A DNA stretch of 64,000 bases, taken from assembly GCA_017619615.1 (NCBI GenBank), contig JAFZRY010000014.1:107420-171419 (forward strand), given 5' to 3'. A program made the position numbers and the translations under genes. The notes below the pieces were generated by a model. That model did not search any database. It was not told the origin of the DNA and worked only from the letters and a program-made list of their open reading frames with translations. Positions 1-64,000 of the stretch are shown piece after piece; position 1 is the stretch's first letter; the number at the start of each line of letters is the position of its first letter. The DNA comes from Lachnospiraceae bacterium (lineage in GTDB: Bacteria; Bacillota; Clostridia; Lachnospirales; Lachnospiraceae).

Positions 1-315
1 ATCAACCCGGTGCGCGACATCCAGCTGCAGATGCTGGCGGCCATGCGCCAGGCGATCGACTGCCCGATCGACATCCATACCGAGAACCCCAAGTCCACCG
101 GCGGCTTCATCCGTCACTACGAAGTGCCGGAGATGGTCCGCATCGCCGCCCCGATCTTCTTAAAGACCGGCGGCTCCGTCGCGGCCACGCACAGCTGGGA
201 CTCCACGGAGGATGACGCCCGCAAGCGCGCCAAGCAGTGCAGCCTGGTCAAGCGCATGCTGGATGAATACTATCCCGAAGCCGTCTGGTCGCCCCGCGGC
301 AGCCTGAAAATGTAA
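1..315 (+). CDS. 3' end of an unidentified protein, probably a TIM-barrel enzyme
   Basis: The reading frame is open from the first base, so the start lies outside the window; about 104 residues are visible. The fragment alternates short hydrophobic strands with polar loops (for example CPIDIHTENPKSTGGF, then APIFLKTGGSVA), which fits the last strands of an alpha/beta barrel. I do not recognise the family. A 73-base gap to the next gene holds a small hairpin (355-373, CCCGGAA/TTCCGGG) but no T-run, so it probably belongs to the same operon as the lyase and hydro-lyase genes that follow. Function unknown. Confidence 0.7.
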   Translation: MNPVRDIQLQMLAAMRQAIDCPIDIHTENPKSTGGFIRHYEVPEMVRIAAPIFLKTGGSVAATHSWDSTEDDARKRAKQCSLVKRMLDEYYPEAVWSPRGSLKM

Positions 316-388
316 CGGCCGGCCTCCCGGCAGCCCTCCGAAAAAACTGTACCGCCCGGAAGTGATTTCCGGGCCGAAAGGAACCCTG

Positions 389-1534
389 ATGAGACATCAT
401 ATGTACAATCCGGATTTCAAATTCGTCGTGGAACCGGAACATTTCAACAAATATACGGACCGTGACCTGCTCCAGTACTGCCTGGGCGCCGCCATGTACA
501 TGCCCGGCTTCAAGGACTTCACCTCCAAGATCCTGGAAAACGCCATGCCCGGCCTGACCACCATGGTCCTGTGCTTTGAGGACGCCTGCCCGGAGGACAA
601 GCTTCCGGAAGCGATGGAAAACGTGCACCGCCTGCTGGCGACCGTCACCGAAGCCGTGGACAACGGCACGCTGGACGCTGACAAGGTCCCCCTGATCTTC
701 GTCCGCATCCGCAACCTGGACCAGTTCAAAGCCTTCGGCGAAAAACTGACGAAGCAGGAAGTCCGCTCCCTGTGCGGCGTCAACTTCCCGAAATTCAACG
801 CGGAGAACGGCTACGAATACTACGCCTACCTGAAAGACCTGAACGAGCGCTTCGGCGAGATCCTCTACGGCATGCCGATCATCGAGGACCCGGAGGTGGC
901 TTATAAAGAAAGCCGCATCCCGCAGCTGATGGGGATCAAGAAGATCCTCGACAAGTATAAAAACCTGGTGCTGCAGGTCCGCGTCGGCGGCACGGACTTC
1001 TCCTCCGTGTTCGGTGTGCGCCGCGGCGTGGATTACAGCCTGTACGACATCATGGTGGTCCGCGAGTGCCTGAGCGACATCGTGAACGTGTTCGGCCGGA
1101 ACAACGATTACGTGATCGCCGGCCCCGTCTGGGAGTATTTCCGGGCGCCCAAGGAGATGATGTTCGAGGAACTGCCGCACCACGGCATCGAGGACTATCT
1201 GATGCGGCGCCAGCCCCTCGTGAACGGCGAGATCGACGGTCTGCTCCGGGAAGTGATCCTGGACAAGGCCAACGGCTTCATCGGCCGCACCGTGATCCAT
1301 CCCACGCACGTCAAATTCGTGAACGCGCTGATGGCGGTGACGCGGGAAGAGTACGACGACGCCTGCCTGATCCTGGGCACGAACGGCGGCGTGGTGAAGG
1401 GCTCCGGCGGCAACAAGATGAACGAGATCCGGCCGCACACCAACTGGGCGAAGAAAGTCCTGAACCGCGCCCGCGCCTTTGGCGTGGTCAAGAACGAGAG
1501 CGGATACGTGAAGCTGTTCGCTATCAATGAGTAA
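389..1534 (+). CDS. HpcH/HpaI aldolase / citrate lyase beta-like C-C bond lyase
   Basis: A 381-residue protein resembling the CitE/HpcH TIM-barrel lyases, which cleave acyl-CoA or 2-oxo-4-hydroxy acids with a divalent metal. Supporting motifs are CFEDACPEDKLPEA near the N-terminus (acidic metal-ligand type), LQVRVGGTDFSSVFGVRRG in the middle and GRTVIHPTHVKFVN near the C-terminus (the IHP..I pattern of CitE-like proteins). It is longer than classical CitE (about 290 residues) and closer to the roughly 380-residue lyase variants. ATG 389 is preferred over GTG 362 because GAAAGGAA sits just upstream. Fumarase-type subunits follow within 15 bases, so the product probably feeds or receives a dehydratase reaction (malate, citramalate or similar). 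The substrate cannot be read from sequence. Confidence 0.75.
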   Translation: MRHHMYNPDFKFVVEPEHFNKYTDRDLLQYCLGAAMYMPGFKDFTSKILENAMPGLTTMVLCFEDACPEDKLPEAMENVHRLLATVTEAVDNGTLDADKVPLIFVRIRNLDQFKAFGEKLTKQEVRSLCGVNFPKFNAENGYEYYAYLKDLNERFGEILYGMPIIEDPEVAYKESRIPQLMGIKKILDKYKNLVLQVRVGGTDFSSVFGVRRGVDYSLYDIMVVRECLSDIVNVFGRNNDYVIAGPVWEYFRAPKEMMFEELPHHGIEDYLMRRQPLVNGEIDGLLREVILDKANGFIGRTVIHPTHVKFVNALMAVTREEYDDACLILGTNGGVVKGSGGNKMNEIRPHTNWAKKVLNRARAFGVVKNESGYVKLFAINE

Positions 1535-1549
1535 AGCAGAGGTGTCACT

Positions 1550-2056
1550 GTGATCCGACTTACCACACCCATCAGCGAGGAAGCGGCCCGCAGCCTGAAA
1601 GTCGGGGATACCGTGGAGATCAGCGGATATATCCTCTGCGGCCGGGACGCGGTGCTTCCCAAAGTGCTGAAGATGATCGAAGACGGAACGGTTTCGGACC
1701 TGGGCGTCGACCTGCACGGGCAGGTGATCTTCCATACGGCGGTCAGCCCCGCCGGCGTGGGCCCCACGTCGTCCAATAAACTGGAGATCGAGAACAGTAT
1801 CGCGCCGCTTTCCGCGGCCGGGATCAAGCTGCATCTGGGCAAAGGCGCCCTGAAGCCGGAGACCGTGGCGGCGCTGGACCGGTACAACGCCGTGTATGCG
1901 GTGATCCCGCCGGTGACGGCGCTGCTGGGGAAGAAGACCCTGGAGCAGCGGGTGCTCGCGTTCCCGGAACTGGGGATGGAAGCCCTGCACCTGATCCGGG
2001 TGGAGGGGTATCCGGCCATCATCGGCGCGGCCCGGGGAAGGAGCATTTATGATTAA
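1550..2056 (+). CDS. Class I fumarate hydratase-type hydro-lyase, beta subunit
   Basis: 168 residues matching the beta (C-terminal, swivelling) domain of class I Fe-S hydro-lyases such as TtdB or FumA-C. Visible signatures are LKVGDTVEISGYILCGRDA near the start and the central HTAVSPAGVGPTSSNK substrate-loop motif. The GTG start follows AGAGGTG. The last eight bases overlap the alpha-subunit gene, so the two are translationally coupled. Beta-before-alpha order is less common than alpha-beta. With the alpha subunit it should form the [4Fe-4S] enzyme that adds or removes water from a C4/C5 dicarboxylate; fumarate, tartrate and mesaconate are all possible. Confidence 0.85.
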   Translation: MIRLTTPISEEAARSLKVGDTVEISGYILCGRDAVLPKVLKMIEDGTVSDLGVDLHGQVIFHTAVSPAGVGPTSSNKLEIENSIAPLSAAGIKLHLGKGALKPETVAALDRYNAVYAVIPPVTALLGKKTLEQRVLAFPELGMEALHLIRVEGYPAIIGAARGRSIYD

Positions 2057-2906
2057 GTCCTATGAAGAGACCGTCGCTCTGGTGCGGGACTGCCTGGTGA
2101 GAGCCGGCAGCACCTTCCGGGAAGACAAGAAGGACGCTTACCGCCGGGCGATCGCCGCGGAGGAGAATCCGCAGGCGAAATGGGTCCTGGAAACGATCCT
2201 GGAGAACGCGGAGGCGGCTCAGGAGGCGTGCAGCCCGCTGTGCGACGACTCCGGCATCCCTCACCTGCTGCTGGAAGTCGGGGATGACGGCGCGGTCTCC
2301 GGCAAGACGCTGGACGCGATCCGGGAAGGCGTGGCGGAAGGCCTGCGGGCGCTGCCGGGCCGGCCCATGGGGATCATGGGCGACGACAGCCACCGCATCG
2401 ACCAGAGCGGCGGCCTGAGCCCGGATTCTGCGGGCGTGGAGCCGGCGCCGATCCTGCTGCGGTGCAGCAAAGACGGCGTGACCCGCCTGCACATCCTGAT
2501 GTTCGGCGGCGGGCCGGCCATCCGCGGCCGGACGTACCGCGTGTTCCACAAGCACAGCACGCAGGTCGTGCTGGACGAGATCGTGAGCTGGGCCAGGGAA
2601 ATGGTGGCGCAGCTGGGCTGCTCGCCCTGCACGCTGGCGGTCGGGGTCGGCCGCAGCCATTTTGAGGCGGCGTCGATGATGCTGCAGGCGCAGGCGGACG
2701 GCCGTTATGACGTGCAGTCCGACATGGAGCGGGAGATCACCGACCGCGTCAACGCCGCGGACATCGGTCCGCTCGGCCTGCACGGGAATACGAGCGTGCT
2801 GGCCACGTTCATGAAAGTCGGCCCGCAGCGCGCCAGCGGCGTGCGCATCGTCTGTCTGCGGCCGGCCTGCTGCTTTGAGCCGCGGATCGCGACGGTGGAG
2901 CTGTAA
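2049..2906 (+). CDS. Class I fumarate hydratase-type hydro-lyase, alpha subunit (Fe-S)
   Basis: 285 residues, the usual length of the alpha subunit of two-subunit class I hydratases. The cluster-binding pattern is visible: CSPLCDDSG (about residue 59), then LGCSPCTLAVGVGRSHFEA (about residue 194) and a C-terminal cysteine pair (PACCFEP). The common fumarase motif CQDTG is replaced by CDDSG, so this is a divergent branch and the substrate may not be fumarate. It overlaps the beta subunit by eight bases. No T-rich terminator follows directly; a hairpin at 2943-2983 comes next and also carries the following gene's promoter. Confidence 0.85.
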   Translation: MIKSYEETVALVRDCLVRAGSTFREDKKDAYRRAIAAEENPQAKWVLETILENAEAAQEACSPLCDDSGIPHLLLEVGDDGAVSGKTLDAIREGVAEGLRALPGRPMGIMGDDSHRIDQSGGLSPDSAGVEPAPILLRCSKDGVTRLHILMFGGGPAIRGRTYRVFHKHSTQVVLDEIVSWAREMVAQLGCSPCTLAVGVGRSHFEAASMMLQAQADGRYDVQSDMEREITDRVNAADIGPLGLHGNTSVLATFMKVGPQRASGVRIVCLRPACCFEPRIATVEL

Positions 2907-2934
2907 AAAACAGAAACAGCAGTCGGACATTTTA

Positions 2935-2963
2935 TTGCAAAGCCTCCCGGGATATGGTATAAT
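2935..2963 (+). promoter_or_regulatory. Sigma-A promoter for the Wzz/Ig-like gene
   Basis: TTGCAA (2935-2940), a 17-base spacer and TATAAT (2958-2963) with TGG directly before it (extended -10). It lies 31 bases upstream of the start codon at 2994. Confidence 0.8.
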
Positions 2964-2987
2964 CATTCCATTATTCCGGGAGGTTTT
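2943..2987 (+). terminator. Hairpin with T-run, containing the promoter -10 in its loop
   Basis: CCTCCCGG (2943-2950) pairs with CCGGGAGG (2976-2983), followed by TTTT. It can terminate the fumarase operon. The -10 of the next promoter lies in the loop, and the right arm doubles as the ribosome-binding site (GGGAGG) of the gene at 2994. The T-run is short, so termination may be partial. Confidence 0.5.
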
Positions 2988-2993
2988 CCGTCT

Positions 2994-4076
2994 ATGGAAT
3001 CGCAGTATCATACCGCTGTCAACCGTGAAAGTTCCGTAAATCTGAGAGACGTGTTCTGGGTCATCGTCCGGAACTGGAAAAAACTGCTGCTGGGCGCGCT
3101 GATCGGCGCGCTGCTGCTGGGCTGCTACGGCGGGATCAAAATGCTCCAGAAGAGGAAAGCGGTCATCACTCCCGACAAGCCCACGGAGGCGCCCGCCAGC
3201 AGATCGGAAGGTTCTCCGGCCATTTTGTCACAGCCGACGGATCTTCGCGTGGAAGTCGGCACGACGGCGGCTTTTTCCGTGGCGACCTCGGGCGAAGTCA
3301 CCTCATATAAATGGCAGTTCAGCAAGGACGGCTCCAGCTGGAGCAATGTGAACTCCACCACATATCCTTCCGCGCTCAAGGCCACCCTCAATTTCCAGAC
3401 GAAAACGGATCAGAACGGATACCTTTACCGCTGCGTCGTGACGTTTGAGGAGCAGCAGATGATCCTGACGTCGGACAGCGCGAAACTGACCGTCCTGGCC
3501 TCCAGCGCCGTCCAGAAAATCACCATCAAGAACGTGCTGGTGAGCGCTTTCAAGAAAGCCCTGATCGGTTTCCTGCTGGGGCTGGCCGTAACAGCGTTCC
3601 TGGAAATGATCCTTTTTATCATCAACGGTTATTTCGTCAATCCTGCCGCACTGGAAGAGCGGTACGGGGTAAGGGGCTTCGGCGTTTATCCTTCCCGCAA
3701 AAATGAGGGCCTGACGCGGAAGATCCTGGACAAAATGACTTACCGTCCCAACGTCACGCAGCAGGAGTCGGCGAAGCTGGTCGCCGCCAACATGAATCTG
3801 GCCCTGCCGGCCGGCGGGACGGTATATCTGACGGGGACCATCGACGACAAGCGCCTGGAGAGCATTTGCAAAGTCCTGCGGCCGTACGTGGAGGCAGACC
3901 TGAAACCGCTCAGCTGCGTCAACATTTCGGCGGATTCCGTGAACGCGCTGCGGGCGAATGTGCCGGTGGTGTGCGTGGAGCGGATCCTGGCCAGCAAGCG
4001 GACCTATGTGGACTTCCAGATGAACACGATCGCCCGCTCCGGAGCGGAGTGCGCGGGCTTTGTACTGATCGAGTAA
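2994..4076 (+). CDS. Wzz/BY-kinase-like membrane protein with an extracellular Ig-like domain
   Basis: 360 residues. Order: a short cytoplasmic N-terminus, TM1 (about 34-50, LLLGALIGALLLGCYGG), a Pro/Ala linker, an Ig-like fold (about 75-168, with VEVGTTAAFSV, YKWQFSKDGSSW and YLYRCVVTFEE), TM2 (about 183-212), then a 145-residue cytoplasmic domain. Two TMs around an outside domain plus a cytoplasmic alpha/beta tail is the plan of Wzz/CapA polysaccharide co-polymerases fused to a BY-kinase. The outer domain here is Ig-like rather than Wzz helical, and no Walker A (GxxGxGK[ST]) is visible in the tail, so kinase activity is unlikely. The Ig motif resembles those of the secreted protein at 45091-47094. 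Role in envelope assembly is inference. Confidence 0.6.
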   Translation: MESQYHTAVNRESSVNLRDVFWVIVRNWKKLLLGALIGALLLGCYGGIKMLQKRKAVITPDKPTEAPASRSEGSPAILSQPTDLRVEVGTTAAFSVATSGEVTSYKWQFSKDGSSWSNVNSTTYPSALKATLNFQTKTDQNGYLYRCVVTFEEQQMILTSDSAKLTVLASSAVQKITIKNVLVSAFKKALIGFLLGLAVTAFLEMILFIINGYFVNPAALEERYGVRGFGVYPSRKNEGLTRKILDKMTYRPNVTQQESAKLVAANMNLALPAGGTVYLTGTIDDKRLESICKVLRPYVEADLKPLSCVNISADSVNALRANVPVVCVERILASKRTYVDFQMNTIARSGAECAGFVLIE

Positions 4077-4115
4077 GAATATGAGAGGAAAGGTTTTCTG
4101 AAAAGGAAATCCCAG

Positions 4116-4140
4116 GGGCGGCCGGCAGCCGCCCTTTTTT
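4116..4140 (+). terminator. Intrinsic terminator
   Basis: GGGCGGC (4116-4122), loop CGGCA, GCCGCCC (4128-4134), then six T. It ends the Wzz/Ig-like transcript. Confidence 0.85.
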
Positions 4141-4157
4141 GGAAAAGGAGAAGCGTC

Positions 4158-4700
4158 ATGAAGGAAGAAAAACGGCGGGCCGTCCTGCTGGGCGTTCTTT
4201 CGTGCCTGTGGATCCTTTTCATCTTCCGGCATTCGCTGCAGACCGCGGAAGAGTCTTCGCTGGAAAGCGGACGGATCCTGGTGTTCGTACAGAAATTCCT
4301 TCCGTTCATGACACATACACTGCTGCGGAAAACGGGACATTTCTGCGAGTTTGCCGTACTGGGAGGGCTGCTGGCTCTGACGGCGCGGGCGGCGGTAAAG
4401 TACGCACGGGCGGCGCAGGCCGGGGGGATCTCCGGAAAACTGGCGGCGGCGGCCCCGGAGTGGCACCGCTGGGGGCTGCCTCTGGCCGGCGGACTGCTGA
4501 CCGCGGTGTGCGATGAGATGATCCAGCTGTTTGTGCCGGGCCGCAGCGCGGAGGTGCGGGACGTGCTGATCGATACGGCCGGAGCGCTGTTGGGTGCGGC
4601 GCTGGTGCGGCTGATGACGGGAAGGAAAGACAGGCGCGCGGCGGAAGGCAGGGAGGCCGGCGGGCCGGCGACAGACATAAAGGAGAACGATCATGCGTAA
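4158..4700 (+). CDS. VanZ family membrane protein
   Basis: 180 residues. It carries the VanZ signatures RKTGHFCEFAVLGGLLAL (about 56-73) and DEMIQLFVPGRSAEVRDVLI (about 119-138), followed by the typical DTAGALLG helix. Four hydrophobic segments are visible. VanZ proteins give low-level teicoplanin resistance in some contexts, but most chromosomal copies have no known role. It overlaps brnQ by eight bases. The C-terminal 25 residues are a hydrophilic Ala/Gly/Arg-rich tail with no family match. Confidence 0.88.
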   Translation: MKEEKRRAVLLGVLSCLWILFIFRHSLQTAEESSLESGRILVFVQKFLPFMTHTLLRKTGHFCEFAVLGGLLALTARAAVKYARAAQAGGISGKLAAAAPEWHRWGLPLAGGLLTAVCDEMIQLFVPGRSAEVRDVLIDTAGALLGAALVRLMTGRKDRRAAEGREAGGPATDIKENDHA

Positions 4701-5994
4701 AGGACAGAACGGCGGCTTCAGCAAAAAGGACCTGGTCAATGCCCTGGTCATCGGTTTTGCGCTGTTTGCGACGTTTTTCGGCGCGGGCAACCTGATCTTC
4801 CCGCCGCAGCTGGGCCTGCTGTCCGGTGAAAACTGGCTGCTGTGTTTCGTTGCGTATCTGCTGGCGGACGCGGGGCTGGCCGTGGCGGCGGTGCTGTCGT
4901 CGGTCCGGAACGGGGGCGGCTTGGAGAGCCAGGTGGAGCGGCTGGGGAAGATCCCGGCCCGCGTGCTCTGCATCGCCCTGATGCTGATCGTGGGACCGCT
5001 GCTGATCGTGCCGCGTACCGGCGCCACTTCGTATGAAATGAGTATCAAACCGCTGCTGCCGGGGATGAGCCCGTGGATCTTCTCGGTGCTGTTTTTCGGC
5101 GCGGTAGCGCTGCTGACCATCAAGCCGGCCGCGGTCGTGGATATCATCGGGAAGTTCCTGACGCCGGTGCTGCTGGTGACGCTGCTGGTGCTGTGCGTCA
5201 AGGGCATCGTGTCGCCGCTGGGAACGCCGGTGGAAAGCATCATGGGCGGCTCGGAGATCCGGAGCGGCCTGATCTCGGGGTACCAGACCATGGACGCGCT
5301 GGTCGCGCTGTCGCTGGCGGTCATCGTGATCAAAAGCGTGAAGGACAAAGGCTATCAGGAGCGGAAGAAGCAGGCCGGGATGATTTCGATCGCCTGTCTG
5401 GTGGCGTTCATCGGGCTGCTGCTCGTGTACGCGGGCCTCAATTATCTGGGCGCTACGGTGTCCGGCCAGGACCTGATCGGGCTGAGCGGGACGGAACTGA
5501 TGGTGGAGATCACGCGGCAACTGCTGGCGCAGGCGGGGACGATCCTGCTGGGCGTCATCGTGCTGCTGGCCTGCCTGACCACGGCCATAGGCACGGCGAG
5601 CGCGGCGGCGGATTATTTCAGCGGCGTGCTGAAGAACAAAGTGCCGTACAGCACACTGGTGCTGATCATCTGCGGCTGCAGCGTGCTGCTGAGCAATCTG
5701 GGGACGACGCACATCATCGCGCTGGCGGAGCCGGTGCTGTCGCTGCTCTATCCGGTCTTCCTGACGCAGGTCTTCCTGAATTTCTTTACGGATAAGATCC
5801 GGAACAGATGGGTTTACCGGGGCGCGGCGATCGGCGCGGTGCTGTTCGCGGCCGCCGCGCTGATCTACAGCGGTATCGGTGTGCCGTGGCTGTCGTTCCT
5901 GACGTCGTTCCCGCTGCAGAACCTGGGGCTCGGATGGGTGCTGCCGGCGGCGGCCGGCGGGATCATCGGCGCGTTTATCAGAACGGAAAGATGA
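4693..5994 (+). CDS. brnQ: Branched-chain amino acid:cation symporter BrnQ
   Basis: 433 residues with about 12 membrane segments, the size of the LIVCS family. The N-terminal motif ALFATFFGAGNLIFPPQLGL is diagnostic, and the helix with TTAIGTASAAADYFS is also family-typical. It imports Leu, Ile and Val with Na+ or H+. Translation is coupled to vanZ by overlap. A CodY gene is present in the window, and brnQ is often a CodY target, but no clear CodY box was seen here. The stop codon TGA is the first triplet of a palindromic repeat (5992-6029). Confidence 0.93.
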   Translation: MRKGQNGGFSKKDLVNALVIGFALFATFFGAGNLIFPPQLGLLSGENWLLCFVAYLLADAGLAVAAVLSSVRNGGGLESQVERLGKIPARVLCIALMLIVGPLLIVPRTGATSYEMSIKPLLPGMSPWIFSVLFFGAVALLTIKPAAVVDIIGKFLTPVLLVTLLVLCVKGIVSPLGTPVESIMGGSEIRSGLISGYQTMDALVALSLAVIVIKSVKDKGYQERKKQAGMISIACLVAFIGLLLVYAGLNYLGATVSGQDLIGLSGTELMVEITRQLLAQAGTILLGVIVLLACLTTAIGTASAAADYFSGVLKNKVPYSTLVLIICGCSVLLSNLGTTHIIALAEPVLSLLYPVFLTQVFLNFFTDKIRNRWVYRGAAIGAVLFAAAALIYSGIGVPWLSFLTSFPLQNLGLGWVLPAAAGGIIGAFIRTER

Positions 5995-6029
5995 CAAAAG
6001 AACCGTCCCTTTATCGTTTTCGGGACGGG
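5992..6029 (+). repeat. REP-like palindrome, core ACCGTCCC
   Basis: Starts TGACAAAAGAACCGTCCC and closes with GGGACGG; CCGTCCC (6003-6009) pairs with GGGACGG (6022-6028). It belongs to the dispersed family described in the findings and includes the brnQ stop codon. Confidence 0.7.
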
Positions 6030-6039
6030 AGGAGGTTTT

Positions 6040-6699
6040 ATGCTGAGCGTGCGGAAAAAGCCGGATCCGATGGATCCTTCGGGATTCGTGCTGCTGGCGG
6101 ACCATGTGCCGGGCGTCATGCAGGAGATCCGGTATTATACGTCGTACAATTTCATCGGCGACCGGATCGACGGCTATGAGGAGCCGTGCGCGATCATCAC
6201 CCGGGAGGCGGCGTGGGCGCTGAGTGAAGTGGCGAACGAACTGAACGTGCAGGGGTACCGCCTGAAGATCTTCGACGCGTACCGGCCCGTGAAGGCGGTG
6301 AAGCATTTCGTGCTGTGGGGCATCGAGGATCTGGACCTGCGCATGAAGCCGTTCTTTTATCCGGATCTGGAGAAGCAGGAACTGTTCGCGAAGGGCTACA
6401 TCGCGAAGCTGTCCAGCCACAGCCGGGGCAGCGCCGTGGACCTGACGCTGCTGGACATGAAGACCGGCCGTGAGGCGGACATGGGCAGCCCCTTCGACCT
6501 GTTCGACCCGGTCTCGCACCCGGATTATACCGGCATCACGCAGGAGCAGTACGACAACCGCATGGTCCTGCGCCATGCGATGCTGCGCCACGGCTTCCAG
6601 CCCATCGACTGCGAATGGTGGCACTTCTGCCTGAAGGACGAGCCGTACCCTGACACGTATTTTGAATTCCCGGTGTCGGCGGCGTACCTGAAGAAATAA
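6040..6699 (+). CDS. VanX/DdpX-type D-alanyl-D-alanine dipeptidase (M15)
   Basis: 219 residues, close to VanX (202). Zinc ligands are visible as SSHSRGSAVDL (His127, Asp134) and EWWHF (catalytic Glu192, His195), and the transition-state arginine as DAYRP (Arg82). No signal peptide is seen, so it is cytoplasmic; it should hydrolyse D-Ala-D-Ala for recycling. No vanHA or vanRS genes are adjacent, so this is not a vancomycin-resistance cluster. The start follows a strong GGGAGGAGG. A terminator follows directly. Confidence 0.9.
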   Translation: MLSVRKKPDPMDPSGFVLLADHVPGVMQEIRYYTSYNFIGDRIDGYEEPCAIITREAAWALSEVANELNVQGYRLKIFDAYRPVKAVKHFVLWGIEDLDLRMKPFFYPDLEKQELFAKGYIAKLSSHSRGSAVDLTLLDMKTGREADMGSPFDLFDPVSHPDYTGITQEQYDNRMVLRHAMLRHGFQPIDCEWWHFCLKDEPYPDTYFEFPVSAAYLKK

Positions 6700-6708
6700 T
6701 CAGGAAAA

Positions 6709-6735
6709 CGGGGGCGGGCTTTCCGCCCCGTTTTT
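6709..6735 (+). terminator. Intrinsic terminator after the dipeptidase gene
   Basis: A GGGGCGG/CCGCCCC stem with a short CTTT-type loop, followed by TTTTTG. Confidence 0.85.
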
Positions 6736-6737
6736 GT

Positions 6738-6765
6738 GGGACATGGGGACGGTTCTTTCTGTCCC
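6738..6765. repeat. REP-like palindrome, core GGGGACGGTTC
   Basis: Outer stem GGGACA (6738-6743) pairs with TGTCCC (6760-6765), enclosing GGGGACGGTTC. Member of the dispersed family. Confidence 0.7.
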
Positions 6766-6795
6766 GTTTTTAAAAGGAATCGGGAGAAAACGTCG

Positions 6796-6820
6796 TAGGG
6801 GCCGATGTTTCATCGGCCCG
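6796..6820. repeat. GTAGGGGCC-type hairpin repeat
   Basis: GGGCCGATG, loop TTT, CATCGGCCC. The flank GTAGGGG and the design recur at 48618-48642, and the stem-loop form recurs at 15147-15167, with different stem sequence each time (compensating changes). Confidence 0.65.
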
Positions 6821-6832
6821 GGACAACAAAAT

Positions 6833-6860
6833 CTGACAAAGGAACCGTCCCCCCTGTCAG
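6833..6860. repeat. REP-like palindrome CTGACA...TGTCAG
   Basis: CTGACAAAGGAACCGTCCCC followed by CCTGTCAG. Nearly identical copies lie at 15173-15231 and 17726-17752. Confidence 0.8.
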
Positions 6861-6883
6861 AAAAAATGACAAAAAAATAACAG

Positions 6884-6926
6884 ACAGGGCCTGGCGGGGA
6901 CTGTCTCCGAAAGGCCCTGTTTTTTA
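6884..6926. terminator. Bidirectional intrinsic terminator between convergent genes
   Basis: AGGGCCT pairs with AGGCCCT (extended ACAGGGCCT/AGGCCCTGT) and is followed by seven T on the plus strand. On the minus strand an A-rich stretch gives a T-run a few bases later. It sits where the dipeptidase side and the Rnf operon converge. Confidence 0.7.
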
Positions 6927-6939
6927 TGTGCGGAGAGGC

Positions 6940-7476
6940 TCATGTCAGGCGCGGGGGGAAGGGGAGGCGGCGGATGGCTTCCTGGGCGCAGATGCCGGTG
7001 AAGAGGCCGGTGAGGATGCCGGAGACGGCGAGGACGGGCAGGTAGGCGAAGATGGCGGACTGGCCGATGAGGAGGCGGGCGGCGAGGATCTGGCCGGTGT
7101 TGTGGGCCAGCGCGCCGAGGATGCCGGCGACCCAGATCTGGCGGTTCGTCACGATGCGTTTGACCGGCCACATGACCAGGAAGGCCAGCAGCCCGCCGCA
7201 CAGCGAGAAGAGCAGCGAAACAGCCTGGCCGCCAAAGAGGGAGGCCAGCAGGACGCGCGCGATCAGGACCGCGGCCGCGTCGGCCGGGCCCAGGCGGAAG
7301 AGGGCGAAGAGCGTCACGATATTGGACAGGCCGAGCTTGACGCCCGGGACCGGGATGAGCGGGGGCAGCTGCGCCTCCAGGAACCAGATGCCGAGCGCCA
7401 GGGCGGTCAGCATCGCGTCCGTGGTCAGGCGGAGCGTCAGGGAGATCGGCTTTTTCGGGGCTTTGTCAGCACTCAC
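6940..7476 (-). CDS. Gx transporter / heptaprenyl diphosphate synthase component I-like membrane protein
   Basis: 178 residues with about five membrane segments. The motif VPGVKLGLSNIVTLFALFRL is characteristic of the Gx/Hpre_diP_synt_I family, also likened to ECF S-components. The GTG start at 7476 overlaps the stop of the upstream gene (GTGA) and has GGAAGGAGG in front; longer in-frame extensions are rejected. Last gene of the Rnf operon. In many Clostridia this family sits next to apbE and NusG-II genes downstream of rnf. Its substrate or partner is unproven; a polyprenyl or flavin-related role is only inference. Confidence 0.8.
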   Translation of the reverse strand: MSADKAPKKPISLTLRLTTDAMLTALALGIWFLEAQLPPLIPVPGVKLGLSNIVTLFALFRLGPADAAAVLIARVLLASLFGGQAVSLLFSLCGGLLAFLVMWPVKRIVTNRQIWVAGILGALAHNTGQILAARLLIGQSAIFAYLPVLAVSGILTGLFTGICAQEAIRRLPFPPRLT

Positions 7477-7829
7477 GGCGCGGCCTCCTTCCATTGGATC
7501 ATCAGACGGTGGGGCAGGCAGACGATGGGGGTCAGCTCGCGGGAGAGCCAGCCGTGCTGCACGCAGATGCGGTCCGGGCAGTTGGCCTCGGTCACGCGGA
7601 TGCGGCCGGGCTCCACGCGGATAAGGTTGCGGTTTCCAACGGCGTCCTCCCAGGTGAATTCGTACGGCTCCTTCACGGTAGCCAGATCGATCTCGCGGAT
7701 GACTTCCCCGTCGTGGATGATCTGCACCGTGCTGCTGCCCGCGCTGCGCCGGCCGAGGATCCACCAAAAAACCGCCGCCGCTGTCAGCAGCGCCGCAAAC
7801 AGGATAATCCAGGTCCGGGTCTTGAGCAT
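7473..7829 (-). CDS. NusG domain II-containing membrane-anchored protein
   Basis: 118 residues: one N-terminal TM (about 5-23) and a single NusG-II-like beta domain (about 35-118) containing the cysteine motif ANCPDRICVQHGWLS. The family is not a transcription factor; it occurs beside rnf and apbE genes and is presumed extracytoplasmic. ATG 7829 is chosen over 7853 because GGGGGA lies in front and the longer start would sit inside apbE. It starts eight bases after apbE ends and overlaps the next gene by four. Confidence 0.85.
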   Translation of the reverse strand: MLKTRTWIILFAALLTAAAVFWWILGRRSAGSSTVQIIHDGEVIREIDLATVKEPYEFTWEDAVGNRNLIRVEPGRIRVTEANCPDRICVQHGWLSRELTPIVCLPHRLMIQWKEAAP

Positions 7830-7837
7830 GTTTCCCC

Positions 7838-8857
7838 CTAGTCGCGCTTCCACACCGTCAGGGTGTATTTATCGGGCTGCGAGAGCTTGAACAGTTCCTC
7901 CAGCCCGTCGGTCACGATGACCTGTCCGTCGTCCGTGACCAGGATGAGTTCATAATCGCCGGCCTGCTTCCAGTGCGCCTGCGCCTTCTCCGGCCCCATG
8001 ACGAACAGCGCCGTGGAGAGGCCGTCGCAGCGCCAGCCGGCGGGACCGATGACCGTGACCGAGAGCAGGCCGCTCTTCGCGGGATAACCCGTAGCCGGGT
8101 CCAGGATGTGCCAGTACACCTGACCGTCCTCCCCGGTGAAATACCGCTCATACCCGCCGGAGGTCACCACGGCCGCGCCTTTGACGGACACGATGCCCAG
8201 ATGGTCCTCGCCCTGCGGGTCGCGGATCCCGATCTGCCAGGCGCTGCCGTCCGGTTTCGCGCCGACGGCCTGGATGTTCCCGCCCAGGTCCAGCAGCGCG
8301 CTGGTCACGCCGGCCTCCTTCAGCTTCGCGGTCAGCACATCCGCAGTATAGCCCTTGGCCAGGCTGCCCAGGTCCAACGCCATGCCGTCCGCGACGCGCA
8401 GCTCCGCATCAGACAGCTCGATCTTCTCCCAGTCCGTCAGCGCCAGCAGTTCCCGGATCCGGGCCTCCGCCGGCACCTGATACTGCCCGGTCGTGAAGCC
8501 CCATTCCTTGAGGAGCGGGTACAGGGCGATATCCAGCGCCCCGTCAGTCTCCCGAGCAAGGTCCAGCGCTTTCCCGACCAGATCCCGCGTTTCCGCGGAC
8601 GGCGCGATCCGCCCTTCCGCGTTCAGCCGCGCGATCTCGCTGTCCGCCTTCGTCACCGAAAAAAGCCCCTCGATCCGCTCCGTTTCCGCTTTCAGACCCT
8701 CCAGCACTTCCTGCCCGCAGCCGTAAGCGCGCAAGCTCATGTACGTGTCCATCGCGAAAAACGAAACGGACCGCTCCGCGCCCTTCCGCCCGGAACAGGC
8801 GGAAAGGCACAGAACGATCCCGAGGAGCAGTAAGGAGATTTTCCTTACAGGATGCAT
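7838..8857 (-). CDS. apbE: FAD:protein FMN transferase ApbE (lipoprotein)
   Basis: 339 residues. Lipoprotein signal LLLGIVLCLSAC (lipobox Cys21), then the ApbE fold: FFAMDTYMSLRAYG near the N-terminus, DLGSLAKGYTADVL (about 172), LLDLGGNIQAVG and HILDPATGYP (about 256). ApbE covalently attaches FMN to threonine of [S/D]GAT motifs, exactly those seen in RnfG and RnfD upstream, so its place in this operon is functional. The start overlaps the last 13 bases of rnfB and has only a weak ribosome-binding site, implying translational coupling. Confidence 0.92.
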   Translation of the reverse strand: MHPVRKISLLLLGIVLCLSACSGRKGAERSVSFFAMDTYMSLRAYGCGQEVLEGLKAETERIEGLFSVTKADSEIARLNAEGRIAPSAETRDLVGKALDLARETDGALDIALYPLLKEWGFTTGQYQVPAEARIRELLALTDWEKIELSDAELRVADGMALDLGSLAKGYTADVLTAKLKEAGVTSALLDLGGNIQAVGAKPDGSAWQIGIRDPQGEDHLGIVSVKGAAVVTSGGYERYFTGEDGQVYWHILDPATGYPAKSGLLSVTVIGPAGWRCDGLSTALFVMGPEKAQAHWKQAGDYELILVTDDGQVIVTDGLEELFKLSQPDKYTLTVWKRD

Positions 8858-9630
8858 TTCTGCGGGCAGGCAGCCTGGCAGGCGCCGCAGCCCGTGCAGA
8901 GCGTGTAATCGAACACCGCGACGTTGTTCACCACCGTGACGGCGCCGTTCGGGCACTTCCGCTGGCAGAGGCCGCAGCCGATGCAGGCGGCGGTACATTT
9001 CTTCTTCGCCACCACGCCCTTGTCCTTGTTGGAGCAGGCGATCTTCACGACCGCCGCTTCCGGGATCAGGGAGATGATCTTCTGCGGGCAGGTCTTCACG
9101 CACTGGCCGCACGCGATGCAGGCCGCCGGATTGACGTGCGCCACGCCGCCCATCAGACGGATCGCATGCTCGGGGCAGGCCGCCGCGCAGTCGCCGTAGC
9201 CCAGGCAGCCGTACTGGCAGGCGCCGTCGCCGCCGTACAGCAGCTTGACCGCCTTGCAGGTCTGGGTGCCTTGGTAAACGTCTTTCTTCTCAGTCACGTC
9301 GCAGTTGCCGCGGCAGTGGACGAAGGCCACGTTTTTGGCCGTTTCTTCGAACGACGTGCCGCAGGCTTCGGCCAGTTTCTGCGCGACGGCGTTGCCGCCG
9401 GCCGTGCACTTGTTGGTCTTTTCTTCGCTGCCGTCCGCCAGCGCGTTGGCGTAGCCGTCGCAGCCGGGGTAGCCGCAGCCGCCGCAGTTGGCGCCGGGCA
9501 GGCATTCCCGGATCTTCGCGAACTTCTCGTCCACCGGGACGGCCATGAATTTGGAGGCGACCGCCAGCAGCAGCCCGCAGACGAGCGCGATGGCGGAGAG
9601 GACCAGAACAGCTGTTACAACAGGATTCAT
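8845..9630 (-). CDS. rnfB: Electron transport complex subunit RnfB
   Basis: 261 residues: N-terminal membrane helix (about 6-28), an FeS domain with CLPGANCGGCGYPGC, then three ferredoxin-like [4Fe-4S] units with CxxCxxCxxxCP spacing (CIACGQCVKTCP, CIGCGLCQRKCP, CTGCGACQAACP), plus a partial set in GCLGYGDCAAACP. RnfB accepts electrons from reduced ferredoxin. GGAGG precedes the ATG and overlaps the end of rnfA. Confidence 0.95.
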   Translation of the reverse strand: MNPVVTAVLVLSAIALVCGLLLAVASKFMAVPVDEKFAKIRECLPGANCGGCGYPGCDGYANALADGSEEKTNKCTAGGNAVAQKLAEACGTSFEETAKNVAFVHCRGNCDVTEKKDVYQGTQTCKAVKLLYGGDGACQYGCLGYGDCAAACPEHAIRLMGGVAHVNPAACIACGQCVKTCPQKIISLIPEAAVVKIACSNKDKGVVAKKKCTAACIGCGLCQRKCPNGAVTVVNNVAVFDYTLCTGCGACQAACPQKCIL

Positions 9631-9641
9631 CTTGCGCCTCC

Positions 9642-10241
9642 TTATCCGAACAGCTTGTCGGCGATGCCGACGAAGCCCATGAAGGTCATACTGGTGAGGG
9701 CCGCCGCGATCAGCGTGATGGGCAGGCCTTCAAAGCATTTGGGCGGCTTGGCGCGCTCCAGCGCCTTCCGGACGCCGGAGAAGATGATCAGGGCCAGGCC
9801 GAAGCCGATGCCCGCCGTCAGGCCGTCCACCACGGACTCGAGGAAGTTGTAGCTGTTCTCGATGTTCAGCAGAGTCACGGCCAGCACCGCGCAGTTGGTG
9901 GTGATCAGCGGCAGATAGACGCCCAAAGCGTCGTACAGCCCCCGCATGTATTTTTTGAGAACGATCTCCACGAACTGCACCAGCGCCGCGATGACCAGGA
10001 TGAAGATGATGGTGGACAGGTATTCCAGGCCCAGCGGCACCATGACGAAGGTGTAGATCAGCCAGGTCACGGCGGAGGCCAGCGTCATGACGAAGATGAC
10101 CGCGCCGGACATGCCCAGCGAGGAGTCCAGCTTTTTGGAAACGCCCAGGAACGGGCAGATGCCCAGGAACTGTACCAGGACGTAGTTCTCCGTGAAGATC
10201 ATGGAGAACGTGATCAGTAAGAGTTTGGCGATTCCGTTCAT
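9642..10241 (-). CDS. rnfA: Electron transport complex subunit RnfA
   Basis: 199 residues with six membrane helices. Typical motifs are FTENYVLVQFLGICPFLGVS near the N-terminus and PLITTNCAVL in the middle, whose cysteines hold the membrane Fe-S cluster with RnfE. The ATG overlaps the rnfE stop (ATGA). Confidence 0.96.
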   Translation of the reverse strand: MNGIAKLLLITFSMIFTENYVLVQFLGICPFLGVSKKLDSSLGMSGAVIFVMTLASAVTWLIYTFVMVPLGLEYLSTIIFILVIAALVQFVEIVLKKYMRGLYDALGVYLPLITTNCAVLAVTLLNIENSYNFLESVVDGLTAGIGFGLALIIFSGVRKALERAKPPKCFEGLPITLIAAALTSMTFMGFVGIADKLFG

Positions 10242-10945
10242 GCCTTCACCTCCGCAGCGGGTTCATCTTTGGGGAGATCCGTGATGCGGCTCTCGCAGTT
10301 GGCCGAGCAGCTGCCGCACTTGCCGTCGCAGCCGATGCGCGGCTCGAATTTCTTGCCCTTTTTGCCCAGGAAATAGATCAGCAGCGCCATCGCGAAGCCG
10401 AACATCATGAAGCCGCCGGGCGTCTGGGAAATGATCCCGATCTGGAAGCCCTCGGGGATGATGCGCTGATCGAAGATCGTGCCGTTGCCGATCAGTTCGC
10501 GGACCACGGCGATGCCGACGATTACGATCGTATAACCGATGCCCATGCCCAGGCCGTCCAGGAAGCTGTCGCCCACGCTGTGCTTGCTGGCGAACAGTTC
10601 CGCGCGCCCCAGCACGATGCAGTTCACGACGATCAGCGGCAGGAACACGCCCAGCGAGCTGTGCAGGTCGGGCAGGAACGCTTCCACGACCATCTGCACC
10701 AGCGTCACGAACGTCGCGACGACCACGATGAAGCAGGGGATGCGGACCTTGTCCGGGATGATCTTCCGCAGCAGCGAGATCACGACGTTGGAGCAGACCA
10801 GCACGAAGGTCAGCGCCACGCCCATGCCCAGCGCGCCGGACACGGTCACGGAGATCGCGAGCACCGAGCAGCAGCCCAGCAGGAGGATCAGAACCGGATT
10901 CTCTTTAAAAATACCGTTGGTAAAGATCTTGAGTTTGTCTTTCAT
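10238..10945 (-). CDS. rnfE: Electron transport complex subunit RnfE
   Basis: 235 residues, homologous to RnfA: FKENPVLILLLGCCSVLAIS and FLPLIVVNCIVLGRAE carry the paired cysteine motifs. The C-terminal tail after the last helix has five cysteines (CDGKCGSC then C...C). Such a tail is seen in some clostridial RnfE proteins and could bind a metal. A strong GGAGGTGA precedes the start. Confidence 0.95.
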   Translation of the reverse strand: MKDKLKIFTNGIFKENPVLILLLGCCSVLAISVTVSGALGMGVALTFVLVCSNVVISLLRKIIPDKVRIPCFIVVVATFVTLVQMVVEAFLPDLHSSLGVFLPLIVVNCIVLGRAELFASKHSVGDSFLDGLGMGIGYTIVIVGIAVVRELIGNGTIFDQRIIPEGFQIGIISQTPGGFMMFGFAMALLIYFLGKKGKKFEPRIGCDGKCGSCSANCESRITDLPKDEPAAEVKA

Positions 10946-10960
10946 CTTCTGTCACCTCCC

Positions 10961-11485
10961 TCAGCGAATCTTTCCGAACGCCGCCAGCGCCGCGTCCACG
11001 CCGGCCTTCACGGCCGTGCTGGAGTAGGTGGCGCCGGAAATGGTGTCCACGGAGGAGGAATCACCGCTCAGGCCGATGAAGCGGGCGACGTAATCCGCCC
11101 GGCCGGCCTTGGAGCCCACGCCGGTCGTTTCGGCGGGCACGTCCACGTTCAGGCCGACGATCTGGCCTTCCGGCGAGATGCCGACGGTGACGGTCACGTC
11201 GCCGCCGTAGCCCTTATGGGCGGAGCTGATGACGTAGCCCAGCCCGGAATCTTCCTTGTACGCGCCGGTGATATCCAGCGCCGCCAGGTCGCAGTCCACT
11301 TCCGTGAAGGAATTGGCCCCGGGGAGTACTTCCCGCCGGGTGGCGTCCGCCTTGATGCGGGCGTTCTCCTCGATGACGGGGGCCGTCTTGCCGTTGACGG
11401 CGCTTAAAAGCGCGGCGGCGACCAGGCAGATGACGGTCAGGACCAGGACGGGCTTGACCATGTCGCGAAATACGGTCGATTTCAT
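10961..11485 (-). CDS. rnfG: Electron transport complex subunit RnfG (covalent FMN)
   Basis: 174 residues: N-terminal TM and a periplasm-facing FMN-binding domain. The flavinylation motif is SGATYSSTAV near the C-terminus (FMN on the Thr of SGAT), placed by ApbE. GLGYVISSAHKGYGGDV is the family glycine-rich segment. It overlaps rnfD by four bases. Confidence 0.95.
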   Translation of the reverse strand: MKSTVFRDMVKPVLVLTVICLVAAALLSAVNGKTAPVIEENARIKADATRREVLPGANSFTEVDCDLAALDITGAYKEDSGLGYVISSAHKGYGGDVTVTVGISPEGQIVGLNVDVPAETTGVGSKAGRADYVARFIGLSGDSSSVDTISGATYSSTAVKAGVDAALAAFGKIR

Positions 11486-12435
11486 GCTGCCGCCTCCTTT
11501 TTCTTTTCCTTCTTCGGGAAGATGCCGCCCAGCGGCTTCGTCAGGGTCAGGTCATTGATATACGGTACCAGCACATTGCCGAACAGGATGGCGAAGGTGA
11601 CGCCTTCGGGATAGGTCCCGAACACGCGGATCACCGCGGTCAGGAAGCCGATGAACACGCCGAAGATCACTTTGCCGCTGTTGGTGATGGGCGAGGTCAC
11701 GTAGTCCGTCGCCATGAAGAACGCGCCGCACAGCAGGCCGCCCGCGAAGATCTGCATCACCGGGTTCGCCCCGCCGAACAGGAACGTGAACACCAGGCAG
11801 GAGCCGATGTAGCACAGCGGGATGATGGGCTTGATGACCTTGCGGACGATCAGGTAAATCCCGCCGATCAGGATGGCCAGCGCGCAGGTCTCGCCGATGG
11901 CGCCGCCGTGTTTGCCCAGGAACAGGGTCAGGAACTGGTCCCAGCCCAGGGCGGAAGGGTTCGCCAGCGGCGTCGCGCTCGTGGTCGCGTCCACGATGCC
12001 GGAGGAACCGGTGAACGTGGTCATGGACGAGGCGAAGGAGATCATCATCACCAGACGGCCGACCAGCGCCGGGTTCACGAAGTTGCAGCCCAGGCCGCCG
12101 AACAGCTGCTTGACCAGGATGATGGCGGCGATGTCGCCCACGATCATCATCCAGATCGGCATGCTCACCGGCACGTTCATGGCCACCAGCATGCCGGTGA
12201 CCACCGCCGACAGATCCTGCACGGTGACCGGCTGCTTCATCATCTTCTGCCAGCCATACTCCAGGACCGCGCACGCGGCGGAGGAGATGATGACCAGCAG
12301 GATGGCCCGGAAGCCGAACAGGAAGCCGGAAGCGATCACGGCGGGCGTCATCGCGATGATGACGTCCAGCATGATGTTCTGCGTGGTGCGGCTGCTTCGG
12401 ATATGAGGAGATACGCTTACAGTCTGTTTGCTCAT
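11482..12435 (-). CDS. rnfD: Electron transport complex subunit RnfD (covalent FMN)
   Basis: 317 residues with about nine to ten membrane helices, RnfD/NqrB family. The flavin-attachment motif is TTSATPLANP (Thr of S-A-T). The loop with LFGGLGCNFVNPALVGRL and the segment ATDYVTSPITNSGKVIFG are diagnostic. It overlaps rnfC and rnfG by ATGA, so the three genes are translationally coupled. Confidence 0.95.
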   Translation of the reverse strand: MSKQTVSVSPHIRSSRTTQNIMLDVIIAMTPAVIASGFLFGFRAILLVIISSAACAVLEYGWQKMMKQPVTVQDLSAVVTGMLVAMNVPVSMPIWMMIVGDIAAIILVKQLFGGLGCNFVNPALVGRLVMMISFASSMTTFTGSSGIVDATTSATPLANPSALGWDQFLTLFLGKHGGAIGETCALAILIGGIYLIVRKVIKPIIPLCYIGSCLVFTFLFGGANPVMQIFAGGLLCGAFFMATDYVTSPITNSGKVIFGVFIGFLTAVIRVFGTYPEGVTFAILFGNVLVPYINDLTLTKPLGGIFPKKEKKKEAAA

Positions 12436-13733
12436 TTGGTATCCGCCTCCCTTACGATAATTTTCGCCAGTTTATGGCTTTCCACCAGGTTCCGCTTGGC
12501 GGGGCAGACGAAGGCGCAGGATCCGCACTCCATGCAGAGGTTGATTTTCAGCTTCTTCAGACGGTCCACGTCGCGCGCCAGGCAGGCCTGCTCCAGTTCG
12601 GTAGGCATCAGCTTGAGCGGGCAGGCGTCCACGCAGCGGCCGCAGTGGATGCAGGCGCTGGGTTCGGGGACCTTCGCGTCCTTTTCGTCGAAGAAGAGGA
12701 GGGCGTTGGTGTTCTTCAGCACCGGCTGGTCCATGTCCGGCATGGCGAGACCCATCATGGGGCCGCCGTACAGGACTTTGCCCGGCTCGCACTTGAGGCC
12801 GCCGGCCAGTTCCACGACGTCGCGCACGGAAGTGCCGATGTAGGCGATCACGTTCTTGGGTTCCTTCACGGCGGAACCGTCGATGGTGACGCACTTGGTG
12901 GTCAGCGGACGGCCCGTCAGCAGGTACTTGCCCAGGAAGGACAGCGTGGTGGTGTTCAGCACGATGCAGCCCACGTCGAAGGGCAGCTTGCCTTCCGGCA
13001 CCATGCGGCCGGTGGTGTTGTAGATCAGCACTTTTTCACCGCCCTGCGGGTAGGAGGAGGGCAGTTCGACGACGTCGCAGTTGTCGACGTCATCCGTGTA
13101 CTTCCGCATCACCTCGATGGCCTTCTTCTTGTTGTTTTCGATGCCGATGATGATGTGCGCCTTGGGATAGAAGCGCTTGAGGGCGGACAGTCCGGCGTAC
13201 ATCCGGTCCGGATTGTCGATCATGGTGTGGGAGTCCGAGGTGATGTACGGCTCGCACTCGGCGCCGTTGATCAGGATGTAATCCACCTTGTCCGGATCCA
13301 CCTTCAGTTTCACGCTGGTGGGGAAGCCCGCTCCGCCCAGGCCGACGGCGCCGCTGTCGCGGACCGCCTGGATGAAGGAGTCCATGTCCGTCAGTACGGG
13401 GGGCTTCAGGTTCTCGTCGAACTCGTTCAGGCCGTCGGATTCGATCGTCACGGCCATGCAGCTTCCGCCGTTGGACAGCAGCATGGGCTCGACCTTTTTT
13501 ACGGTGCCTGAGATGGACGCATGCACGGGCGCGGAGACGAATCCTCCCGGTTCGCCGATCAACTGTCCGATCTTGACGTGGTCCCCCGGTTTGACCACCG
13601 GCTTGGCCGGGGCCCCGATATGCATGGACATGGGGATCGTCACGGACTTGACGTCAGTCAGGCGGATCGGAAAGGAGCCCTGCGTATTCTTGTGATGCGG
13701 CACGGGAATGCTTTGTAAAAATTTGGCAGCCAC
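12432..13733 (-). CDS. rnfC: Electron transport complex subunit RnfC (NADH side)
   Basis: 433 residues. FMN/NADH motif VGLGGAGFPTSVKL, then NGAECEPYITSD, and two ferredoxin-type clusters CIHCGRCVDACP and CMECGSCAFVCP near the C-terminus. RnfC passes electrons to NAD+. GTG start with AGGAG seven bases upstream. First gene of the nine-gene operon. With the other subunits it couples ferredoxin oxidation to Na+ or H+ export; the ion cannot be told from sequence. Confidence 0.96.
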   Translation of the reverse strand: MAAKFLQSIPVPHHKNTQGSFPIRLTDVKSVTIPMSMHIGAPAKPVVKPGDHVKIGQLIGEPGGFVSAPVHASISGTVKKVEPMLLSNGGSCMAVTIESDGLNEFDENLKPPVLTDMDSFIQAVRDSGAVGLGGAGFPTSVKLKVDPDKVDYILINGAECEPYITSDSHTMIDNPDRMYAGLSALKRFYPKAHIIIGIENNKKKAIEVMRKYTDDVDNCDVVELPSSYPQGGEKVLIYNTTGRMVPEGKLPFDVGCIVLNTTTLSFLGKYLLTGRPLTTKCVTIDGSAVKEPKNVIAYIGTSVRDVVELAGGLKCEPGKVLYGGPMMGLAMPDMDQPVLKNTNALLFFDEKDAKVPEPSACIHCGRCVDACPLKLMPTELEQACLARDVDRLKKLKINLCMECGSCAFVCPAKRNLVESHKLAKIIVREADTK

Positions 13734-13778
13734 TTTCTTTCTCCTGTTGAATGGGTAAAGAGTATAAATAACGGAATT

Positions 13779-13807
13779 ATTTTAGCATGAAGAAAGGCGA
13801 TTGCCAA
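13779..13807 (-). promoter_or_regulatory. Sigma-A promoter of the rnf operon
   Basis: On the minus strand TTGGCA (13807-13802), a 17-base spacer and TAAAAT (13784-13779), giving a leader of about 40 bases before the rnfC GTG. Confidence 0.75.
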
Positions 13808-13810
13808 CTC

Positions 13811-13838
13811 AATTTTCTCATTTTTCTTTATGAAAATT
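13811..13838 (-). promoter_or_regulatory. AT-rich block upstream of the rnf promoter; CodY-box-like half sites or UP element
   Basis: AATTTTC (13811-13817) and GAAAATT (13832-13838) form inverted arms directly upstream of the -35. Two overlapping 15-mers here each match 11 of 15 positions of the CodY consensus AATTTTCWGAAAATT. An UP element for RNA polymerase would look similar. codY is in this window. Confidence 0.35.
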
Positions 13839-13863
13839 TAACTTTTTTTGCCGAGGCGGGTTT

Positions 13864-13880
13864 GGGGACGGCTCCCCCCG
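13864..13880. repeat. Degenerate GGGGACGG repeat
   Basis: GGGGACGGCTCCCC, a decayed form of the dispersed palindrome core, between the divergent rnfC and dxr promoters. Confidence 0.4.
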
Positions 13881-13925
13881 GTTAAAGTGGGCTTAGGAGA
13901 CTGTTCTCCCCGGGCTGATTTGCGG

Positions 13926-13955
13926 TTGAAATAAGGCTCAAGAGGATGATATAAT
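13926..13955 (+). promoter_or_regulatory. Promoter for dxr
   Basis: TTGAAA (13926-13931), an 18-base spacer and TATAAT (13950-13955) preceded by TGA (extended -10), 36 bases before the ATG. Confidence 0.75.
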
Positions 13956-13990
13956 GCAAGAAGTTTTGGATTCCTGCAGGGGAGAACGAC

Positions 13991-15145
13991 ATGCCGGAAG
14001 GAAAGAAAAAAATATGCGTGCTGGGCGCGACGGGTTCGATCGGGCGGCAGACGCTGGACGTGATCAGAAAGAGCGGCGCGTATGAAGTGACGGGCCTGGC
14101 GGCCGGCCGGGATGCGGCGGCCCTGGAGGCGCAGGTGCGCGAATTTGCGCCCCGGCGCGCGTTTTTGTGGGACGAAGCGGGGACCCGGGACCTGGCGGCG
14201 CGCGTGCGCGACATGGCGGCGCCGCCGGAGGTTTTGTGCGGCCCTGAGGGGCTACGCGAACTGATACAGGCCGAGCAGGCGGACATCTATGCCATCTCGA
14301 TCTCCGGGATGATCGCGCTGCAGCCGGTGCTGTGGGCCATTGAGACCGGGGCGCGGATCGCGCTGTCCAATAAAGAATCCATCGTCACCGCGGGCCACAT
14401 CATGATCGACGCGGTGAAGCGCTGCGGCGCCGAACTGATCCCCGTGGACAGCGAGCACAGCGCGGTGTTCCAGTGTCTGGAAGGCGAGGACCGCGCGTCC
14501 GTGCGGCAGCTGATCATCACGGCGTCCGGCGGCCCGTTCCGCGGCCGGAACCGGGCGCAGCTGGAAGAGGTGCGGCCCGAGCAGGCGCTCAAACACCCCA
14601 ACTGGTCCATGGGCGCGAAAATCACCGTGGACTCCGCCACGCTGGCCAACAAAGGCCTGGAAGTCATGGAAGCGCACCACCTCTTCGGCATGGACTATGA
14701 CCGCATCCGCGTCGTGGTGCATCCCCAGAGCGTGATCCACTCCATGGTCGAATTCACCGACGGCGCCGTCAAGGCCCAGCTCGGTGTCCCCGACATGCGC
14801 CTCCCCATCGAATACGCCCTCGGCTACCCGCACCGCGGCGCCCTGATCGCAGAGCCTCTGGACGTCTGGCACATGCCCGACCTTCACTTTGAAGAGCCCG
14901 ACACGGCCACCTTCCCGGCGCTCGCCCTGGCTTACGAAGCCGGCCGCACCGGCGGCACCCTCCCCACCGTCTTCAACGCCGCCGACGAACTCGCCGTCGT
15001 CCGCTTCCTGCGCGGCGAGATCCGCTTCCCGGAGATCGCGGACTTCATCGCCGATGCCATGGCGAAGCACCGCGTCATCCCGGACCCGACGCTGGACGAC
15101 ATCCTCGAGACCGAACGCTGGGTAAAACAACTTAACACAATGTAA
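13991..15145 (+). CDS. dxr: 1-deoxy-D-xylulose 5-phosphate reductoisomerase
   Basis: 384 residues, normal length. NADPH-binding VLGATGSIGRQTLDVI at the N-terminus, LSNKESIVTAG, the metal/substrate segment VDSEHSAVFQCLEG, and WSMGAKITVDSATLANKGLE. It makes 2-C-methyl-erythritol 4-phosphate in the non-mevalonate isoprenoid pathway. GGGGAGAA precedes the ATG. In B. subtilis dxr follows rpsB-tsf-pyrH-frr-uppS-cdsA; here it stands alone before comM-dprA. Third codon positions move from G-rich in the 5' half to C-rich in the 3' half. Confidence 0.96.
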   Translation: MPEGKKKICVLGATGSIGRQTLDVIRKSGAYEVTGLAAGRDAAALEAQVREFAPRRAFLWDEAGTRDLAARVRDMAAPPEVLCGPEGLRELIQAEQADIYAISISGMIALQPVLWAIETGARIALSNKESIVTAGHIMIDAVKRCGAELIPVDSEHSAVFQCLEGEDRASVRQLIITASGGPFRGRNRAQLEEVRPEQALKHPNWSMGAKITVDSATLANKGLEVMEAHHLFGMDYDRIRVVVHPQSVIHSMVEFTDGAVKAQLGVPDMRLPIEYALGYPHRGALIAEPLDVWHMPDLHFEEPDTATFPALALAYEAGRTGGTLPTVFNAADELAVVRFLRGEIRFPEIADFIADAMAKHRVIPDPTLDDILETERWVKQLNTM

Positions 15146-15146
15146 A

Positions 15147-15167
15147 GACCGTTGTTTCAACGGCCCG
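15147..15167. repeat. Hairpin repeat of the GGCC...TTT...GGCC type
   Basis: CCGTTG, loop TTT, CAACGG, followed by CCCGG. Same architecture as 6796-6820, with a changed but still pairing stem. Confidence 0.55.
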
Positions 15168-15172
15168 GAAAT

Positions 15173-15231
15173 CTGACAGGGGGACGGTTCCTTTGTCAGA
15201 AAACCTGACAAAGGAACCGTCCCCCTGTCAG
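15173..15231. repeat. Inverted pair of REP-like palindromes (BIME-like)
   Basis: Two 27-base units, CTGACAGGGGGACGGTTCC... (15173-15199) and its exact inverse (15205-15231), separated by five bases. The whole is a near-perfect 59-base palindrome. It lies between dxr and the DUF362 gene and may also act as a transcription stop. Confidence 0.85.
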
Positions 15232-15253
15232 ATTATCGATACAGGAGACCACC

Positions 15254-16663
15254 ATGGAACACAAAACCACCGTCTACGTCCGCCACCTCGACGCCCCCTA
15301 CCAGGAAGGCACGCGCACGAAATTCCGGCCCCTGACCGACGCCATGAAGGCAGAGCTGAAGACCGCCGTCTGGGAGATCTTTGACAAGGCCGGCGGCAGC
15401 GGGCTGCTCAAATCCAGCCGCCAGGTCTTCCTCAAGCCCAACGGCATCGACGGCCAGCCCTACTGCTACACGCGGCCGGAACTGGTGGAAACGGTCATCG
15501 AATACTGGAAAGCGCACGGCGCTGAAAAGGTCTGGCTGTTCGAAAACTCCACGCAGAGCAACGCCACGCGCCTCGTCTACGCGGTGACCGGCTATGACGC
15601 CATTTGCCGCCGCACCGGCGCGAAGCCCGTCTATCTGGACGAGGAGAAGACCGTCCCGTTCAAATTCAAAGGCCGCCCCTCCGCAAAGGACGATCCGGAC
15701 GGCTATTTCGTCACGACTTTCGACATGCCGCGCTTCATCGTCAAGAACCTGATCGAGGACCGCGACAAAAACCTCTATATCAGCCTTCCGAAGCTGAAGA
15801 CCCACTCCATGGCCGGCGTCACGCTGGGCGTCAAGAACCAGTGGGCCTTCCCCGCGCAGCCCTCGCGCGGCTTCGACCACAACTACAACCTGCACCACAA
15901 ACTGGCCGACGTCTTGAGCTACGTGCGGCCGGACTTCACGCTCATCGAGGGCGTGGAGGGCACGATCTACGGCCACTACCCCGTCACCGCGCTGGCGGAC
16001 GAGGCGGTCCTGCCGCTCAAAGTCCTGGTGGCCGGGAAAAACGTCGTGGCCACGGACATCGTCGGCGCCCGCATCTTCGGCCTGGGCCTGGACGACGTCC
16101 CGCACCTCAAGGACGCGGTGGACCGCGGCCTGTCGGAAGGCGTGCGCGGCCTGGAGGACATCGACATCGACGGCGACATTTCGATGTACAACACGAAGCA
16201 GCCGACCGACCTGTATGATTACTACCCGCCCGACGTGAAAGTCATGGTCGGCAAAGAACGCTGCTGCAAGCAGGGCTGCATGAACAACCCGCTGACGCTG
16301 CTGCAGATCCTGTACGGCGACCACGGCGGCAAAGGCGGCTGGACTCTGATCATCGGCAAGGGCCACGATCCCGCGGAGATCGACGCCCTTTCCGGCCCGG
16401 TCCTCATCGCCGGCGACTGCGCGATCCATGAAGTCGCCGACCGCCTCATTGCCCGCCTCGGCAAAAAGAACGTCTTCCTGAGCCACAAATGCAACAGCCT
16501 CGCCGAGACCGCCGCGGGCATGTTTTACCTGATGAAAGTGGACCCCATGGAGTTCGCCCCCATCAACCCGCTCAAGGCTCTGCGCTGCCTCACGCTTTCG
16601 AAGCTCCACGGCTCCACGGCGCTCGTGCCGTCGCCGTTCTCGAACCGGATCAAGACGGTGTAG
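15254..16663 (+). CDS. DUF362 domain-containing protein
   Basis: 469 residues. DUF362 hallmarks are FLKPNGIDGQPYCYTRPELV near the N-terminus, ISLPKLKTHSMAGVTLGVKN (about 177), and LIEGVEGTIYGH. Many DUF362 proteins carry ferredoxin clusters; here only scattered cysteines (CCKQGC near residue 337) are seen, so no [4Fe-4S] pair can be claimed. Function unknown; proposed redox or metal roles are speculative. It runs directly into the next gene (8-base gap). Confidence 0.8.
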   Translation: MEHKTTVYVRHLDAPYQEGTRTKFRPLTDAMKAELKTAVWEIFDKAGGSGLLKSSRQVFLKPNGIDGQPYCYTRPELVETVIEYWKAHGAEKVWLFENSTQSNATRLVYAVTGYDAICRRTGAKPVYLDEEKTVPFKFKGRPSAKDDPDGYFVTTFDMPRFIVKNLIEDRDKNLYISLPKLKTHSMAGVTLGVKNQWAFPAQPSRGFDHNYNLHHKLADVLSYVRPDFTLIEGVEGTIYGHYPVTALADEAVLPLKVLVAGKNVVATDIVGARIFGLGLDDVPHLKDAVDRGLSEGVRGLEDIDIDGDISMYNTKQPTDLYDYYPPDVKVMVGKERCCKQGCMNNPLTLLQILYGDHGGKGGWTLIIGKGHDPAEIDALSGPVLIAGDCAIHEVADRLIARLGKKNVFLSHKCNSLAETAAGMFYLMKVDPMEFAPINPLKALRCLTLSKLHGSTALVPSPFSNRIKTV

Positions 16664-16671
16664 GGGGGCTT

Positions 16672-17712
16672 ATGGATCTTGAAAAACTGTACTCTGACGT
16701 CGACCGGGCCGTCTCTTCCCTGGACTTCCCCCGCATCTGGCCGGGCTTCGCCCCGCTGAAATTCGCCCTGTACGACGCCGAAAAATGCTTTTTTGACGGC
16801 CGCTACATCGACAAAACCGACGATTTCTGCGCCAACACCTCGATCAATTACCGGGGCGAACAGATCGCAATCTGGATGGTGCAGGAGGACCTGCCCCTCC
16901 CCGTCCTGACCTCCAAACTCGTCCACGAAATGTTCCACGGCTTCCAGACCCTGCAGGGCTGGACCTGCTGGCCGGACGAGATGGAAGCCCTGCGCCGCTA
17001 CCGCTATGATGCGGAAAACCTGTGTCTCAAACTGCGCGAAAACGAGCTGCTCCTGACATTGCTCGACGGCTTTGACGACACCGCCTTCCGCGAACTGACT
17101 GCGCTCCGGAAACGCCGCAGCGAATCGTTCCCGTTCGAGTTTTCCTATGAATGCAAGGTCGAGGAGATTGAAGGCACGGCAAATTACGTCGAATGGCAGG
17201 TCCTGAAACAACTGGACGAAAACGCGGCGGCCGCCCTGACGGACCGGATGCGGCCGGCGATGACGCGCCCGGAGCTCCTGTTCCCGATCCGCGTCTCCTG
17301 CTACTTCACCGGTGCCCTGATGATCCACGCCATGCGGCGGGCCGGCGTGTATGATTTCGCCCCCGCCGAACGGCCCGCGCCCCTGCCGCTCGTGCGCTCC
17401 GCCGCTGCCTCCGACGGCCTCTTCCCCGGCAAGGACGCCTGTTATCGGCAGGTTTCTGACGCGGTCGCATCCTATCAGGAAGAAACCGCCGCGATCGTCC
17501 GCTCCGCGCTGGACAGGAACGACGTCGTCCTGGAAGGCCCCCTCGAACTCGTCACCGTGAACATCTACAACGCGAGATATCATGACGGTTACGTGACTTC
17601 GACGTACTTCCTGATGTACAGGGACGGCGCGGAAGAGAAGATGATCCCCGGGAATTTCGTGATCAAAATGCGGGACGGGAAAACGATCGATAAAGTGTAC
17701 CGGTGGGAATAA
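16672..17712 (+). CDS. Uncharacterised protein with HExxH zinc-peptidase motif
   Basis: 346 residues. LVHEMFHGFQ gives HEMFH at residues 85-89, and EGTANYVEW (Glu167/Glu174) is placed where gluzincins have their third ligand. No signal peptide or membrane helix, so a cytoplasmic zincin is likely. The start at 16672 follows GGGGGG; a longer open frame upstream overlaps DUF362 and is rejected. The C-terminal part (FVIKMRDGKTIDKVYRW) is beta-rich. Substrate unknown; the DUF362 gene is its operon partner. Confidence 0.6.
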   Translation: MDLEKLYSDVDRAVSSLDFPRIWPGFAPLKFALYDAEKCFFDGRYIDKTDDFCANTSINYRGEQIAIWMVQEDLPLPVLTSKLVHEMFHGFQTLQGWTCWPDEMEALRRYRYDAENLCLKLRENELLLTLLDGFDDTAFRELTALRKRRSESFPFEFSYECKVEEIEGTANYVEWQVLKQLDENAAAALTDRMRPAMTRPELLFPIRVSCYFTGALMIHAMRRAGVYDFAPAERPAPLPLVRSAAASDGLFPGKDACYRQVSDAVASYQEETAAIVRSALDRNDVVLEGPLELVTVNIYNARYHDGYVTSTYFLMYRDGAEEKMIPGNFVIKMRDGKTIDKVYRWE

Positions 17713-17725
17713 AACCCCGAAAAAC

Positions 17726-17752
17726 CTGACAAAGGAACCGTCCCCCTGTCAG
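17726..17752. repeat. REP-like palindrome CTGACA...TGTCAG
   Basis: 27 bases, identical to the unit at 15205-15231. It sits just upstream of the ribosome-binding site of the aminotransferase-fold gene. Confidence 0.85.
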
Positions 17753-17770
17753 ACCCAAGGAGGAACCTTT

Positions 17771-18970
17771 ATGACCTATGATTTTACCACCATCATCCCG
17801 CGCGAGGGCAAGGACGCCCTGGCGGTGGAAGGCCTGGGCTGGGGCTTCGGGCCCCGCGCGCCGAAGGAGGGGTTCGATTTCATCCCGATGTGGGTGGCGG
17901 ACATGAATTTCCCGACGGCGCCGTCCATCACGCGGAAGATCGTGGAGCGGGCGGAGCATCCGCTGTACGGGTATTTTCTGGCGCAGCCGGCGTATTACCA
18001 GGCGATTTTCGACTGGCAGAAACGCCACGGCGTGACCGGCCTGGAGAAGTGGCAGATCGGCTACCACAACGGCGTGCTGGGCGGCGTGGCCTCGCTGACG
18101 AAGGCCTTCACCGCGCCCGGCGACAAGGTGCTCATGCACAGCCCCGCGTACATCGGCTTCACCCACGTCCTGGAGGACCTGGGCCGGCGCGCGGAGCTCT
18201 CGCCCATGAAAAAGGACGCGGACGGCGTCTGGCGCATGGATTTTGAGGACATGGAGCGCCGCCTGGCGGAAGAGCACATCCACTTCGCCATTTTCTGTTC
18301 CCCGCACAACCCGACCGGCCGCGTCTGGGAACGGTGGGAGATCGAGCAGGCGATGGCGCTGTACGCGAAATACGACTGCGTCGTGGCCGCGGATGAGATC
18401 TGGTCCGACCTGATTCTGCCGGGCTATAAGCACATCCCCGTGCAAAGCGTCAGCGATGACGCGCGCCGCCGCACCGTCGCCTTTTATTCGCCCAGCAAGG
18501 GCTTCAACCTTTCCGGCCTCTGGAACAGCTACAGCATCGCGTACGACCGGACTCTTCAGGACCGCATGGTCAAAGAGGGCGATATGTCGCACTACAACAG
18601 CCTGAACGTCCTCTCCATGCACGCGCTGATGGGCGCCTACAGCGAGGAGGGCGCGGCGTGGCTCGCCCAGCTGCTGGAAGTCCTGCAGGGCAACATCGAC
18701 CTCGTTTGCGATTTCGTGCGCGATGAGCTGCCCGGCGTCGCGGTCAGCCGCCCGCAGAGCACCTATCTGGTCTTTCTCTGCTGCGACGAGTACGTCACCC
18801 GCACCGGCCGCACCATGGACGACATCATCTCCGCCGCCTGGGACGTCGGCGTCGGCCTCCAGGACGGCCGTCCCTTCTTCGAACCCTTCGGGCTCCGCCT
18901 TAACCTCGCCCTTCCCCGCACCCGCGTGGCCGAAGCCATGCGGCGGCTCAAAGAATACGTCTTTGTATGA
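17771..18970 (+). CDS. PatB/MalY-type cystathionine beta-lyase
   Basis: 399 residues, fold-type I PLP enzyme. PatB/MalY signatures are MWVADMNFPTAPSI near the N-terminus, HNPTGRVWERWE, ADEIWSDLILPGYKH, and the Schiff-base lysine in SPSKGFNLSGLW (about residue 240). It should cleave cystathionine or cysteine conjugates to thiol, pyruvate and ammonia; a transaminase activity cannot be excluded. AGGAGGAAC precedes the ATG. Third positions become strongly C-biased in the 3' half. Confidence 0.85.
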   Translation: MTYDFTTIIPREGKDALAVEGLGWGFGPRAPKEGFDFIPMWVADMNFPTAPSITRKIVERAEHPLYGYFLAQPAYYQAIFDWQKRHGVTGLEKWQIGYHNGVLGGVASLTKAFTAPGDKVLMHSPAYIGFTHVLEDLGRRAELSPMKKDADGVWRMDFEDMERRLAEEHIHFAIFCSPHNPTGRVWERWEIEQAMALYAKYDCVVAADEIWSDLILPGYKHIPVQSVSDDARRRTVAFYSPSKGFNLSGLWNSYSIAYDRTLQDRMVKEGDMSHYNSLNVLSMHALMGAYSEEGAAWLAQLLEVLQGNIDLVCDFVRDELPGVAVSRPQSTYLVFLCCDEYVTRTGRTMDDIISAAWDVGVGLQDGRPFFEPFGLRLNLALPRTRVAEAMRRLKEYVFV

Positions 18971-18982
18971 CGGCATAAAACG

Positions 18983-19041
18983 GGGCCACTGGGGGACGGT
19001 TCCCGGTGGCACTGCCGGAAGGAACCGTCCCCGAATGGCCT
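18983..19041. repeat. Inverted pair of REP-like elements, GGCCAC variant
   Basis: GGGGACGGTTCC (18992-19003) and GGAACCGTCCCC (19021-19032) in inverted orientation, bounded by GGCCACTG and GAATGGCC. The first unit also closes on itself with GCCAC/GTGGC. Confidence 0.75.
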
Positions 19042-19061
19042 TGCCGCGCGGCATTTTCTCC

Positions 19062-19091
19062 TTGACAGGCGGACGGTTTCCGTGATACAAA
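19062..19091 (+). promoter_or_regulatory. Promoter for comM-dprA, apparently built on a REP-like copy
   Basis: TTGACA (19062-19067), an 18-base spacer and TACAAA (19086-19091) preceded by TGA. The -35 and spacer, TTGACAGGCGGACGG, match the repeat unit CTGACAGGGGGACGG closely. Confidence 0.6.
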
Positions 19092-19170
19092 ATAACCGAT
19101 GGCGTTGACGGAAATGATTTCCGGCGGCGCTTTTTTTTGCGCGCCAAAAACGAAAGGAGATTATCGATCT

Positions 19171-20700
19171 ATGTACAGCCAGGCGAATGGCATGGCTCTT
19201 TTCGGCATGGAAGGAGTCCCGATCCACGTGGAGTGCGACTGCTCCACAGGACTGCCCGAGATGTCCATGGTGGGGTATCTGGGCGCGGAAGTGCGGGAAG
19301 CCCGGGACCGCGTCCGTACGGCCCTGAAAAATACCGGCTACCAGCTGCCCCCGCGGCGCATTACGGTCAATCTGGCGCCGGCGGACATCCGGAAGGAGGG
19401 GACGGGTTTCGATCTGGCCATCGCGGTGGCACTGCTCTGCTCCGCGGAGATGGTGGACCTGAACGGATTATTGGACGATACCGTGTTTATCGGCGAACTG
19501 GGGCTGGACGGGCGGCTGGTCCCGGTGAGCGGCGTGCTGACGATGGTCGGCGCCGCGAAAGAAGCGGGCTATGCCTGCTGCGTGGTCCCGGCCGGCAACG
19601 GGGCGGAGGGCGCACTGGTGGAGGGAATCCGGGTCATCGGGCTGGAGAGCCTGGAACAGCTGCCCCTGCTGGCGGCGGGAAAACTGGTCCCGCTGCCCTG
19701 CCGCGTGCACGAACTGCTGCAGGAGGAAAACCGGCGGGAAACGGTGGATTTCGCGGAGGTGAACGGCCAGCGGGCGCTGCGGCGGGCGGCGGAGGTCGCG
19801 GCGGCGGGGCGCCACAACCTGCTGATGATCGGCTCGCCCGGCGCGGGCAAGACCATGGCGGCGCGGCGCATCCCCACCATCCTGCCGCGCCTGTCGCTGG
19901 ACGAGGCGCTGGAGGTCTCGCGCATCTACTCCATCTGCGGCCTGCTGACGCCGGAGAGGCCGCTGATCCTGACGCGGCCCTTCCGCAGCCCGCATCACAC
20001 CGTCTCGTCCTTCGCCCTGGTGGGCGGCGGCCGCGTGCCCCGGCCCGGGGAGATCTCGCTGGCGGACCACGGCGTCCTGTTCCTGGACGAGCTGCCCGAA
20101 TTCCAGAAAACCGCGCTGGAGGCGCTGCGCCAGCCGCTGGAGGACGGCGAGGTGAGCATCGCGCGCGTGCAGGGCTCCTTCCGCTTCCCCGCGGACGTCA
20201 TGCTGGTGGCGGCCATGAACCCCTGCCGCTGCGGCTATTACCCGGACCGCAGCCGATGCCGCTGCTCCGACGCGGAGGTGGAAAACTATCTGCGGCGCAT
20301 CAGCCGCCCGCTGCTGGACCGGATGGACCTGTGCGTGGAGGCTCCGCCGCTGGGCTACGGCGAGCTCACCGGCAAGGCGAAAAACGAGAGCTCGGCGGCC
20401 ATCCGCGAACGCGTGGAAGCGGCGCGGGAGCGGCAGGCGGAGCGCTTCCGGGACACGGACATCCTGTTCAATTCGCGCATGACCGCGCGCCAGGTGAAGC
20501 AGTACTGCGGGCTGAGCCGCGAGCAGGACCAGTTCCTGAAGCGCGTGTTTGAGCAGAAAGGGCTGTCCGCGCGGGCGTATCACCGCATTTTAAAAGTGGC
20601 GCGGACCGTCGCGGACCTGCGCGGGGCTGACGAGATCGCGCCGGAGGACCTGGCGGAGGCCGTGGGGTACCGGGCGCCGGCGGAGAAATTCTGGAGGTGA
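19171..20700 (+). CDS. comM: YifB/ComM family Mg-chelatase-like AAA+ ATPase
   Basis: 509 residues: an N-terminal Lon-like domain (AEVREARDRVRTALKNTGY, then LAPADIRKEGTGFDLAIA), an AAA+ core with Walker A GSPGAGKTMAARR (about 229) and Walker B GVLFLDELPEF, a zinc-type NPCRCGYYPD...CRC motif, and a Mg-chelatase C-terminal domain. ComM acts as a branch-migration helicase in natural transformation in some species. ATG 19171 is preferred over 19099 because AAAGGAGA precedes it. dprA follows four bases after its stop. Confidence 0.92.
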   Translation: MYSQANGMALFGMEGVPIHVECDCSTGLPEMSMVGYLGAEVREARDRVRTALKNTGYQLPPRRITVNLAPADIRKEGTGFDLAIAVALLCSAEMVDLNGLLDDTVFIGELGLDGRLVPVSGVLTMVGAAKEAGYACCVVPAGNGAEGALVEGIRVIGLESLEQLPLLAAGKLVPLPCRVHELLQEENRRETVDFAEVNGQRALRRAAEVAAAGRHNLLMIGSPGAGKTMAARRIPTILPRLSLDEALEVSRIYSICGLLTPERPLILTRPFRSPHHTVSSFALVGGGRVPRPGEISLADHGVLFLDELPEFQKTALEALRQPLEDGEVSIARVQGSFRFPADVMLVAAMNPCRCGYYPDRSRCRCSDAEVENYLRRISRPLLDRMDLCVEAPPLGYGELTGKAKNESSAAIRERVEAARERQAERFRDTDILFNSRMTARQVKQYCGLSREQDQFLKRVFEQKGLSARAYHRILKVARTVADLRGADEIAPEDLAEAVGYRAPAEKFWR

Positions 20701-20704
20701 GGGG

Positions 20705-21817
20705 ATGGAAAGACGGGATTATCTGTATTTTCTGGCCGCGATGCCGGAGGCGTCGCCGCTGCTGCTCCGCCGCCTGCTCAGCCTGTACGGGGACCCGGAA
20801 GCGGTGTTCCGCGAGGAGAAACTGCCGGTCTCCGCGCTGCGGCAGGAGGCCGTGGACGAGGCGAAAAAGCGCCTGCCGGAGATCTTAAAGGCGCGCGACG
20901 AGGCGGAGAAGGCGGGGATCGTCTGGGTCAGCTGCGAGGAGGCCGCGTATCCGGCCCGGCTGGCCGCACTGGGCGATGCGCCGCTCGGGATCTTTGTGAA
21001 AGGGAAGGTGCCGCCGGAGGAGACGCCGTCCGTCGGGATCATCGGCGCGCGGAGCTGCACGCCCTACGGCCGCCTGATGGCGGAACGGTTCGGCGGGGAA
21101 CTGGGGGAACGGGGGCTGTCGGTGATCAGCGGGATGGCGCGCGGGATCGACGGGGTCGCGCAGGAAGCGGCGCTGGAGCGCGGCGGCGCCTCGTTCGCGG
21201 TGCTCGGCTGCGGCGCGGACGTGTGCTATCCGCCGGGGAACCGGAAACTGTACGACGCACTGGCGGAAAAGGGCGGCCTGCTGACCGAATATCCGCCGGG
21301 TACGCCGCCGCTGCCGCATCATTTCCCGCTGCGGAACCGGCTGATCGCGGCGCTCTCGGACGTCCTGCTCGTGATCGAGGCGCGCGAAAAAAGCGGCTCG
21401 CAGATCACGGTGGACCAGGCGCTGGAGCAGGGCAGGGAAGTGCTGGCCCTCCCCGGCCGCGTGGGCGACGCCCTGTCCGCCGGCTGCCTGAAACTGATCG
21501 CCCAGGGGGCCGGCGTCCTGACCTGCTGCGGCGACGTATACGAAGCGCTGGGCATGGACGCCGCGAAGATCGCGAACGCCGCCGGATCCGCCTCCGGGAG
21601 CGGCGCCCCGGCCTCCGGCCCCTCCCGCAGCGGCGGCGAACTCCCCGCGCCTCTCAAACAGATCTGGCGCCACATGGGCACGGACCCCGTGCACGTGGAG
21701 GAACTCCTGGCGGCGGAAGAGGAGCTGACGATGGGGGAAATTTCGCTGCGGCTGCTGGAACTGGAAACAAGGGGATATATCCGGCAGACGCCGGGGGGAG
21801 GGTATATGAAACGGTAG
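20705..21817 (+). CDS. dprA: DNA-processing protein DprA
   Basis: 370 residues: N-terminal SAM-like region, Rossmann fold with IIGARSCTPYG, SGMARGIDGVAQEAAL, FAVLGCGADVCYPP, FPLRNRLIAALSD and GSQITVDQALEQGREVLALPG, then a DML1-like winged helix at the C-terminus. It loads RecA on incoming single-stranded DNA. In most Firmicutes topA is next; here a 2.3-kb surface-protein gene on the other strand intervenes. A Ser/Gly/Pro-rich linker (about 290-310) joins the two domains. Confidence 0.95.
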   Translation: MERRDYLYFLAAMPEASPLLLRRLLSLYGDPEAVFREEKLPVSALRQEAVDEAKKRLPEILKARDEAEKAGIVWVSCEEAAYPARLAALGDAPLGIFVKGKVPPEETPSVGIIGARSCTPYGRLMAERFGGELGERGLSVISGMARGIDGVAQEAALERGGASFAVLGCGADVCYPPGNRKLYDALAEKGGLLTEYPPGTPPLPHHFPLRNRLIAALSDVLLVIEAREKSGSQITVDQALEQGREVLALPGRVGDALSAGCLKLIAQGAGVLTCCGDVYEALGMDAAKIANAAGSASGSGAPASGPSRSGGELPAPLKQIWRHMGTDPVHVEELLAAEEELTMGEISLRLLELETRGYIRQTPGGGYMKR

Positions 21818-21921
21818 AGAAACAGAAGGTGGTTATCGATGTTTTGAGAAAAACAGAACTGTTTATCACGTTCCTTCAAACCGTATCACAGGGATCGATC
21901 TCCTTTCGGCCCGAATCAAAA

Positions 21922-21957
21922 ACAGGGCCAGGAAGAACCGTCCCTCAGTGGCCCTGT
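21922..21957. repeat. REP-like palindrome with ACAGGGCCA stem
   Basis: ACAGGGCCA (21922-21930) pairs with TGGCCCTGT (21949-21957) around GGAAGAACCGTCCC, the family core in inverted orientation. Confidence 0.7.
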
Positions 21958-21960
21958 GCA

Positions 21961-21998
21961 AAAAGAGATGGTGCTTTCCCAAGAGAAAACACCATCCC
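21961..21998 (-). terminator. Intrinsic terminator of the LRR protein gene
   Basis: On the minus strand GATGGTG pairs with CACCATC (stem 21968-21974 with 21991-21997), followed by TCTTTTT. Confidence 0.75.
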
Positions 21999-22035
21999 TT
22001 TCCGTTTTCAGTTCCCCGGAGACCGGTCGTCCGGC

Positions 22036-24297
22036 TTAGTCGAAGTATGCCTCCGCGTACTGATTGTACAGATACAGCGCCCGGGCCAGGTTCGCCAGGT
22101 TCTCGTTGCTGCTGTTAAACACAGCGTTGGCGTAGCTGAGCGCGCAGAACTTCATGGTGCGGGTCTGGCCGTTGTACGTGGCCTTCACGGTGAACATCTT
22201 GTCCAGGTCGACGCTCGCGATGCCGGGGATGCTGACGTACCACTTCTTGCCGCTCTTGATGACTTCGTAGGACTTGCCGCTTGCGTTCTTGGCCGTGACC
22301 TGTTTGGTGAAGTACACGCGGATCTCCGTGTCGCCTTCCAGGTTCAGGGAGAAGCTGTCGTAGCCGACGGTCTTCTTCGCGTCGGTCGGGACGACGCGGG
22401 TCAGGGCCTCGTCGGGTTCGACGGCGGCCGCTTCGTCGTTCAAGTAACCTTCCGGGTTAGCGAAGTTCTCCAGGTTGAAATCGAAGTAGTTCTGGGCGGC
22501 GCCGCCGAAGTGCAGGATGGCCTTGGCCAGGTTGATGCTCTTTTCGGTGTTGTCCGGGTTGCCGATGATCAGGCTGGCCCAGTCGGCGACGCAGAAATCC
22601 AGGGCGCTGCCTTCCACAAAAGCGCCGCCCCGGAGCAGCTTCATCTGCTCGCCGTTCTCATCGTACACGGTCAGGGTGACCGGGCAGGTCATTTCCTTCA
22701 TGGCGATATTGCTGTAGGACAGGCGGAACTGGTTCGAACTGGCCGTGTAGCCGTGCTCCTTGTCGCGGATCAGTTCAAAGTCGAGCGTCGTTTCCGCTTC
22801 GCCGTGGAAGACCAGTTTGGCCGTGACCGCGGTTTCCGGCGCCTTGAAGAAGAAGTTGATGCCGATCTTGCCTTCCAGGGCCAGCGTCATGCCGCTGATC
22901 TGTACGAACGCCACGTCTTCGAACTGCGCGGTGTAGGTGGCGGGCCCGGTGACTTCTGTGATCTTGGGATTCCAGCCGGAGAAGGTGTACTGATGGAAGT
23001 CTTCGCCTTCTCTGACAGGCGTCTCGCCTTCGTAGACGGGCAGTTCGCCGACCGGGGCGTCGCTGCTCTGCAGGACCGTGCCGTCGTAGTTCACGAAAGT
23101 GACGGTGCAGTACTCGTCATACTGCGCGGTGTAGGTGGCGGGCTCGGTGGCGGGGACGATCTCGGAATCCCAGCCGGAGAACGTATAGCTGTGGAGCGGT
23201 TCGCCTTCCCGGGCCGGGGTCTCGCCTTCGTAGACGGGCAGCTCGCCGGCCGGGACGTCGCTGCTCTGGAGGAGCGTGCCGTCCCAGTTCACGAATTCGA
23301 TGGTAAAGGACTCGGTGAATTTCGCGGTCACGGCCGTGCCGAGGGTATCCAGCACGGAGGAAGCGTTCCATTCGGCGTCCGTGGACAGCAGCGTGTCGTC
23401 CGCGTCATACCAGCCGAGGAATTCCTCGCCCTCGTCGGGGTAGGCGTAAAGAAGGAGGAAGGGATTTCCGTTCATGATGGTCTGCCAGCAGGCGACGGTG
23501 CCGGAGCCGGACGCGCTCAAACTGTCCAGATGGAGATCGGGGCAGGCGCTCATGTCGATGGTCTTGAAGTGGTTGCCGGCCAGGTTCAGTACTCTCAGGC
23601 CGGAGCAGTCGCTCAGGTCGAGCGTGCTGAAGTTGTTGTCCTTCGCATTGAGCGTCGAGAGGGACGAGCAGCCGCTCAGGTCCAGATCCTCCAGCAGGTT
23701 GTTTCCGCAGTCCAGCGTGACGATCTGCGGGCAGTCGCTCAGGTCCAGCCGAGTCAGCCGGTTGCCGCTGCAGAAGATGCCGGTGCTGAGGCCGGAGCAG
23801 CCGCTGAGGTTCAGCGAAGTCAGTTCGTTGTCGTCGCAGATCAGGCAGTAGAGGCTTTCGCAGTTCGAGAAATCCAGCGTCTGCAGGGACCCGTTGTCGA
23901 CTTCCACGTCGCCCAGCTCCGGGCAGTCCGAGGCGTCAATGGCCGTGATCCGGTTTCCGGAAAGATACAGGCCGATCATTTCGGTGAAACCGCTGACGTC
24001 GAGCGTGCCGACGAGGTCGCTGTCGCTCCAGCTGATCATCATGACCTGGTAAGGATCTCCATAAGGCATGAACACCCAGCCGTCGGCCCAGGTCATGGGA
24101 TCGTTCACGTCATAGTCCTCGTTCAGTTTCGTGCCGTTCTTCACGCCGTCTTCATCCTCGGTCTCCAGGAAGGCGGCGAGCTGGTCATACTCGTACTCGC
24201 TGTAGCCTTCCGGCGCCGCCCATGCCGTGCGGAGGGTCAGGAGCGACACCAGCGTCATCAGGGCGAACGCGGCGGTCAGGAACTTTTTCATTTTCAT
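22036..24297 (-). CDS. Secreted leucine-rich-repeat protein with two InlB-B-like repeats
   Basis: 753 residues. Signal peptide (1-27, ending TAWAA), then about eight short LRR units of the pattern LDLSDCPxLxxLxCxxNxL (about 80-255). Two about 70-residue repeats follow (about 325-465) of the InlB-B/Listeria-Bacteroides type, each with YDG/WDG, VYEGETP and YTFSGW. A roughly 280-residue C-terminal region is unassigned. No LPXTG, SLH or choline-binding motif, so it is probably secreted or bound noncovalently. GGAGG precedes the ATG. The gene stands alone, opposite to dprA and topA, with its own promoter and terminator. Adhesion or interaction role is inference. Confidence 0.75.
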   Translation of the reverse strand: MKMKKFLTAAFALMTLVSLLTLRTAWAAPEGYSEYEYDQLAAFLETEDEDGVKNGTKLNEDYDVNDPMTWADGWVFMPYGDPYQVMMISWSDSDLVGTLDVSGFTEMIGLYLSGNRITAIDASDCPELGDVEVDNGSLQTLDFSNCESLYCLICDDNELTSLNLSGCSGLSTGIFCSGNRLTRLDLSDCPQIVTLDCGNNLLEDLDLSGCSSLSTLNAKDNNFSTLDLSDCSGLRVLNLAGNHFKTIDMSACPDLHLDSLSASGSGTVACWQTIMNGNPFLLLYAYPDEGEEFLGWYDADDTLLSTDAEWNASSVLDTLGTAVTAKFTESFTIEFVNWDGTLLQSSDVPAGELPVYEGETPAREGEPLHSYTFSGWDSEIVPATEPATYTAQYDEYCTVTFVNYDGTVLQSSDAPVGELPVYEGETPVREGEDFHQYTFSGWNPKITEVTGPATYTAQFEDVAFVQISGMTLALEGKIGINFFFKAPETAVTAKLVFHGEAETTLDFELIRDKEHGYTASSNQFRLSYSNIAMKEMTCPVTLTVYDENGEQMKLLRGGAFVEGSALDFCVADWASLIIGNPDNTEKSINLAKAILHFGGAAQNYFDFNLENFANPEGYLNDEAAAVEPDEALTRVVPTDAKKTVGYDSFSLNLEGDTEIRVYFTKQVTAKNASGKSYEVIKSGKKWYVSIPGIASVDLDKMFTVKATYNGQTRTMKFCALSYANAVFNSSNENLANLARALYLYNQYAEAYFD

Positions 24298-24378
24298 GGG
24301 ATACCTCCGAAAAAGGACCGGCGGCGCCGGATGGCGGGGATCTGTCGCCGGAGGGGCGCCGCTTGGTCGAGTGGCCTC

Positions 24379-24407
24379 ATTATAACACAGGACCGGGAGC
24401 GATGCAA
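24379..24407 (-). promoter_or_regulatory. Promoter of the LRR protein gene
   Basis: Minus strand TTGCAT (24407-24402), 17-base spacer, TATAAT (24384-24379) with TGT before it (extended -10). Confidence 0.8.
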
Positions 24408-24440
24408 AGCGGCCCCGGAGGTTTTGCGTGAAAAAAGTTC

Positions 24441-24469
24441 TTGCATATTTTTTTGTTATCGTCTATCAT
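24441..24469 (+). promoter_or_regulatory. Promoter of topA
   Basis: TTGCAT (24441-24446), 17-base T-rich spacer, TATCAT (24464-24469). Divergent from the LRR promoter, with the two -35 boxes 33 bases apart. Confidence 0.7.
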
Positions 24470-24522
24470 CGTGATTTGTCAGCGTGCGCAAGCGCGAATC
24501 GGAAGGAAAATCAGGAGGCACC

Positions 24523-26484
24523 ATGGCAGGACATCCTTTAATAATAGTAGAGTCACCCACCAAAGAGCACACGATCAAGCGCTTTCTGGGCTCGAATTAC
24601 AGCGTGAAGGCGTCGGGCGGACACCTGCGGGATCTGCCGAAGAGCCGGATGGGCGTGGACATTGCGAACGATTACGAGCCGGAGTACATCTCCATCCGCG
24701 GCAAGGGCGACGTGATCAAGGCCCTGAAGAACGAAGCGAAGAAGGCCACGAAGGTCTATCTGGCGACGGACCCGGACCGCGAGGGCGAAGCCATCGCGTG
24801 GCATCTGGCGTTCCTGCTCAGGGACGTCAACCCGAAGCTGTACCGCATCAGTTTCAATGAGATCACGAAGGAGGCGGTGAAAGCCGCGCTGGCCAGCCCC
24901 CGCGCCATCGATCTGGAACTGGTGGACGCGCAGCAGGCGCGCCGCGTGCTGGACCGCGTGGCCGGGTATTCGGTGAGTCCGCTGCTGTGGAAGAAGATCA
25001 AGCGGGGCCTCTCCGCGGGCCGCGTGCAGTCCGCCACCCTGAACATGGTGGTGAGCCGCGACCGGGAGATCGACGCGTTCGATCCCGAGGAGTACTGGAC
25101 CCTGGAGGCCGCCCTGACCGTCGAAGGCCGTAAGGCGCCGCTCATCCTGCAGTACGACAACAAGCCCCGCGCCCTGAAATCGGAAGCAGACACGCAGGAC
25201 ATGATCGCGTACCTGGACGGCCGCCCGTTTGAGATCAGGTCCCTGACCAGCTCGCGCAAGCACGTGAAGGCCCCCAATCCCTTCACCACCAGCACGCTGC
25301 AGCAGGAGGCCTCCCGCATCCTGGGCTTCTCGCCCTCCAAGACCATGCGCGTGGCGCAGACCCTGTACGAAGGCGTGAAACTGGCGGAAGGCACTGTGGG
25401 TCTGATCACCTACCTCAGAACCGACAGCACGCGCATCGGCGCGGAAGCGGACGCCGCCGCCCGGTCGTACCTGAAAGAGAAATACGGCGAGGATTACGTG
25501 GGCAAGATCGCGGCCGCCGCCAAGAAAGACGAGCGGATCCAGGACGCGCACGAAGCCATCCGCCCGACCTCCATCGAGCGCACGCCGGAGAAGATCAAGG
25601 ACCAGATGGGCCGTGACGAACTGCGTCTGTACCAGCTGATCTGGAACCGCTTCGCGGCCAGCCGCATGGCGGATTACACCTACGACGCCGTGCAGCTGAC
25701 GGCCGCCGCCGGCGACGCCGTCTTCAAAGCCGCCGCGCAGAATCCCGTGTTCCAGGGCTACCGCCTTGTCTACAACCATGAGGACAAGCAGAAGGCCGAC
25801 AAAAACCTGGTGGGCATCACGAAGGACAGCGTCCTGACGGATCCGCGCTTCACACCGGAGCAGCATTTCACCCAGCCGCCCGCGCACTACACCGAGGCCT
25901 CGCTGGTGCAGAGCATGGAAGCCGCGGGCATCGGCCGGCCGTCCACCTACGCGCCCACGCTGGCGACGCTGATGGACCGCCATTATACGGCCCGCAAGGG
26001 CAAAAACGTGATCTCTACCGACCTCGGCCGCGCCGTGGACGACATGATCTGCCGCACCGTCCCCATGCTTGCGGACAAAAACTTCACCGCGGACATGGAG
26101 ACCCGCCTGGACAAGGTGGCCGAAGGCGGCGAGGAGTGGCGGGAGATCCTCCGCAGCTTCTATCCGCCGTTTAAGGAAAAACTGGACGCCGCCATGGAGG
26201 AGCTGGACCGCGTGCAGGTCAAGGACGAAGAGTCCGACGAAGTCTGCGAACTCTGCGGCCGCCGCATGGTCATCAAATACGGCCGCCACGGCAAATTCCT
26301 GGCGTGCCCGGGCTTCCCGGAGTGCAAGAACACGAAGCCGTTCCTGGAAGTCGCGGACGTCCCCTGCCCGGACTGCGGAGGCCGCCTGATCCTGCGCCGC
26401 ACCGCCAAGGGCCGCCGGTTCTTCGCCTGCGAAAACAAGGACTGCGGGTTCATGAGCTGGAACAAGCCGAAGGCAAAAGAGTAA
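24523..26484 (+). CDS. topA: DNA topoisomerase I
   Basis: 653 residues. Toprim domain (PLIIVESPTKEHTIKRFLG, then ATDPDREGEAIAWHL), the active-site tyrosine in LITYLRTDSTRIG (about residue 306), and two C-terminal four-cysteine zinc modules (CELCGRRM...C, CPDCGGRL...C). It relaxes negative supercoils. ATG 24523 is chosen because AGGAGG lies five bases upstream; a longer frame starting at 24484 has no such site. It is shorter than TopA of E. coli, which has more C-terminal modules. Confidence 0.96.
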   Translation: MAGHPLIIVESPTKEHTIKRFLGSNYSVKASGGHLRDLPKSRMGVDIANDYEPEYISIRGKGDVIKALKNEAKKATKVYLATDPDREGEAIAWHLAFLLRDVNPKLYRISFNEITKEAVKAALASPRAIDLELVDAQQARRVLDRVAGYSVSPLLWKKIKRGLSAGRVQSATLNMVVSRDREIDAFDPEEYWTLEAALTVEGRKAPLILQYDNKPRALKSEADTQDMIAYLDGRPFEIRSLTSSRKHVKAPNPFTTSTLQQEASRILGFSPSKTMRVAQTLYEGVKLAEGTVGLITYLRTDSTRIGAEADAAARSYLKEKYGEDYVGKIAAAAKKDERIQDAHEAIRPTSIERTPEKIKDQMGRDELRLYQLIWNRFAASRMADYTYDAVQLTAAAGDAVFKAAAQNPVFQGYRLVYNHEDKQKADKNLVGITKDSVLTDPRFTPEQHFTQPPAHYTEASLVQSMEAAGIGRPSTYAPTLATLMDRHYTARKGKNVISTDLGRAVDDMICRTVPMLADKNFTADMETRLDKVAEGGEEWREILRSFYPPFKEKLDAAMEELDRVQVKDEESDEVCELCGRRMVIKYGRHGKFLACPGFPECKNTKPFLEVADVPCPDCGGRLILRRTAKGRRFFACENKDCGFMSWNKPKAKE

Positions 26485-26509
26485 GAGCGGAAAGAACAAA
26501 CCAAGCCGG

Positions 26510-26552
26510 AACCGGCTGCTGCCCCGCCTGCGCGGGAAGGCGCCGGTTTTTT
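26510..26552 (+). terminator. Intrinsic terminator of topA
   Basis: AACCGGC (26510-26516) pairs with GCCGGTT (26542-26548), followed by a T-run; a smaller inner hairpin (CCCGCCTGCGCGGG) lies in the loop. Confidence 0.7.
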
Positions 26553-26855
26553 CGTGAGAGAAAGAGCGGTGGGCGTTTTTATACGACCGATAATATAGCG
26601 CGGGAAAATTAAGCAGAGGGAAGATGCTTTGGGCTAAACGAACTGTCGGGAAACCCGGGAATCGGGCTTGATGCGAGTAAAAAACATAGAGTTGCTAAAG
26701 GTTGAAAGTTGACGTGATTTATGATATATAATAACATGGTGTTTTAGTTGATATTATTCTTAATGCTTTGCCGAAAACCAATCAATATATTACCTGATAC
26801 GGTTTCCTATACATTGGCATTTTTGATAGAAGGGCTTCCATAACTGACAGTTGCC
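26553..26855 (+). other. AT-rich intergenic region before the LysR gene
   Basis: About 300 bases with no open frame worth calling. Base composition drops sharply here compared with topA. TTGAAA (26702-26707) and TATAAT (26727-26732) are 19 bases apart and may form a weak promoter with a 120-base leader. No integrase site, direct repeat or RNA gene is seen. Confidence 0.5.
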
Positions 26856-27788
26856 ATGAATATTTATCAAGTTGAAAATATTATTGCTATTTATGAGGAG
26901 GGCAGCATATCAAAAGCCGCAGAAAGGCTTTTTATTACGCAGAGCGCGCTGAACCAGCAGCTTTTGAAACTGGAGAAGCAGCTGGGAGCCCCTCTTTTTG
27001 TCCGCGGGAAACAGGGATTGTCTCCGACGGAGATCGGACAGGTCTATCTGGATGGCGCCATGGCCATGGTGGGTGTGAAAAAAAACACATATGATAAGAT
27101 CCGGAATATGCTGAATACAAAACAAAACCTTCTCCGTGTGGGACTGGTAACGGACCGCGGCCAGGACATGTTTACGACCATCTACTCCGAGTTCCGAAAG
27201 GAACATCCCCTGGTCAGCATTGAAGCCATCCCGACCAGCACCCTGGAACAAATCAAAATGCTTCGGGACAGAACGATGGACATTGCGTATCTGTGCCTGG
27301 AATCTCCGCCGGAAGAGTTCAACTACACGCAGGTCCTGCAGGAGACCATTCTTCTTGCTGCGCCTGCGGCGGGAATCCTTGCTCCTTACGCCGATCCTCA
27401 CCGGGCCTATTCTCCGATAGGAGATAAACTGCACCTGATCGAAAATGAAAAGTTCATTCTCTTTTCGCACAAGAGGACCCTGCGCGATGCAGTCGATTTT
27501 GTTTTTGAAAAGGAACATCTCATAGCAAACGTAGCCTCAACCATGGACAGTTCCGTGATGCTTCTGGAAATGGTGGGCAAGCAAGGATATTATTCGATGG
27601 TTCCCGAAACATACTATACAAAGCGTGACGATATTATATGGTTTTCGCTTAACTCTTTCCCGGAGTGGAACATGTACGCAACGACCGGTAAAACGGATGC
27701 CCTGACATCTGCGGGGATCGACTTTATAAACCTGAGCAAACAGTATTGGGGAGCCAGACTGAAAAGAATAAGGGACAAAACGCTGTAA
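26856..27788 (+). CDS. LysR family transcriptional regulator
   Basis: 310 residues. N-terminal winged helix (residues 1-60) with EGSISKAAERLFITQSALNQ and GAPLFVRGKQGLSPTEIGQ, then a periplasmic-binding-like effector domain (about 90-300). LysR proteins bind a small acid and activate nearby operons; the target is probably the carboxylate-use cluster just downstream, transcribed the same way. The ribosome-binding site is weak (the nearest purine run ends about 20 bases upstream). Lower GC and more A/T third positions than topA. Confidence 0.88.
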   Translation: MNIYQVENIIAIYEEGSISKAAERLFITQSALNQQLLKLEKQLGAPLFVRGKQGLSPTEIGQVYLDGAMAMVGVKKNTYDKIRNMLNTKQNLLRVGLVTDRGQDMFTTIYSEFRKEHPLVSIEAIPTSTLEQIKMLRDRTMDIAYLCLESPPEEFNYTQVLQETILLAAPAAGILAPYADPHRAYSPIGDKLHLIENEKFILFSHKRTLRDAVDFVFEKEHLIANVASTMDSSVMLLEMVGKQGYYSMVPETYYTKRDDIIWFSLNSFPEWNMYATTGKTDALTSAGIDFINLSKQYWGARLKRIRDKTL

Positions 27789-27841
27789 GAATAATACTGA
27801 CGATTCTGTCTGTGCCACGACGCTGAAAACTATCTTAATAA

Positions 27842-27899
27842 AACTAAGCCGCACTAAACATCACAATGGCTTGGATGTGATGCAAAGTGCGGCTTAGTT
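27842..27899 (+). terminator. 58-base perfect hairpin after the LysR gene
   Basis: AACTAAGCCGCACT (27842-27855) pairs with AGTGCGGCTTAGTT (27886-27899). An inner CATCAC/GTGATG stem extends it. It is followed by CTTTCTTTTG, so termination is the simplest reading. The 14-base ends would also suit a small non-coding mobile element. Confidence 0.65.
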
Positions 27900-28105
27900 C
27901 TTTCTTTTGCAGTGAATCACGAATTTGGAACACGCTGTCTGCTGACGGAGTAATTGTTTGCAGCGGATCTATTTTACAACACGCCTTAATTATTTTAAGA
28001 GATAAGACAAAATAGTTAATTTTACTTCCATTTTTTTGTGTGTTATATCAATAAAAAATGATCGAGTGCCAATTGCATTAATCAAGCCGTCCAATCAATG
28101 AAAGC
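27900..28105 (+). other. AT-rich leader region of the carboxylate cluster
   Basis: About 200 bases without a gene. It contains A/T tracts around 28010-28070 where a promoter would be expected, but I cannot pick convincing -35 and -10 boxes. It is the most likely LysR binding region. Confidence 0.4.
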
Positions 28106-29428
28106 GTGCCGAAAATGTACCTATCTTCTGACCCATGGGACCATGATATTTCACCCTATATCGGAGACGTGAAGATCCCCGAACTCAGCAGGATCCGCCA
28201 GCGCTTTACTACGACCGAAATCAGCGATCTCGAACAGCATGTCCGGGAGCATTTCACTTCTTTCCTGGAAGACAGAGATCTTCGGGGAAAGCGTATTGCT
28301 GTTACGGCTGGCAGTCGGCAGATCAGCGGCCTTGTCACGATCCTTAAAACCATAGTCGGTATTCTGAAAGAACGCGGCGCGGATCCTTTCGTTGTCGCGG
28401 CCATGGGCAGCCACGCAGGAGCTACCGGCGAAGGTCAGCGCGGGTTCCTGGCAACGCTGGGCATTACGGAAGAAGCTGTAGGAACGCGGATCGTCTCTCA
28501 AATGGAAACAGTCCTGATCGGACGTCTGGAAAGCGGCATGCCGGTCTATTGCGATAAGGCGGCGTCGGAGGCCGACGGTGTCATCGTTATGAACAAGATC
28601 AAGCCGCATGCAGATTTCAAGGGCGACGTGGAGAGCGGTCTGTGCAAAATGATGGCGATCGGTCTGGGAAAACGGGACGGTGCGGCGCTGTTTCATACGA
28701 TGGGCTTCGGTGTTTTTGCGACGCTCATCCCGCAGGTAGCGGAATGCTATCTTGAAAACCTGAACATTCTCTGCGGCGTAGGCATCGTCGAGAATTCTTT
28801 TGACAGGCCGATGATCTGCGAGTTCATTGCCCCGCAGAAGATCATTTCGCGGGAGAAGGACCTTCTGGTCATCGCCAAAGAGAACATGGCACGGCTCCTG
28901 ATGGACCGCATCGATGTGCTGGTCGTGGACCGGATCGGAAAAAACATCAGCGGGCAGGGCATGGATCCGAATGTTACCGGGCGGACCGGCTCCACGCTTC
29001 ATAAACTGTTCAACGAGGATCTGGTCGACCGCATCGTGGTCCTGGGACTCACGGAGGAAACCCACGGCAATTTTGCCGGTCTGGGCATGGCGGATTTCTC
29101 CACGACCGACGTAGTAAAGGGATTGGATTTCAAGGCAACGTACATCAATGAGGTGACGTCGCGGACCATCCCGCCCGCCAGGCTTCCCTTCCTGGTGAAA
29201 AACGACCGGCAGGCGATCCAAATGGGCATTTACACCTGTGACGCCTTCAGTTCGGGCAAAATAAGGCTCGTCCATATCCGTGACACAGCGCATCTCGAAG
29301 AAATCGAAGTTTCGCCCGCGATGCTCTGGGAAATGGCAGCCGGGTCCTACTCTTTTGAAAACGGAGAGGGTCCCGTTTGGACAGAAATGGAATTTGAGGA
29401 CGGCAAGCTGCACAGCCGCCTCATGTAG
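28106..29428 (+). CDS. LarA / DUF2088-like protein (lactate-racemase-like)
   Basis: 440 residues. Core motifs are GKRIAVTAGSRQISGL, AMGSHAGATGEGQ (about 98), VIVMNKIKPHADFKGDVESG (about 160) and MMAIGLGKRDGA, the pattern of DUF2088/LarA N-terminal-domain proteins. LarA is a nickel-pincer 2-hydroxyacid racemase; larB, larC and larE, which make its cofactor, are not in this window. Racemisation or epimerisation is therefore a family-based guess. The start is uncertain: GTG 28106 or ATG 28115, neither with a good ribosome-binding site. First gene of the transporter/oxidoreductase cluster. Confidence 0.65.
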   Translation: MPKMYLSSDPWDHDISPYIGDVKIPELSRIRQRFTTTEISDLEQHVREHFTSFLEDRDLRGKRIAVTAGSRQISGLVTILKTIVGILKERGADPFVVAAMGSHAGATGEGQRGFLATLGITEEAVGTRIVSQMETVLIGRLESGMPVYCDKAASEADGVIVMNKIKPHADFKGDVESGLCKMMAIGLGKRDGAALFHTMGFGVFATLIPQVAECYLENLNILCGVGIVENSFDRPMICEFIAPQKIISREKDLLVIAKENMARLLMDRIDVLVVDRIGKNISGQGMDPNVTGRTGSTLHKLFNEDLVDRIVVLGLTEETHGNFAGLGMADFSTTDVVKGLDFKATYINEVTSRTIPPARLPFLVKNDRQAIQMGIYTCDAFSSGKIRLVHIRDTAHLEEIEVSPAMLWEMAAGSYSFENGEGPVWTEMEFEDGKLHSRLM

Positions 29429-29445
29429 TACCTTGACATCGGTTT

Positions 29446-29468
29446 AAATTTCGCGGCCTACGAAATTT
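29446..29468. promoter_or_regulatory. Inverted repeat upstream of tctC
   Basis: AAATTTCG (29446-29453) and CGAAATTT (29461-29468) with seven bases between. It lies 45 bases before tctC. TTGACA occurs just upstream (29433-29438) without a clear -10. Operator or RNA hairpin; not decided. Confidence 0.4.
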
Positions 29469-29513
29469 AGATATAGCTCGTGAAACCAATGGATTCATAA
29501 AGGAGGAGAAAAC

Positions 29514-30566
29514 ATGAAAAAAGCACTTAGTCTAATCCTTGCCTTGGCGCTCGTGTTCGCGCTGGCGGGATGCAGCAGCTCTAACAACAACACCACTACC
29601 CCTGCCACTACCGCCGCTAACAACACTACCGCGAGCAATGAGACCCAGCCGACTTCGAGCTGGCCGGCTAAGGACATCCGGCTGATCGTCCCTTATTCCG
29701 CGGGCGGAAACAGCGACCTGTGCGCCAGAAAGCTGGCTGAGATCATTGAGAAGAAGAACCTGCTGAACGGTCACACGCTCGTTGTTACCAACATCCAAGG
29801 CAGCGCCACTCAGGAAGCGTTCAACGCTCTGATGACGGCCGATCCCGATGGCTACACCATCCTGATGCAGCACAACGCCATCCTGACACAGCCGGCATTC
29901 GGCAATGTTTCCTTCACGATGGAAGACGTCGGCGCGGTCTGCAAACTTATGGACCAGCCTTTCATGATCTTTGCCTCCGGGGATGCTCCTTTCAACACCA
30001 CCGCCGAACTGGTTGCGTATTGCAAAGATCATCCCGGTGAAAAGATCACCATGGGAGTCCCCGGTGTCGGTTCCTCCGGACAGATCGGTGTGGAAGTTTT
30101 CCTGGCTGAAGCCGGTATCCGCGACAGCATGCAGTTTGTTTACTATCCGAGCGGCGGTGACAGCCTGACCGGCCATCTTGCCGGTGAATGCGTCCTGCAC
30201 GGCGGCTTCGCAACGGATGGTATGCGCTATGTGCCGAGCGGCGAACTCAAAGTGATCGCTGTTTCCGGACAGTCCCGCAACGCCTCCATCCCGGACGTGG
30301 AATGCTTCGGCGAATTGGGCTTTAAGACCGACTACCTGACCTACCAGGGCATGTGGGTCACCAAAGGAACTCCGGACGATGTGGTGAATCAGATCGCCAA
30401 AGTCTTTGAACAGGCTGTGAATTCGGACGAATTCAAACAGTACTGCGATGAGCAGGGCTGCTCTCCGGCCTACATCGGACCGCAGGAATGGCATGACCTG
30501 ATGGCCAATCTGAACAGTGTTATTGTTGACCTTGTTCAGAAATACGGTCTTGCGAACTCAAAATAA
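29514..30566 (+). CDS. tctC: Tripartite tricarboxylate transporter substrate-binding protein TctC
   Basis: 350 residues. Lipoprotein signal ending LAGC (Cys20), a Ser/Thr/Asn-rich linker (about 21-48), then the Bug/TctC fold starting WPAKDIRLIVPYSAGGNSD. The PYSAGG loop contacts the substrate carboxylate in this family. The usual start of the mature protein, P-x-[KR]-x-[IV], is kept. Ligand unknown (citrate, tartrate, aromatic acids and hydroxyacids are all known for Bug proteins). AGGAGGAG precedes the ATG. Confidence 0.92.
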   Translation: MKKALSLILALALVFALAGCSSSNNNTTTPATTAANNTTASNETQPTSSWPAKDIRLIVPYSAGGNSDLCARKLAEIIEKKNLLNGHTLVVTNIQGSATQEAFNALMTADPDGYTILMQHNAILTQPAFGNVSFTMEDVGAVCKLMDQPFMIFASGDAPFNTTAELVAYCKDHPGEKITMGVPGVGSSGQIGVEVFLAEAGIRDSMQFVYYPSGGDSLTGHLAGECVLHGGFATDGMRYVPSGELKVIAVSGQSRNASIPDVECFGELGFKTDYLTYQGMWVTKGTPDDVVNQIAKVFEQAVNSDEFKQYCDEQGCSPAYIGPQEWHDLMANLNSVIVDLVQKYGLANSK

Positions 30567-30601
30567 ACCATAGTATTTCGCAGTTTTCTATCTAACAACG
30601 C

Positions 30602-30645
30602 TCCGGGCTTTACAAGATATTAGGCCGTTCAGTGTAAAGCCCGGA
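30602..30645 (+). terminator. 13-bp stem hairpin between tctC and tctB
   Basis: TCCGGGCTTTACA (30602-30614) pairs exactly with TGTAAAGCCCGGA (30633-30645). The following T-run (CTCCTTTT) is weak. Likely a partial terminator or mRNA stabiliser that keeps the binding protein in excess over the membrane subunits. Confidence 0.7.
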
Positions 30646-30671
30646 ACTCCTTTTAAGAAGAGGAAATACCC

Positions 30672-31151
30672 ATGAAGTTTAATTTTAAAAAAGGCGAAGC
30701 GATTTTTATGCTTTTCCTGATAGGACTGGGCGTTTTGCTGTTCTATGAATCCCTCATCACCGTTACGACGGTAGAGGAACCTGTTACTGCTTCGGCGTAC
30801 GGAATGGTGATATCCGGCATATTTCTCATAGCTGTGATTTCCCGCCTGATAATCCTCATCGCTGCTGTCAGGAAGGAAAACAATACCGATAAACTGGAAA
30901 TAAAACACCCTGCATTGATCTTCCTGTCGATTCTGGGGATTTTGATATATACACTGGGGATCATCAAAATCGGTTATTACGTTACGACCTTTGTCTTTTC
31001 TTCGGTCATGGTAATGGCTCTGCGTGAAAAAGAAAACAGGACTCTGAAGACAGGCATCTTCACAGTTATCGGATGCCTTCTGTTCACATTGGCCCTGTAT
31101 TTCGTGTTCACCCAGTTTAAAGTCTATCTGCCGAACGCATGGCTGATCTAG
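30672..31151 (+). CDS. tctB: Tripartite tricarboxylate transporter small membrane subunit TctB
   Basis: 159 residues, four hydrophobic helices, matching the length and topology of TctB. Sequence conservation in this family is low; the assignment rests on size, topology and position between tctC and tctA. It is cytoplasmic-membrane located. Confidence 0.85.
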   Translation: MKFNFKKGEAIFMLFLIGLGVLLFYESLITVTTVEEPVTASAYGMVISGIFLIAVISRLIILIAAVRKENNTDKLEIKHPALIFLSILGILIYTLGIIKIGYYVTTFVFSSVMVMALREKENRTLKTGIFTVIGCLLFTLALYFVFTQFKVYLPNAWLI

Positions 31152-31170
31152 GATCAGGAGGAGAGAAACC

Positions 31171-32694
31171 GTGTTAGAAAATTTAGTGGAATTACTTACC
31201 AGTGATGCAATCATATGGTTGATCATGGGTGTCTCCCTCGGATTGGTGTTTGGTGCGATCCCCGGTCTTTCCGCGACACTGGCCGTTGTCCTGCTGATCC
31301 CCTTCACCTACAGTTTGTCTGCGGAGACCGGCATTGCGACATTGATCGGAGCTTACGTGGGCGGCATTTCCGGCGGTCTCGTGGCTGCTATCATGATCAA
31401 TATGCCGGGCACACCGTCTTCGGTGGCTACGACCTTTGACGGGTTTCCGATGGCCAAGCAGGGAAGAGCGGGGAAAGCGCTTGGCGTCGGTGTCATCAGT
31501 TCCTTCTTCGGCACTTTGTTCAGTTGGGGAGCCCTCGTCCTGTTCGCGCCGAAACTTTCTGCGATCACGCTTAAGTTCGGCCCTTACGAAATGGTCGGCG
31601 CCATCCTCTTCGGTTTGACCGCTGTCATCTCGCTGTCCGGCGAATCTTTGCATAAGGGCCTCGTATCGGCAGCGCTCGGCCTGGCTTTGTGTCTGATCGG
31701 GATCGAAAACGGATCATTTGCAAAACGGGCAACTTTTAATAATCCGATGCTGGCCGGCGGTATTCCGTATATGCCTGCGCTGATCGGCATGTTCGTCATC
31801 TCCGAGGTGCTCAATCAGTTTGAGAAGATCGACGAGAAATACCTTGTGCCGAAGCAGAAACTCAAGGGTGCCTATATGACTCTTAAAGAGTTCATAGAGT
31901 CCCTTCCGAACATGATCCGCTCCAGTTTCGTCGGTCTTTTGATCGGCATCCTTCCCGGCATAGGCGGCAGTTTTGCCAATTTTGTAACTTATGACCTGGC
32001 AAAACGTTCATCGAAACATCCCGAGACTTTTGGCAAGGGCAATTACCAGGGCGTTGTAGCCAGTGAAAGCGGCAACAATGCAACAATTGGCGGGGCACTT
32101 ATCCCGATGGTCTGCCTGGGTATCCCCGGGGACATCGTGACAGCGGCACTGATGGGCGGCTTAATGCTGAAAAATGCTTCGCCCGGACCGTACTTTATGC
32201 GCGAGCATGGGGATTTGGCAAATACAATATTTAATTCATTGCTGATTGCCAGTCTGGTCATGCTGGTCATAATGCTGCTGATTGCGATCCGTGTCTTTGC
32301 CGTGGTTCTGCGTCTGCCGAAATACGTTATGCTTCCGCTGGTTCTGGTCATGGCATTGGCCGGTATTTACAACATCAACTATTCTATCCCGGAAATGTTC
32401 GTCGGTCTGATCATGGGCGTTTTCGGGTATATGCTGGATAAATTCAAGTATCCCAAAACGCCGCTGGTTATCACCCTGATTCTCGGCAAGAGCCTGGAAC
32501 TCTATTTCCGCAGGGGACTGGTATTGAGCAGCGGCAGCCTTCTTCCTTTTGTTCAGAGACCGTACTCTCTTGCCTTCCTGATCCTGACAGTCATCGCGCT
32601 GGCGGTTCCGTTTGTCAGTAAAGCCAGAAAAAAGGCAAAGGCGAAAGAAGAGAATGGAAATACTGCCCCGAAGGAATCAGAAGTGCAGGAGTAA
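31171..32694 (+). CDS. tctA: Tripartite tricarboxylate transporter large membrane subunit TctA
   Basis: 507 residues, about 12 helices. TctA signatures are LGLVFGAIPGLSATLAVVLL (about 20-39), GGISGGLVAAIMINMPGTPS, and GILPGIGGSFANFVTYDLAK in the second half, which mirrors the first. GTG start with AGGAGGAG at normal distance. The lysine-rich tail (KARKKAKAKEE) is cytoplasmic. With TctB and TctC it forms a secondary, ion-driven carboxylate importer. Confidence 0.95.
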   Translation: MLENLVELLTSDAIIWLIMGVSLGLVFGAIPGLSATLAVVLLIPFTYSLSAETGIATLIGAYVGGISGGLVAAIMINMPGTPSSVATTFDGFPMAKQGRAGKALGVGVISSFFGTLFSWGALVLFAPKLSAITLKFGPYEMVGAILFGLTAVISLSGESLHKGLVSAALGLALCLIGIENGSFAKRATFNNPMLAGGIPYMPALIGMFVISEVLNQFEKIDEKYLVPKQKLKGAYMTLKEFIESLPNMIRSSFVGLLIGILPGIGGSFANFVTYDLAKRSSKHPETFGKGNYQGVVASESGNNATIGGALIPMVCLGIPGDIVTAALMGGLMLKNASPGPYFMREHGDLANTIFNSLLIASLVMLVIMLLIAIRVFAVVLRLPKYVMLPLVLVMALAGIYNINYSIPEMFVGLIMGVFGYMLDKFKYPKTPLVITLILGKSLELYFRRGLVLSSGSLLPFVQRPYSLAFLILTVIALAVPFVSKARKKAKAKEENGNTAPKESEVQE

Positions 32695-32758
32695 CGGCAC
32701 GGCCGCGATCCTTGAAAAATCGAATGACCTGCTGTCTGGCAGGGTGGAGGTAAAAACC

Positions 32759-33772
32759 TTGTATAAAGTGTTGCTGACAGAACCCATTGATCCGATCGGC
32801 GTGAAACTGCTGAAAGAGCATTTCACTGTCGACCTGGCTCCCGACCCGAAAGAGGAGACCATCGTTTCCCTGATCGGCGATTATGACGCGCTGGTGATTC
32901 GGGCCACGAAACTTACGGAAAACATTCTGGACGCCGGTAAAAAGCTCAAGATCGTCAGCCGGCACGGTGTAGGGCAGGACAACCTGGATATTCCTGCTGC
33001 GACACACCATAAAGTCCTGCTTACTACCACACCGGGGGCTAATGCCCACAGCGTGGCAGAACATGCGGTAGGGATGGCGATCGTCCTTATGAAGCGCTAC
33101 GGAGAGGCAGAAAAGCTTCTGCGGGACGGAACTTTCAATCAGCCCGGTTCTCTGACCGGACTGCTCAGCAAGATCGGCTTTGTTAACGAAGTACTCGAAG
33201 GCAAGACCATCGCCCTGGTGGGCACAGGTGCTATTGCGAAACGGGTCGCCGAGATCTGCCATGTCGGGTTCGGTATGAACGTTATCGGATATGATCCGTA
33301 CGTCAGCGCTGAAGTCATGGCAGAACATGGCATCAAAAAATATGAAACGGTGGAAGAAATGCTTCCGCTTTGCGATGTTCTTTCTGTCCATGTGCCCAAA
33401 ACGCCGGCCACGGAGAATATGATCAATAAGGATTCCTTCGCAAAAATGCGCAGGAATGCAGTGATTATCAATACTTCCAGAGGCGGCATCGTCAATGAGG
33501 CGGATCTTGCCCAGGCGCTTTGTTCCGGACAGATCGCCGGCGCGGGTCTGGATGTGTTTTCGCCGGAACCGCCTTTGCTCGACAATCCGCTTTTCAGTCT
33601 GGAAAACGTCATCATGACGCCCCATATCGCCGCGGCATCAGACGGTGCCATGTACAATATGTCCAAATGCGCGGCCGAAAATATTTTGGAATACCTCGAG
33701 GGCGGGAAGCCGCGTTTTCTCCTGAACCCTGAGATTTACGTACCCGTTTCCGAACACCCCAGACGGGGCTGA
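32759..33772 (+). CDS. D-isomer-specific 2-hydroxyacid dehydrogenase
   Basis: 337 residues. NAD motif ALVGTGAIAKRVAEI (about 156), then SRHGVGQDNLD in the catalytic domain, the catalytic arginine in NTSRGGIVNEADL (about 242), Glu in LDVFSPEPP, and catalytic His in TPHIAAASDGA. Related to SerA/VanH. It should interconvert a D-2-hydroxyacid and its 2-oxoacid with NAD(P). TTG 32759 is chosen because GGTGGAGGT lies seven bases upstream; the open frame continues back into tctA. No C-terminal ACT domain, so it is not a full SerA. Confidence 0.82.
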   Translation: MYKVLLTEPIDPIGVKLLKEHFTVDLAPDPKEETIVSLIGDYDALVIRATKLTENILDAGKKLKIVSRHGVGQDNLDIPAATHHKVLLTTTPGANAHSVAEHAVGMAIVLMKRYGEAEKLLRDGTFNQPGSLTGLLSKIGFVNEVLEGKTIALVGTGAIAKRVAEICHVGFGMNVIGYDPYVSAEVMAEHGIKKYETVEEMLPLCDVLSVHVPKTPATENMINKDSFAKMRRNAVIINTSRGGIVNEADLAQALCSGQIAGAGLDVFSPEPPLLDNPLFSLENVIMTPHIAAASDGAMYNMSKCAAENILEYLEGGKPRFLLNPEIYVPVSEHPRRG

Positions 33773-33799
33773 AGTGCTTCCGGAGAGAGAAGGTGAAAC

Positions 33800-34177
33800 A
33801 TGAAGGCAATATTCCATGTTAACGATTTGAATAAGTGGACGACGACGCTGAACAGTGCTCTCAACATGCACAAAGTGGCAAAGGAAAACGGCGTTCCGGC
33901 AGATATATATATTGTCTCAAACGGTGAATCGGTCCTTATCATGAAGGGAGATCCCGAAGAGATGAGCGCTGAAGGAAAAGACCCCGCGCTTGCTGCTGCC
34001 CGTCTTCGTCTGCAGGAAGCCTTTGAAAAGAAGCTCCATGTCTGCTTTTGTCTTAAGGCGATGTCCCTCAGGGACCTTTCCCTCCCGGAGGATCTCGGAA
34101 GGGCGGAACTGGTCGCCTCTTCCGCTTTCCGTATGGCAGAGCTGCAGGAGCAGGGCTACGCATATATAAAGAGCTGA
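33800..34177 (+). CDS. DsrE-like protein
   Basis: 125 residues with a DsrE/DsrF-type alpha/beta fold: KAIFHVNDLNKWTTTLNSAL, an ADIYIVSNGESV strand, and a CFCLKAM segment (about 80) where DsrE proteins place a sulfur-carrying cysteine. DsrE proteins move persulfide sulfur, but many in carbon clusters are uncharacterised. Tight spacing to the dehydrogenase and the oxidoreductase genes suggests a helper role here, possibly sulfur delivery or substrate handling; this is inference. Confidence 0.6.
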   Translation: MKAIFHVNDLNKWTTTLNSALNMHKVAKENGVPADIYIVSNGESVLIMKGDPEEMSAEGKDPALAAARLRLQEAFEKKLHVCFCLKAMSLRDLSLPEDLGRAELVASSAFRMAELQEQGYAYIKS

Positions 34178-34220
34178 ACATATCCGCTGCTTTCTTGCCG
34201 GATAGGAAAGGATAATGGAA

Positions 34221-34412
34221 ATGAAAATACTCGTAAATGAAAAACGGTGCAAACGCTGCGGGATATGCTATTCATTCTGCCCGAAATCCGTTTTTGATCA
34301 TGACGAAGACGGCCGTCCTCAGCCTGTCAGAACGGAAGACTGTATTGCCTGCAGACTCTGTGAGATGCGCTGCCCGGATTTCGCCATTCAGGTCGTGAAG
34401 GAGGATCAATAA
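34221..34412 (+). CDS. 2-oxoacid:ferredoxin oxidoreductase delta subunit (2[4Fe-4S] ferredoxin)
   Basis: 63 residues with two complete clusters: CKRCGICYSFCP and CIACRLCEMRCP. It is the electron-carrying subunit of the oxidoreductase. ATG 34221 is preferred over ATG 34215 because AAAGGA ends eight bases before it and only two before the other. The alpha gene begins two bases after its stop. Confidence 0.9.
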   Translation: MKILVNEKRCKRCGICYSFCPKSVFDHDEDGRPQPVRTEDCIACRLCEMRCPDFAIQVVKEDQ

Positions 34413-34414
34413 TC

Positions 34415-35545
34415 ATGGGAAAATTCAGATTCATGCAGGGGAATGAAGCCATGACGGAAGGTGCCATTGCAGCCGGCGCCCGTTTCTATGCGGGCTACCC
34501 GATCACCCCTTCCAGTGAAGTGGCGGAAACGTCTTCCGTGCGTCTGCCACAGGTCGGAGGCACCTATATCCAGATGGAAGATGAGATTGGAAGCATGGCT
34601 GCTTTGATCGGTGCTTCGGTCTGCGGAAAAAAGGCCTATACGGCAACCAGCGGCCCCGGCATCTCGCTGATGTCCGAGAACCTGGGGGTGGCTATGATGG
34701 GCGAAGTTCCGTGCGTAGTCATTGACGTACAGCGCTCCGGGCCGAGTACGGGCCTTGCGACAAAGCCTGCACAGGGTGATGTTATGCAGACTCGCTGGGG
34801 GACGCAGGGAGATCATTCCATTATAGTTCTGTCGCCGTCTTCCGTACAGGACTGCTTTGATCTTATGATCACGGCCTTCAACTATGCCGAACAATACAGA
34901 ACCCCGGTCATTTTCCTTTCCGAAGAAATCATCGGCCACCTGCGTGAGCAGGTCATTATCCGTGATCCGGAAGAGATCACGGTCGTTGACCGGGCCAGGC
35001 CCGCCGGAGACCCGAAGGATTACAGGGTCTATGATCATTCACAGGGCCTGGCACCGCTGGCGACTTTCGGCAGTGATTATATTTTTAAGATCAATGCTAC
35101 CATGCATGACGAAAAAGGCAATCCGAGCGCGAATCAGGAGAACTGCGAGCGGATCGTGAGGCATTTGTCGGAGAAGATCGAATCGCACGTGAAGGATATC
35201 AGTATTGTCAGAAGATATAACCTCGAAGATGCTGAATATATCATCATCACTTACGGAGGAACTACGCGGTCCGCGCTTTCAGCCATGCAGAAGGGGCGCG
35301 ACGCGGGGCTTAAGATCGGCGTTTTGCAGATCGTTACCCTGTGGCCGGCTCCCGGCGCCGAGATCGAAGAAGTCATGAGTTCCGCGAACGCAGTCTTTGT
35401 CCCGGAATTGAATCTCGGACAGTATATATCCGAGGTACAGAAACGCAATCCCAGAAACATTCCGGTCATCGGTATCAACAAAACAAACAGCAAACCGATT
35501 TTTCCTGCGGAAATTCTGGAGAAGATCAAGGAGGTCGCTGACTAA
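34415..35545 (+). CDS. korA: 2-oxoacid:ferredoxin oxidoreductase alpha subunit (KorA-like)
   Basis: 376 residues. MQGNEAMTEGAIAAGARFYA and GYPITPSSEVAE are the KorA pyrimidine-domain motifs; IQMEDEIGSMAALIGASVCG and TATSGPGISLM follow. The family oxidises 2-oxoacids (2-oxoglutarate, branched-chain oxoacids, others) to acyl-CoA and CO2, reducing ferredoxin. The exact substrate cannot be read; context suggests the product of the adjacent hydroxyacid dehydrogenase. The stop overlaps the next start (TAATG). Confidence 0.9.
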   Translation: MGKFRFMQGNEAMTEGAIAAGARFYAGYPITPSSEVAETSSVRLPQVGGTYIQMEDEIGSMAALIGASVCGKKAYTATSGPGISLMSENLGVAMMGEVPCVVIDVQRSGPSTGLATKPAQGDVMQTRWGTQGDHSIIVLSPSSVQDCFDLMITAFNYAEQYRTPVIFLSEEIIGHLREQVIIRDPEEITVVDRARPAGDPKDYRVYDHSQGLAPLATFGSDYIFKINATMHDEKGNPSANQENCERIVRHLSEKIESHVKDISIVRRYNLEDAEYIIITYGGTTRSALSAMQKGRDAGLKIGVLQIVTLWPAPGAEIEEVMSSANAVFVPELNLGQYISEVQKRNPRNIPVIGINKTNSKPIFPAEILEKIKEVAD

Positions 35546-36363
35546 TGATTTCGGATTATTTACTTGAGGAAAAACTTCCGCTTTCCTGGTGTGCAGGCTG
35601 CGGAAACGGTATCATTCTTCAGTCGATCATGCGGAACATCGATGCACGCCACTGGCGGAAAGAAGATACGGTCATCTGCACCGGGATCGGATGCTCCGGC
35701 AAAGCCGATGACTATACAAGGACCAATTCGTTCCACGGGACCCATGGCCGGGCGATCGCTTTTTCGACCGGCATGAAACTGGCAAATCCGAATCTGCATG
35801 TGGTGGCTGTAATGGGCGATGGTGACGGCATTACGATCGGCGGCAACCATCTGATCCACGCGGCACGCCGCAACATGGACATCGTAGCCATTATGATAAA
35901 CAACCTGAACTACGGCATGACCGGCGGGCAGTATTCCGGCACGACTCCTCGGGATTCGATCACCAAGACCTCCGTATACGGACATGTGGAAGACGGCTTT
36001 GACGTGTGCGGCGTAGTCAAAGCGGCCGGAGGCACTTTCGTGGCCAGGGGAACCGTCATGGATGTCGTACAGTTAAACTCGCTGATCGGCAAAGCCATGG
36101 ATCACAAGGGATTCGCTTTCGTTGAGGTCATTTCTCCCTGTCCGGCTCAGTTCGGCCGTAATAATAAGATGTCTGCTGCGCCAGCCATGATGCAGTGGAT
36201 CAAGGACAATACCGTTTCAGTGGCAAAAGCGGCCGGTATGAGCCGGGCAGAACTGAAAAAGAAGTTTGTCACGGGCATCTTTGAGGATCGGAATGATCAG
36301 GACGATTACTATACGGCGTATAAGAAGATCATCGACAGGCTGGGAGGAGAAGAGAATGAGTAA
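35545..36363 (+). CDS. korB: 2-oxoacid:ferredoxin oxidoreductase beta subunit (KorB-like, ThDP)
   Basis: 272 residues. Cluster ligands in LSWCAGCGNGI and ICTGIGCSGK, and the thiamine diphosphate/Mg2+ motif AVMGDGDGITIGGNHLIH...NLNYGMTGGQ. SPCPAQFGRNN (CP motif) is family-typical. It overlaps the gamma gene by eight bases. Confidence 0.92.
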   Translation: MISDYLLEEKLPLSWCAGCGNGIILQSIMRNIDARHWRKEDTVICTGIGCSGKADDYTRTNSFHGTHGRAIAFSTGMKLANPNLHVVAVMGDGDGITIGGNHLIHAARRNMDIVAIMINNLNYGMTGGQYSGTTPRDSITKTSVYGHVEDGFDVCGVVKAAGGTFVARGTVMDVVQLNSLIGKAMDHKGFAFVEVISPCPAQFGRNNKMSAAPAMMQWIKDNTVSVAKAAGMSRAELKKKFVTGIFEDRNDQDDYYTAYKKIIDRLGGEENE

Positions 36364-36919
36364 GCAGAAAGAAGTCACGATCAGCGGCGTGGGCGGCCAG
36401 GGGATGATCCTCTCCGGGACACTGCTGGCAAAAGCGGCTGCTATCCATGATCATAAAAAAGCGACCCTTTCTTCGGAATACGGCGTCGAAACCCGCGGTA
36501 CTTTTGCAAAATCAGACGTCATCGTAAGCGATGAGGAAATCTATTTTCCGGACGTGACCGAACCGGACCTTGTTGTTTGTCTGCACCAGATCGCCTATGC
36601 ACGTTACAGCGGAAAAGTGGGGGAAAAAGGCGTTCTGATTTACGACTCCAGTGAGGTCACTCCGGATCTGGCGCAGGCCGGAAAGGAAATCGGAGTAGAT
36701 ATCACGGCTGAGGCGAAGAAGGCGGGGCATCCCGCGACCGCAAATATCATCGTCATGGGCATGATCAGCGGATATCTGGACCTTGTGGAACCGGAGGGCG
36801 CCGAAGAGCAGATTAGAGAGTTTTTCGGAGCAAAAGGTGAAAAAACGGTTCAGATGAACCTGGTGGCCTATGATAACGGTTATGCCATCGGGAAAAACCT
36901 CGGACAGAATCGTGAATAA
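36356..36919 (+). CDS. korC: 2-oxoacid:ferredoxin oxidoreductase gamma subunit (KorC-like)
   Basis: 187 residues. VTISGVGGQGMILSGTLLA at the N-terminus and SSEYGVETRGTFAKSDVIVS are gamma-domain signatures. ATG 36356 has GGGAGGAGA directly upstream. Last gene of the cluster; order delta-alpha-beta-gamma is standard for four-subunit enzymes. Confidence 0.92.
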   Translation: MSKQKEVTISGVGGQGMILSGTLLAKAAAIHDHKKATLSSEYGVETRGTFAKSDVIVSDEEIYFPDVTEPDLVVCLHQIAYARYSGKVGEKGVLIYDSSEVTPDLAQAGKEIGVDITAEAKKAGHPATANIIVMGMISGYLDLVEPEGAEEQIREFFGAKGEKTVQMNLVAYDNGYAIGKNLGQNRE

Positions 36920-36985
36920 CCGGTATTTCTCCTTTTTTACTATTGTTTAGGAACACTTCTGTTTGCTTCTTCATTTTTTCCTTTT

Positions 36986-37020
36986 AACCGTCCGTCCTTT
37001 CGCAGGGGGGGCGGTTTTTT
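36986..37020 (+). terminator. Intrinsic terminator of the carboxylate cluster
   Basis: AACCGTCC (36986-36993) pairs, with one G-T wobble, with the GGGGCGGTT region (37007-37015), followed by a T-run. Confidence 0.65.
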
Positions 37021-37088
37021 GATGCCAATACCGGAAACAACGGGATCCGATTCTTGCAGCATAACTTCCTGAGTTGTCTGAAAATAAC

Positions 37089-37117
37089 TTGCTTATGCCG
37101 GAAAAATATTGTAAGAT
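37089..37117 (+). promoter_or_regulatory. Promoter of codY
   Basis: TTGCTT (37089-37094), 17-base spacer, TAAGAT (37112-37117). The start codon is 50 bases downstream. Confidence 0.75.
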
Positions 37118-37145
37118 AGCGGTGTTGAACCCGCTATCTTTTTTA
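37115..37145 (+). terminator. Perfect hairpin with T-run overlapping the codY start site
   Basis: AGATAGCGG (37115-37123) pairs with CCGCTATCT (37131-37139), then six T. Its left arm includes the end of the -10 box. For readthrough RNA from upstream it is a complete terminator; for RNA starting at the codY promoter most of the left arm is missing. It could also be an operator. Confidence 0.6.
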
Positions 37146-37166
37146 TTCATCCAAGGAGGTCCGCCG

Positions 37167-37922
37167 ATGAGCGTACAATTGCTGGACAAAATGAGAAGAA
37201 TCAATAAATTGCTGCACTACGACGACAGCAATGTCGTCTCGTTCGGGGACATTTCCCGCGTGATGGGCGTGGAGTTCGGCGCGGGGGTCGTGGTGATCAG
37301 CGGCAAGGGGAAGATCCTGGGGCTGGGCCAGCCGCCGTTCGATCCGCTGTGGCCGCAGCTGCAGGTGGGCGATTTCCTGCCCGCGGAGCTGAACGAACGG
37401 CTGCTGAACATCCTGTCCACGCAGGAGAACGCGAGCCTGCAGGCCCTGGGCTTCGAGGGCGAGGCGTGCGAGCGGCTGAAGGCCATCATAGCGCCGGTGG
37501 AGATCTCGCGGGTGCGGCTGGGCACGCTGTTCATCTACCGCGAGGGGAAAGGCTTCGACGTGGACGACATCATCCTGACCGAGCACGCGACCATGATCAT
37601 CGGCCTGGAGATGCGCCGCTCCTTAAGCGAAGAGGCGTCGCGCGAATTCCGCATGCAGCAGGCGGCCCGCTCGGCGGTGGCCACGCTGTCCGCGTCGGAA
37701 CTGGAGGCGGTGCGCTACATCCTGGACGAGCTGGGCGGCACGGAGGGCATCCTGGTGGCCAGCAAGATCGCGGACCGGGTGGGCATCACGCGGTCGGTGA
37801 TCGTCAACGCGCTGCGGAAGCTGGAGAGCGCGGAGATCATCGAGTCCCGGTCGTCGGGGATGAAGGGAACGTACATCCGCGTATTGAACAATCTGATCGA
37901 AGACGAACTGAATAATGCGTAA
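37167..37922 (+). CDS. codY: GTP-sensing global regulator CodY
   Basis: 251 residues. N-terminal GAF domain ([19 protein letters not shown], then FGDISRVMG) binding branched-chain amino acids, and a C-terminal winged helix with [20 protein letters not shown]. CodY represses biosynthesis and transport genes when Ile/Val and GTP are plentiful. ATG 37167 has CCAAGGAGGT upstream; a longer open frame is rejected. Separated from topA by the 10.5-kb insert. brnQ, the TRAP transporter and ilvD-like genes here are plausible targets. Confidence 0.96.
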
Positions 37923-37932
37923 AGGAGCCACC

Positions 37933-39630
37933 ATGGAGATCCACAACCATGACATCGACGACCGCACGCAGGCCTATTACGTCGGCCTGATGCACGCGTG
38001 CGGCTACAGCGAAAAAGACCTGCGCCACCCGGTGATCGGCATCGTCAACTCCTTTACGGACGCCAACCCGGGCCACAAGCCGCTGCGCGAGCTGGCGCAG
38101 TACGTGAAGGACGGCGTGTGGGCGGCCGGCGGGACGCCGGCGGAATTCTGCGTGCCGGCGCCGTGCGACGGGATGGCGCAGGGGCTCGGGATGCATTACA
38201 TCCTGCCGGAACGCGACCTGATCGCGGGCGCGGCGGAAGGGATGGCGCGGGCCCACGATTTCGACGGCCTCGTCTTCCTGTGCTCCTGCGACAAGATCGT
38301 CCCGGGCATGCTGATGGCGGCGGCCTCGCTGGATAAGCCCTGCATCTTCCTGACCGCGGGCTGCATGATCCCGTACGACGACGGGCAGCGGGTCTTCGTG
38401 ACCCCGGACCTTAAGGAATCCATCGGCGAATACAACGCGGAGCGCATCACGGCCGCGGAATTCGACCGCTACAAACAGAACATCTGCTTCTCCGGCGGGA
38501 CCTGCTCCATGTACGGGACGGCCAATACGATGGGGGTGTTCGCGGAGGCCATCGGCATTTCGCCGATCGGCTCGGTCACGACGCTGTTCTGCTCCGCGGA
38601 CAAGATGCGCCAGGCCCGCATGGTCGGCGCGCGCGCCGTGGAACTGGTGCGGGAGGGGATCCGCTTTTCGGACATCGTCACCTGCGATTCGGTGGTCAAC
38701 GGCCTGCGCCACGTGAGCGCGACCGGCGGCTCCACTAACGCGCAGCTGCACATCTGCGCGCTGGCCAAGGTCATGGGGCTCCCGATCGGGCTGCGCGAAT
38801 TCGACGAGATCCAGAAGGACGTCCCGGTCATCGCGAAGTTCAAACCGTCCTCGAAGTACAATATCAGCGACTACCACAAGGCCGGCGGCGTCGGCGCGAC
38901 CCTGCAGGCCATCCGCCGCCATCTGAACCTGGACGCGAAACTCGTGACGGGCGGCACGCTGGGCGAATTCCTGGACCGCTTCGACCGGCCGGTGGACCGG
39001 AACATCATTCATACGGAGGAGGATCCGCTGTACCCGGACGGCTGCTTCAAGGTGCTGTACGGGAACATCGCGCCGGGCGGCTGCATCGTGAAAAAGAGCG
39101 GCGTGGAGCCGTCCATGTTCCGCCACAGCGGGCCGGCGGTCTGCTTTGATTCGGAGGAAGCGCTGCGCGAGGCGATGGTGGACCGGCGGATCGTGCCCGG
39201 CTGCGTGCTGGTGATCCGCTACGAGGGCCCGAAGGGCGGGCCGGGCATGCGCGAAATGTCCATCCCCGCCGCCATGCTGGTGGGCATGGGCCTGCACACG
39301 TCCGTGGCCATGATCACGGACGGCCGGTACTCCGGCGCTACCCGGGGGCCGTGCATCGGCCACATTTCCCCGGAGGCGTGGGACGGCGGCCCGATCGCGG
39401 CGGTGCGGGACGGCGACATGATCCATATCGACATCGACGCGGGCACGATCCACGCGGATATTCCCGACGAAGAAATCTGCGCACGTCTGCAGCACGTCGC
39501 CCGTCCGGACCATCCGGCCGCCGGCGTGATGGCCGCGTACCGCGAGACAGTATCGGCTTCGAATGACGGCGCGACCTGGCTGTACCGCAAAAAAGCGACA
39601 TCTGAGGCGGCACAAGGCGGCAAATTGTGA
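37933..39630 (+). CDS. IlvD/Edd family dehydratase
   Basis: 565 residues, usual for IlvD. The Fe-S region is visible as [28 protein letters not shown] and [14 protein letters not shown]; the substrate loop as [11 protein letters not shown] and the C-terminal [20 protein letters not shown]. It should be dihydroxy-acid dehydratase (branched-chain amino acids) or a sugar-acid dehydratase of the same family; [13 protein letters not shown] differs from the CGGMYTANTM of most IlvD proteins, so I leave the symbol open. AAAGGAG follows the codY stop directly, so codY and this gene are one operon. Confidence 0.85.
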
Positions 39631-39660
39631 AACAATTATGAATTATAAATGAAATTTCTC

Positions 39661-39690
39661 TTGCGGACATTAGGAATAATATGCTATATT
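39661..39690 (+). promoter_or_regulatory. Promoter of the TRAP transporter operon
   Basis: TTGCGG (39661-39666), 18-base spacer, TATATT (39685-39690) preceded by TGC (extended -10). Confidence 0.65.
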
Positions 39691-39714
39691 TATTCAGTTG
39701 TTAGACGCGGAAAA

Positions 39715-39731
39715 ATTTCTGTTTCAGAAAT
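39715..39731. promoter_or_regulatory. Dyad with CodY-box core in the TRAP leader
   Basis: ATTTCTG (39715-39721) and CAGAAAT (39725-39731). TTTCAGAAA (39722-39730) equals the nine-base core of the CodY consensus, but outer positions match poorly (9 of 15 overall). About 25 bases after the expected transcription start. Confidence 0.35.
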
Positions 39732-39752
39732 CACAAACGAAGAGGAGCAATC

Positions 39753-41762
39753 ATGAGCAAAGAGAAGACAGCCAAGGAAATCGACGTGAATTCCCTTGAC
39801 GCAGACCTGGCTGCTGCGCAAAAGCTGGAGACAAGCAAGAACAGTGTGTGGGGCAAGATCGCGATCTGCGTCGCGTTCGCCATGTCCATCTACCACATCA
39901 TCAAGGTCTTCTGGGGCACCTGGACCTTCATCCCGAGCAGCATCAAGGGCGTTATCCCGGAGCGCGGCATCCACGTGGCGCTGGCTTTCACGATCCTGTT
40001 CCTGACGATGCCTCTGTATGAGCATGTGTTCAAAGACCGCTATGCGGGCAGCAAATCGTTCCGCATCGTTACCCGGATCATTGACGTGATCTGCATCATC
40101 GCCCTGTGGGCGGCCATCGTCATGGCCTGGTACGAGTACGACCACCTGTCGGAAAACCTGGGCATGCCCGGCAAATGGGCGGCCGTGGCCGGCTGCATCC
40201 TGTTCATCCTGGTGCTGGAAGGGGCGCGGCGCTGTCTCGGCTACATCATGCCGATCCTGGCGCTCATCTTCTTTGCCTACGCCCGCTGGGGCCATCTGAT
40301 CCAGGGCCGCCTCGGCCATCAGAAATACACGTTCAAGGCGCTGTTCCAGTACATGGCGCTTGACCTGGACGGCGTGTTCGGCACTACCATTTCGGTCTCC
40401 GCCGGCGTTATCTTCATGTTCGTCATGTTCGGCGCCTTCCTGGATTCCTCGGGCTGCTCCAACTTCATCAATGATATGGCGCTTTCCCTGACCGGCAAAC
40501 TGCGCAGCGGTCCTGCTCTGTCCGCGGTCGTGGCCTCCGCTCTGATGGGCTGCATCAACGGCTCCGCCGTGGCGAACGTCGTGGGTACCGGTACCTTCAC
40601 GATCCCGCTGATGAAATCCCGCGGCTACAAGCCCGATTTCGCGGGCGGTGTCGAAGCCGTGGCTTCCACCGGCGGCCAGATCCTGCCGCCCGTCATGGGT
40701 TCCGGCGCGTTCCTGATGGTGGCGTTCACGCTTGAGAAATATACCACCATCGTCAAAGCGGCCGTGATCCCCGCCGTGCTGTACTTCATCGGCGCCGGCA
40801 TCGCTGTGTACGCGCAGGGCGAGATCGGCGACGTCGAGTTGCTGCCGAAGGACCAGATCCCGAAGACCCGCAAGGTGTTCAAGGACGGCTGGATGTACCT
40901 GGTCATCATCGCCATCCTGGTCTGGGCCCTGCTGATCGCGCAGTACTCCCCCGTCATGGCGGCCCTGATCGGCACGGCTTCCGTCCCGATCGTCATGCTG
41001 GTGGACAGGAAGAAACGCTTTACGTTTAAGGATATCCCGAAGTCCCTGGTCAAGAGCGGCTTCAACTCGCTGTCCATCGTGGCGGGTTGCGCCTGCGCTG
41101 GCATCGTCGTGGCCATGGTGGCCCGCACCGGTCTGGGCGCCAAGTTCGGCGACGCGATGATCAACGCCGCGGGCGGCCAGCTGTTCCTGTCCCTGCTGTT
41201 CACGGCCATCGCCTGCATCATCCTCGGCATGGGCCTGCCGACCACGTCGGCTTACGTCATCGGCGCATCCATCCTGGCGCCCGCGCTGACGGGCCTGGGC
41301 CTTCCGCTGCTGACCGCGCACCTGTTCGTGTTCTACTTCGCCTGCCTGTCCGCCATCACGCCGCCTGTCGCACTGGCCGCGTACGCCGGCGCCGGCATCG
41401 CAAAGAGCAACCCGATGACAACGGCCGTGCAGGCCTGCAAGATCGGTTTTGCCGGCTTCATCGTCCCGTTCGTGTTCTGCTACAACAGCGCGCTGAACCT
41501 GAACGGCTCGCTGGGCGAGATCCTGATGGTCTGCGGCACGGCCCTGGTCGGCTGCTTCGGCATGTCCTGCGGCATGCAGGGCTGGTACTTCAGCAAACAG
41601 CGGAAACTGAACTGGCTCTTCCGTATCATCATCATCGCCGCCGGCCTGTGCATGATGATCCCGAACGATCTGCTGAGTATCGTCGGCCTGGCGATCCTTG
41701 CGGCTGTTGCGGTGTATGAAATCATGCTGAACAAAAAACTCAGTGCGGCCGCGGCTGCCTGA
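39753..41762 (+). CDS. TRAP transporter fused permease (DctQM type, TAXI class)
   Basis: 669 residues with about 17 membrane segments: an N-terminal DctQ-like four-helix part (about 30-175) fused to a DctM part. Motifs include FGAFLDSSGCSNFINDMALS, GTFTIPLMKSRGY, GGQILPPVMGSGAFLM and GMGLPTTSAYVIGA. This 4TM/12TM fusion pairs with TAXI binding proteins, found next door. Ion-driven import of a small carboxylate such as glutamate or a dicarboxylate is the family role. The N-terminal 35 residues are soluble and charged. Confidence 0.92.
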   Translation: MSKEKTAKEIDVNSLDADLAAAQKLETSKNSVWGKIAICVAFAMSIYHIIKVFWGTWTFIPSSIKGVIPERGIHVALAFTILFLTMPLYEHVFKDRYAGSKSFRIVTRIIDVICIIALWAAIVMAWYEYDHLSENLGMPGKWAAVAGCILFILVLEGARRCLGYIMPILALIFFAYARWGHLIQGRLGHQKYTFKALFQYMALDLDGVFGTTISVSAGVIFMFVMFGAFLDSSGCSNFINDMALSLTGKLRSGPALSAVVASALMGCINGSAVANVVGTGTFTIPLMKSRGYKPDFAGGVEAVASTGGQILPPVMGSGAFLMVAFTLEKYTTIVKAAVIPAVLYFIGAGIAVYAQGEIGDVELLPKDQIPKTRKVFKDGWMYLVIIAILVWALLIAQYSPVMAALIGTASVPIVMLVDRKKRFTFKDIPKSLVKSGFNSLSIVAGCACAGIVVAMVARTGLGAKFGDAMINAAGGQLFLSLLFTAIACIILGMGLPTTSAYVIGASILAPALTGLGLPLLTAHLFVFYFACLSAITPPVALAAYAGAGIAKSNPMTTAVQACKIGFAGFIVPFVFCYNSALNLNGSLGEILMVCGTALVGCFGMSCGMQGWYFSKQRKLNWLFRIIIIAAGLCMMIPNDLLSIVGLAILAAVAVYEIMLNKKLSAAAAA

Positions 41763-41783
41763 CCGCTTTACCCCTGATAGTCC

Positions 41784-41800
41784 GAAAACCGTTGGTTTTC
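41784..41800 (+). other. Small hairpin between the TRAP permease and binding protein genes
   Basis: GAAAACC, loop GTT, GGTTTTC; no T-run. Possible processing or stabilising structure for unequal expression of the two genes. Confidence 0.4.
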
Positions 41801-41837
41801 CAGCTATAAAAACAAAACACAAAAGGAGAGAAACAAA

Positions 41838-42845
41838 ATGAAGAAGATCATGAGCTTACTGCTGGTCCTGGCCATGGTTCTGGCCCTGACCGCGTGCGGC
41901 GGCGGCAACACCACGCCGACCACGACCGCAGCTCCCGGCGGTGAATACGAGTACAAGGGCGACCGTCTGACCATCGGCGGTGCCGACTCCACCGGTACCA
42001 TGTACGCCGCGGCCGTCGCCGTAGCGACCACCTTCACCAACAACATCAAGGGCATGAACGTCGATGCCACCACTTCCTCCGGCTCCAACGAGAACGCGCT
42101 GAAAGTCAACAGCGGCGAGATCCAGCTCGGCATGTGCTCCGGCGATGCTGCGCTGAGCGCCGTGAACGGCACCGGCAAGTTCGAGGATAAGGGCAAGCAG
42201 GAAAACATCTGCGCCATCGGCGCCGTGTATCCGTCCCTGTCCAACTGGATCGCGCTGAAGTCCTCGGGCTACACCTATCTGCATGATGCGAAGGGCACCT
42301 TCGGCATCGGCCCGTCCGCTTCCACTTCCGAATCCTCCGCTCTGCTGGGTCTGGAGACCGTCGGCATCACGAAGGACAATGCGAACCTGGTCAACGTCAC
42401 CCTGGGTGAAGGCGCCGACAACGTCGCCGACGGCACCATGAACGCTTCCACCGCTTTCGCGGGCGTTCCCGTGGGCGCTCTGGCGAACGCCGCCAACACC
42501 AAGGACTGCGTCCTGCTCGGCTTCACCGATGAAGAGCTGGACAAGATCGTTGCCGCGAACGCCGCCTACTACAAAGCCACGATCCCGGCCGGCACCTACA
42601 AGGGCCAGGATGCGGACGTCCCTACCTTCGGCGTGAAGTGCATGGTCATCTGCAACAAGGATCTGGGCTATGACGAAGCGTATCAGATGGCGAAGACCCT
42701 GTACGAACAGGCCGAAAAGATGATCGAAGGCAACAAGTTCTTCTACAACATGGCCGACAAGGCGTTCATCGCCACCGACCTGCCCATCAGCCTGCACCCC
42801 GGTGCCGAAGCCTTCTACAAGGAAGTCGGCCTCATCGGCAAGTAA
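41838..42845 (+). CDS. TAXI family TRAP transporter solute-binding lipoprotein
   Basis: 335 residues. Signal ending LTAC (Cys20), a Thr/Pro linker, then the TAXI domain: LTIGGADSTGTMYAAAVAVA, the STSSGSNENALKVNSGEIQL region and FGIGPSASTSESSALL. It delivers the ligand to the fused permease upstream. GGAGAG precedes the ATG. Confidence 0.93.
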   Translation: MKKIMSLLLVLAMVLALTACGGGNTTPTTTAAPGGEYEYKGDRLTIGGADSTGTMYAAAVAVATTFTNNIKGMNVDATTSSGSNENALKVNSGEIQLGMCSGDAALSAVNGTGKFEDKGKQENICAIGAVYPSLSNWIALKSSGYTYLHDAKGTFGIGPSASTSESSALLGLETVGITKDNANLVNVTLGEGADNVADGTMNASTAFAGVPVGALANAANTKDCVLLGFTDEELDKIVAANAAYYKATIPAGTYKGQDADVPTFGVKCMVICNKDLGYDEAYQMAKTLYEQAEKMIEGNKFFYNMADKAFIATDLPISLHPGAEAFYKEVGLIGK

Positions 42846-42874
42846 TTTCATTCAGTAATTTCTGAAAAAATCAC

Positions 42875-42903
42875 TTGCGCTCCGCGCCCTGGCATGATAT
42901 TAT
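42875..42903 (+). promoter_or_regulatory. Promoter of rpsB-tsf
   Basis: TTGCGC (42875-42880), 17-base spacer, TATTAT (42898-42903) preceded by TGA (extended -10). Confidence 0.75.
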
Positions 42904-42921
42904 GTCAGGGCGCTTTATTTT
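42884..42921 (+). terminator. Terminator of the TRAP operon enclosing the rpsB -10 box
   Basis: GCGCCCTG (42884-42891) pairs with CAGGGCGC (42906-42913), followed by TTTATTTT. The loop holds the -10 of the rpsB promoter. Confidence 0.75.
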
Positions 42922-43011
42922 ACACGCAGGCGGACCGGCGGGAGCGGTGCCGTGAAAACGGTCTTCCCCGGAACGAACCCTGCGGAAGAAACTAACCAGG
43001 AGGATAAAAAA

Positions 43012-43779
43012 ATGAGCGTTATTTCCATGAAGCAGCTCTTGGAAGCCGGTGTTCACTTCGGCCATCAGACCAAGCGCTGGAACCCCAAAATGGCCCCCTA
43101 CATCTACACGGAGCGCAACGGCATCCACATTATCGACCTGCAGAAGACGGTCGGTATGATCGACGACGCGTACAACGCGCTGGTCCAGATCGTGGCTGAC
43201 GGCGGCGTCGTGCTGTTCGTAGGCACCAAGAAGCAGGCCCAGGATGCCATCCAGACCGAAGCGGAACGCTGCGGCATGTTCTATGTCAACCAGCGCTGGC
43301 TCGGCGGCATGCTGACCAACTTCAAGACGATCCAGAGCCGGATCGCCCGCCTGCGCGCCATCGAACAGATGAGCCAGGACGGCACCTTCGAAGTCCTTCC
43401 CAAGAAGGAAGTCGCGGCCCTGCAGAAGGAATGGGAGAAGCTGGAGAAGAACCTCGGCGGCATCAAGAACATGAAGCGCCTGCCCGACGTGATCTTCGTC
43501 GTCGACCCCAAGAAAGAGCGCATCTGCGTGCAGGAAGCCCTGACCCTGAACATCCCGCTGATCGGTATCGCCGACACCAACTCGGATCCGGAAGAACTGG
43601 ATTATGTGATCCCCGGCAATGACGACGCCATCCGCGCCGTGAAACTGATCGTGGGCAAGATGGCGGACGCCGTCATCGAAGGCAACCAGGGCGAACAGCT
43701 GACCGACGCCCCCGCGGAGGAAGAAGCCCCCGAAGAGACCGTCGAAGAAGCCGCCGAAGCGAAGGAAGAGGAGGAGTAA
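43012..43779 (+). CDS. rpsB: 30S ribosomal protein S2
   Basis: 255 residues. [37 protein letters not shown] and the [13 protein letters not shown] motif are diagnostic; an acidic Glu/Ala tail ends the protein. The leader (42914-43011) is the place where S2 autoregulation occurs in other bacteria, but no known structure was recognised. ATG 43012 follows AGGAGG. tsf starts three bases after the stop. Confidence 0.98.
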
Positions 43780-43782
43780 ACC

Positions 43783-44715
43783 ATGGCTATCACTGCAGCT
43801 GCTGTTAAAGAATTACGCGAAATGACCGGCGCCGGCATGATGGATTGCAAGAAGGCGCTGACCGCCACCGACGGCGACATGGAAAAGGCCGTCGAGTTCC
43901 TGCGGGAAAAAGGCCTGGCTGCCGCCGCCAAGAAGGCCGGCCGCATCGCGGCTGAAGGCCTGGTGACCGCCAAAGTGGAAGGCAAGAAGGCCGTCATGGT
44001 GGAAGTCAACTCCGAGACCGACTTCGTCGCCAAGAACGCGGAATTCCAGGAATACGTGGCCGCCGTCGCGGATCAGATCATGAACTCCGGCGCTGCCACC
44101 GTGGAAGCCCTGCTGGCCGAGCCCTGGGCCCTGGATCCCAGCCTGACCGTGGAACAGGAACTGTCCGAAAAGATCGCCCGCATCGGTGAAAAGCTCTCCA
44201 TCCGCCGCTTCGCGAAGATCGAGGCGAACGGCGCCGTGGTCGCCTACATCCATGGCGGCGGCCGCATCGGCGTTCTGGTCGAAGCCGACACCGACAAGGC
44301 GGAAGATCCCCAGGTCCTGGAAGCCCTGAAGAACGTGGCCATGCAGATCGCGGCCCTGCGTCCTCAGTTCACGACCCGCGCGGACGTCCCCGGCGATTTC
44401 ATCGAGAAGGAGACCGAGATCCTGCGCGCCCAGATCATGAACGACCCCAAGGAAGCTGCGAAGCCCGAAAAGGTCATCGAAGGCATGATCAAAGGCCGTA
44501 TCGCCAAGGAACTCAAGGAATTCTGCCTGACCGAGCAGATCTACGTCAAAGCCGAAGACGGCAAGCAGACCGTCGGCCAGTACCTGGAGCAGGTCTCCAA
44601 GGCCGCCGGCGCCGCCCTGACCCTCAAGAACTTCGTCCGCTTCGAGACCGGCGAAGGCATCGAAAAGCGTCAGGACGACTTCGCCGCCGAAGTCGCCAAG
44701 CAGATGGGCATGTAA
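43783..44715 (+). CDS. tsf: Elongation factor Ts
   Basis: 310 residues. VKELREMTGAGMMDCKKAL at the N-terminus and the nucleotide-exchange motif TDFVAKN, followed by two core repeats. It recycles EF-Tu-GDP. pyrH and frr, which follow tsf in most Firmicutes, are absent here; a terminator and a surface-protein gene come instead. Confidence 0.98.
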   Translation: MAITAAAVKELREMTGAGMMDCKKALTATDGDMEKAVEFLREKGLAAAAKKAGRIAAEGLVTAKVEGKKAVMVEVNSETDFVAKNAEFQEYVAAVADQIMNSGAATVEALLAEPWALDPSLTVEQELSEKIARIGEKLSIRRFAKIEANGAVVAYIHGGGRIGVLVEADTDKAEDPQVLEALKNVAMQIAALRPQFTTRADVPGDFIEKETEILRAQIMNDPKEAAKPEKVIEGMIKGRIAKELKEFCLTEQIYVKAEDGKQTVGQYLEQVSKAAGAALTLKNFVRFETGEGIEKRQDDFAAEVAKQMGM

Positions 44716-44741
44716 TTCTTAGGAAACATCCCCCGAAAGGG

Positions 44742-44768
44742 GCGGGCCTCCGGGCCCGCTCTTTTTTT
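44742..44768 (+). terminator. Intrinsic terminator of rpsB-tsf
   Basis: GCGGGCC (44742-44748) pairs with GGCCCGC (44753-44759), then TCTTTTTTT. Confidence 0.9.
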
Positions 44769-45090
44769 GTGTCCGCTCATACAGAGACGTGCCGGTGCCC
44801 GGTCGGAAACAGTGTTTGATACGAAAGCACGATACACCGGGAAACATTGACAGAAAACTGAAAGGAACCCCACATTATGGCAGACACCAATACAAGCAGC
44901 GAACATAAGACCGTGCCCTGCCTTTCTGTCTTTTTCGCGGATATTTGCCTTGTTTTTATTGCGTTTCCCCCGGGTTTCCCGTATAATTACAGTATATTCC
45001 TGATCGTGCCCTGCGGACCGCTTCTGTTCAGGCGGTCTCTCATGTAAATGAAACGGAACGGAACCGGTCAACCATACGGAGGAAAAAGAA
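44769..45090 (+). other. Intergenic region before the LRR/Ig protein gene
   Basis: About 320 bases. The only supported element is the promoter at 44959-44987. A 56-codon open frame (44877-45047) runs through that promoter and is probably chance. TTGACA at 44847 has no matching -10. Confidence 0.5.
44959..44987 (+). promoter_or_regulatory. Promoter of the LRR/Ig protein gene
   Basis: TTGCGT (44959-44964), 17-base spacer, TATAAT (44982-44987). The leader is about 97 bases. Confidence 0.8.
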
Positions 45091-47094
45091 ATGAGAGCCA
45101 AAAAAATCGTACAGACTGTTTTTCTCGCGGTTTTCATGGCGCTGTTCGTCCTGGGCGGAAAAGCACAGGCCGCGGGCGGCGTCGCCATCAACAGCACCAA
45201 TTTCCCGGACTCGGTGTTCCGGAACTATGTGAAGGAGAATTTTGACACCAACAATAACAACTCCCTGAGCCAGGCGGAGATCGCGGCCGTAACAACTGTT
45301 GACGTGGATAACATGGGCATCGCATCTCTGAAGGGGATCGAGTATTTCACTTCCATGAAAAAACTGTACTGCGAGTACAACGAACTGACGGAACTTGACG
45401 TAAGCGCGTGCACCGCCCTGGAGGAATTATGGTGCCGCTTCAACGGAATGACGTCCCTGAACGTGAACGGCTGCACCGCTCTGCGTGAAATTGAATGTCA
45501 CGACAACCAGTACAAGACGTTAAATATAAGCGGCTGTCCTGCCCTTGAAGAACTGAATTGCCACAGCAATCTGCTGACTTCCCTGAATCTGGCGGGGTGC
45601 AGTAAACTGAAGAAGCTGATCTGTGGGTACAACAATATTAAAACGCTGGATGTGAGTCCCTGTCCGGAACTGTGGGATTTAGGCTGCAATAACAACAAAA
45701 TCAAATCGATCAATTTCAGCGGATGTCAGAAATTGCTTGATCTTAACTGCCAGAACAACCAGTTGACGAGCCTGAATCTGCAGGAGTGTCCCGATCTGAT
45801 GATCCTGGATTGTTCCGGCAATCCGATGACCGAACTGAACATTGCTCCCTGCCATTATCTCGTGCACGTCTATACGCACGGCATGTATGATGAATTTGAT
45901 ACCAGGAAGGGCTGGATACAGCTGGGCCATACGTACGAACTGATCCTGACCTGCGACCAGTCGCTTGAGATCAGCCTGGGAGACGTGCTCGCCGTCACGA
46001 CCCAGCCGGAAGACGCGGAAAATGCGCTCAACGGCCTGGCCGTGTTCTACGTGGCCGCGACCGGGTCCGGCCTGCAGTTCCAGTGGCAGTACAAATATCC
46101 GGACGGCAGCTGGAAGAATTCGACCAATGAGACGGCCAAGACGCCCCGCTTTGAGGTCAGGGCGGAGGCAAAACGCAACGGCGTCCAATACCGCTGCAAA
46201 GTGACGGATGCCAACGGGGAAAAAGTGTATTCCCGCGCGGCTAAACTGACCATCGTGCCATATATCTCCAAACATCCCGAGGATGTTTCCGCCGCCGTCG
46301 GCAATACCGCGAAATTCACCGTCACCGCCACCGGCGTGGGCCTGAAATACCGCTGGCAGGTCAGCAAAGACGGCGGAGAGACCTGGAAAAACGTGACCAC
46401 CGCGAACACGGGATATAACGAAGAAACGCTGCAGATCAAGGCCACGGAAGGCCTGAACGGCTTCCGGTACCGCTGCGCCGTTACGGACGTCAACGGGATT
46501 AAAAAATATTCCTCCGGCGCCAAACTGACTGTCAAACCGAAGATCACCTCCCAGCCGAAGACCGTCACCACTGTCGCAGGCACCACCGCTTCCTTTGCGG
46601 TGAAAGCCACCGGCACCGGCCTCACTTATCAGTGGCAGTACCGCACCTCCTCTTCCGGCAGCTGGAAGAATTGCACCAGCGCCACGGAGGGCTATAACAC
46701 CGCCACGCTGAGAGTCTCCGCAGTCACGGGACGCCACGGCTACCAGTATCGCTGCCGGGTGAAGAACTCCCTCGGCAATTCGACCTTCTCCAAGACGGTC
46801 ACCCTGAACGTGCTGGGGATCAAGACGCAGCCGTCTTCTGTCACCACGACCGTCGGCAAGACGGCGACCTTCAAAGTGGTGGCGACCGGTATCGGCAAGT
46901 CTTATCAGTGGCAGTTCCGCACCTCCTCTTCCGAGCCCTGGGTGAATTGCTCCGCGGCCCTCGAAGGCTACAATGCCGCCACGCTGAAAGTCGTGGCAAA
47001 GTCTTACCGGAACGGCTATCAGTACCGCTGCATCGTGACGGATTCCGCCGGGAACACGGTGTATTCGAAGGTGGTCAAACTGACTGTGAAATAA
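45091..47094 (+). CDS. Secreted protein with EF-hand-like loop, leucine-rich repeats and four Ig-like domains
   Basis: 667 residues. Signal peptide (1-27, ending AQAAG). A short domain with a calcium-loop-like NFDTNNNNSLSQAEI (about 49-63). About nine LRR units, each with a CxxLxxLxCxxN pattern (about 85-260). Then four Ig-like domains of about 90 residues (from about 305) with the repeated pattern TATFKVVATG...YQWQ...YQYRCxVTD...KLTV. No sortase or SLH anchor. Same domain styles occur in 22036-24297 (LRR) and 2994-4076 (Ig). Probably an adhesin or surface-exposed binding protein. Confidence 0.75.
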   Translation: MRAKKIVQTVFLAVFMALFVLGGKAQAAGGVAINSTNFPDSVFRNYVKENFDTNNNNSLSQAEIAAVTTVDVDNMGIASLKGIEYFTSMKKLYCEYNELTELDVSACTALEELWCRFNGMTSLNVNGCTALREIECHDNQYKTLNISGCPALEELNCHSNLLTSLNLAGCSKLKKLICGYNNIKTLDVSPCPELWDLGCNNNKIKSINFSGCQKLLDLNCQNNQLTSLNLQECPDLMILDCSGNPMTELNIAPCHYLVHVYTHGMYDEFDTRKGWIQLGHTYELILTCDQSLEISLGDVLAVTTQPEDAENALNGLAVFYVAATGSGLQFQWQYKYPDGSWKNSTNETAKTPRFEVRAEAKRNGVQYRCKVTDANGEKVYSRAAKLTIVPYISKHPEDVSAAVGNTAKFTVTATGVGLKYRWQVSKDGGETWKNVTTANTGYNEETLQIKATEGLNGFRYRCAVTDVNGIKKYSSGAKLTVKPKITSQPKTVTTVAGTTASFAVKATGTGLTYQWQYRTSSSGSWKNCTSATEGYNTATLRVSAVTGRHGYQYRCRVKNSLGNSTFSKTVTLNVLGIKTQPSSVTTTVGKTATFKVVATGIGKSYQWQFRTSSSEPWVNCSAALEGYNAATLKVVAKSYRNGYQYRCIVTDSAGNTVYSKVVKLTVK

Positions 47095-47133
47095 GCAGTC
47101 CGTTCTGTTTCGCAAAAACGGAAAGGAGGTCCC

Positions 47134-48612
47134 ATGGCTCATCAGCCCATGGACATGATCCGGATCGAATGGCGGCCGGATAAACAGGCGAAGGCCTCCA
47201 TTTACAGTCAGATCGTGGCGTTTTTCCAGGAGCGCATCACGTCGGGCGACTGGGTGAGCGGCCAGAAGCTGCCGTCCCAGCGGAAGCTCGCGGAGATGTT
47301 CGGCGTCAACCGCAGCACCATCGTGGAAGCGATGGACGAGCTGCAGGCGCTGGGCCTGCTGGAAGGGAGCCACGGCGGCGGCACGCGCGTGGCCAATGAA
47401 GGCTGGGCGATGCTGATCCAGGACAAAACGCCCGACTGGCAGAGCTACATCAAGGCCAGCCGGTTCTATCCCAACGTGCCCACGGTGCAGATCGTCAACC
47501 GCCTGGAGTTCCAGAGCGGCATCACGCGGATGAGCACCGGGGAACTCTCGCCCGAACTGATGCAGACGAAGATCACGCAGGACATCCTGTCGCAGCTGTC
47601 GGACCGGAAGCTGTTCATGAACTATCCGGACCCGCTGGGCATGCCCAGCCTGCGGCGGGCGATTCAGGCGCATCTGAAGAAGAACGGGATCGAGGTGCCG
47701 ATCTCCAGCATTCTGATCGTGTCCGGGGCGCTGCAGGCGCTGCAGCTGATCTCGATCGGGATCGTGAAATCTCAGGCCCGGGTCTTCGTGGAATCGCCCT
47801 CGTACCTGGGGTCGCTCAATATTTTCCAGTCCGTCGGGGCGCAGCTGGTCAGCGTGCCGATGGACGCGCAGGGGATCGCGCCGTGGCGGACCAAGGACAT
47901 GCAGTCCGGCGGGGCGCATTCGCTGCTGTATACGATCCCCACGTTCCAGAATCCGACCGGATGCGTCATGCCCGCGTCGCGGCGGAGGGAGGTGCTGCAG
48001 TATTGCACGGAGCGGCATATCCCGATCATTGAGGATGACGTGTTCCGGGACCTGTGGCTGGACGCGCCGCCGCCCCCGCCGATGAAGGCCATCGACCGCT
48101 GCGGCAGCGTCGTGTATATCAGCAGCCTGTCCAAATGTTTCTCTCCGGGCTTCCGCCTGGGATGGCTCGTGGGCCCGGAGGCGATCGTCCAGCGCCTCGC
48201 GGACGCGAAGATGCAGATGGACTACGGCGTCAGCGTCCTGACCCAGCAGGTGGCGGAAGAGCTCTTCACCGGCGGCCTGTACGAGCAGGGCGTGCAGAAC
48301 ATCCGCACGCGCCTGAAGACCCGCCGGGACTTTATGATGCGGCTGCTGGAGCGGTGGATGGACGGCCTCGCGGACTGGAACTGCCCGGCCGGCGGCTTCT
48401 TCGTCTGGCTCCGCCTCCGGAACCGCGTGCAGGCCGAAAGCCTCTTCAAACGCGCCCTCACCGAAGGCCTCCTCATCATGCCCGGCGGCGTCTACGACAA
48501 AAACCACACCTCCTCCGTCCGCCTCACCTACGGCTACCTCCCGGAAGAGGAGATGGAACGCGGCGTCCGGCGGCTCTCGGAAATGCTGCGGGGGCTGCAG
48601 AACGAAACATAG
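47134..48612 (+). CDS. MocR/GabR-type transcriptional regulator (GntR wHTH + aminotransferase fold)
   Basis: 492 residues: GntR winged helix (about 18-85: GDWVSGQKLPSQRKLAEMFG, VNRSTIVEAMDELQALGLLE) fused to a fold-type I PLP domain. PLP features are IPTFQNPTGCVMP, EDDVFRDLW and the lysine in SSLSKCFSPGFRLGWLVGP. MocR proteins sense PLP or amino-acid adducts and usually bind paired direct repeats. The nearby paired repeats at 48757 and 54674 are candidates. AAAGGAGG precedes the ATG. Third positions turn C-rich toward the 3' end. Confidence 0.92.
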   Translation: MAHQPMDMIRIEWRPDKQAKASIYSQIVAFFQERITSGDWVSGQKLPSQRKLAEMFGVNRSTIVEAMDELQALGLLEGSHGGGTRVANEGWAMLIQDKTPDWQSYIKASRFYPNVPTVQIVNRLEFQSGITRMSTGELSPELMQTKITQDILSQLSDRKLFMNYPDPLGMPSLRRAIQAHLKKNGIEVPISSILIVSGALQALQLISIGIVKSQARVFVESPSYLGSLNIFQSVGAQLVSVPMDAQGIAPWRTKDMQSGGAHSLLYTIPTFQNPTGCVMPASRRREVLQYCTERHIPIIEDDVFRDLWLDAPPPPPMKAIDRCGSVVYISSLSKCFSPGFRLGWLVGPEAIVQRLADAKMQMDYGVSVLTQQVAEELFTGGLYEQGVQNIRTRLKTRRDFMMRLLERWMDGLADWNCPAGGFFVWLRLRNRVQAESLFKRALTEGLLIMPGGVYDKNHTSSVRLTYGYLPEEEMERGVRRLSEMLRGLQNET

Positions 48613-48617
48613 ATTTC

Positions 48618-48647
48618 GTAGGGGCGGCCATTGGCCGCCCGCTTTTT
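48618..48647. repeat. GTAGGGGCG-type hairpin repeat, also a terminator
   Basis: GTA then GGGGCGGCC, ATT, GGCCGCCC, followed by GCTTTTTG. Same GTAGGGG flank as 6796-6820. It lies right after the MocR gene and can stop transcription. Confidence 0.65.
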
Positions 48648-48655
48648 GTGATGAT

Positions 48656-48749
48656 GATGACAGGGGACGTACCTCTGTCATCTTTTTTCTTGCATGACAG
48701 AAAACACAAGAAACGGACACGAGATGACAGAGGTACGTCCCCTGTCATC
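48656..48749. repeat. Inverted pair of REP-like palindromes, GTACC variant
   Basis: TGACAGGGGACGTACCTC...TGTCA (48658-48680) and its inverse (48725-48747), 44 bases apart. The core GGGGACGTACC replaces GGGGACGGTTCC. Confidence 0.8.
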
Positions 48750-48756
48750 TTTTCTA

Positions 48757-48817
48757 TTTGGTTGTGATTTTTTCTTCCCGCTTGGTTGGGGAAAATATTT
48801 TTCCGCCCCGTTATAAT
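48757..48817 (+). promoter_or_regulatory. Tandem direct repeats and promoter of the SDR-AEC-GcvP operon
   Basis: TTTGGTTGTG at 48757-48766 and CTTGGTTGGGG at 48781-48791, 24 bases apart start to start. TATAAT at 48812-48817 begins 31 bases after the second repeat. No good -35 box, which fits an activator-dependent promoter. The same arrangement occurs at 54674-54734. Confidence 0.65.
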
Positions 48818-48878
48818 CAGATCAAACCGAGAACGTTTTATTGCCGATTTTTGGCAGAACAAGAAAGGAGCGAGTATT

Positions 48879-49673
48879 ATGGGTAAATTGGACGGCAGGA
48901 TCGCCATCGTGACGGGCGCGGCCCAGGGCATCGGCAACGGGAGCGCGAGAGTGCTGGCGCAGAACGGCGCCACGGTCATTCTGGTGGACTTCGCGGAAGC
49001 GGTCGAGGCGGCCGCGGAAGAACTGAAGGCGCAGGGCTTAAAGGCCGACTGGCGCCGGGCGGACGTGAGCAACCTGGAAGCGGTCCAGGCGATGGTGGAC
49101 GACATCGTGGCGCAGTACGGCCGCGTGGACATCCTGCACAACAACGCCGGCGTGAACCGCCGCGTGAAATTCGAGGACATCGATCCCAAGACCCGGGACT
49201 TCATCTTCGGCGTCAACATCATCGGCGTCTGGAACATGGCCAAGGCCGTGTATCCTTACATGATCAAGCAGCAGTACGGCCGCATCATCAACACCTCCTC
49301 CGTCACCGGCACCCGCGTGGTGGACGAAGGCCAGACCACTTATTCCATGACCAAGGGCGCCGTCTCCGCGCTGACCCGCGCGCTGGCGTATGAAGCCGGC
49401 CCTCACGGCATCACCGTGAACGCGGTCCTGCCCGGCTGGGTGCGCACCCCCAAGGTGGAGCAGGTCTGCCGCGACAGCCGTCCGGACGATCCCGAAAGCG
49501 CGATGCGCGACATGGCCGCGTTCATCCCGCTCAGGCGCCTCTGCCGCATCGAAGAGATCGGCGACCTGGTCGCTTTCCTGGCCTCGGACGAAGCCACCTA
49601 CATCACCGGCACCGAGATGGTGATCGACGGCGGCAGCACTCTGCCCGAGACCTTCGACATCCTGCACGCATAA
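48879..49673 (+). CDS. SDR family oxidoreductase
   Basis: 264 residues, classical short-chain dehydrogenase: NAD(P) motif TGAAQGIGNGSARVL, LHNNAGVNRR, catalytic Ser in INTSSVTG and YSMTKGAV (Tyr-x3-Lys), C-terminal GTEMVIDGGSTLP. The Asp after the second strand (ILVDF) suggests NAD+ preference. Substrate unknown. AGAAAGGAG precedes ATG 48879. Start of a five-gene operon with very short gaps. Confidence 0.88.
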   Translation: MGKLDGRIAIVTGAAQGIGNGSARVLAQNGATVILVDFAEAVEAAAEELKAQGLKADWRRADVSNLEAVQAMVDDIVAQYGRVDILHNNAGVNRRVKFEDIDPKTRDFIFGVNIIGVWNMAKAVYPYMIKQQYGRIINTSSVTGTRVVDEGQTTYSMTKGAVSALTRALAYEAGPHGITVNAVLPGWVRTPKVEQVCRDSRPDDPESAMRDMAAFIPLRRLCRIEEIGDLVAFLASDEATYITGTEMVIDGGSTLPETFDILHA

Positions 49674-49676
49674 GCC

Positions 49677-50597
49677 ATGGATATCGGCCTGCTGCTGAGA
49701 ACGCTTTTTAAGCTCTACGCCGTTCTGCTGCTGGGCTTCGTCTTGGCAAAAGTGAGGATCCTGGACGGGCATGTGAACCGCAGCCTTTCCGTCATGGTCG
49801 TGTCCGTGACCTATCCCGCAAAGCTGGTCTGCTCCGTCCTGGGGCAGCCCGGCGACCGCGGGGAAATGCTGCTGATGATGCTGGGCGGCCTGGGGATCTA
49901 TCTGGCGGTCCTGGTCCTCTCCAAAGGGATCTCGCGCCTGCTCCGCGTCCCGGAAGACAGACGGCGCGAATTTGAATGCCTGATGGTGTTCACCAACACC
50001 GGGTTCATCGGCGCCCCGCTGGCGCAGTCGCTGTTCGGCGACGCCGCGTTCTACCAGATGACGCTGATGAATTTCGCCTACTACGTCCTGTACAACACGT
50101 ACGGGATCACGGCGCTGGCCCCGCGCGACGGCGGCCGCGTCCGCCTCACCGCGAAGGACGTCTTAACGCCCGGCTTCGTGATGACCGTAGTGGCGATCGT
50201 GCTTTTCCTGCTCCGGGCGGACGCGCCCGCCACGGTCAAGGAGATCCTGGCCATGGTCGGCGACATGACGACGCCGCTCTCCATGATCATCCTCGGCGCC
50301 TCGCTGGCGGCCTACCCGTTCAAACAATCCATCGGCGACCCGTGGACCTACGTCTACTCCGGCGTCAAGCTGCTGGTCATGCCGGCGCTGGCGTTCGGCG
50401 TCACCCGGCTGCTCGGGCTCAGCAGTTATCACAGCGCCCTGACCATCCTGACCTGCTCCATGCCCGCGGGCTCCATGGTCCTGATGCTGGCGCTCAAGAT
50501 GAACCGCGACGACGCTTTCATCAGCCGCAGCATCTTTGTTTCCACCCTGCTTTCCGCAATCACCCTGCCGGCCGTCATTCTGCTCTTCGTGCGGTAA
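49677..50597 (+). CDS. AEC (auxin efflux carrier) family transporter
   Basis: 306 residues, about ten helices. FTNTGFIGAPLAQSLFG and MILGASLAAYP are typical of AEC proteins, which carry malate, malonate and similar acids in bacteria. It begins four bases after the SDR stop and probably moves the substrate or product of this operon. Confidence 0.85.
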   Translation: MDIGLLLRTLFKLYAVLLLGFVLAKVRILDGHVNRSLSVMVVSVTYPAKLVCSVLGQPGDRGEMLLMMLGGLGIYLAVLVLSKGISRLLRVPEDRRREFECLMVFTNTGFIGAPLAQSLFGDAAFYQMTLMNFAYYVLYNTYGITALAPRDGGRVRLTAKDVLTPGFVMTVVAIVLFLLRADAPATVKEILAMVGDMTTPLSMIILGASLAAYPFKQSIGDPWTYVYSGVKLLVMPALAFGVTRLLGLSSYHSALTILTCSMPAGSMVLMLALKMNRDDAFISRSIFVSTLLSAITLPAVILLFVR

Positions 50598-50630
50598 ACG
50601 GCGGCGCAAACCAACCAGGAGGCGATCAAT

Positions 50631-51998
50631 ATGCAACATCCTTACATTCCCAACAGCAACGAGGCGGTCCGCCGCGAGATGCTGGAATTCATCGGCGCCC
50701 CGTCGGTCGAAGCGATCTATTCGTTCATCCCCGACGAAGTCCGCATGAAGAAGCCGCTCGACATCCCCGAAGCGCTGCCCTCCGAGGTCTCGCTGAAGAA
50801 GTACATGAACGGCATCCTGAACCGCAGCACCACCTGCGAGGAGAACCTGAACTTCCTCGGCGCGGGCTGCTATGACCACTACGTCCCGGCCATCTGCGAC
50901 GAGATCAACGGCCGCAGCGAATTCCTGACGGCCTACAGCGGCGACACCTACGCCGACCACGGCAAGTGCCAGACCTTCTTCGAGTTCTCCAGCATGCTGG
51001 GCGAACTGCTGGATCTGGACGTCGTGAGCTTCCCGACCTACGACGGCGGCCAGGCGGCCTCCACCGCCCTGATGATGGCCCGCCGCATCAACGGCCGCAG
51101 CCAGGCCCTCGTTCCCGCGAACATGAACCCCTCCCTGCTTTCCCAGATGCGCTGCTACTGCGAGGGCATGGAACTCATCGAGGTCGCTTATAAAAAGAAC
51201 GGCCAGCTGTGCCTGGAAGATTTAAAAAGCAAACTCTCCGCCGACACCGCCGCCGTCTTCATCCAGAACCCCACGTTCCTGGGCTTCTTTGAGGAACAGG
51301 GCGAGGAGATCGGCCGTCTGGCGCACGAAGCGGGCGCGGAATTCGTCGTGTACGCGGATCCGTCCACGCTGGCCGTGGTCGCGCCGCCCGCCGATTACGG
51401 CGCGGACATCACCTGCGGCGACATCCAGCCGCTGGGCATCCACATGAGCTACGGCGCCGGCCTGGGCGGCTATCTGGCCACCCGGCAGGAAGAAAAGTAC
51501 GTCATGAACTATCCGCACCACCTGCACCAGATCTTCCAGAACTCCAAGGGCCAGTTCGGCTACGCCCGCGCCCTGCCGGAGCGCACCAGCTACTATGTCC
51601 GCGACAAGGGCATCGAATACCTGGGCACCTGCGTGGGCCTGTGGGCCGTGACCGCGGCCGCCTACCTGGCCGTGATGGGCCCCGAAGGCATGCGCGAGCT
51701 GGGCGAAAACATCGTCTGCAAGAGCGATTACGCGCAGAAGAAGCTGGCCGGCCTGAAAGGCGTGCGCCTGCCGTTCGCGGAAAGCCGCAGCTTTATGGAA
51801 TTCGTCCTGAACTTCGACGAAACGGGAAAGACCGTGGCCGAGATCAACGAAGCGCTGCTGAAAAAGCACATCTTCGGCGGCTACGATCTGAGCAAGCACT
51901 TCCCGCAGCTGGGCCAGTCCCTGCTGGTCTGCGTCACCGAAAAGACGGAGTTCGCGGACATCGACACGCTGGCCGCCGCGCTGGAAGAGATCCTGTAA
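50631..51998 (+). CDS. Glycine dehydrogenase (decarboxylating) subunit 1-like protein (GcvPA-like)
   Basis: 455 residues, the normal GcvPA length. YIPNSNEAVRREMLEFIGAP, NFLGAGCYDHYVPAICDEI, LTAYSGDTYADHGKCQTFFE and SFPTYDGGQAAS follow the family closely, but several usual motifs are altered (PTxYDGxxAxxEA is here TYDGGQAASTALM). gcvT, gcvH and lpd are absent from the window. It pairs with the next gene, 13 bases on. Confidence 0.82.
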   Translation: MQHPYIPNSNEAVRREMLEFIGAPSVEAIYSFIPDEVRMKKPLDIPEALPSEVSLKKYMNGILNRSTTCEENLNFLGAGCYDHYVPAICDEINGRSEFLTAYSGDTYADHGKCQTFFEFSSMLGELLDLDVVSFPTYDGGQAASTALMMARRINGRSQALVPANMNPSLLSQMRCYCEGMELIEVAYKKNGQLCLEDLKSKLSADTAAVFIQNPTFLGFFEEQGEEIGRLAHEAGAEFVVYADPSTLAVVAPPADYGADITCGDIQPLGIHMSYGAGLGGYLATRQEEKYVMNYPHHLHQIFQNSKGQFGYARALPERTSYYVRDKGIEYLGTCVGLWAVTAAAYLAVMGPEGMRELGENIVCKSDYAQKKLAGLKGVRLPFAESRSFMEFVLNFDETGKTVAEINEALLKKHIFGGYDLSKHFPQLGQSLLVCVTEKTEFADIDTLAAALEEIL

Positions 51999-52011
51999 GG
52001 AGGAGAAGAAC

Positions 52012-53562
52012 ATGTCTGAACTGAAAAAACGCAATTTTCACGAGGCCCAGTGGGACGAATCCATCATTTTCGAGCAGAGCGTTCCCGGCAGCCGCAGCAT
52101 CCTCTTCCCGGATGCTTCCGAAGAAGCGGGCGTCTGCCCTAAAGAACTGATCCCCGCCGGTCTGAAGCGGAAAAGCGCTCCGGAACTGCCGGAGCTGGCC
52201 CAGCCCCAGGTGCTGCGCCACTATCTGCGCCTGTCGCAGGAGACCATCGGCCAGGATTTCGACATCGACATCGGCCTGGGCACCTGCACCATGAAATACA
52301 GCCCCAAGATCAACGAGCAGTTCGTGCGCAATCCCAAGTTCGCCGAGCTGCATCCCTATCAGCCCGATGAGACGGCCCAGGGCATCCTGAAAGTGATCTA
52401 CGATTTCGAGCAGATCATGAAGGAGATCTCCGGTCTGGACGCGGTGTCGTTCCAGGCGGGCGGCGGCGGCCAGGGCATCTACGCCAACGCGGCCGTGCTG
52501 AAGCAGTACTGGCGCGATAAGGGCGAGGCGGATCAGCGGACCCAGATCATCACCACGATCCTGTCCCACCCGATCGACTCCGCGGCGCCGGCCACCAAGG
52601 GCTTTGAAGTCATCAGCCTGTATCCGGAAGCCAACGGCTACCCCAGCATCGAGGCCTTAAAGGCCGTCGTGGGTCCCAAGACCGCGGGCATTTTCATCAC
52701 CAACCCGGAAGACACCGGCGTGTTCAACCCGATCATCCGCGAGTTCGTGGAAGTCGTGCATGAAGCGGGCGGCCTCTGCGTCTGCGACATGGCGGACTAC
52801 AACGGCCTGTTCGGCATCGTCCGCGCGAAGGAACTGGGCGCCGATATGTGCCACTTCAACCTGCACAAGGCGTTCGCCTCGCCGCACGGCTGCATGGGCC
52901 CCGGCTGCGCCGCCCAGTGCGTAAGCGCCGAGCTGGAGAAATACCTGCCGCGTCCGCGCGTCCGTTTCGACGGCGAAAAGTACTACACCGACTACGACGG
53001 CCCCGCCTCCGTGGGCAAGATCCGCCAGTTCCACGGCTCCCTGGCCGCGGTGATCCGCGCCTACGCCTGGGTGATGAGCCTGGGCCGCGAAGGCTTAAAG
53101 ACCGTGGCGGAGACCGCCATCCTGAACAACAACTACATGATGAAGCGCGTGCTGAACGAAGTCCGCGGCATTTCGATGTCCTGGGCCGAGGAAGCCCCCA
53201 ACCGCCTGGAGCAGGTCCGCTACAGCTTCGAAAAGCTCTACAAGGACACCGGCGTGAGCGCCGAGGACGTGAACCATCACCTGCTCGACTTCGGCTTTCA
53301 GCGCTTCTTTGCCAGCCATCACCCGCTGATCGTTCCGGAACCCTTCACCCCGGAACCGACCGAATCCTATTCCAAGGACGACATCGACGAGTACGTGGAC
53401 GCGCTGATCCAGATCTGCGAGGAAGCGTACACCGAGCCCGAGAAGGTGCTGAACGCGCCGTACGCCGGCCCGATCTCCCGCCTGGAAGAGGACCACATCC
53501 ACGACTGGAGCGAGCTCTGCGTCACCTGGCGGGTGTGGAAGAGGAAAAACGGCCTTGCTTAA
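52012..53562 (+). CDS. Glycine dehydrogenase (decarboxylating) subunit 2-like protein (GcvPB-like)
   Basis: 516 residues, PLP subunit. The cofactor lysine is Lys286 in FNLHKAFASPHG; the following stretch reads CMGPGC where standard GcvPB has GGGGPG. SFQAGGGGQGIYANA and TNPEDTGVFNP correspond to PLP-phosphate and specificity loops. Decarboxylation of glycine with transfer to GcvH lipoate is the family reaction; the changed glycine loop and missing partners leave another amino acid possible. The stop overlaps the next gene by eight bases. Confidence 0.82.
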   Translation: MSELKKRNFHEAQWDESIIFEQSVPGSRSILFPDASEEAGVCPKELIPAGLKRKSAPELPELAQPQVLRHYLRLSQETIGQDFDIDIGLGTCTMKYSPKINEQFVRNPKFAELHPYQPDETAQGILKVIYDFEQIMKEISGLDAVSFQAGGGGQGIYANAAVLKQYWRDKGEADQRTQIITTILSHPIDSAAPATKGFEVISLYPEANGYPSIEALKAVVGPKTAGIFITNPEDTGVFNPIIREFVEVVHEAGGLCVCDMADYNGLFGIVRAKELGADMCHFNLHKAFASPHGCMGPGCAAQCVSAELEKYLPRPRVRFDGEKYYTDYDGPASVGKIRQFHGSLAAVIRAYAWVMSLGREGLKTVAETAILNNNYMMKRVLNEVRGISMSWAEEAPNRLEQVRYSFEKLYKDTGVSAEDVNHHLLDFGFQRFFASHHPLIVPEPFTPEPTESYSKDDIDEYVDALIQICEEAYTEPEKVLNAPYAGPISRLEEDHIHDWSELCVTWRVWKRKNGLA

Positions 53563-54667
53563 GCTGGGGCTGATCATCAATCCGATCGCCGGGATGGGCG
53601 GCCGCGTGGCCTTAAAGGGCACCGACGGCCGGGAAGTCCTGGCGGAGGCCCGGCAGCGGGGCGCGGTCCCCGAAGCCGGCCTCAAGGCGGAGAAAGCCCT
53701 GCGGATGCTGCTCCCGCACCGGGACAGCCTCTGCGTGTACACCGCCTCCGGCGCCATGGGCCAGACCCTGTGCGAAAAACTGGGCCTGCCCTGCCGGACG
53801 GTCTACGAGGCCCCCGGCCCCGAAACGACGGCGGCGGATACCGCGGCGGCCGCCCGCGCGCTCGCGGAGATCCCGGCGGACCTCATCCTCTTCGCGGGGG
53901 GCGACGGGACGGCCCGGGACGTTTGCGGCGCCGTGGGCGAATCGGTCCCCGTGCTGGGGATCCCGGCCGGCGTCAAGATCCAGTCGGCCGTCTTCGCCTT
54001 CACGCCGGAGGACGCCGGCGCCGTGGCCGCGGTCCTGGCGTCGGGCACGCCCATGACGGACAGCCTGCGCGAAGTGGTGGACCTGGACGAGGACGCCTAC
54101 CGGCAGGGCCGGGTCGGCGCCCGCCTCTACGGCGTCATGCGTATCCCCGACTGCCCGGACCGCCTGCAGTCCATGAAGCAGAGCGGATTCTCCACCGAGG
54201 CGGGCCAGCTGGAGACCATCGCGTCCTGGCTGGATGAGCACATGGAACCGGACCTGTACTATGCGGTCGGCTCGGGCTCCAGCGCCAAATGCATCAGCCG
54301 CCGCCTGGGCCTCCCGTATGAACTGCTCGGCGTGGACGTCATCCGGGACCGGAAACTGGTCGCCCGGGACGTCACGGAACCGCAGCTCTGGGAATACGCG
54401 AAGACCGGCCGGCTCCGCATACTTGTCTCCCCCATCGGCGGACAGGGCTTCCTGTTTGGTCGGGGAAACCACCAGTTCAGCCCCCGCGTCCTGAAAGCCG
54501 TGGGGAAGGACGGGATCACGGTCCTGTCCCCCGAATCCAAACTTCTTTCCATCTCGGGCCATACGCTACACATAGACTGCGGGGATGAGGCGGTAAACGC
54601 GATGCTGCGGGGGTATTATAAGGTCCTCTGCGGATACGGCTACCACGCGGCGTTCGCCTGTCGATAA
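53555..54667 (+). CDS. ATP-NAD kinase / AcoX family protein
   Basis: 370 residues. GLIINPIAGMGGRVALKG at the N-terminus and the kinase motif LFAGGDGTARDVCGAVG (GGDG at 115-118), then GSGSSAKCI and SPIGGQGFLFGRGNHQFSP. It belongs to the AcoX/NAD-kinase-like family, many of which sit in acetoin or amino-acid operons without proven activity. The start is TTG at 53555 with a modest GAGG upstream, overlapping the GcvPB-like gene. Unusually high C content in the 3' half. Confidence 0.8.
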   Translation: MLKLGLIINPIAGMGGRVALKGTDGREVLAEARQRGAVPEAGLKAEKALRMLLPHRDSLCVYTASGAMGQTLCEKLGLPCRTVYEAPGPETTAADTAAAARALAEIPADLILFAGGDGTARDVCGAVGESVPVLGIPAGVKIQSAVFAFTPEDAGAVAAVLASGTPMTDSLREVVDLDEDAYRQGRVGARLYGVMRIPDCPDRLQSMKQSGFSTEAGQLETIASWLDEHMEPDLYYAVGSGSSAKCISRRLGLPYELLGVDVIRDRKLVARDVTEPQLWEYAKTGRLRILVSPIGGQGFLFGRGNHQFSPRVLKAVGKDGITVLSPESKLLSISGHTLHIDCGDEAVNAMLRGYYKVLCGYGYHAAFACR

Positions 54668-54673
54668 AAATAG

Positions 54674-54734
54674 TTTGGTTGGGTATTCTTTTTCCGGTTT
54701 GGTTGTGTTATGATGACATCAGAACGTCTATTAT
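54674..54734 (+). promoter_or_regulatory. Tandem direct repeats and promoter of the amidohydrolase/TRAP locus
   Basis: TTTGGTTGGG (54674-54683) and TTTGGTTGTG (54698-54707), 24 bases apart, with TATTAT at 54729-54734, again 31 bases after the second repeat. Both loci have a pyrimidine-rich 14-base stretch between repeats. An alternative -10, TATGAT (54709-54714), is less consistent with the other locus. Confidence 0.65.
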
Positions 54735-54796
54735 GGTATCGTAAAGAAAAATCGTGACACATCCGTTCAGCGGCTTACAGCGCGAAAGGAAAAAAG

Positions 54797-55603
54797 ATGA
54801 AAACTGCATACATCAACGGAACCATCTACACCATGAAAGCCGAAGGAGACACCGTCCAGGCCTTTTTGGTGGAGAACGGAAAATTCGCGTACTGCGGTAC
54901 AAATGAGGAAGTCCTGGATCTCGCCGGCAACTGCGAAGTGGTGGACCTGAACGGCGCCCCCGTCCTGCCCGGCATGATCGACACCCACCAGCACTTATAC
55001 GCGTATGCCCGCGACCTGCTGAAACTGGATCTGAAAAAGGCGAACTCCCTGAAGGAACTGCTGGAACTGATCCGCGTCCGCGCGGAAGCGACGCCCAAGG
55101 GCGAATGGATCCTGGGCACCGGCTTCGACCATGAAAAATTCACGGATCAGAAAGTCCTGCCCACCAAAGAACAGCTGGATGAAGTCTGCCCGGACAACCC
55201 GCTGATCATCACCCGCTACTGCCTGCACGTCAACTGCGCCAACTCCCTCGCTTTGAAGATCGGCGGCGTCGGCCCCGGCTTCAAGCCGAAAGTGGAAGGC
55301 ACCGTGGAATTCCGCGAAGACGGTGAACCTACCGGCACCCTGCGCGATGCCGCCGCGGCGGACATCACCGCCCTGGTCCCGGACCCGCTGGCCACCATGG
55401 AAGGCAAGATGAAGGCCCTGGAAGCGGCCTGCTACCAGCTCAACAAGAACGGTCTGACCGGCGTGCACCCCATCCGGGGCGTGCACGTGAACCTGCCGGA
55501 ATACACGGACGTCTACCAGAACCTGGCGGACGAAGGCCGTCTGACCGTGCGCGTGTTCCTGGGTTTTGACGAACTCCCCGGCTGCGCCATCCGCACCGGC
55601 CGT
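54797..55603 (+). pseudogene. Amidohydrolase (YtcJ-like), 5' fragment
   Basis: About 269 residues match the N-terminal half of YtcJ-like metal amidohydrolases: LNGAPVLPGMIDTHQHLYAY (HxH metal motif), GEWILGTGFDHEKF, NPLIITRYCLHVNCANS, up to RVFLGFDELPGCAIRTG. The family is about 530-550 residues. After residue 269 the same frame continues only as shadow sequence, while a different frame encodes TRAP DctM. The gene is therefore truncated in this sequence, by deletion or by an assembly join. AAAGGAAAAAAG precedes the ATG. Confidence 0.8.
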
Positions 55604-56147
55604 GGTGGCTATCATCTACTCCCTGATCATCGGCGTCTTCGTATACAAAGAGCTGAATCTGCGGACCATTTACGAAGCCCTGCGCGACACCGTGCTGGTG
55701 AACGGCCAGACCACTTTCCTGGTTGGCATCTCCATGTCGTTCGCCCGCTTCCTGACCATGTCGCAGGTGCCTACCAGCCTGGCGAAGAGCATCCTGAACA
55801 TCAACAGCCCGATCGCCATCCTGCTGGCCATCAACATCTTCCTGCTGGTCGTCGGCTGCTTCATCGACAACATTTCGTCGACGGTCATCCTGACCCCGAT
55901 CCTGCTGCCCATCGTGGTAGGCATCGGCATGAGCCCCATCCAGTTCGGTATCCTGATGACCGTGAACCTGGCCATCGGCTTCATCACCCCGCCTTACGGC
56001 TGCAACCTCTTCTTTGCCTCCGCCATCTCCAACGTGTCGGTGACGAACATCGCGAAGAAGATCATGCCGATGATCGGCGTGATGCTGATCGTCCTGATGG
56101 CGATCACGTTCGTCCCTGCCCTGACCATGGCTATCCTCGGGAAATAA
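55604..56147 (+). pseudogene. TRAP transporter large permease DctM, 3' fragment
   Basis: About 180 residues (AVVAIIYSLIIGVFVYKELN to the end) match the C-terminal part of DctM: INIFLLVVGCFIDNISSTVI, ILTPILLPIVVGIGMSPIQF and GFITPPYGCNLFFAS. A full DctM has about 430 residues, so the first 55-60 % is missing, together with any dctP and dctQ. No start codon or ribosome-binding site of its own. Joined to the amidohydrolase fragment near 55603. Confidence 0.8.
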
Positions 56148-56167
56148 GCCTTTGCTGTTTCCCCTCC

Positions 56168-56191
56168 GGGCGGCTCCGGCCGCCCTTTTTT
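56168..56191 (+). terminator. Intrinsic terminator after the DctM fragment
   Basis: GGGCGG (56168-56173) pairs with CCGCCC (56180-56185), then TTTTTT. Confidence 0.9.
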
Positions 56192-56227
56192 GTGTCGGAA
56201 AACTCCGGAAAAAACAGCAAAATTCCC

Positions 56228-56257
56228 TTGACGCTGAACGGTTTCCCGTGGCATAAT
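56228..56257 (+). promoter_or_regulatory. Promoter of the SPT-like gene
   Basis: TTGACG (56228-56233), 18-base spacer, CATAAT (56252-56257) preceded by TGG (extended -10). Leader about 80 bases. Confidence 0.7.
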
Positions 56258-56342
56258 AACTGCGTTGTTTTAGATTTTTTATCAAATTTTTATATTTTCC
56301 CGCCGGCCTTCCCGCCCGGCAGGGATCAGACAGGAGAACCGC

Positions 56343-57530
56343 ATGGATATTTTCGAAAAATTTTACCGCCCCCAGCTGGTGGACCAGGTCCGGGAAGCGA
56401 ACGTCTACCCTTATTTTCACGCCCTTGAGTCCCGGCAGGACACGGAGGTCATCATGGAAGGCAAGCGCCGGATCATGCTGGGCTCCAATAACTACCTGGG
56501 CCTGACCACGAATCCGGACGTGATCGCCGCCGGCATCCGTGCCTATGAGCAGTACGGCTCCGGCTGCAGCGGCTCCCGCTTCCTGAACGGGACGCTGGAA
56601 CTGCATCTGGAACTGGAAGCGGAACTGGCGAAATTCCTGCGCAAGGGCGACGTGATCACGTTCTCCACGGGCTTCCAGTCCAATCTGGGCATCATCAGCG
56701 CGGTGGTCGGCAAGAACGACTACGTCATCATGGACCGCGAGAACCACGCCAGCCTGTACGACGGCTGCCGCCTCTCCTTCGGCACCATGCTGCGCTACCG
56801 CCACAACAACATGGAAGAACTCGAAAAATGCCTGCAGCGCGTCCCGGAGACCGGCGGCGCCCTGATCGTCACCGACGGCGTCTTCTCCATGGGCGGCGAC
56901 ATCGCCAAACTGCCGGAGATCTGCGCGCTGGCGGAGAAATACGGCGCCCGCGTGATGGTGGACGACGCCCACGGCCTCGGCGTGATCGGCGAAGGCGGCC
57001 GCGGCACGGCCAGCTACTTCGGCCTGGAAGACAAGGTCGACATCTACATGGGCACGTTCTCCAAGTCCCTGGCTTCCCTGGGCGGCTACATGGCGGCCGA
57101 CGCGCGCGTGATCGACGGCGTGAAGCACATCTGCCGGCCGTTCATCTTCTCCGCCTCCATGACCCCCGCCAACGCGGCCTCCGCCCTGGCGGCGCTCCGC
57201 ATCCTGGAAGCGCACCCCGAACTGCCCGAAACGCTGCAGGAAAAGGCGCTGTACATGCGCCAGGCGCTGCGCGACCGGAACGTCAAAATGCGCTCCGGCG
57301 GCGGCGAGCAGATCCCCATCATCCCGATCTACACCTACGAAATGTTCCGCACCCTGCAGGTGACCACGGAACTGTACAACCGCGGCGTCTACGTCAACAG
57401 CTCGCTGCCGCCCGCCGTGAAGGAAAATGAGTGCCTGATCCGCACCTCGCTGATGGCCACGCACACCCACGCCCTGATCGACGAGGCCGTGGACATCATC
57501 GCGGAAGTCCTGAAGGAGTACGAAGTATGA
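56343..57530 (+). CDS. Alpha-oxoamine synthase, serine palmitoyltransferase-like
   Basis: 395 residues, the size of soluble bacterial SPT. PLP lysine Lys241 lies in MGTFSKSLASLGGYMAAD; the TFSKSLAS form is that of SPT rather than of BioF or glycine acetyltransferase. Also YPYFHALESRQDTEVIMEG, LGSNNYLGLTTNPDV, GSGCSGSRFLNGTLELH, ring-stacking His135 (ENHAS) and VMVDDAHGLGVIG. The reaction would be decarboxylative condensation of an amino acid with acyl-CoA to a 3-oxoamine. The next gene, overlapping by four bases, is an SDR suited to the following ketone reduction. Glycine C-acetyltransferase or biotin synthesis are the alternatives. Confidence 0.78.
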   Translation: MDIFEKFYRPQLVDQVREANVYPYFHALESRQDTEVIMEGKRRIMLGSNNYLGLTTNPDVIAAGIRAYEQYGSGCSGSRFLNGTLELHLELEAELAKFLRKGDVITFSTGFQSNLGIISAVVGKNDYVIMDRENHASLYDGCRLSFGTMLRYRHNNMEELEKCLQRVPETGGALIVTDGVFSMGGDIAKLPEICALAEKYGARVMVDDAHGLGVIGEGGRGTASYFGLEDKVDIYMGTFSKSLASLGGYMAADARVIDGVKHICRPFIFSASMTPANAASALAALRILEAHPELPETLQEKALYMRQALRDRNVKMRSGGGEQIPIIPIYTYEMFRTLQVTTELYNRGVYVNSSLPPAVKENECLIRTSLMATHTHALIDEAVDIIAEVLKEYEV

Positions 57531-58321
57531 GCCGTCCCGTTGCCTTAGTCACCGGCGGCACCAGCGGCATCGGCCTGGAAACGGCCCGGGCGCTGCGCAG
57601 CGCAGGCTGCCGCGTCTACACCTTTTCCCGCCGCGCGGCGGAAGAGGGCGATGAGACCCATTTCCCCGTCGACGTGACCGACGAAGCCGCGGTGCAGGCC
57701 GCGGTCACCGCCCTTTACGAGCGCGCCGGCCGCCTCGACATCGCCGTCAACTGCGCCGGCTTCGGCATCTCCGGCGCCGTCGAATTCACCGAACTCTCCG
57801 AAGCGAAGCGCCAGCTGGACGTGAACTTCTTCGGCATGGTCAACGTCAACAAGGCGGTCATCCCGCTGATGCGGGAGCAGGGCGGCGGACGCATCGTCAA
57901 CATCAGCTCCGTGGCCGCGCCGGTCGCCATCCCGTTCCAGACCTATTATTCCGCCAGCAAGGCCGCCATCAACGCCTACACGCTGGCGCTGGCCAATGAA
58001 GTGCGTCCCTTCGGGATCACGGTCTGCGCCGTCCAGCCCGGCGACATCGCCACCGGCTTCACGGACGCCCGCGCCAAATCCGTCGTCGGCGACGACGTCT
58101 ACGAAGGCCGCATCTCCCGCAGCGTCTCCCGCATGGAGAAGGACGAGCGGGGCGGCATGAAGGCGGAGACCGCCGGCCGCTTCGTGGCCAAAACCGCGCT
58201 GAAAAAGACCGTCAAGCCCCTGTACGCCATCGGCTTTTCCTACAAAGCCGTCTGCGTGCTCATCAAACTTCTGCCCTGCCGTTTCGCGAACTGGATCGTG
58301 GGCAAACTGTACGCGGCCTGA
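57527..58321 (+). CDS. SDR family reductase, possible 3-ketosphinganine reductase
   Basis: 264 residues. ALVTGGTSGIGLETARAL (cofactor), FSRRAAEE after strand 2 (Arg pair, NADPH-type), NCAGFGISGAVEF, NISSVAAPVAIPFQTYYSAS (Ser...Tyr-x3-Lys), VQPGDIATGF. The C-terminal helix FSYKAVCVLIKLLPCRFANW is hydrophobic and could touch the membrane, as in KDSR-like enzymes. The start overlaps the SPT-like stop (ATGA) with AAGGAG upstream. Role as ketoreductase is inferred from its partner. Confidence 0.75.
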   Translation: MSRPVALVTGGTSGIGLETARALRSAGCRVYTFSRRAAEEGDETHFPVDVTDEAAVQAAVTALYERAGRLDIAVNCAGFGISGAVEFTELSEAKRQLDVNFFGMVNVNKAVIPLMREQGGGRIVNISSVAAPVAIPFQTYYSASKAAINAYTLALANEVRPFGITVCAVQPGDIATGFTDARAKSVVGDDVYEGRISRSVSRMEKDERGGMKAETAGRFVAKTALKKTVKPLYAIGFSYKAVCVLIKLLPCRFANWIVGKLYAA

Positions 58322-58333
58322 CCGCGTTCCCGC

Positions 58334-58365
58334 CGGGCCGGCGTTCTGCCGGCCCGTCATTTCTT
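58334..58365 (+). terminator. Intrinsic terminator of the SPT-like operon
   Basis: CGGGCCGGC, loop GTTCT, GCCGGCCCG (58334-58356), with a weak T-rich tail (TCATTTCTT). Confidence 0.75.
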
Positions 58366-58409
58366 ATCATTATTTTGTTATTTCTCTTATAATATTTCCA
58401 TAAACTGAC

Positions 58410-58438
58410 TTGCCAAAAAAACCTGCTTGCTATATACT
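58410..58438 (+). promoter_or_regulatory. Promoter of the oad operon
   Basis: TTGCCA (58410-58415), 17-base spacer, TATACT (58433-58438), 51 bases before the first start codon. Confidence 0.75.
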
Positions 58439-58489
58439 GTAAGTGGCGTCTTCATGGATGCACATATTGCAAAATGAGGTGAGCGTAAT

Positions 58490-58810
58490 ATGATTCCTTA
58501 CATCGCAGCAGCCAATGACATCCGCATTGGCGAGGCGCTGGGCAACATGGTGGTTGGCCTGGGCGTCGTGTTCCTCGCACTGTTGTTCCTGTGCGGGATT
58601 ATTTCCCTTTTCAAATTCCTTGGCAAAGCTGAGAAGAAGGCCGCGCCCGCTGCACAGGCCAAGCCGGCTGTCAAAGCCGCTGCTCCCGCTGCGCCGGCCG
58701 CCCCGAAGGAAGATGCCGTTGACGGCGCTGTAGTCGCAGCCATCCTGGCTGCCGTCGCTCAGAAATGCGGACCGGGCGCCCGGGTCGTATCGATCGAGAA
58801 GAGCAAGTAA
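58490..58810 (+). CDS. oadG: Sodium-pumping decarboxylase gamma subunit (OadG-like)
   Basis: 106 residues: one TM helix (about 19-44, GLGVVFLALLFLCGIISLF), an Ala/Lys/Pro linker and a short C-terminal helix (VAAILAAVAQKCGPG), the OadG/MmdD pattern. It anchors the carboxyltransferase to the membrane beta subunit. GAGGTGAG precedes the ATG. Confidence 0.85.
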   Translation: MIPYIAAANDIRIGEALGNMVVGLGVVFLALLFLCGIISLFKFLGKAEKKAAPAAQAKPAVKAAAPAAPAAPKEDAVDGAVVAAILAAVAQKCGPGARVVSIEKSK

Positions 58811-58854
58811 ATCCATAAAATCAATATATTTATTCTTTCCAGGAGGAAATCAAA

Positions 58855-59280
58855 ATGAGCAACTACAAGATCACTGTCAATGGCGTAGCCTACGATGTAA
58901 CCGTGGAAGGCGGCGGATTCGCCCCTGCTTTCTCTTCTCCCATGATGAGCCAGCCCGTGTCCTTCGCCCCCGCTGCCCCGGCTCCCGCTGCCGCTCCGGC
59001 CCCCGCCGCCGCCCCGGCTCCCGCTGCTGCTCCCGCCCCTAAGGCCGCTGCCCCCGCCGCTGCCGGCGCCACCAACGTGGAAGCCCAGGTCATCGGCAAG
59101 ATCTTCAAGATCGTGGCCAAGGTCGGCGACACCGTATCCGCCGGTGACGAGATCGTTATCTTAGACTCCATGAAGATGGAGATCCCCGTGGTGTCTCCCG
59201 CGGACGGCACCGTGGCTTCTATCAATGTAAAGGAAGGCGACGCCGTGGAAGTCGGCGACGTGATCGCGACCTTAAACTAA
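58855..59280 (+). CDS. Biotin carboxyl carrier protein of the sodium-pumping decarboxylase
   Basis: 141 residues. N-terminal strand region (YKITVNGVAYDVTVEGG), a low-complexity Ala/Pro linker (about 36-70) built from repeats of PAAAPA, and a biotinyl domain with Lys107 in ILDSMKMEIPV. It carries CO2 between OadA and OadB. The linker gives flexibility. Small separate carrier as in MmdC or some OAD systems. Confidence 0.92.
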   Translation: MSNYKITVNGVAYDVTVEGGGFAPAFSSPMMSQPVSFAPAAPAPAAAPAPAAAPAPAAAPAPKAAAPAAAGATNVEAQVIGKIFKIVAKVGDTVSAGDEIVILDSMKMEIPVVSPADGTVASINVKEGDAVEVGDVIATLN

Positions 59281-59307
59281 GTCCGAATAGTCCAAAGGAG
59301 AAGACAA

Positions 59308-60729
59308 ATGTTGCTTGGAATTGGAGAAACATTCTCAAACCTGGCTCAGCAGACCGCCTTTGCTTCGCTGGACTGGAAGAACTATGTGATGATCCTGATC
59401 GCCTGCATCTTCCTGTACCTGGCCATTGCCAAAGGCTTTGAGCCGCTGCTGCTGACGCCTATCGCGTTCGGCATGCTGTTAGTGAACATCTACCCGCAGA
59501 TCATTGCGGCGCCGACCACTTCCTACCTGAACTACGAAGGAAAAGAAGTGGCGGTGGTGGAGTTTGACGGAGAAGACTTATACGCCACCTGGACGGCCTG
59601 TATGGTGGCCAAACAGCAGACCGGCACCGTGACTGATATCACGGAAGTCTGGGAGATCCAAGATAACGGCTCGGCCATTCTGGTCGATGCCAACGGCGTG
59701 ACCGCCGCGACTCTGAAGCCGGGCCAGGATATGACCGTTAAGGAAAGCCTGGAGGCCATGGTGGATATCGCCACGACCGGCTTTACCACCAAGGAAAACG
59801 CCGGCGGCCTGCTCCACTATTTCTACATTCTGGATGAATGGGCCATCCTGCCCTGCCTGATCTTCATGGGCGTGGGCGCCATGACGGACTTTGCCCCCCT
59901 GATCGCCAACCCCATCAGCTTCCTGCTGGGCGCGGCCGCCCAGTTCGGTATCTACGTAGCGTACCTGGGCGCCATCCTCCTGGGCTTTAACGGGGCGGAA
60001 TCCGCGGCCATCTCCATCATCGGCGGCGCCGACGGCCCGACGTCCATCTTCCTGGCTTCCCGTCTGGGACAGTTCCACCTGATGGGCCCCATCGCTGTGG
60101 CGGCGTACTCCTACATGTCCCTGGTGCCCATGATCCAGCCTCCCATCATGAAGTTGATGACTTCCGAGAAAGACCGGAAGATCAAGATGGGCCAGCTGCG
60201 TCCCGTTTCCAAACTGGAGCGCATCCTGTTCCCGATCATCATCACCATCGTGGTCGCCATGATCCTGCCTTCCACCGCTCCCCTGATCGGTATGCTGATG
60301 CTCGGCAACCTGTTCCGTGAATGCGGCGTGACCCGTCAGCTGCAGGAGACCGCTTCCAACGCTCTGATGTACATCGTCGTCATCCTGCTGGCCGTCTCCG
60401 TGGGCGCCACCACCAGCGCAGAGGCCTTCCTGCGGATCGAGACCCTGAAGATCGTGCTGCTGGGCCTGATCGCTTTCGCCTTCGGTACCTTCGGCGGCAT
60501 GCTGCTCGGCCAGATCATGTCCAAGGCTACCAAGGGCAAGATCAATCCTCTGATCGGCTCCGCCGGCGTGTCCGCCGTTCCCATGGCGGCCCGCGTGTCC
60601 CAGAAAGTGGGCGCCCAGGCGGATCCTACCAACTTCCTGCTGATGCACGCCATGGGCCCGAACGTGGCCGGCGTTATCGGCACCGCCGTCGCGGCCGGCG
60701 TCTTCATGGCCATCTACGGCGTCTTCTAA
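59308..60729 (+). CDS. oadB: Sodium-translocating decarboxylase beta subunit (OadB-like)
   Basis: 473 residues with about ten to eleven helices. GVGAMTDFAPLIANPISFLL, then ISIIGGADGPTSIFLASRLG (with the Asp essential for Na+ transport in the family) and GVSAVPMAARVSQKVG. It decarboxylates carboxybiotin and exports Na+. Compared with classical OadB (about 430) it carries an extra hydrophilic insert around residues 70-165, between the first helices and the conserved core; its role is unknown. Confidence 0.93.
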   Translation: MLLGIGETFSNLAQQTAFASLDWKNYVMILIACIFLYLAIAKGFEPLLLTPIAFGMLLVNIYPQIIAAPTTSYLNYEGKEVAVVEFDGEDLYATWTACMVAKQQTGTVTDITEVWEIQDNGSAILVDANGVTAATLKPGQDMTVKESLEAMVDIATTGFTTKENAGGLLHYFYILDEWAILPCLIFMGVGAMTDFAPLIANPISFLLGAAAQFGIYVAYLGAILLGFNGAESAAISIIGGADGPTSIFLASRLGQFHLMGPIAVAAYSYMSLVPMIQPPIMKLMTSEKDRKIKMGQLRPVSKLERILFPIIITIVVAMILPSTAPLIGMLMLGNLFRECGVTRQLQETASNALMYIVVILLAVSVGATTSAEAFLRIETLKIVLLGLIAFAFGTFGGMLLGQIMSKATKGKINPLIGSAGVSAVPMAARVSQKVGAQADPTNFLLMHAMGPNVAGVIGTAVAAGVFMAIYGVF

Positions 60730-60745
60730 ACCTCATTCGCAACCG

Positions 60746-60779
60746 GGGCGGTGCTCTTTTGCGCCGCCCTTTTATTTTA
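60746..60779 (+). terminator. Terminator-like hairpin between oadB and oadA
   Basis: GGGCGGTGC (60746-60754) pairs with GCGCCGCCC (60761-60769), followed by TTTTATTTTA. It would lower oadA relative to upstream genes unless oadA has its own promoter; none was clear. Confidence 0.75.
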
Positions 60780-60840
60780 TGACACAAGGGTCAAAAGGTC
60801 ATTCGGCCCACTGCGGACCCGCCAAAAAGAGGAAATCATC

Positions 60841-62472
60841 ATGCCTGAAATCACCCCCCGTCCCGTAAAGATCACTGAAACCGTCCTCCGCGACGGCCAC
60901 CAGTCCCTCATTGCCACCCGCATGACCACCGAGCAGATGCTCCCCATCATCGAAGAGATGGACAAAGTGGGCTACTACTCCGTCGAATGCTGGGGCGGCG
61001 CCACCTTCGACGCCTCCCTCCGCTTCCTGAGCGAAGATCCCTGGGAGCGCCTGCGCAAGATCCGCGCCGGCTTTAAAAACACCAAACTCCAGATGCTGTT
61101 CCGCGCCCAGAACATCCTGGGCTACCGCCACTACGCCGATGACGTCGTGGACTACTTCGTCAAGAAGTCCCTGGACAACGGCATCGACATCATCCGCATC
61201 TTCGACGCCCTGAACGACCTGCGCAACCTTGAGACCGCCGTCAATGCCACCAAGAAATACGGCGGCCACGTCCAGACCGCCATTTCCTACACCCTCGGCG
61301 AGCCCTACACCATCGAATACTTCACCAACCTCGCCAAATCCATGGAAAACATGGGCGCCGACTCCATCTGCGTCAAAGACATGGCCGGCCTGCTGATCCC
61401 CTATGAAGCGGAAAAACTGGTCAAGGCCCTGAAAGCCACCGTCTCCGTGCCCATCCAGCTCCACACCCACTACACCAGCGGCGTGGCCGCCATGAGTTAT
61501 ATGCGCGGCGTCGAAGCCGGCGCGGACATCATCGATACCGCGATGAGCCCCTTCGCCCTCGGCACCAGCCAGCCTTCCACGGAAGTCATGGTCCGCACCT
61601 TCAGGGGCACGCCGTACGACACCGGCCTGAATGAAGAGATTCTCCTGGAAGTGGCCGACTACTTCCGCCCCATCCGCGAAGAAGCCCTGGCCAGCGGCCT
61701 GCTGAACCCGAAGGTCCTCGGCGTGGACATCAACACCCTGAAATACCAGGTCCCCGGCGGCATGCTGAGCAACCTGGTCAGCCAGCTGAAGGACCAGCAC
61801 GCGGAAGACAAGTTCTACGACGTGCTGAAGGAGATCCCGCGCGTCCGCGAAGACATGGGCATGCCGCCCCTCGTGACCCCGTCCAGCCAGATCGTGGGTA
61901 CCCAGGCCGTCATGAACGTCCTCTTTGGCGGCCGCTACAAAGTGGCTACCAAAGAAACCAAGGCCCTGCTGCACGGCGAATACGGCCAGACCGTCCGCCC
62001 CTTCAACAAGGAAGTGCAGAAGATGGTCATCGGCGACGCCGAGCCCATCACCTGCCGCCCGGCCGACCTGATCGAAAACGAACTGCCCAAGCTCCGCGAG
62101 GAGATCAAGGACTACAGCATCCAGGACGAAGACGTCCTGACCTACGCCCTCTTCCCTCAGGTCGCCCTGGACTTCTTCAAGGAACGCCAGGCCGGCTTCC
62201 CGAAGAAGAAAGCCGCCGAAGAAGCCGCCAAGACCGCGAAGGAAGCCGCTGAAGCCGCGAAGAACGCTCCGAAAGCCGCTCCCAAGGCCGACGCTCCCGC
62301 CCAGATCAAATACGTCCCGCTGCCCGCCCCGTTCCTGCACTCCTACCCCGGCGTCGTCGGCGAAGCCGCCCTGCCCTACATCGACCCCGCCCCCAAGGCC
62401 GGCGACAAGATCGAAGGCAGCGCCACGTTCGACGGCAAGAAGGTAGACTTCAAGGTCGACTGCCTCGGATAA
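60841..62472 (+). CDS. oadA: Oxaloacetate/pyruvate carboxyltransferase alpha subunit (OadA-like)
   Basis: 543 residues. ITETVLRDGHQSLIATRMTT (metal Asp), ECWGGATFDASLRFL, CVKDMAGLLIPYEA (carbamyl-Lys), IQLHTHYTSG (metal His pair), then the conserved C-terminal region to KYVPLPAP. It transfers CO2 from an oxoacid, probably oxaloacetate, to biotin. No biotin domain of its own; the carrier is encoded upstream. A Lys/Ala-rich coiled stretch (about 460-490) links to a short C-terminal tail. ATG 60841 with AGAGGAAA. Confidence 0.93.
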   Translation: MPEITPRPVKITETVLRDGHQSLIATRMTTEQMLPIIEEMDKVGYYSVECWGGATFDASLRFLSEDPWERLRKIRAGFKNTKLQMLFRAQNILGYRHYADDVVDYFVKKSLDNGIDIIRIFDALNDLRNLETAVNATKKYGGHVQTAISYTLGEPYTIEYFTNLAKSMENMGADSICVKDMAGLLIPYEAEKLVKALKATVSVPIQLHTHYTSGVAAMSYMRGVEAGADIIDTAMSPFALGTSQPSTEVMVRTFRGTPYDTGLNEEILLEVADYFRPIREEALASGLLNPKVLGVDINTLKYQVPGGMLSNLVSQLKDQHAEDKFYDVLKEIPRVREDMGMPPLVTPSSQIVGTQAVMNVLFGGRYKVATKETKALLHGEYGQTVRPFNKEVQKMVIGDAEPITCRPADLIENELPKLREEIKDYSIQDEDVLTYALFPQVALDFFKERQAGFPKKKAAEEAAKTAKEAAEAAKNAPKAAPKADAPAQIKYVPLPAPFLHSYPGVVGEAALPYIDPAPKAGDKIEGSATFDGKKVDFKVDCLG

Positions 62473-62523
62473 TAATTCAGCGGGACCGGCATTTCACCGG
62501 CCCCGGATCCATAACCAACCGAT

Positions 62524-62544
62524 GGGGCGGGCATGGCCCGCCCC
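62524..62544 (+). other. GC-rich hairpin before guaA
   Basis: GGGGCGGGC, loop ATG, GCCCGCCCC, followed by TTCCC. No real T-run, so it is a weak terminator for oadA or a leader structure for guaA. Confidence 0.5.
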
Positions 62545-62574
62545 TTCCCAAAAACAATCCAAAGGAGCTCTCCC

Positions 62575-63552
62575 ATGCAAACTGACGTCCGTCCCGAATC
62601 CATGCTCCGCATCAACACCCCGGCCCTCGCCGAAGCCTTCATCGAAGAACAGCTCGCCGCCATCCGTGCCCAGGTCGGGGACGGCAAAGTCCTCCTCGCC
62701 CTCTCCGGCGGCGTGGACTCCTCCGTCGTCGCCGCCCTCCTGATCCGCGCCATCGGTCAGCAGCTGGTCTGTGTCCACGTCAACCACGGCCTGCTCCGTA
62801 AAGGCGAGCCCGAACAGGTCATCCGCGTCTTCGGCGAAGAACTGGGCGCCAACCTGATCTACGTCGACGCCATCGACCGCTTCCTGGACAAACTGGCCGG
62901 CGTGGCCGACCCGGAAGAGAAGCGCAAGATCATCGGCGCCGAATTCATCGACGTCTTCGCGGAAGAAGCCGCCAAACTGGAAGGCATCCGCTTCCTGGCC
63001 CAGGGCACGATCTACCCCGACATCCTGGAATCCGTCGCCGGCATCAAGGCCCACCACAACGTGGGCGGCCTCCCCGAGCGCCTCGGCTTCGAGCTCGTCG
63101 AGCCCGTGAAGCTCCTCTACAAGGACGAAGTCCGCGTGGTCGGCAAAGCCCTCGGCCTGCCCGACTCCATGGTCTACCGCCAGCCCTTCCCCGGCCCCGG
63201 CCTGGGCGTGCGCTGCACCGGCGCCATCACCCGCGACCGCCTGGAAGCCCTCCGCGCCGCCGACGCCATCGTCCGCGAAGAGATCGAGACTCTCCCGGAG
63301 ATCCCCTGGCAGTACTTCTGCGTCGTCCCCGACTTCAAAACCACCGGCATCCGCGACGGCAAGCGCACCTTCGACTGGCCCTGCATCGTCCGCGCCATCA
63401 ACACCGTGGACGTCGTGGAAGTCACTCCCGTCCACCTCCCCTACGACCTGATCGACCGCCTGGCCGCCCGCATCCCCGCGGAAGTCCCCGGCATCTCGCG
63501 CGTCCTGGTCGACTTCACACCGAAGCCTCCGGCCACGGTAGAGTGGGAATGA
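62575..63552 (+). CDS. guaA: GMP synthase ATP-pyrophosphatase subunit (GuaA without glutaminase domain)
   Basis: 325 residues: P-loop LALSGGVDSSVVAALL (SGGVDSS at 44-50), HVNHGLLRKGE, LAQGTIYPDILES, HHNVGGLP, then the GuaA dimerisation domain with YRQPFPGPGLGVRC, ending KPPATVEWE. The roughly 190-residue class I amidotransferase domain of normal bacterial GuaA is absent, and no separate glutaminase subunit is adjacent. It makes GMP from XMP with ammonia, either free or from a subunit encoded elsewhere. AAAGGAG precedes ATG 62575. Confidence 0.9.
   Translation: MQTDVRPESMLRINTPALAEAFIEEQLAAIRAQVGDGKVLLALSGGVDSSVVAALLIRAIGQQLVCVHVNHGLLRKGEPEQVIRVFGEELGANLIYVDAIDRFLDKLAGVADPEEKRKIIGAEFIDVFAEEAAKLEGIRFLAQGTIYPDILESVAGIKAHHNVGGLPERLGFELVEPVKLLYKDEVRVVGKALGLPDSMVYRQPFPGPGLGVRCTGAITRDRLEALRAADAIVREEIETLPEIPWQYFCVVPDFKTTGIRDGKRTFDWPCIVRAINTVDVVEVTPVHLPYDLIDRLAARIPAEVPGISRVLVDFTPKPPATVEWE
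63541..63552 (+). other. Possible attachment-site core at the guaA 3' end
   Basis: GAGTGGGAATGA ends the gene. The 3' end of guaA is a documented integration hotspot for genomic islands, and the composition becomes more AT-rich right after it. A matching second copy would lie outside the window. Confidence 0.35.
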
Positions 63553-63565
63553 GATACCGGATTCA

Positions 63566-63592
63566 AAAAAGCCAGTATTTTCAAGGCTTTTT
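63566..63592 (+). terminator. Intrinsic terminator of guaA
   Basis: AAAAAGCC (63566-63573) pairs with GGCTTTTT (63585-63592). Confidence 0.8.
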
Positions 63593-63609
63593 GGCATCGG
63601 ACAGGTCCT

Positions 63610-63630
63610 TTTGATAACAATTTGATAACA
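63610..63630. repeat. Tandem TTTGATAACA repeat
   Basis: TTTGATAACA at 63610-63619 and 63621-63630, one base apart. Located in the AT-richer stretch beyond guaA; could be a recombinase or excisionase arm site. Confidence 0.4.
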
Positions 63631-63722
63631 GCCGCATGATTTCCCTTTATTCTCCGTACCAAGGGGTTTGAGGGTAAAGAAGTGATTTTCTCCGGTTTGC
63701 GGCTAATATGATCCATATTATG

Positions 63723-63763
63723 AAAGCCCTTCGCTGTGGGTGTGCAGCGAAGGGCTTTTTGTC
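63723..63763. terminator. Strong hairpin with T-run between convergent genes
   Basis: AAAGCCCTTCGCTG (63723-63736) pairs exactly with CAGCGAAGGGCTTT (63745-63758), then TTTG. Usable in both directions; it can end the minus-strand gene that follows. Confidence 0.8.
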
Positions 63764-63787
63764 GTTATTGGGGGTGATATGAGCCGT

Positions 63788-64000
63788 TTACAGTTTATCC
63801 TTGAAAGCCTTGACTATGGCATCGCTCAGTTCCTGGGAAGGCACCTTTGCCCAGATCTGCGAGTCATCATACTGCGGATAGTTATAGCGCCATTTATCGT
63901 AGTCGTCCTTACTGATTTCACTGGCACGATACTTCTCCGCAACAGAAGCCCAGGAGCAGACCATTTCAGAAATACGGGCTGCGTCCTTTCCCTTCCGAGG
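63788..64000 (-). CDS. C-terminal part of an unidentified protein, possibly mobile-element encoded
   Basis: Minus strand, open from the window edge to TAA at 63788-63790; 70 residues are visible, too short and incomplete for most gene callers. The sequence is rich in charged and aromatic residues, for example KDDYDKWRYNYPQYDDSQIW and a closing KAFKDKL. The family is not recognised. Codon use is more AT-rich than guaA. Its position past the guaA 3' end and the tandem repeat suggests island cargo, perhaps a recombinase-related gene, but this is a guess. Confidence 0.5.
   Translation of the reverse strand, partial: PRKGKDAARISEMVCSWASVAEKYRASEISKDDYDKWRYNYPQYDDSQIWAKVPSQELSDAIVKAFKDKL

Follow-up and report, generated by a model that had tools for sequence, protein, structure and literature searches.

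An Apparently Acquired Gene Island with larA, tctCBA and kor Genes in a Lachnospiraceae Bacterium: A Possible Operon for the Catabolism of a 2-Hydroxy Acid

Introduction

Isomerases of the LarA superfamily depend on a nickel-pincer nucleotide (NPN). A lysine and a histidine stand at a spacing of 16 in LarA (K184 and H200; PMC7583248, in excerpt) and in LarAIp (K183 and H199; PMC12393405, in excerpt). Group 22 of these isomerases (model NF052515) bears an NCBIfam name that gives no substrate. Within the order to which the bacterium considered here belongs, one family has genomes with as many as seven copies, and the group is also found in archaea and on Roseobacteraceae plasmids. The ligands characterized for TTT transporters seem to bear two carboxylic groups, or another group, e.g., sulfate or amide (PMC5812351, in excerpt). 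In SERA enzymes, two basic positions serve an acidic side group (PMC6303947, in excerpt).

Genes of these families stand together in the window, i.e., the whole stretch of 64,000 nucleotides of Lachnospiraceae DNA that was analyzed (GCA_017619615.1, contig JAFZRY010000014.1). The initial annotation knew of no named pathway with this gene set, and none was found in the literature searched, as far as its excerpts tell.

Gene Set and Layout

The block at 26856–36919 runs in one direction (plus strand) in the order LysR, LarA-like, TctC, TctB, TctA, HADH, DsrE-like, KorD, KorA, KorB, KorC. Set, order and span agree with the initial annotation, whose count of ten genes is corrected to eleven; its family assignments were confirmed by profile and domain scans with curated cut-offs. 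KorD, a ferredoxin gene of its own with an ATG start, was missing from the list of open reading frames because its 65 aa fall under the 80-aa minimum of that list. The features are as follows.

26525..26550 (hairpin 26525–26542), plus strand: terminator-like hairpin and T run 3' of topA, at the left edge of the island; also in the relative without the island
26561..37049, no strand: apparently acquired island, borders approximate, from empty site and composition
26856..27788, plus strand: LysR-type regulator (HTH_1 and LysR_substrate)
28106..29428, plus strand: LarA homologue, NPN-dependent isomerase group 22 (whole-protein match to NF052515, 495 bits vs. cut-off 400)
29514..30566, plus strand: TctC solute-binding protein (PF03401; solved relatives BugD and others)
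30672..31151, plus strand: TctB small permease (PF07331)
31171..32694, plus strand: TctA large permease (PF01970)
32759..33772, plus strand: D-2-hydroxyacid dehydrogenase (HADH), phosphoglycerate-dehydrogenase-like, without regulatory domain (PF00389, PF02826)
33800..34177, plus strand: DsrE-like small protein (PF02635, 27.5 bits vs. 22.7)
34215..34412, plus strand: KorD ferredoxin subunit
34415..35545, plus strand: KorA, 2-oxoacid:ferredoxin oxidoreductase alpha subunit (NF006412, 513 bits vs. 411)
35545..36363, plus strand: KorB, TPP-binding beta subunit (domain scan)
36356..36919, plus strand: KorC gamma subunit (PF01558)
36992..37020 (hairpin 36992–37014), plus strand: terminator-like hairpin followed by six T, 3' of korC

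From larA to korC (ten genes), the gaps measure -8 to 105 nt, and the LysR–larA gap is 317 nt. Likely starts are TTG at 32759 for HADH, with GGAGG upstream, and ATG at 36356 for KorC. Curated cut-offs were exceeded for LarA group 22 and KorA, and those of domain models for LysR, Tct (all three domains together), HADH, DsrE and Kor. Terminator-like matches are little above shuffled sequence (16 found vs. a shuffle mean of 11.1, sd 3.1). The Rnf complex that the initial annotation placed in the same window is indeed encoded there (8845–13733, minus strand); five of its six subunits pass the curated cut-off of the Rnf model, RnfG being below it (77 vs. 102).

Acquisition of the Island

The eleven-gene block, apparently gained as a whole, forms a single island that lies between topA and codY. 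In the nearest relative compared (CodY 100% identical), topA–codY is present and the island absent. GC3 is 0.54–0.68 inside the island vs. 0.83–0.90 outside, with a step at both borders, and GC is 0.512 vs. 0.637 in the 10 kb to the left and 0.615 on the right side (to 44772). The view of the block as a single unit is thus backed by an empty site in close relatives and by a composition differing from both flanks, and for the same reasons a chance neighbourhood is rejected. Family scans found no integrase or transposase among the eleven genes. No flanking direct repeats were found at the island borders; the longest common flank word has 9 nt and ends in six T.

An IlvD-like dehydratase and a TAXI-TRAP transporter downstream (37915–42845) were considered as pathway members and rejected. 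Both predate the island, since two close relatives without it (L190, L191) keep these genes between codY and rpsB at 89–98% identity.

Proposed Pathway

The preferred reading, to which we give an even chance, is that of a recently acquired, LysR-controlled catabolic operon for a 2-hydroxy acid with a second acidic group. TctCBA would import this acid. Group-22 LarA, with NPN, could invert the C2 hydroxyl and so make the pool usable. HADH would oxidize the D-form with NAD+ to the 2-oxoacid, from which KorDABC and CoA could produce acyl-CoA, CO2 and reduced ferredoxin. Reduced ferredoxin could be turned into an ion gradient by Rnf. The TTT ligands noted above and the basic positions kept by HADH count in favour of this reading. 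The genes would presumably be expressed together. The plausibility of this chain, which the initial annotation had drawn up, is raised by the families and by the unity of the block; its inversion step lacks support in the form first given (see the cofactor section). Since LarA, TctCBA, HADH and Kor would belong to one chain, what TctC binds must match the substrates of LarA and Kor. The operon would place one group-22 enzyme in a chain that is short and testable and that also contains a transporter and two enzymes acting downstream.

The most likely substrate, weakly favoured and tentatively proposed, is 2-hydroxyglutarate, which would yield 2-oxoglutarate and then succinyl-CoA. By alignment, HADH has the catalytic R/E/H and the NAD Asp, and it retains both basic positions used by SERA enzymes. 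The Arg of the SerA Arg-Ser motif is kept and the following Ser is missing. HADH scores 294 vs. the cut-off of 454 for SerA (TIGR01327), a model of 525 positions that includes regulatory parts. Its closest relatives occur in 13 of 391 class genomes at E 1e-60, its own genome included, the best other being 42% identical. Among eight stretches examined around these relatives, only L171 and L173 have Tct matches, and L171 also has LarA.

The best solved relative of KorB is the beta subunit of 2-oxoglutarate:ferredoxin oxidoreductase (8ys5_C), and 8ys5 alpha is the second-best one of KorA. All four subunits are present, and KorA passes a model named 2-oxoacid:acceptor oxidoreductase (NF006412). 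Against the preferred reading, KorB (310 vs. 364) and KorC (131 vs. 235) each score below the cut-off of the best-matching model. Kor is classed only as a 2-oxoacid:ferredoxin oxidoreductase because the cut-offs of the 2-oxoglutarate models were missed by both alpha (NF007206, 376 vs. 579) and beta (NF007207, the same 310 vs. 364).

The DsrE-like protein has no role in the proposed scheme. The aligned Cys of its family is present, within CxC (Cys in 7/7 aligned). Weak relatives occur in six other genomes among the 391, none near Kor, LarA or Tct matches, and no match was found in the plasmids searched.

Active Site of the LarA-like Protein

Residues H103, H168, K181 and H197 correspond to H108, H174, K184 and H200 of LarA, so that the NPN lysine, the nickel histidine and both catalytic histidines are present. 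H103 and H168 were placed by alignment to 2yjg (a weak match, E 0.24), K181 and H197 by conservation and the spacing of 16. K181, H197 and H168 are invariant in 67/67 sequences; R71 and H103 are found in 66/67, the sole exception (L063) being cut at the contig start. The position of D72, which contacts ribose in LarA, is Ala (A68) here, and Asp occurs in none of the 66 group-22 sequences with a residue at this position, which was assigned by alignment only. Judged by this alignment, the D72 substitution is a mark of group 22 rather than of the island protein.

Recurrence and Alternative Substrates

Of 68 loci given, two without a group-22 match (L062, L064) were dropped, leaving 66; the count covers group-22 matches with fetched flanks. 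The family searches were seeded with proteins of the window and of a few loci, an approach that misses distant members. A search for the gene order in other genomes, as the initial annotation had suggested, found the full set in none of the 66 loci, several of which are cut by contig ends. Partial versions of the set speak for two links: that between group-22 LarA and TctA plus TctC, seen in L085, L141, L142, L171, L068 and on an annotated plasmid of Loktanella, and that between LarA and Kor plus HADH, seen in L144 and L145. In L085, a Clostridia MAG from horse feces, LarA-TctC-TctB-TctA are 55/64/46/74% identical to the island proteins, and the contig ends after tctA. Two congeners (L144, L145) carry a KorDABC-HADH-IlvD-Ldh2-LarA-GarD/UxaA-type cluster. 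The Loktanella plasmid has tctCBA beside IlvD-Ldh-DapA-altronate dehydratase-LarA-LarB-LarC.

GarD/UxaA-type dehydratases stand near 15 of the 66 loci, IlvD near five and GarR near five. These counts are lower bounds because the control is small and several loci are cut by contig ends; against 20 control stretches, hand-picked in the same genomes, enrichment is not significant (P 0.10 to 1.0). The genes around group-22 LarA are more suggestive of sugar acids than of a plain dicarboxylate, which counts against 2-hydroxyglutarate.

Such sugar-acid genes speak for a possible, equally tentative alternative, in which the same machinery serves a sugar-acid or glycerate-type substrate: LarA would epimerize C2 of an aldonate or glycerate, HADH would oxidize it (glycerate to hydroxypyruvate) and Kor would decarboxylate the product. 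On annotated plasmids, altronate dehydratase, L-arabinonate dehydratase or KDPGal aldolase is found next to or near group-22 LarA, and in Haloarcula it is accompanied by a DUF4147 protein, presumably a glycerate kinase. However, family scans found no dehydratase, aldolase or kinase among the island genes, and Kor acting on hydroxypyruvate or a long 2-oxo-aldonate would, to our knowledge, be unusual.

An organosulfonate route is quite unlikely. In it, TctCBA would import sulfolactate, LarA would racemize it, an SlcC-like HADH would form sulfopyruvate and Kor sulfoacetyl-CoA. The TTT system SlcHFG serves sulfolactate (PMC5812351, in excerpt), SlcC groups with or beside SERA-type dehydrogenases (PMC6303947, in excerpt), and the Ldh2-type neighbour in a congener has L-sulfolactate dehydrogenase as its best model, albeit with a score far under the cut-off (265 vs. 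500). Against this, the family scan of the eleven genes revealed none of SuyAB or ComDE type, and slcHFG has tctB downstream of tctA, whereas the island order is C-B-A (PMC5812351, in excerpt). The titles and abstract openings searched offered no such route.

Little credence is likewise given to a chain running in reverse or sideways, in which Kor and HADH would dispose of electrons by making a D-2-hydroxy acid, with LarA and TctCBA equilibrating or re-importing it. In principle, both Kor and 2-hydroxyacid dehydrogenases can work in either direction, and direction is not readable from sequence; however, the layout with LysR first and the transporter early resembles catabolic operons. TTT systems with a binding protein are, moreover, known as uptake systems (PMC5812351, in excerpt).

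Supply of the Nickel-Pincer Cofactor

The initial annotation proposed a check for larB, larC and larE, the three known NPN biosynthesis genes, and the result is divided. LarC is present in the genome (466 bits), but in this 90.8% complete genome neither LarB (best 33 vs. 175) nor LarE (best 42 vs. 150, next 28) was found over cut-off. The 42-bit match to the LarE model, within the window (62533–63552), was rejected as LarE because the C-terminal model of GMP synthase fits it above cut-off (413 vs. 339 bits); the second match (C17) is the one with 28 bits. Inversion by LarA needs NPN, whose supply in the cell is therefore unexplained, and NPN or its precursor is probably not made there by the known full route.

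LarB is below cut-off in 10 of 16 genomes of the genus, and also in the nearest relatives compared; of the 27 group-22 genomes tested, 8 lack both LarB and LarE. This raises a separate question, the cofactor source for LarA enzymes in such genomes. In nine genomes of the genus, the lone LarC has an ECF transporter S gene as its direct neighbour. Salvage, though rather unlikely, could account for this: the lineage would have lost larB and larE and kept LarC (nickel insertion) beside the ECF transporter S gene, and its LarA enzymes, including the newly acquired one, would be fed with precursor imported from neighbours making it. In a bolder form, the DsrE-like protein of the island, of sulfur-carrier type, may help to thiolate the precursor in place of LarE. 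If the cofactor is imported, bacteria would have a common good in NPN or its precursor.

Without cofactor, the LarA-like protein might have no activity in this cell, and the operon would then serve only the D-isomer, via HADH and Kor. This would fit the LarB and LarE results and the LarB result in the nearest relatives, but it is improbable, given the undecayed larA reading frame and the intact NPN-site residues, which are found likewise in the ten LarA sequences examined from the seven other genomes without LarB and LarE.

Comparison with Known Systems

Compared with other members of LarA superfamily group 22, the island protein is alike over its whole length and in its NPN and catalytic residues, and differs in that its genome has neither LarB nor LarE above the cut-offs.

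KorDABC/OorDABC 2-oxoglutarate:ferredoxin oxidoreductase likewise has four separate subunits, and its solved form is related to KorA and KorB. We take the D-A-B-C gene order of the island to resemble oorDABC. The differences are the beta and gamma subunits below the best NCBIfam cut-offs and the embedding of Kor in a transporter-LarA-HADH operon.

Sulfolactate utilization (SlcHFG, SlcC, ComC) resembles the island in TTT uptake and a SERA-related dehydrogenase. The 2-hydroxy acid is inverted there by two dehydrogenases, according to the excerpts, and here would be inverted by LarA; the island is also set apart by its tct gene order and its lack of SuyAB/ComDE.

On Roseobacteraceae plasmids (Loktanella, Marinovum, Pseudosulfitobacter, Sulfitobacter), group-22 LarA stands near sugar-acid genes. 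Uptake is by TTT in Loktanella, as in the island, and by TRAP in Marinovum, and the Pseudosulfitobacter stretch has an annotated 2-hydroxyacid dehydrogenase at its edge. Dehydratases and/or aldolases are found where the island has Kor; neither Kor nor DsrE is annotated in the stretches examined, whose gene tables are incomplete. The Loktanella plasmid also carries larB, larC and an adenine nucleotide alpha hydrolase (LarE-like by position).

The congener cluster of L144/L145 has additional dehydratases and Ldh2, no Tct or DsrE match and, in L145, an auxin-efflux-type carrier (below cut-off). With the island it shares the association of Kor, phosphoglycerate-dehydrogenase-like HADH and group-22 LarA, the shared proteins being 29–58% identical.

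Gene block and the LarA homologue

The genes between topA and codY are arranged in one direction as follows:

26856–36919, plus strand: eleven-gene block comprising a LysR gene, a larA homologue, tctC, tctB, tctA, a D-2-hydroxyacid dehydrogenase (HADH) gene, a DsrE-like gene, korD, korA, korB and korC.

The initial annotation identified these genes correctly and counted ten; the sum is eleven. From larA to korC the intergenic spacing ranges from -8 to 105 nt, and a hairpin with six T is located 3' of korC.

The LarA homologue scores 495 bits (cut-off 400) against the NCBIfam model of nickel-pincer nucleotide (NPN)-dependent isomerase group 22. Its R71, H103 and H168 align with R75, H108 and H174 of LarA 2yjg in a weak match (E 0.24). 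All 67 sequences of the group-22 alignment (the window and 66 loci) share K181, H197 and H168; R71 and H103 occur in every one but L063, a locus cut at its contig start. K181 and H197 are separated by 16 residues, as are K184 and H200 of LarA (numbering from PMC7583248). The position of LarA D72 is occupied by Asp in 0 of 66 group-22 sequences. The terms 'Group 22' and 'LarAH22' are absent from the LarA papers PMC12393405, PMC11770544 and PMC11796402. Genomes of family f17 (G046, G077, G096, G121, G137) carry 4–7 group-22 LarA matches per 2.0–2.7 Mb genome, all but one over the cut-off; this is a paralogue expansion in one family.

Probable acquisition of the block

CodY is encoded in all 15 other searched genomes of the genus, and the surroundings of each codY were compared. 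In at least three of these (L193, L197, L200) topA and codY are adjacent and followed by rpsB-tsf. The nearest relative by CodY, G206 (CodY 100%, TopA 98% identical), has the order topA, lipoprotein-like gene, codY, IlvD, TRAP, TAXI, rpsB, with 89–100% identity from codY to rpsB. The operon was not found at its topA-codY site, where the lipoprotein-like gene has a sub-threshold trigger-factor match. DNA similarity between the window and G206 stops at 26560 and restarts at 37074. The GC content of the island is 0.512 vs 0.637 and 0.615 in the flanks, and GC3 of its eleven genes is 0.54–0.68 vs 0.83–0.90 for topA, codY, IlvD, TRAP, TAXI, rpsB and tsf. The eleven-gene block is thus probably an acquired unit. 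Loss of the island from G206 could also explain the difference between the two genomes; gain in the genome under study is likelier, because the composition of the island differs. A family scan of the island found no integrase, and a repeat search at its borders found no flanking repeats >9 nt. IlvD, TRAP and TAXI were ruled out as pathway members, since they are present in G206 without the operon.

The topA-codY gap (window 26484–37167; L190, L191, L193) is a variable site across the genus. Its content differs between genomes: one lipoprotein-like gene, a group of genes that in G199 includes, by eye, an aldo-keto reductase and a sigma-factor-like gene, just a short gap, or the 10.5-kb island. 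The codY-rpsB interval (window 37915–42845) is a second insertion or loss site adjoining the first: it holds IlvD-TRAP-TAXI in the close relatives L190 and L191, TRAP-TAXI without an IlvD match in L194 and L196, and neither in L193, L197 and L200. The ARAGORN tRNA-Cys call on the minus strand (window 39430–39527), antisense within the IlvD-like gene, is probably false. The topA-tsf stretch is bracketed by two large leucine-rich-repeat-like ORFs, one at 22036–24297 (minus strand, assigned by eye) and one at 45091–47094 (plus strand; internalin model 128 vs 1700, far under the cut-off).

Genes of NPN cofactor synthesis

The initial annotation named larB, larC and larE as genes to be sought elsewhere in the genome. 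LarC is encoded there (466 bits, C13:11918–13093); LarB and LarE were not found over their cut-offs (LarB, best 33 bits vs 175; LarE, 42 vs 150 for a GMP synthase, and 28). Lar genes were tested in 27 genomes, 16 over the group-22 cut-off and 11 with a relative of the island LarA; four genomes with weaker or partial group-22 matches were left out. LarE is under the cut-off in eight of the 27, and LarB in the same eight (completeness 79–100%); LarB is also lacking in G297, where the contig starts inside larC. Six of the eight retain LarC (G000, the genome under study, with G201, G204, G207, G074 and G111), and all three proteins are under cut-off in G115 (100% complete) and G270. NPN-site residues are intact in ten LarA sequences from the seven of these eight genomes other than G000, among them the group-22 LarA of G115 (L071) and G270 (L149). 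A larC remnant with stop codons lies at G037:C10:42501–42710, beside intact larB and larE calls.

Within the genus, LarB is over the cut-off in 6 of 16 genomes. At the LarC loci compared, LarB-LarC-LarE occur together in five congeners (L137, L138, L232–L234), and L235 has LarB-LarC at a contig edge. Nine genus genomes, all without LarB over the cut-off, have a solitary LarC and, adjoining it on the same strand, a shared small gene, downstream in six (L061, L229–L231, L238, L239) and upstream in three (L236, L237, L240). The pair in the genome under study is:

L061, contig C13, 11876–13660: solitary larC and ECF transporter S component gene.

The small gene was assigned by a scan of two of the nine, which gave 75 and 74 bits for PF12822 (cut-off 30.7); among NCBIfam models the folate family fits best, yet under the cut-off (33 vs 60). 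In G074 and G111, no such gene was found next to the solitary LarC (L241, L242). Seemingly the same AAA and VWA-type genes (by eye) lie near LarC in L061 and near larB in L232, which makes a loss of larB and larE from this site probable. The LarC-S gene couple could possibly serve uptake of a cofactor precursor. A simple salvage story is at odds with relatives like G206, in which LarC and the S gene are present but no relative of the island LarA was found at E 1e-20. A search of open-licence PMC papers found no nickel-pincer salvage.

Dehydrogenase, Kor and the substrate

The island HADH is nearest in sequence to phosphoglycerate dehydrogenases, yet falls under the cut-off of that model. It has no regulatory domain and keeps R/E/H and the NAD aspartate. 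SERA enzymes possess basic positions for an acidic side group and an Arg-Ser motif (PMC6303947); the island HADH retains two of these basic positions, but the serine of the motif is missing. The best solved relative of KorB is 8ys5_C, a 2-oxoglutarate:ferredoxin oxidoreductase beta subunit (276 bits; next 161). For KorA it is 1yd7, named just as a 2-keto acid enzyme, followed by 8ys5. The island Kor is under the cut-off of both 2-oxoglutarate-named NCBIfam models. HADH and Kor weakly suggest that the substrate carries a second acid group; 2-oxoglutarate may tentatively be placed first among 2-oxoacid candidates for Kor. The DsrE-like protein keeps the aligned cysteine of its family (7/7), inside a CxC motif.

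Comparison with other loci and known systems

The island LarA as query of the named genome collection gave seven loci. The best, L085 (Clostridia MAG, horse feces), encodes LarA-TctC-TctB-TctA at 55, 64, 46 and 74% identity, with an IclR-type gene (by eye) ahead of LarA and the contig end right after TctA. Relatives of the island LarA in 5 of 15 other genus genomes (E 1e-20) are 37–40% identical and therefore not orthologs. Two of these five, G201 and G205, have KorDABC-HADH-IlvD-Ldh2-LarA-GarD/UxaA-type genes as one run; at L145, LarA and IlvD are over model cut-offs, and the Ldh2-type, GarD-type and HADH proteins pass that of no single model.

Within about 9.5 kb of the 66 group-22 loci, GarD/UxaA-type genes occur at 15, HADH at 7, TctA at 5, IlvD at 5, KorA at 3 and the full gene set at none. 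Twenty control stretches taken from these genomes gave 1, 1, 0, 1 and 0 for the five families. Fisher tests were non-significant (UxaA P 0.10, HADH 0.67, TctA 0.59, KorA 1.0), and the neighbour series alone therefore proves no enrichment.

Of the 114 plasmid records that matched LarA, seven had their gene neighbourhoods compared. By annotation, a Loktanella salsilacus plasmid has tctCBA divergent from IlvD-Ldh-DapA-altronate dehydratase-LarA-hypothetical-LarB-LarC-adenine nucleotide alpha hydrolase; Pseudosulfitobacter and Sulfitobacter plasmids have altronate dehydratase-LarA-LarC, and in Marinovum TRAP genes adjoin LarA, with KDPGal aldolase and kinase. A 2-hydroxyacid dehydrogenase lies about 5–8 kb from LarA in Pseudosulfitobacter and Haladaptatus; LarA neighbours in Rubrobacter, Haloarcula and Haladaptatus are otherwise different.

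The chain proposed in the initial annotation (TctABC import, inversion by LarA, oxidation by HADH, decarboxylation by Kor with ferredoxin passing to Rnf) is still the best-supported reading, with roughly an even chance of being right, and we infer each of its reactions. A search of open-licence PMC papers found no pathway with these gene combinations. The gene set looks new in combination and not in kind, its component families being known. Group-22 LarA with tripartite tricarboxylate transporter uptake occurs elsewhere; the joining of this front end to HADH-DsrE-Kor is, among the loci examined, peculiar to the island.
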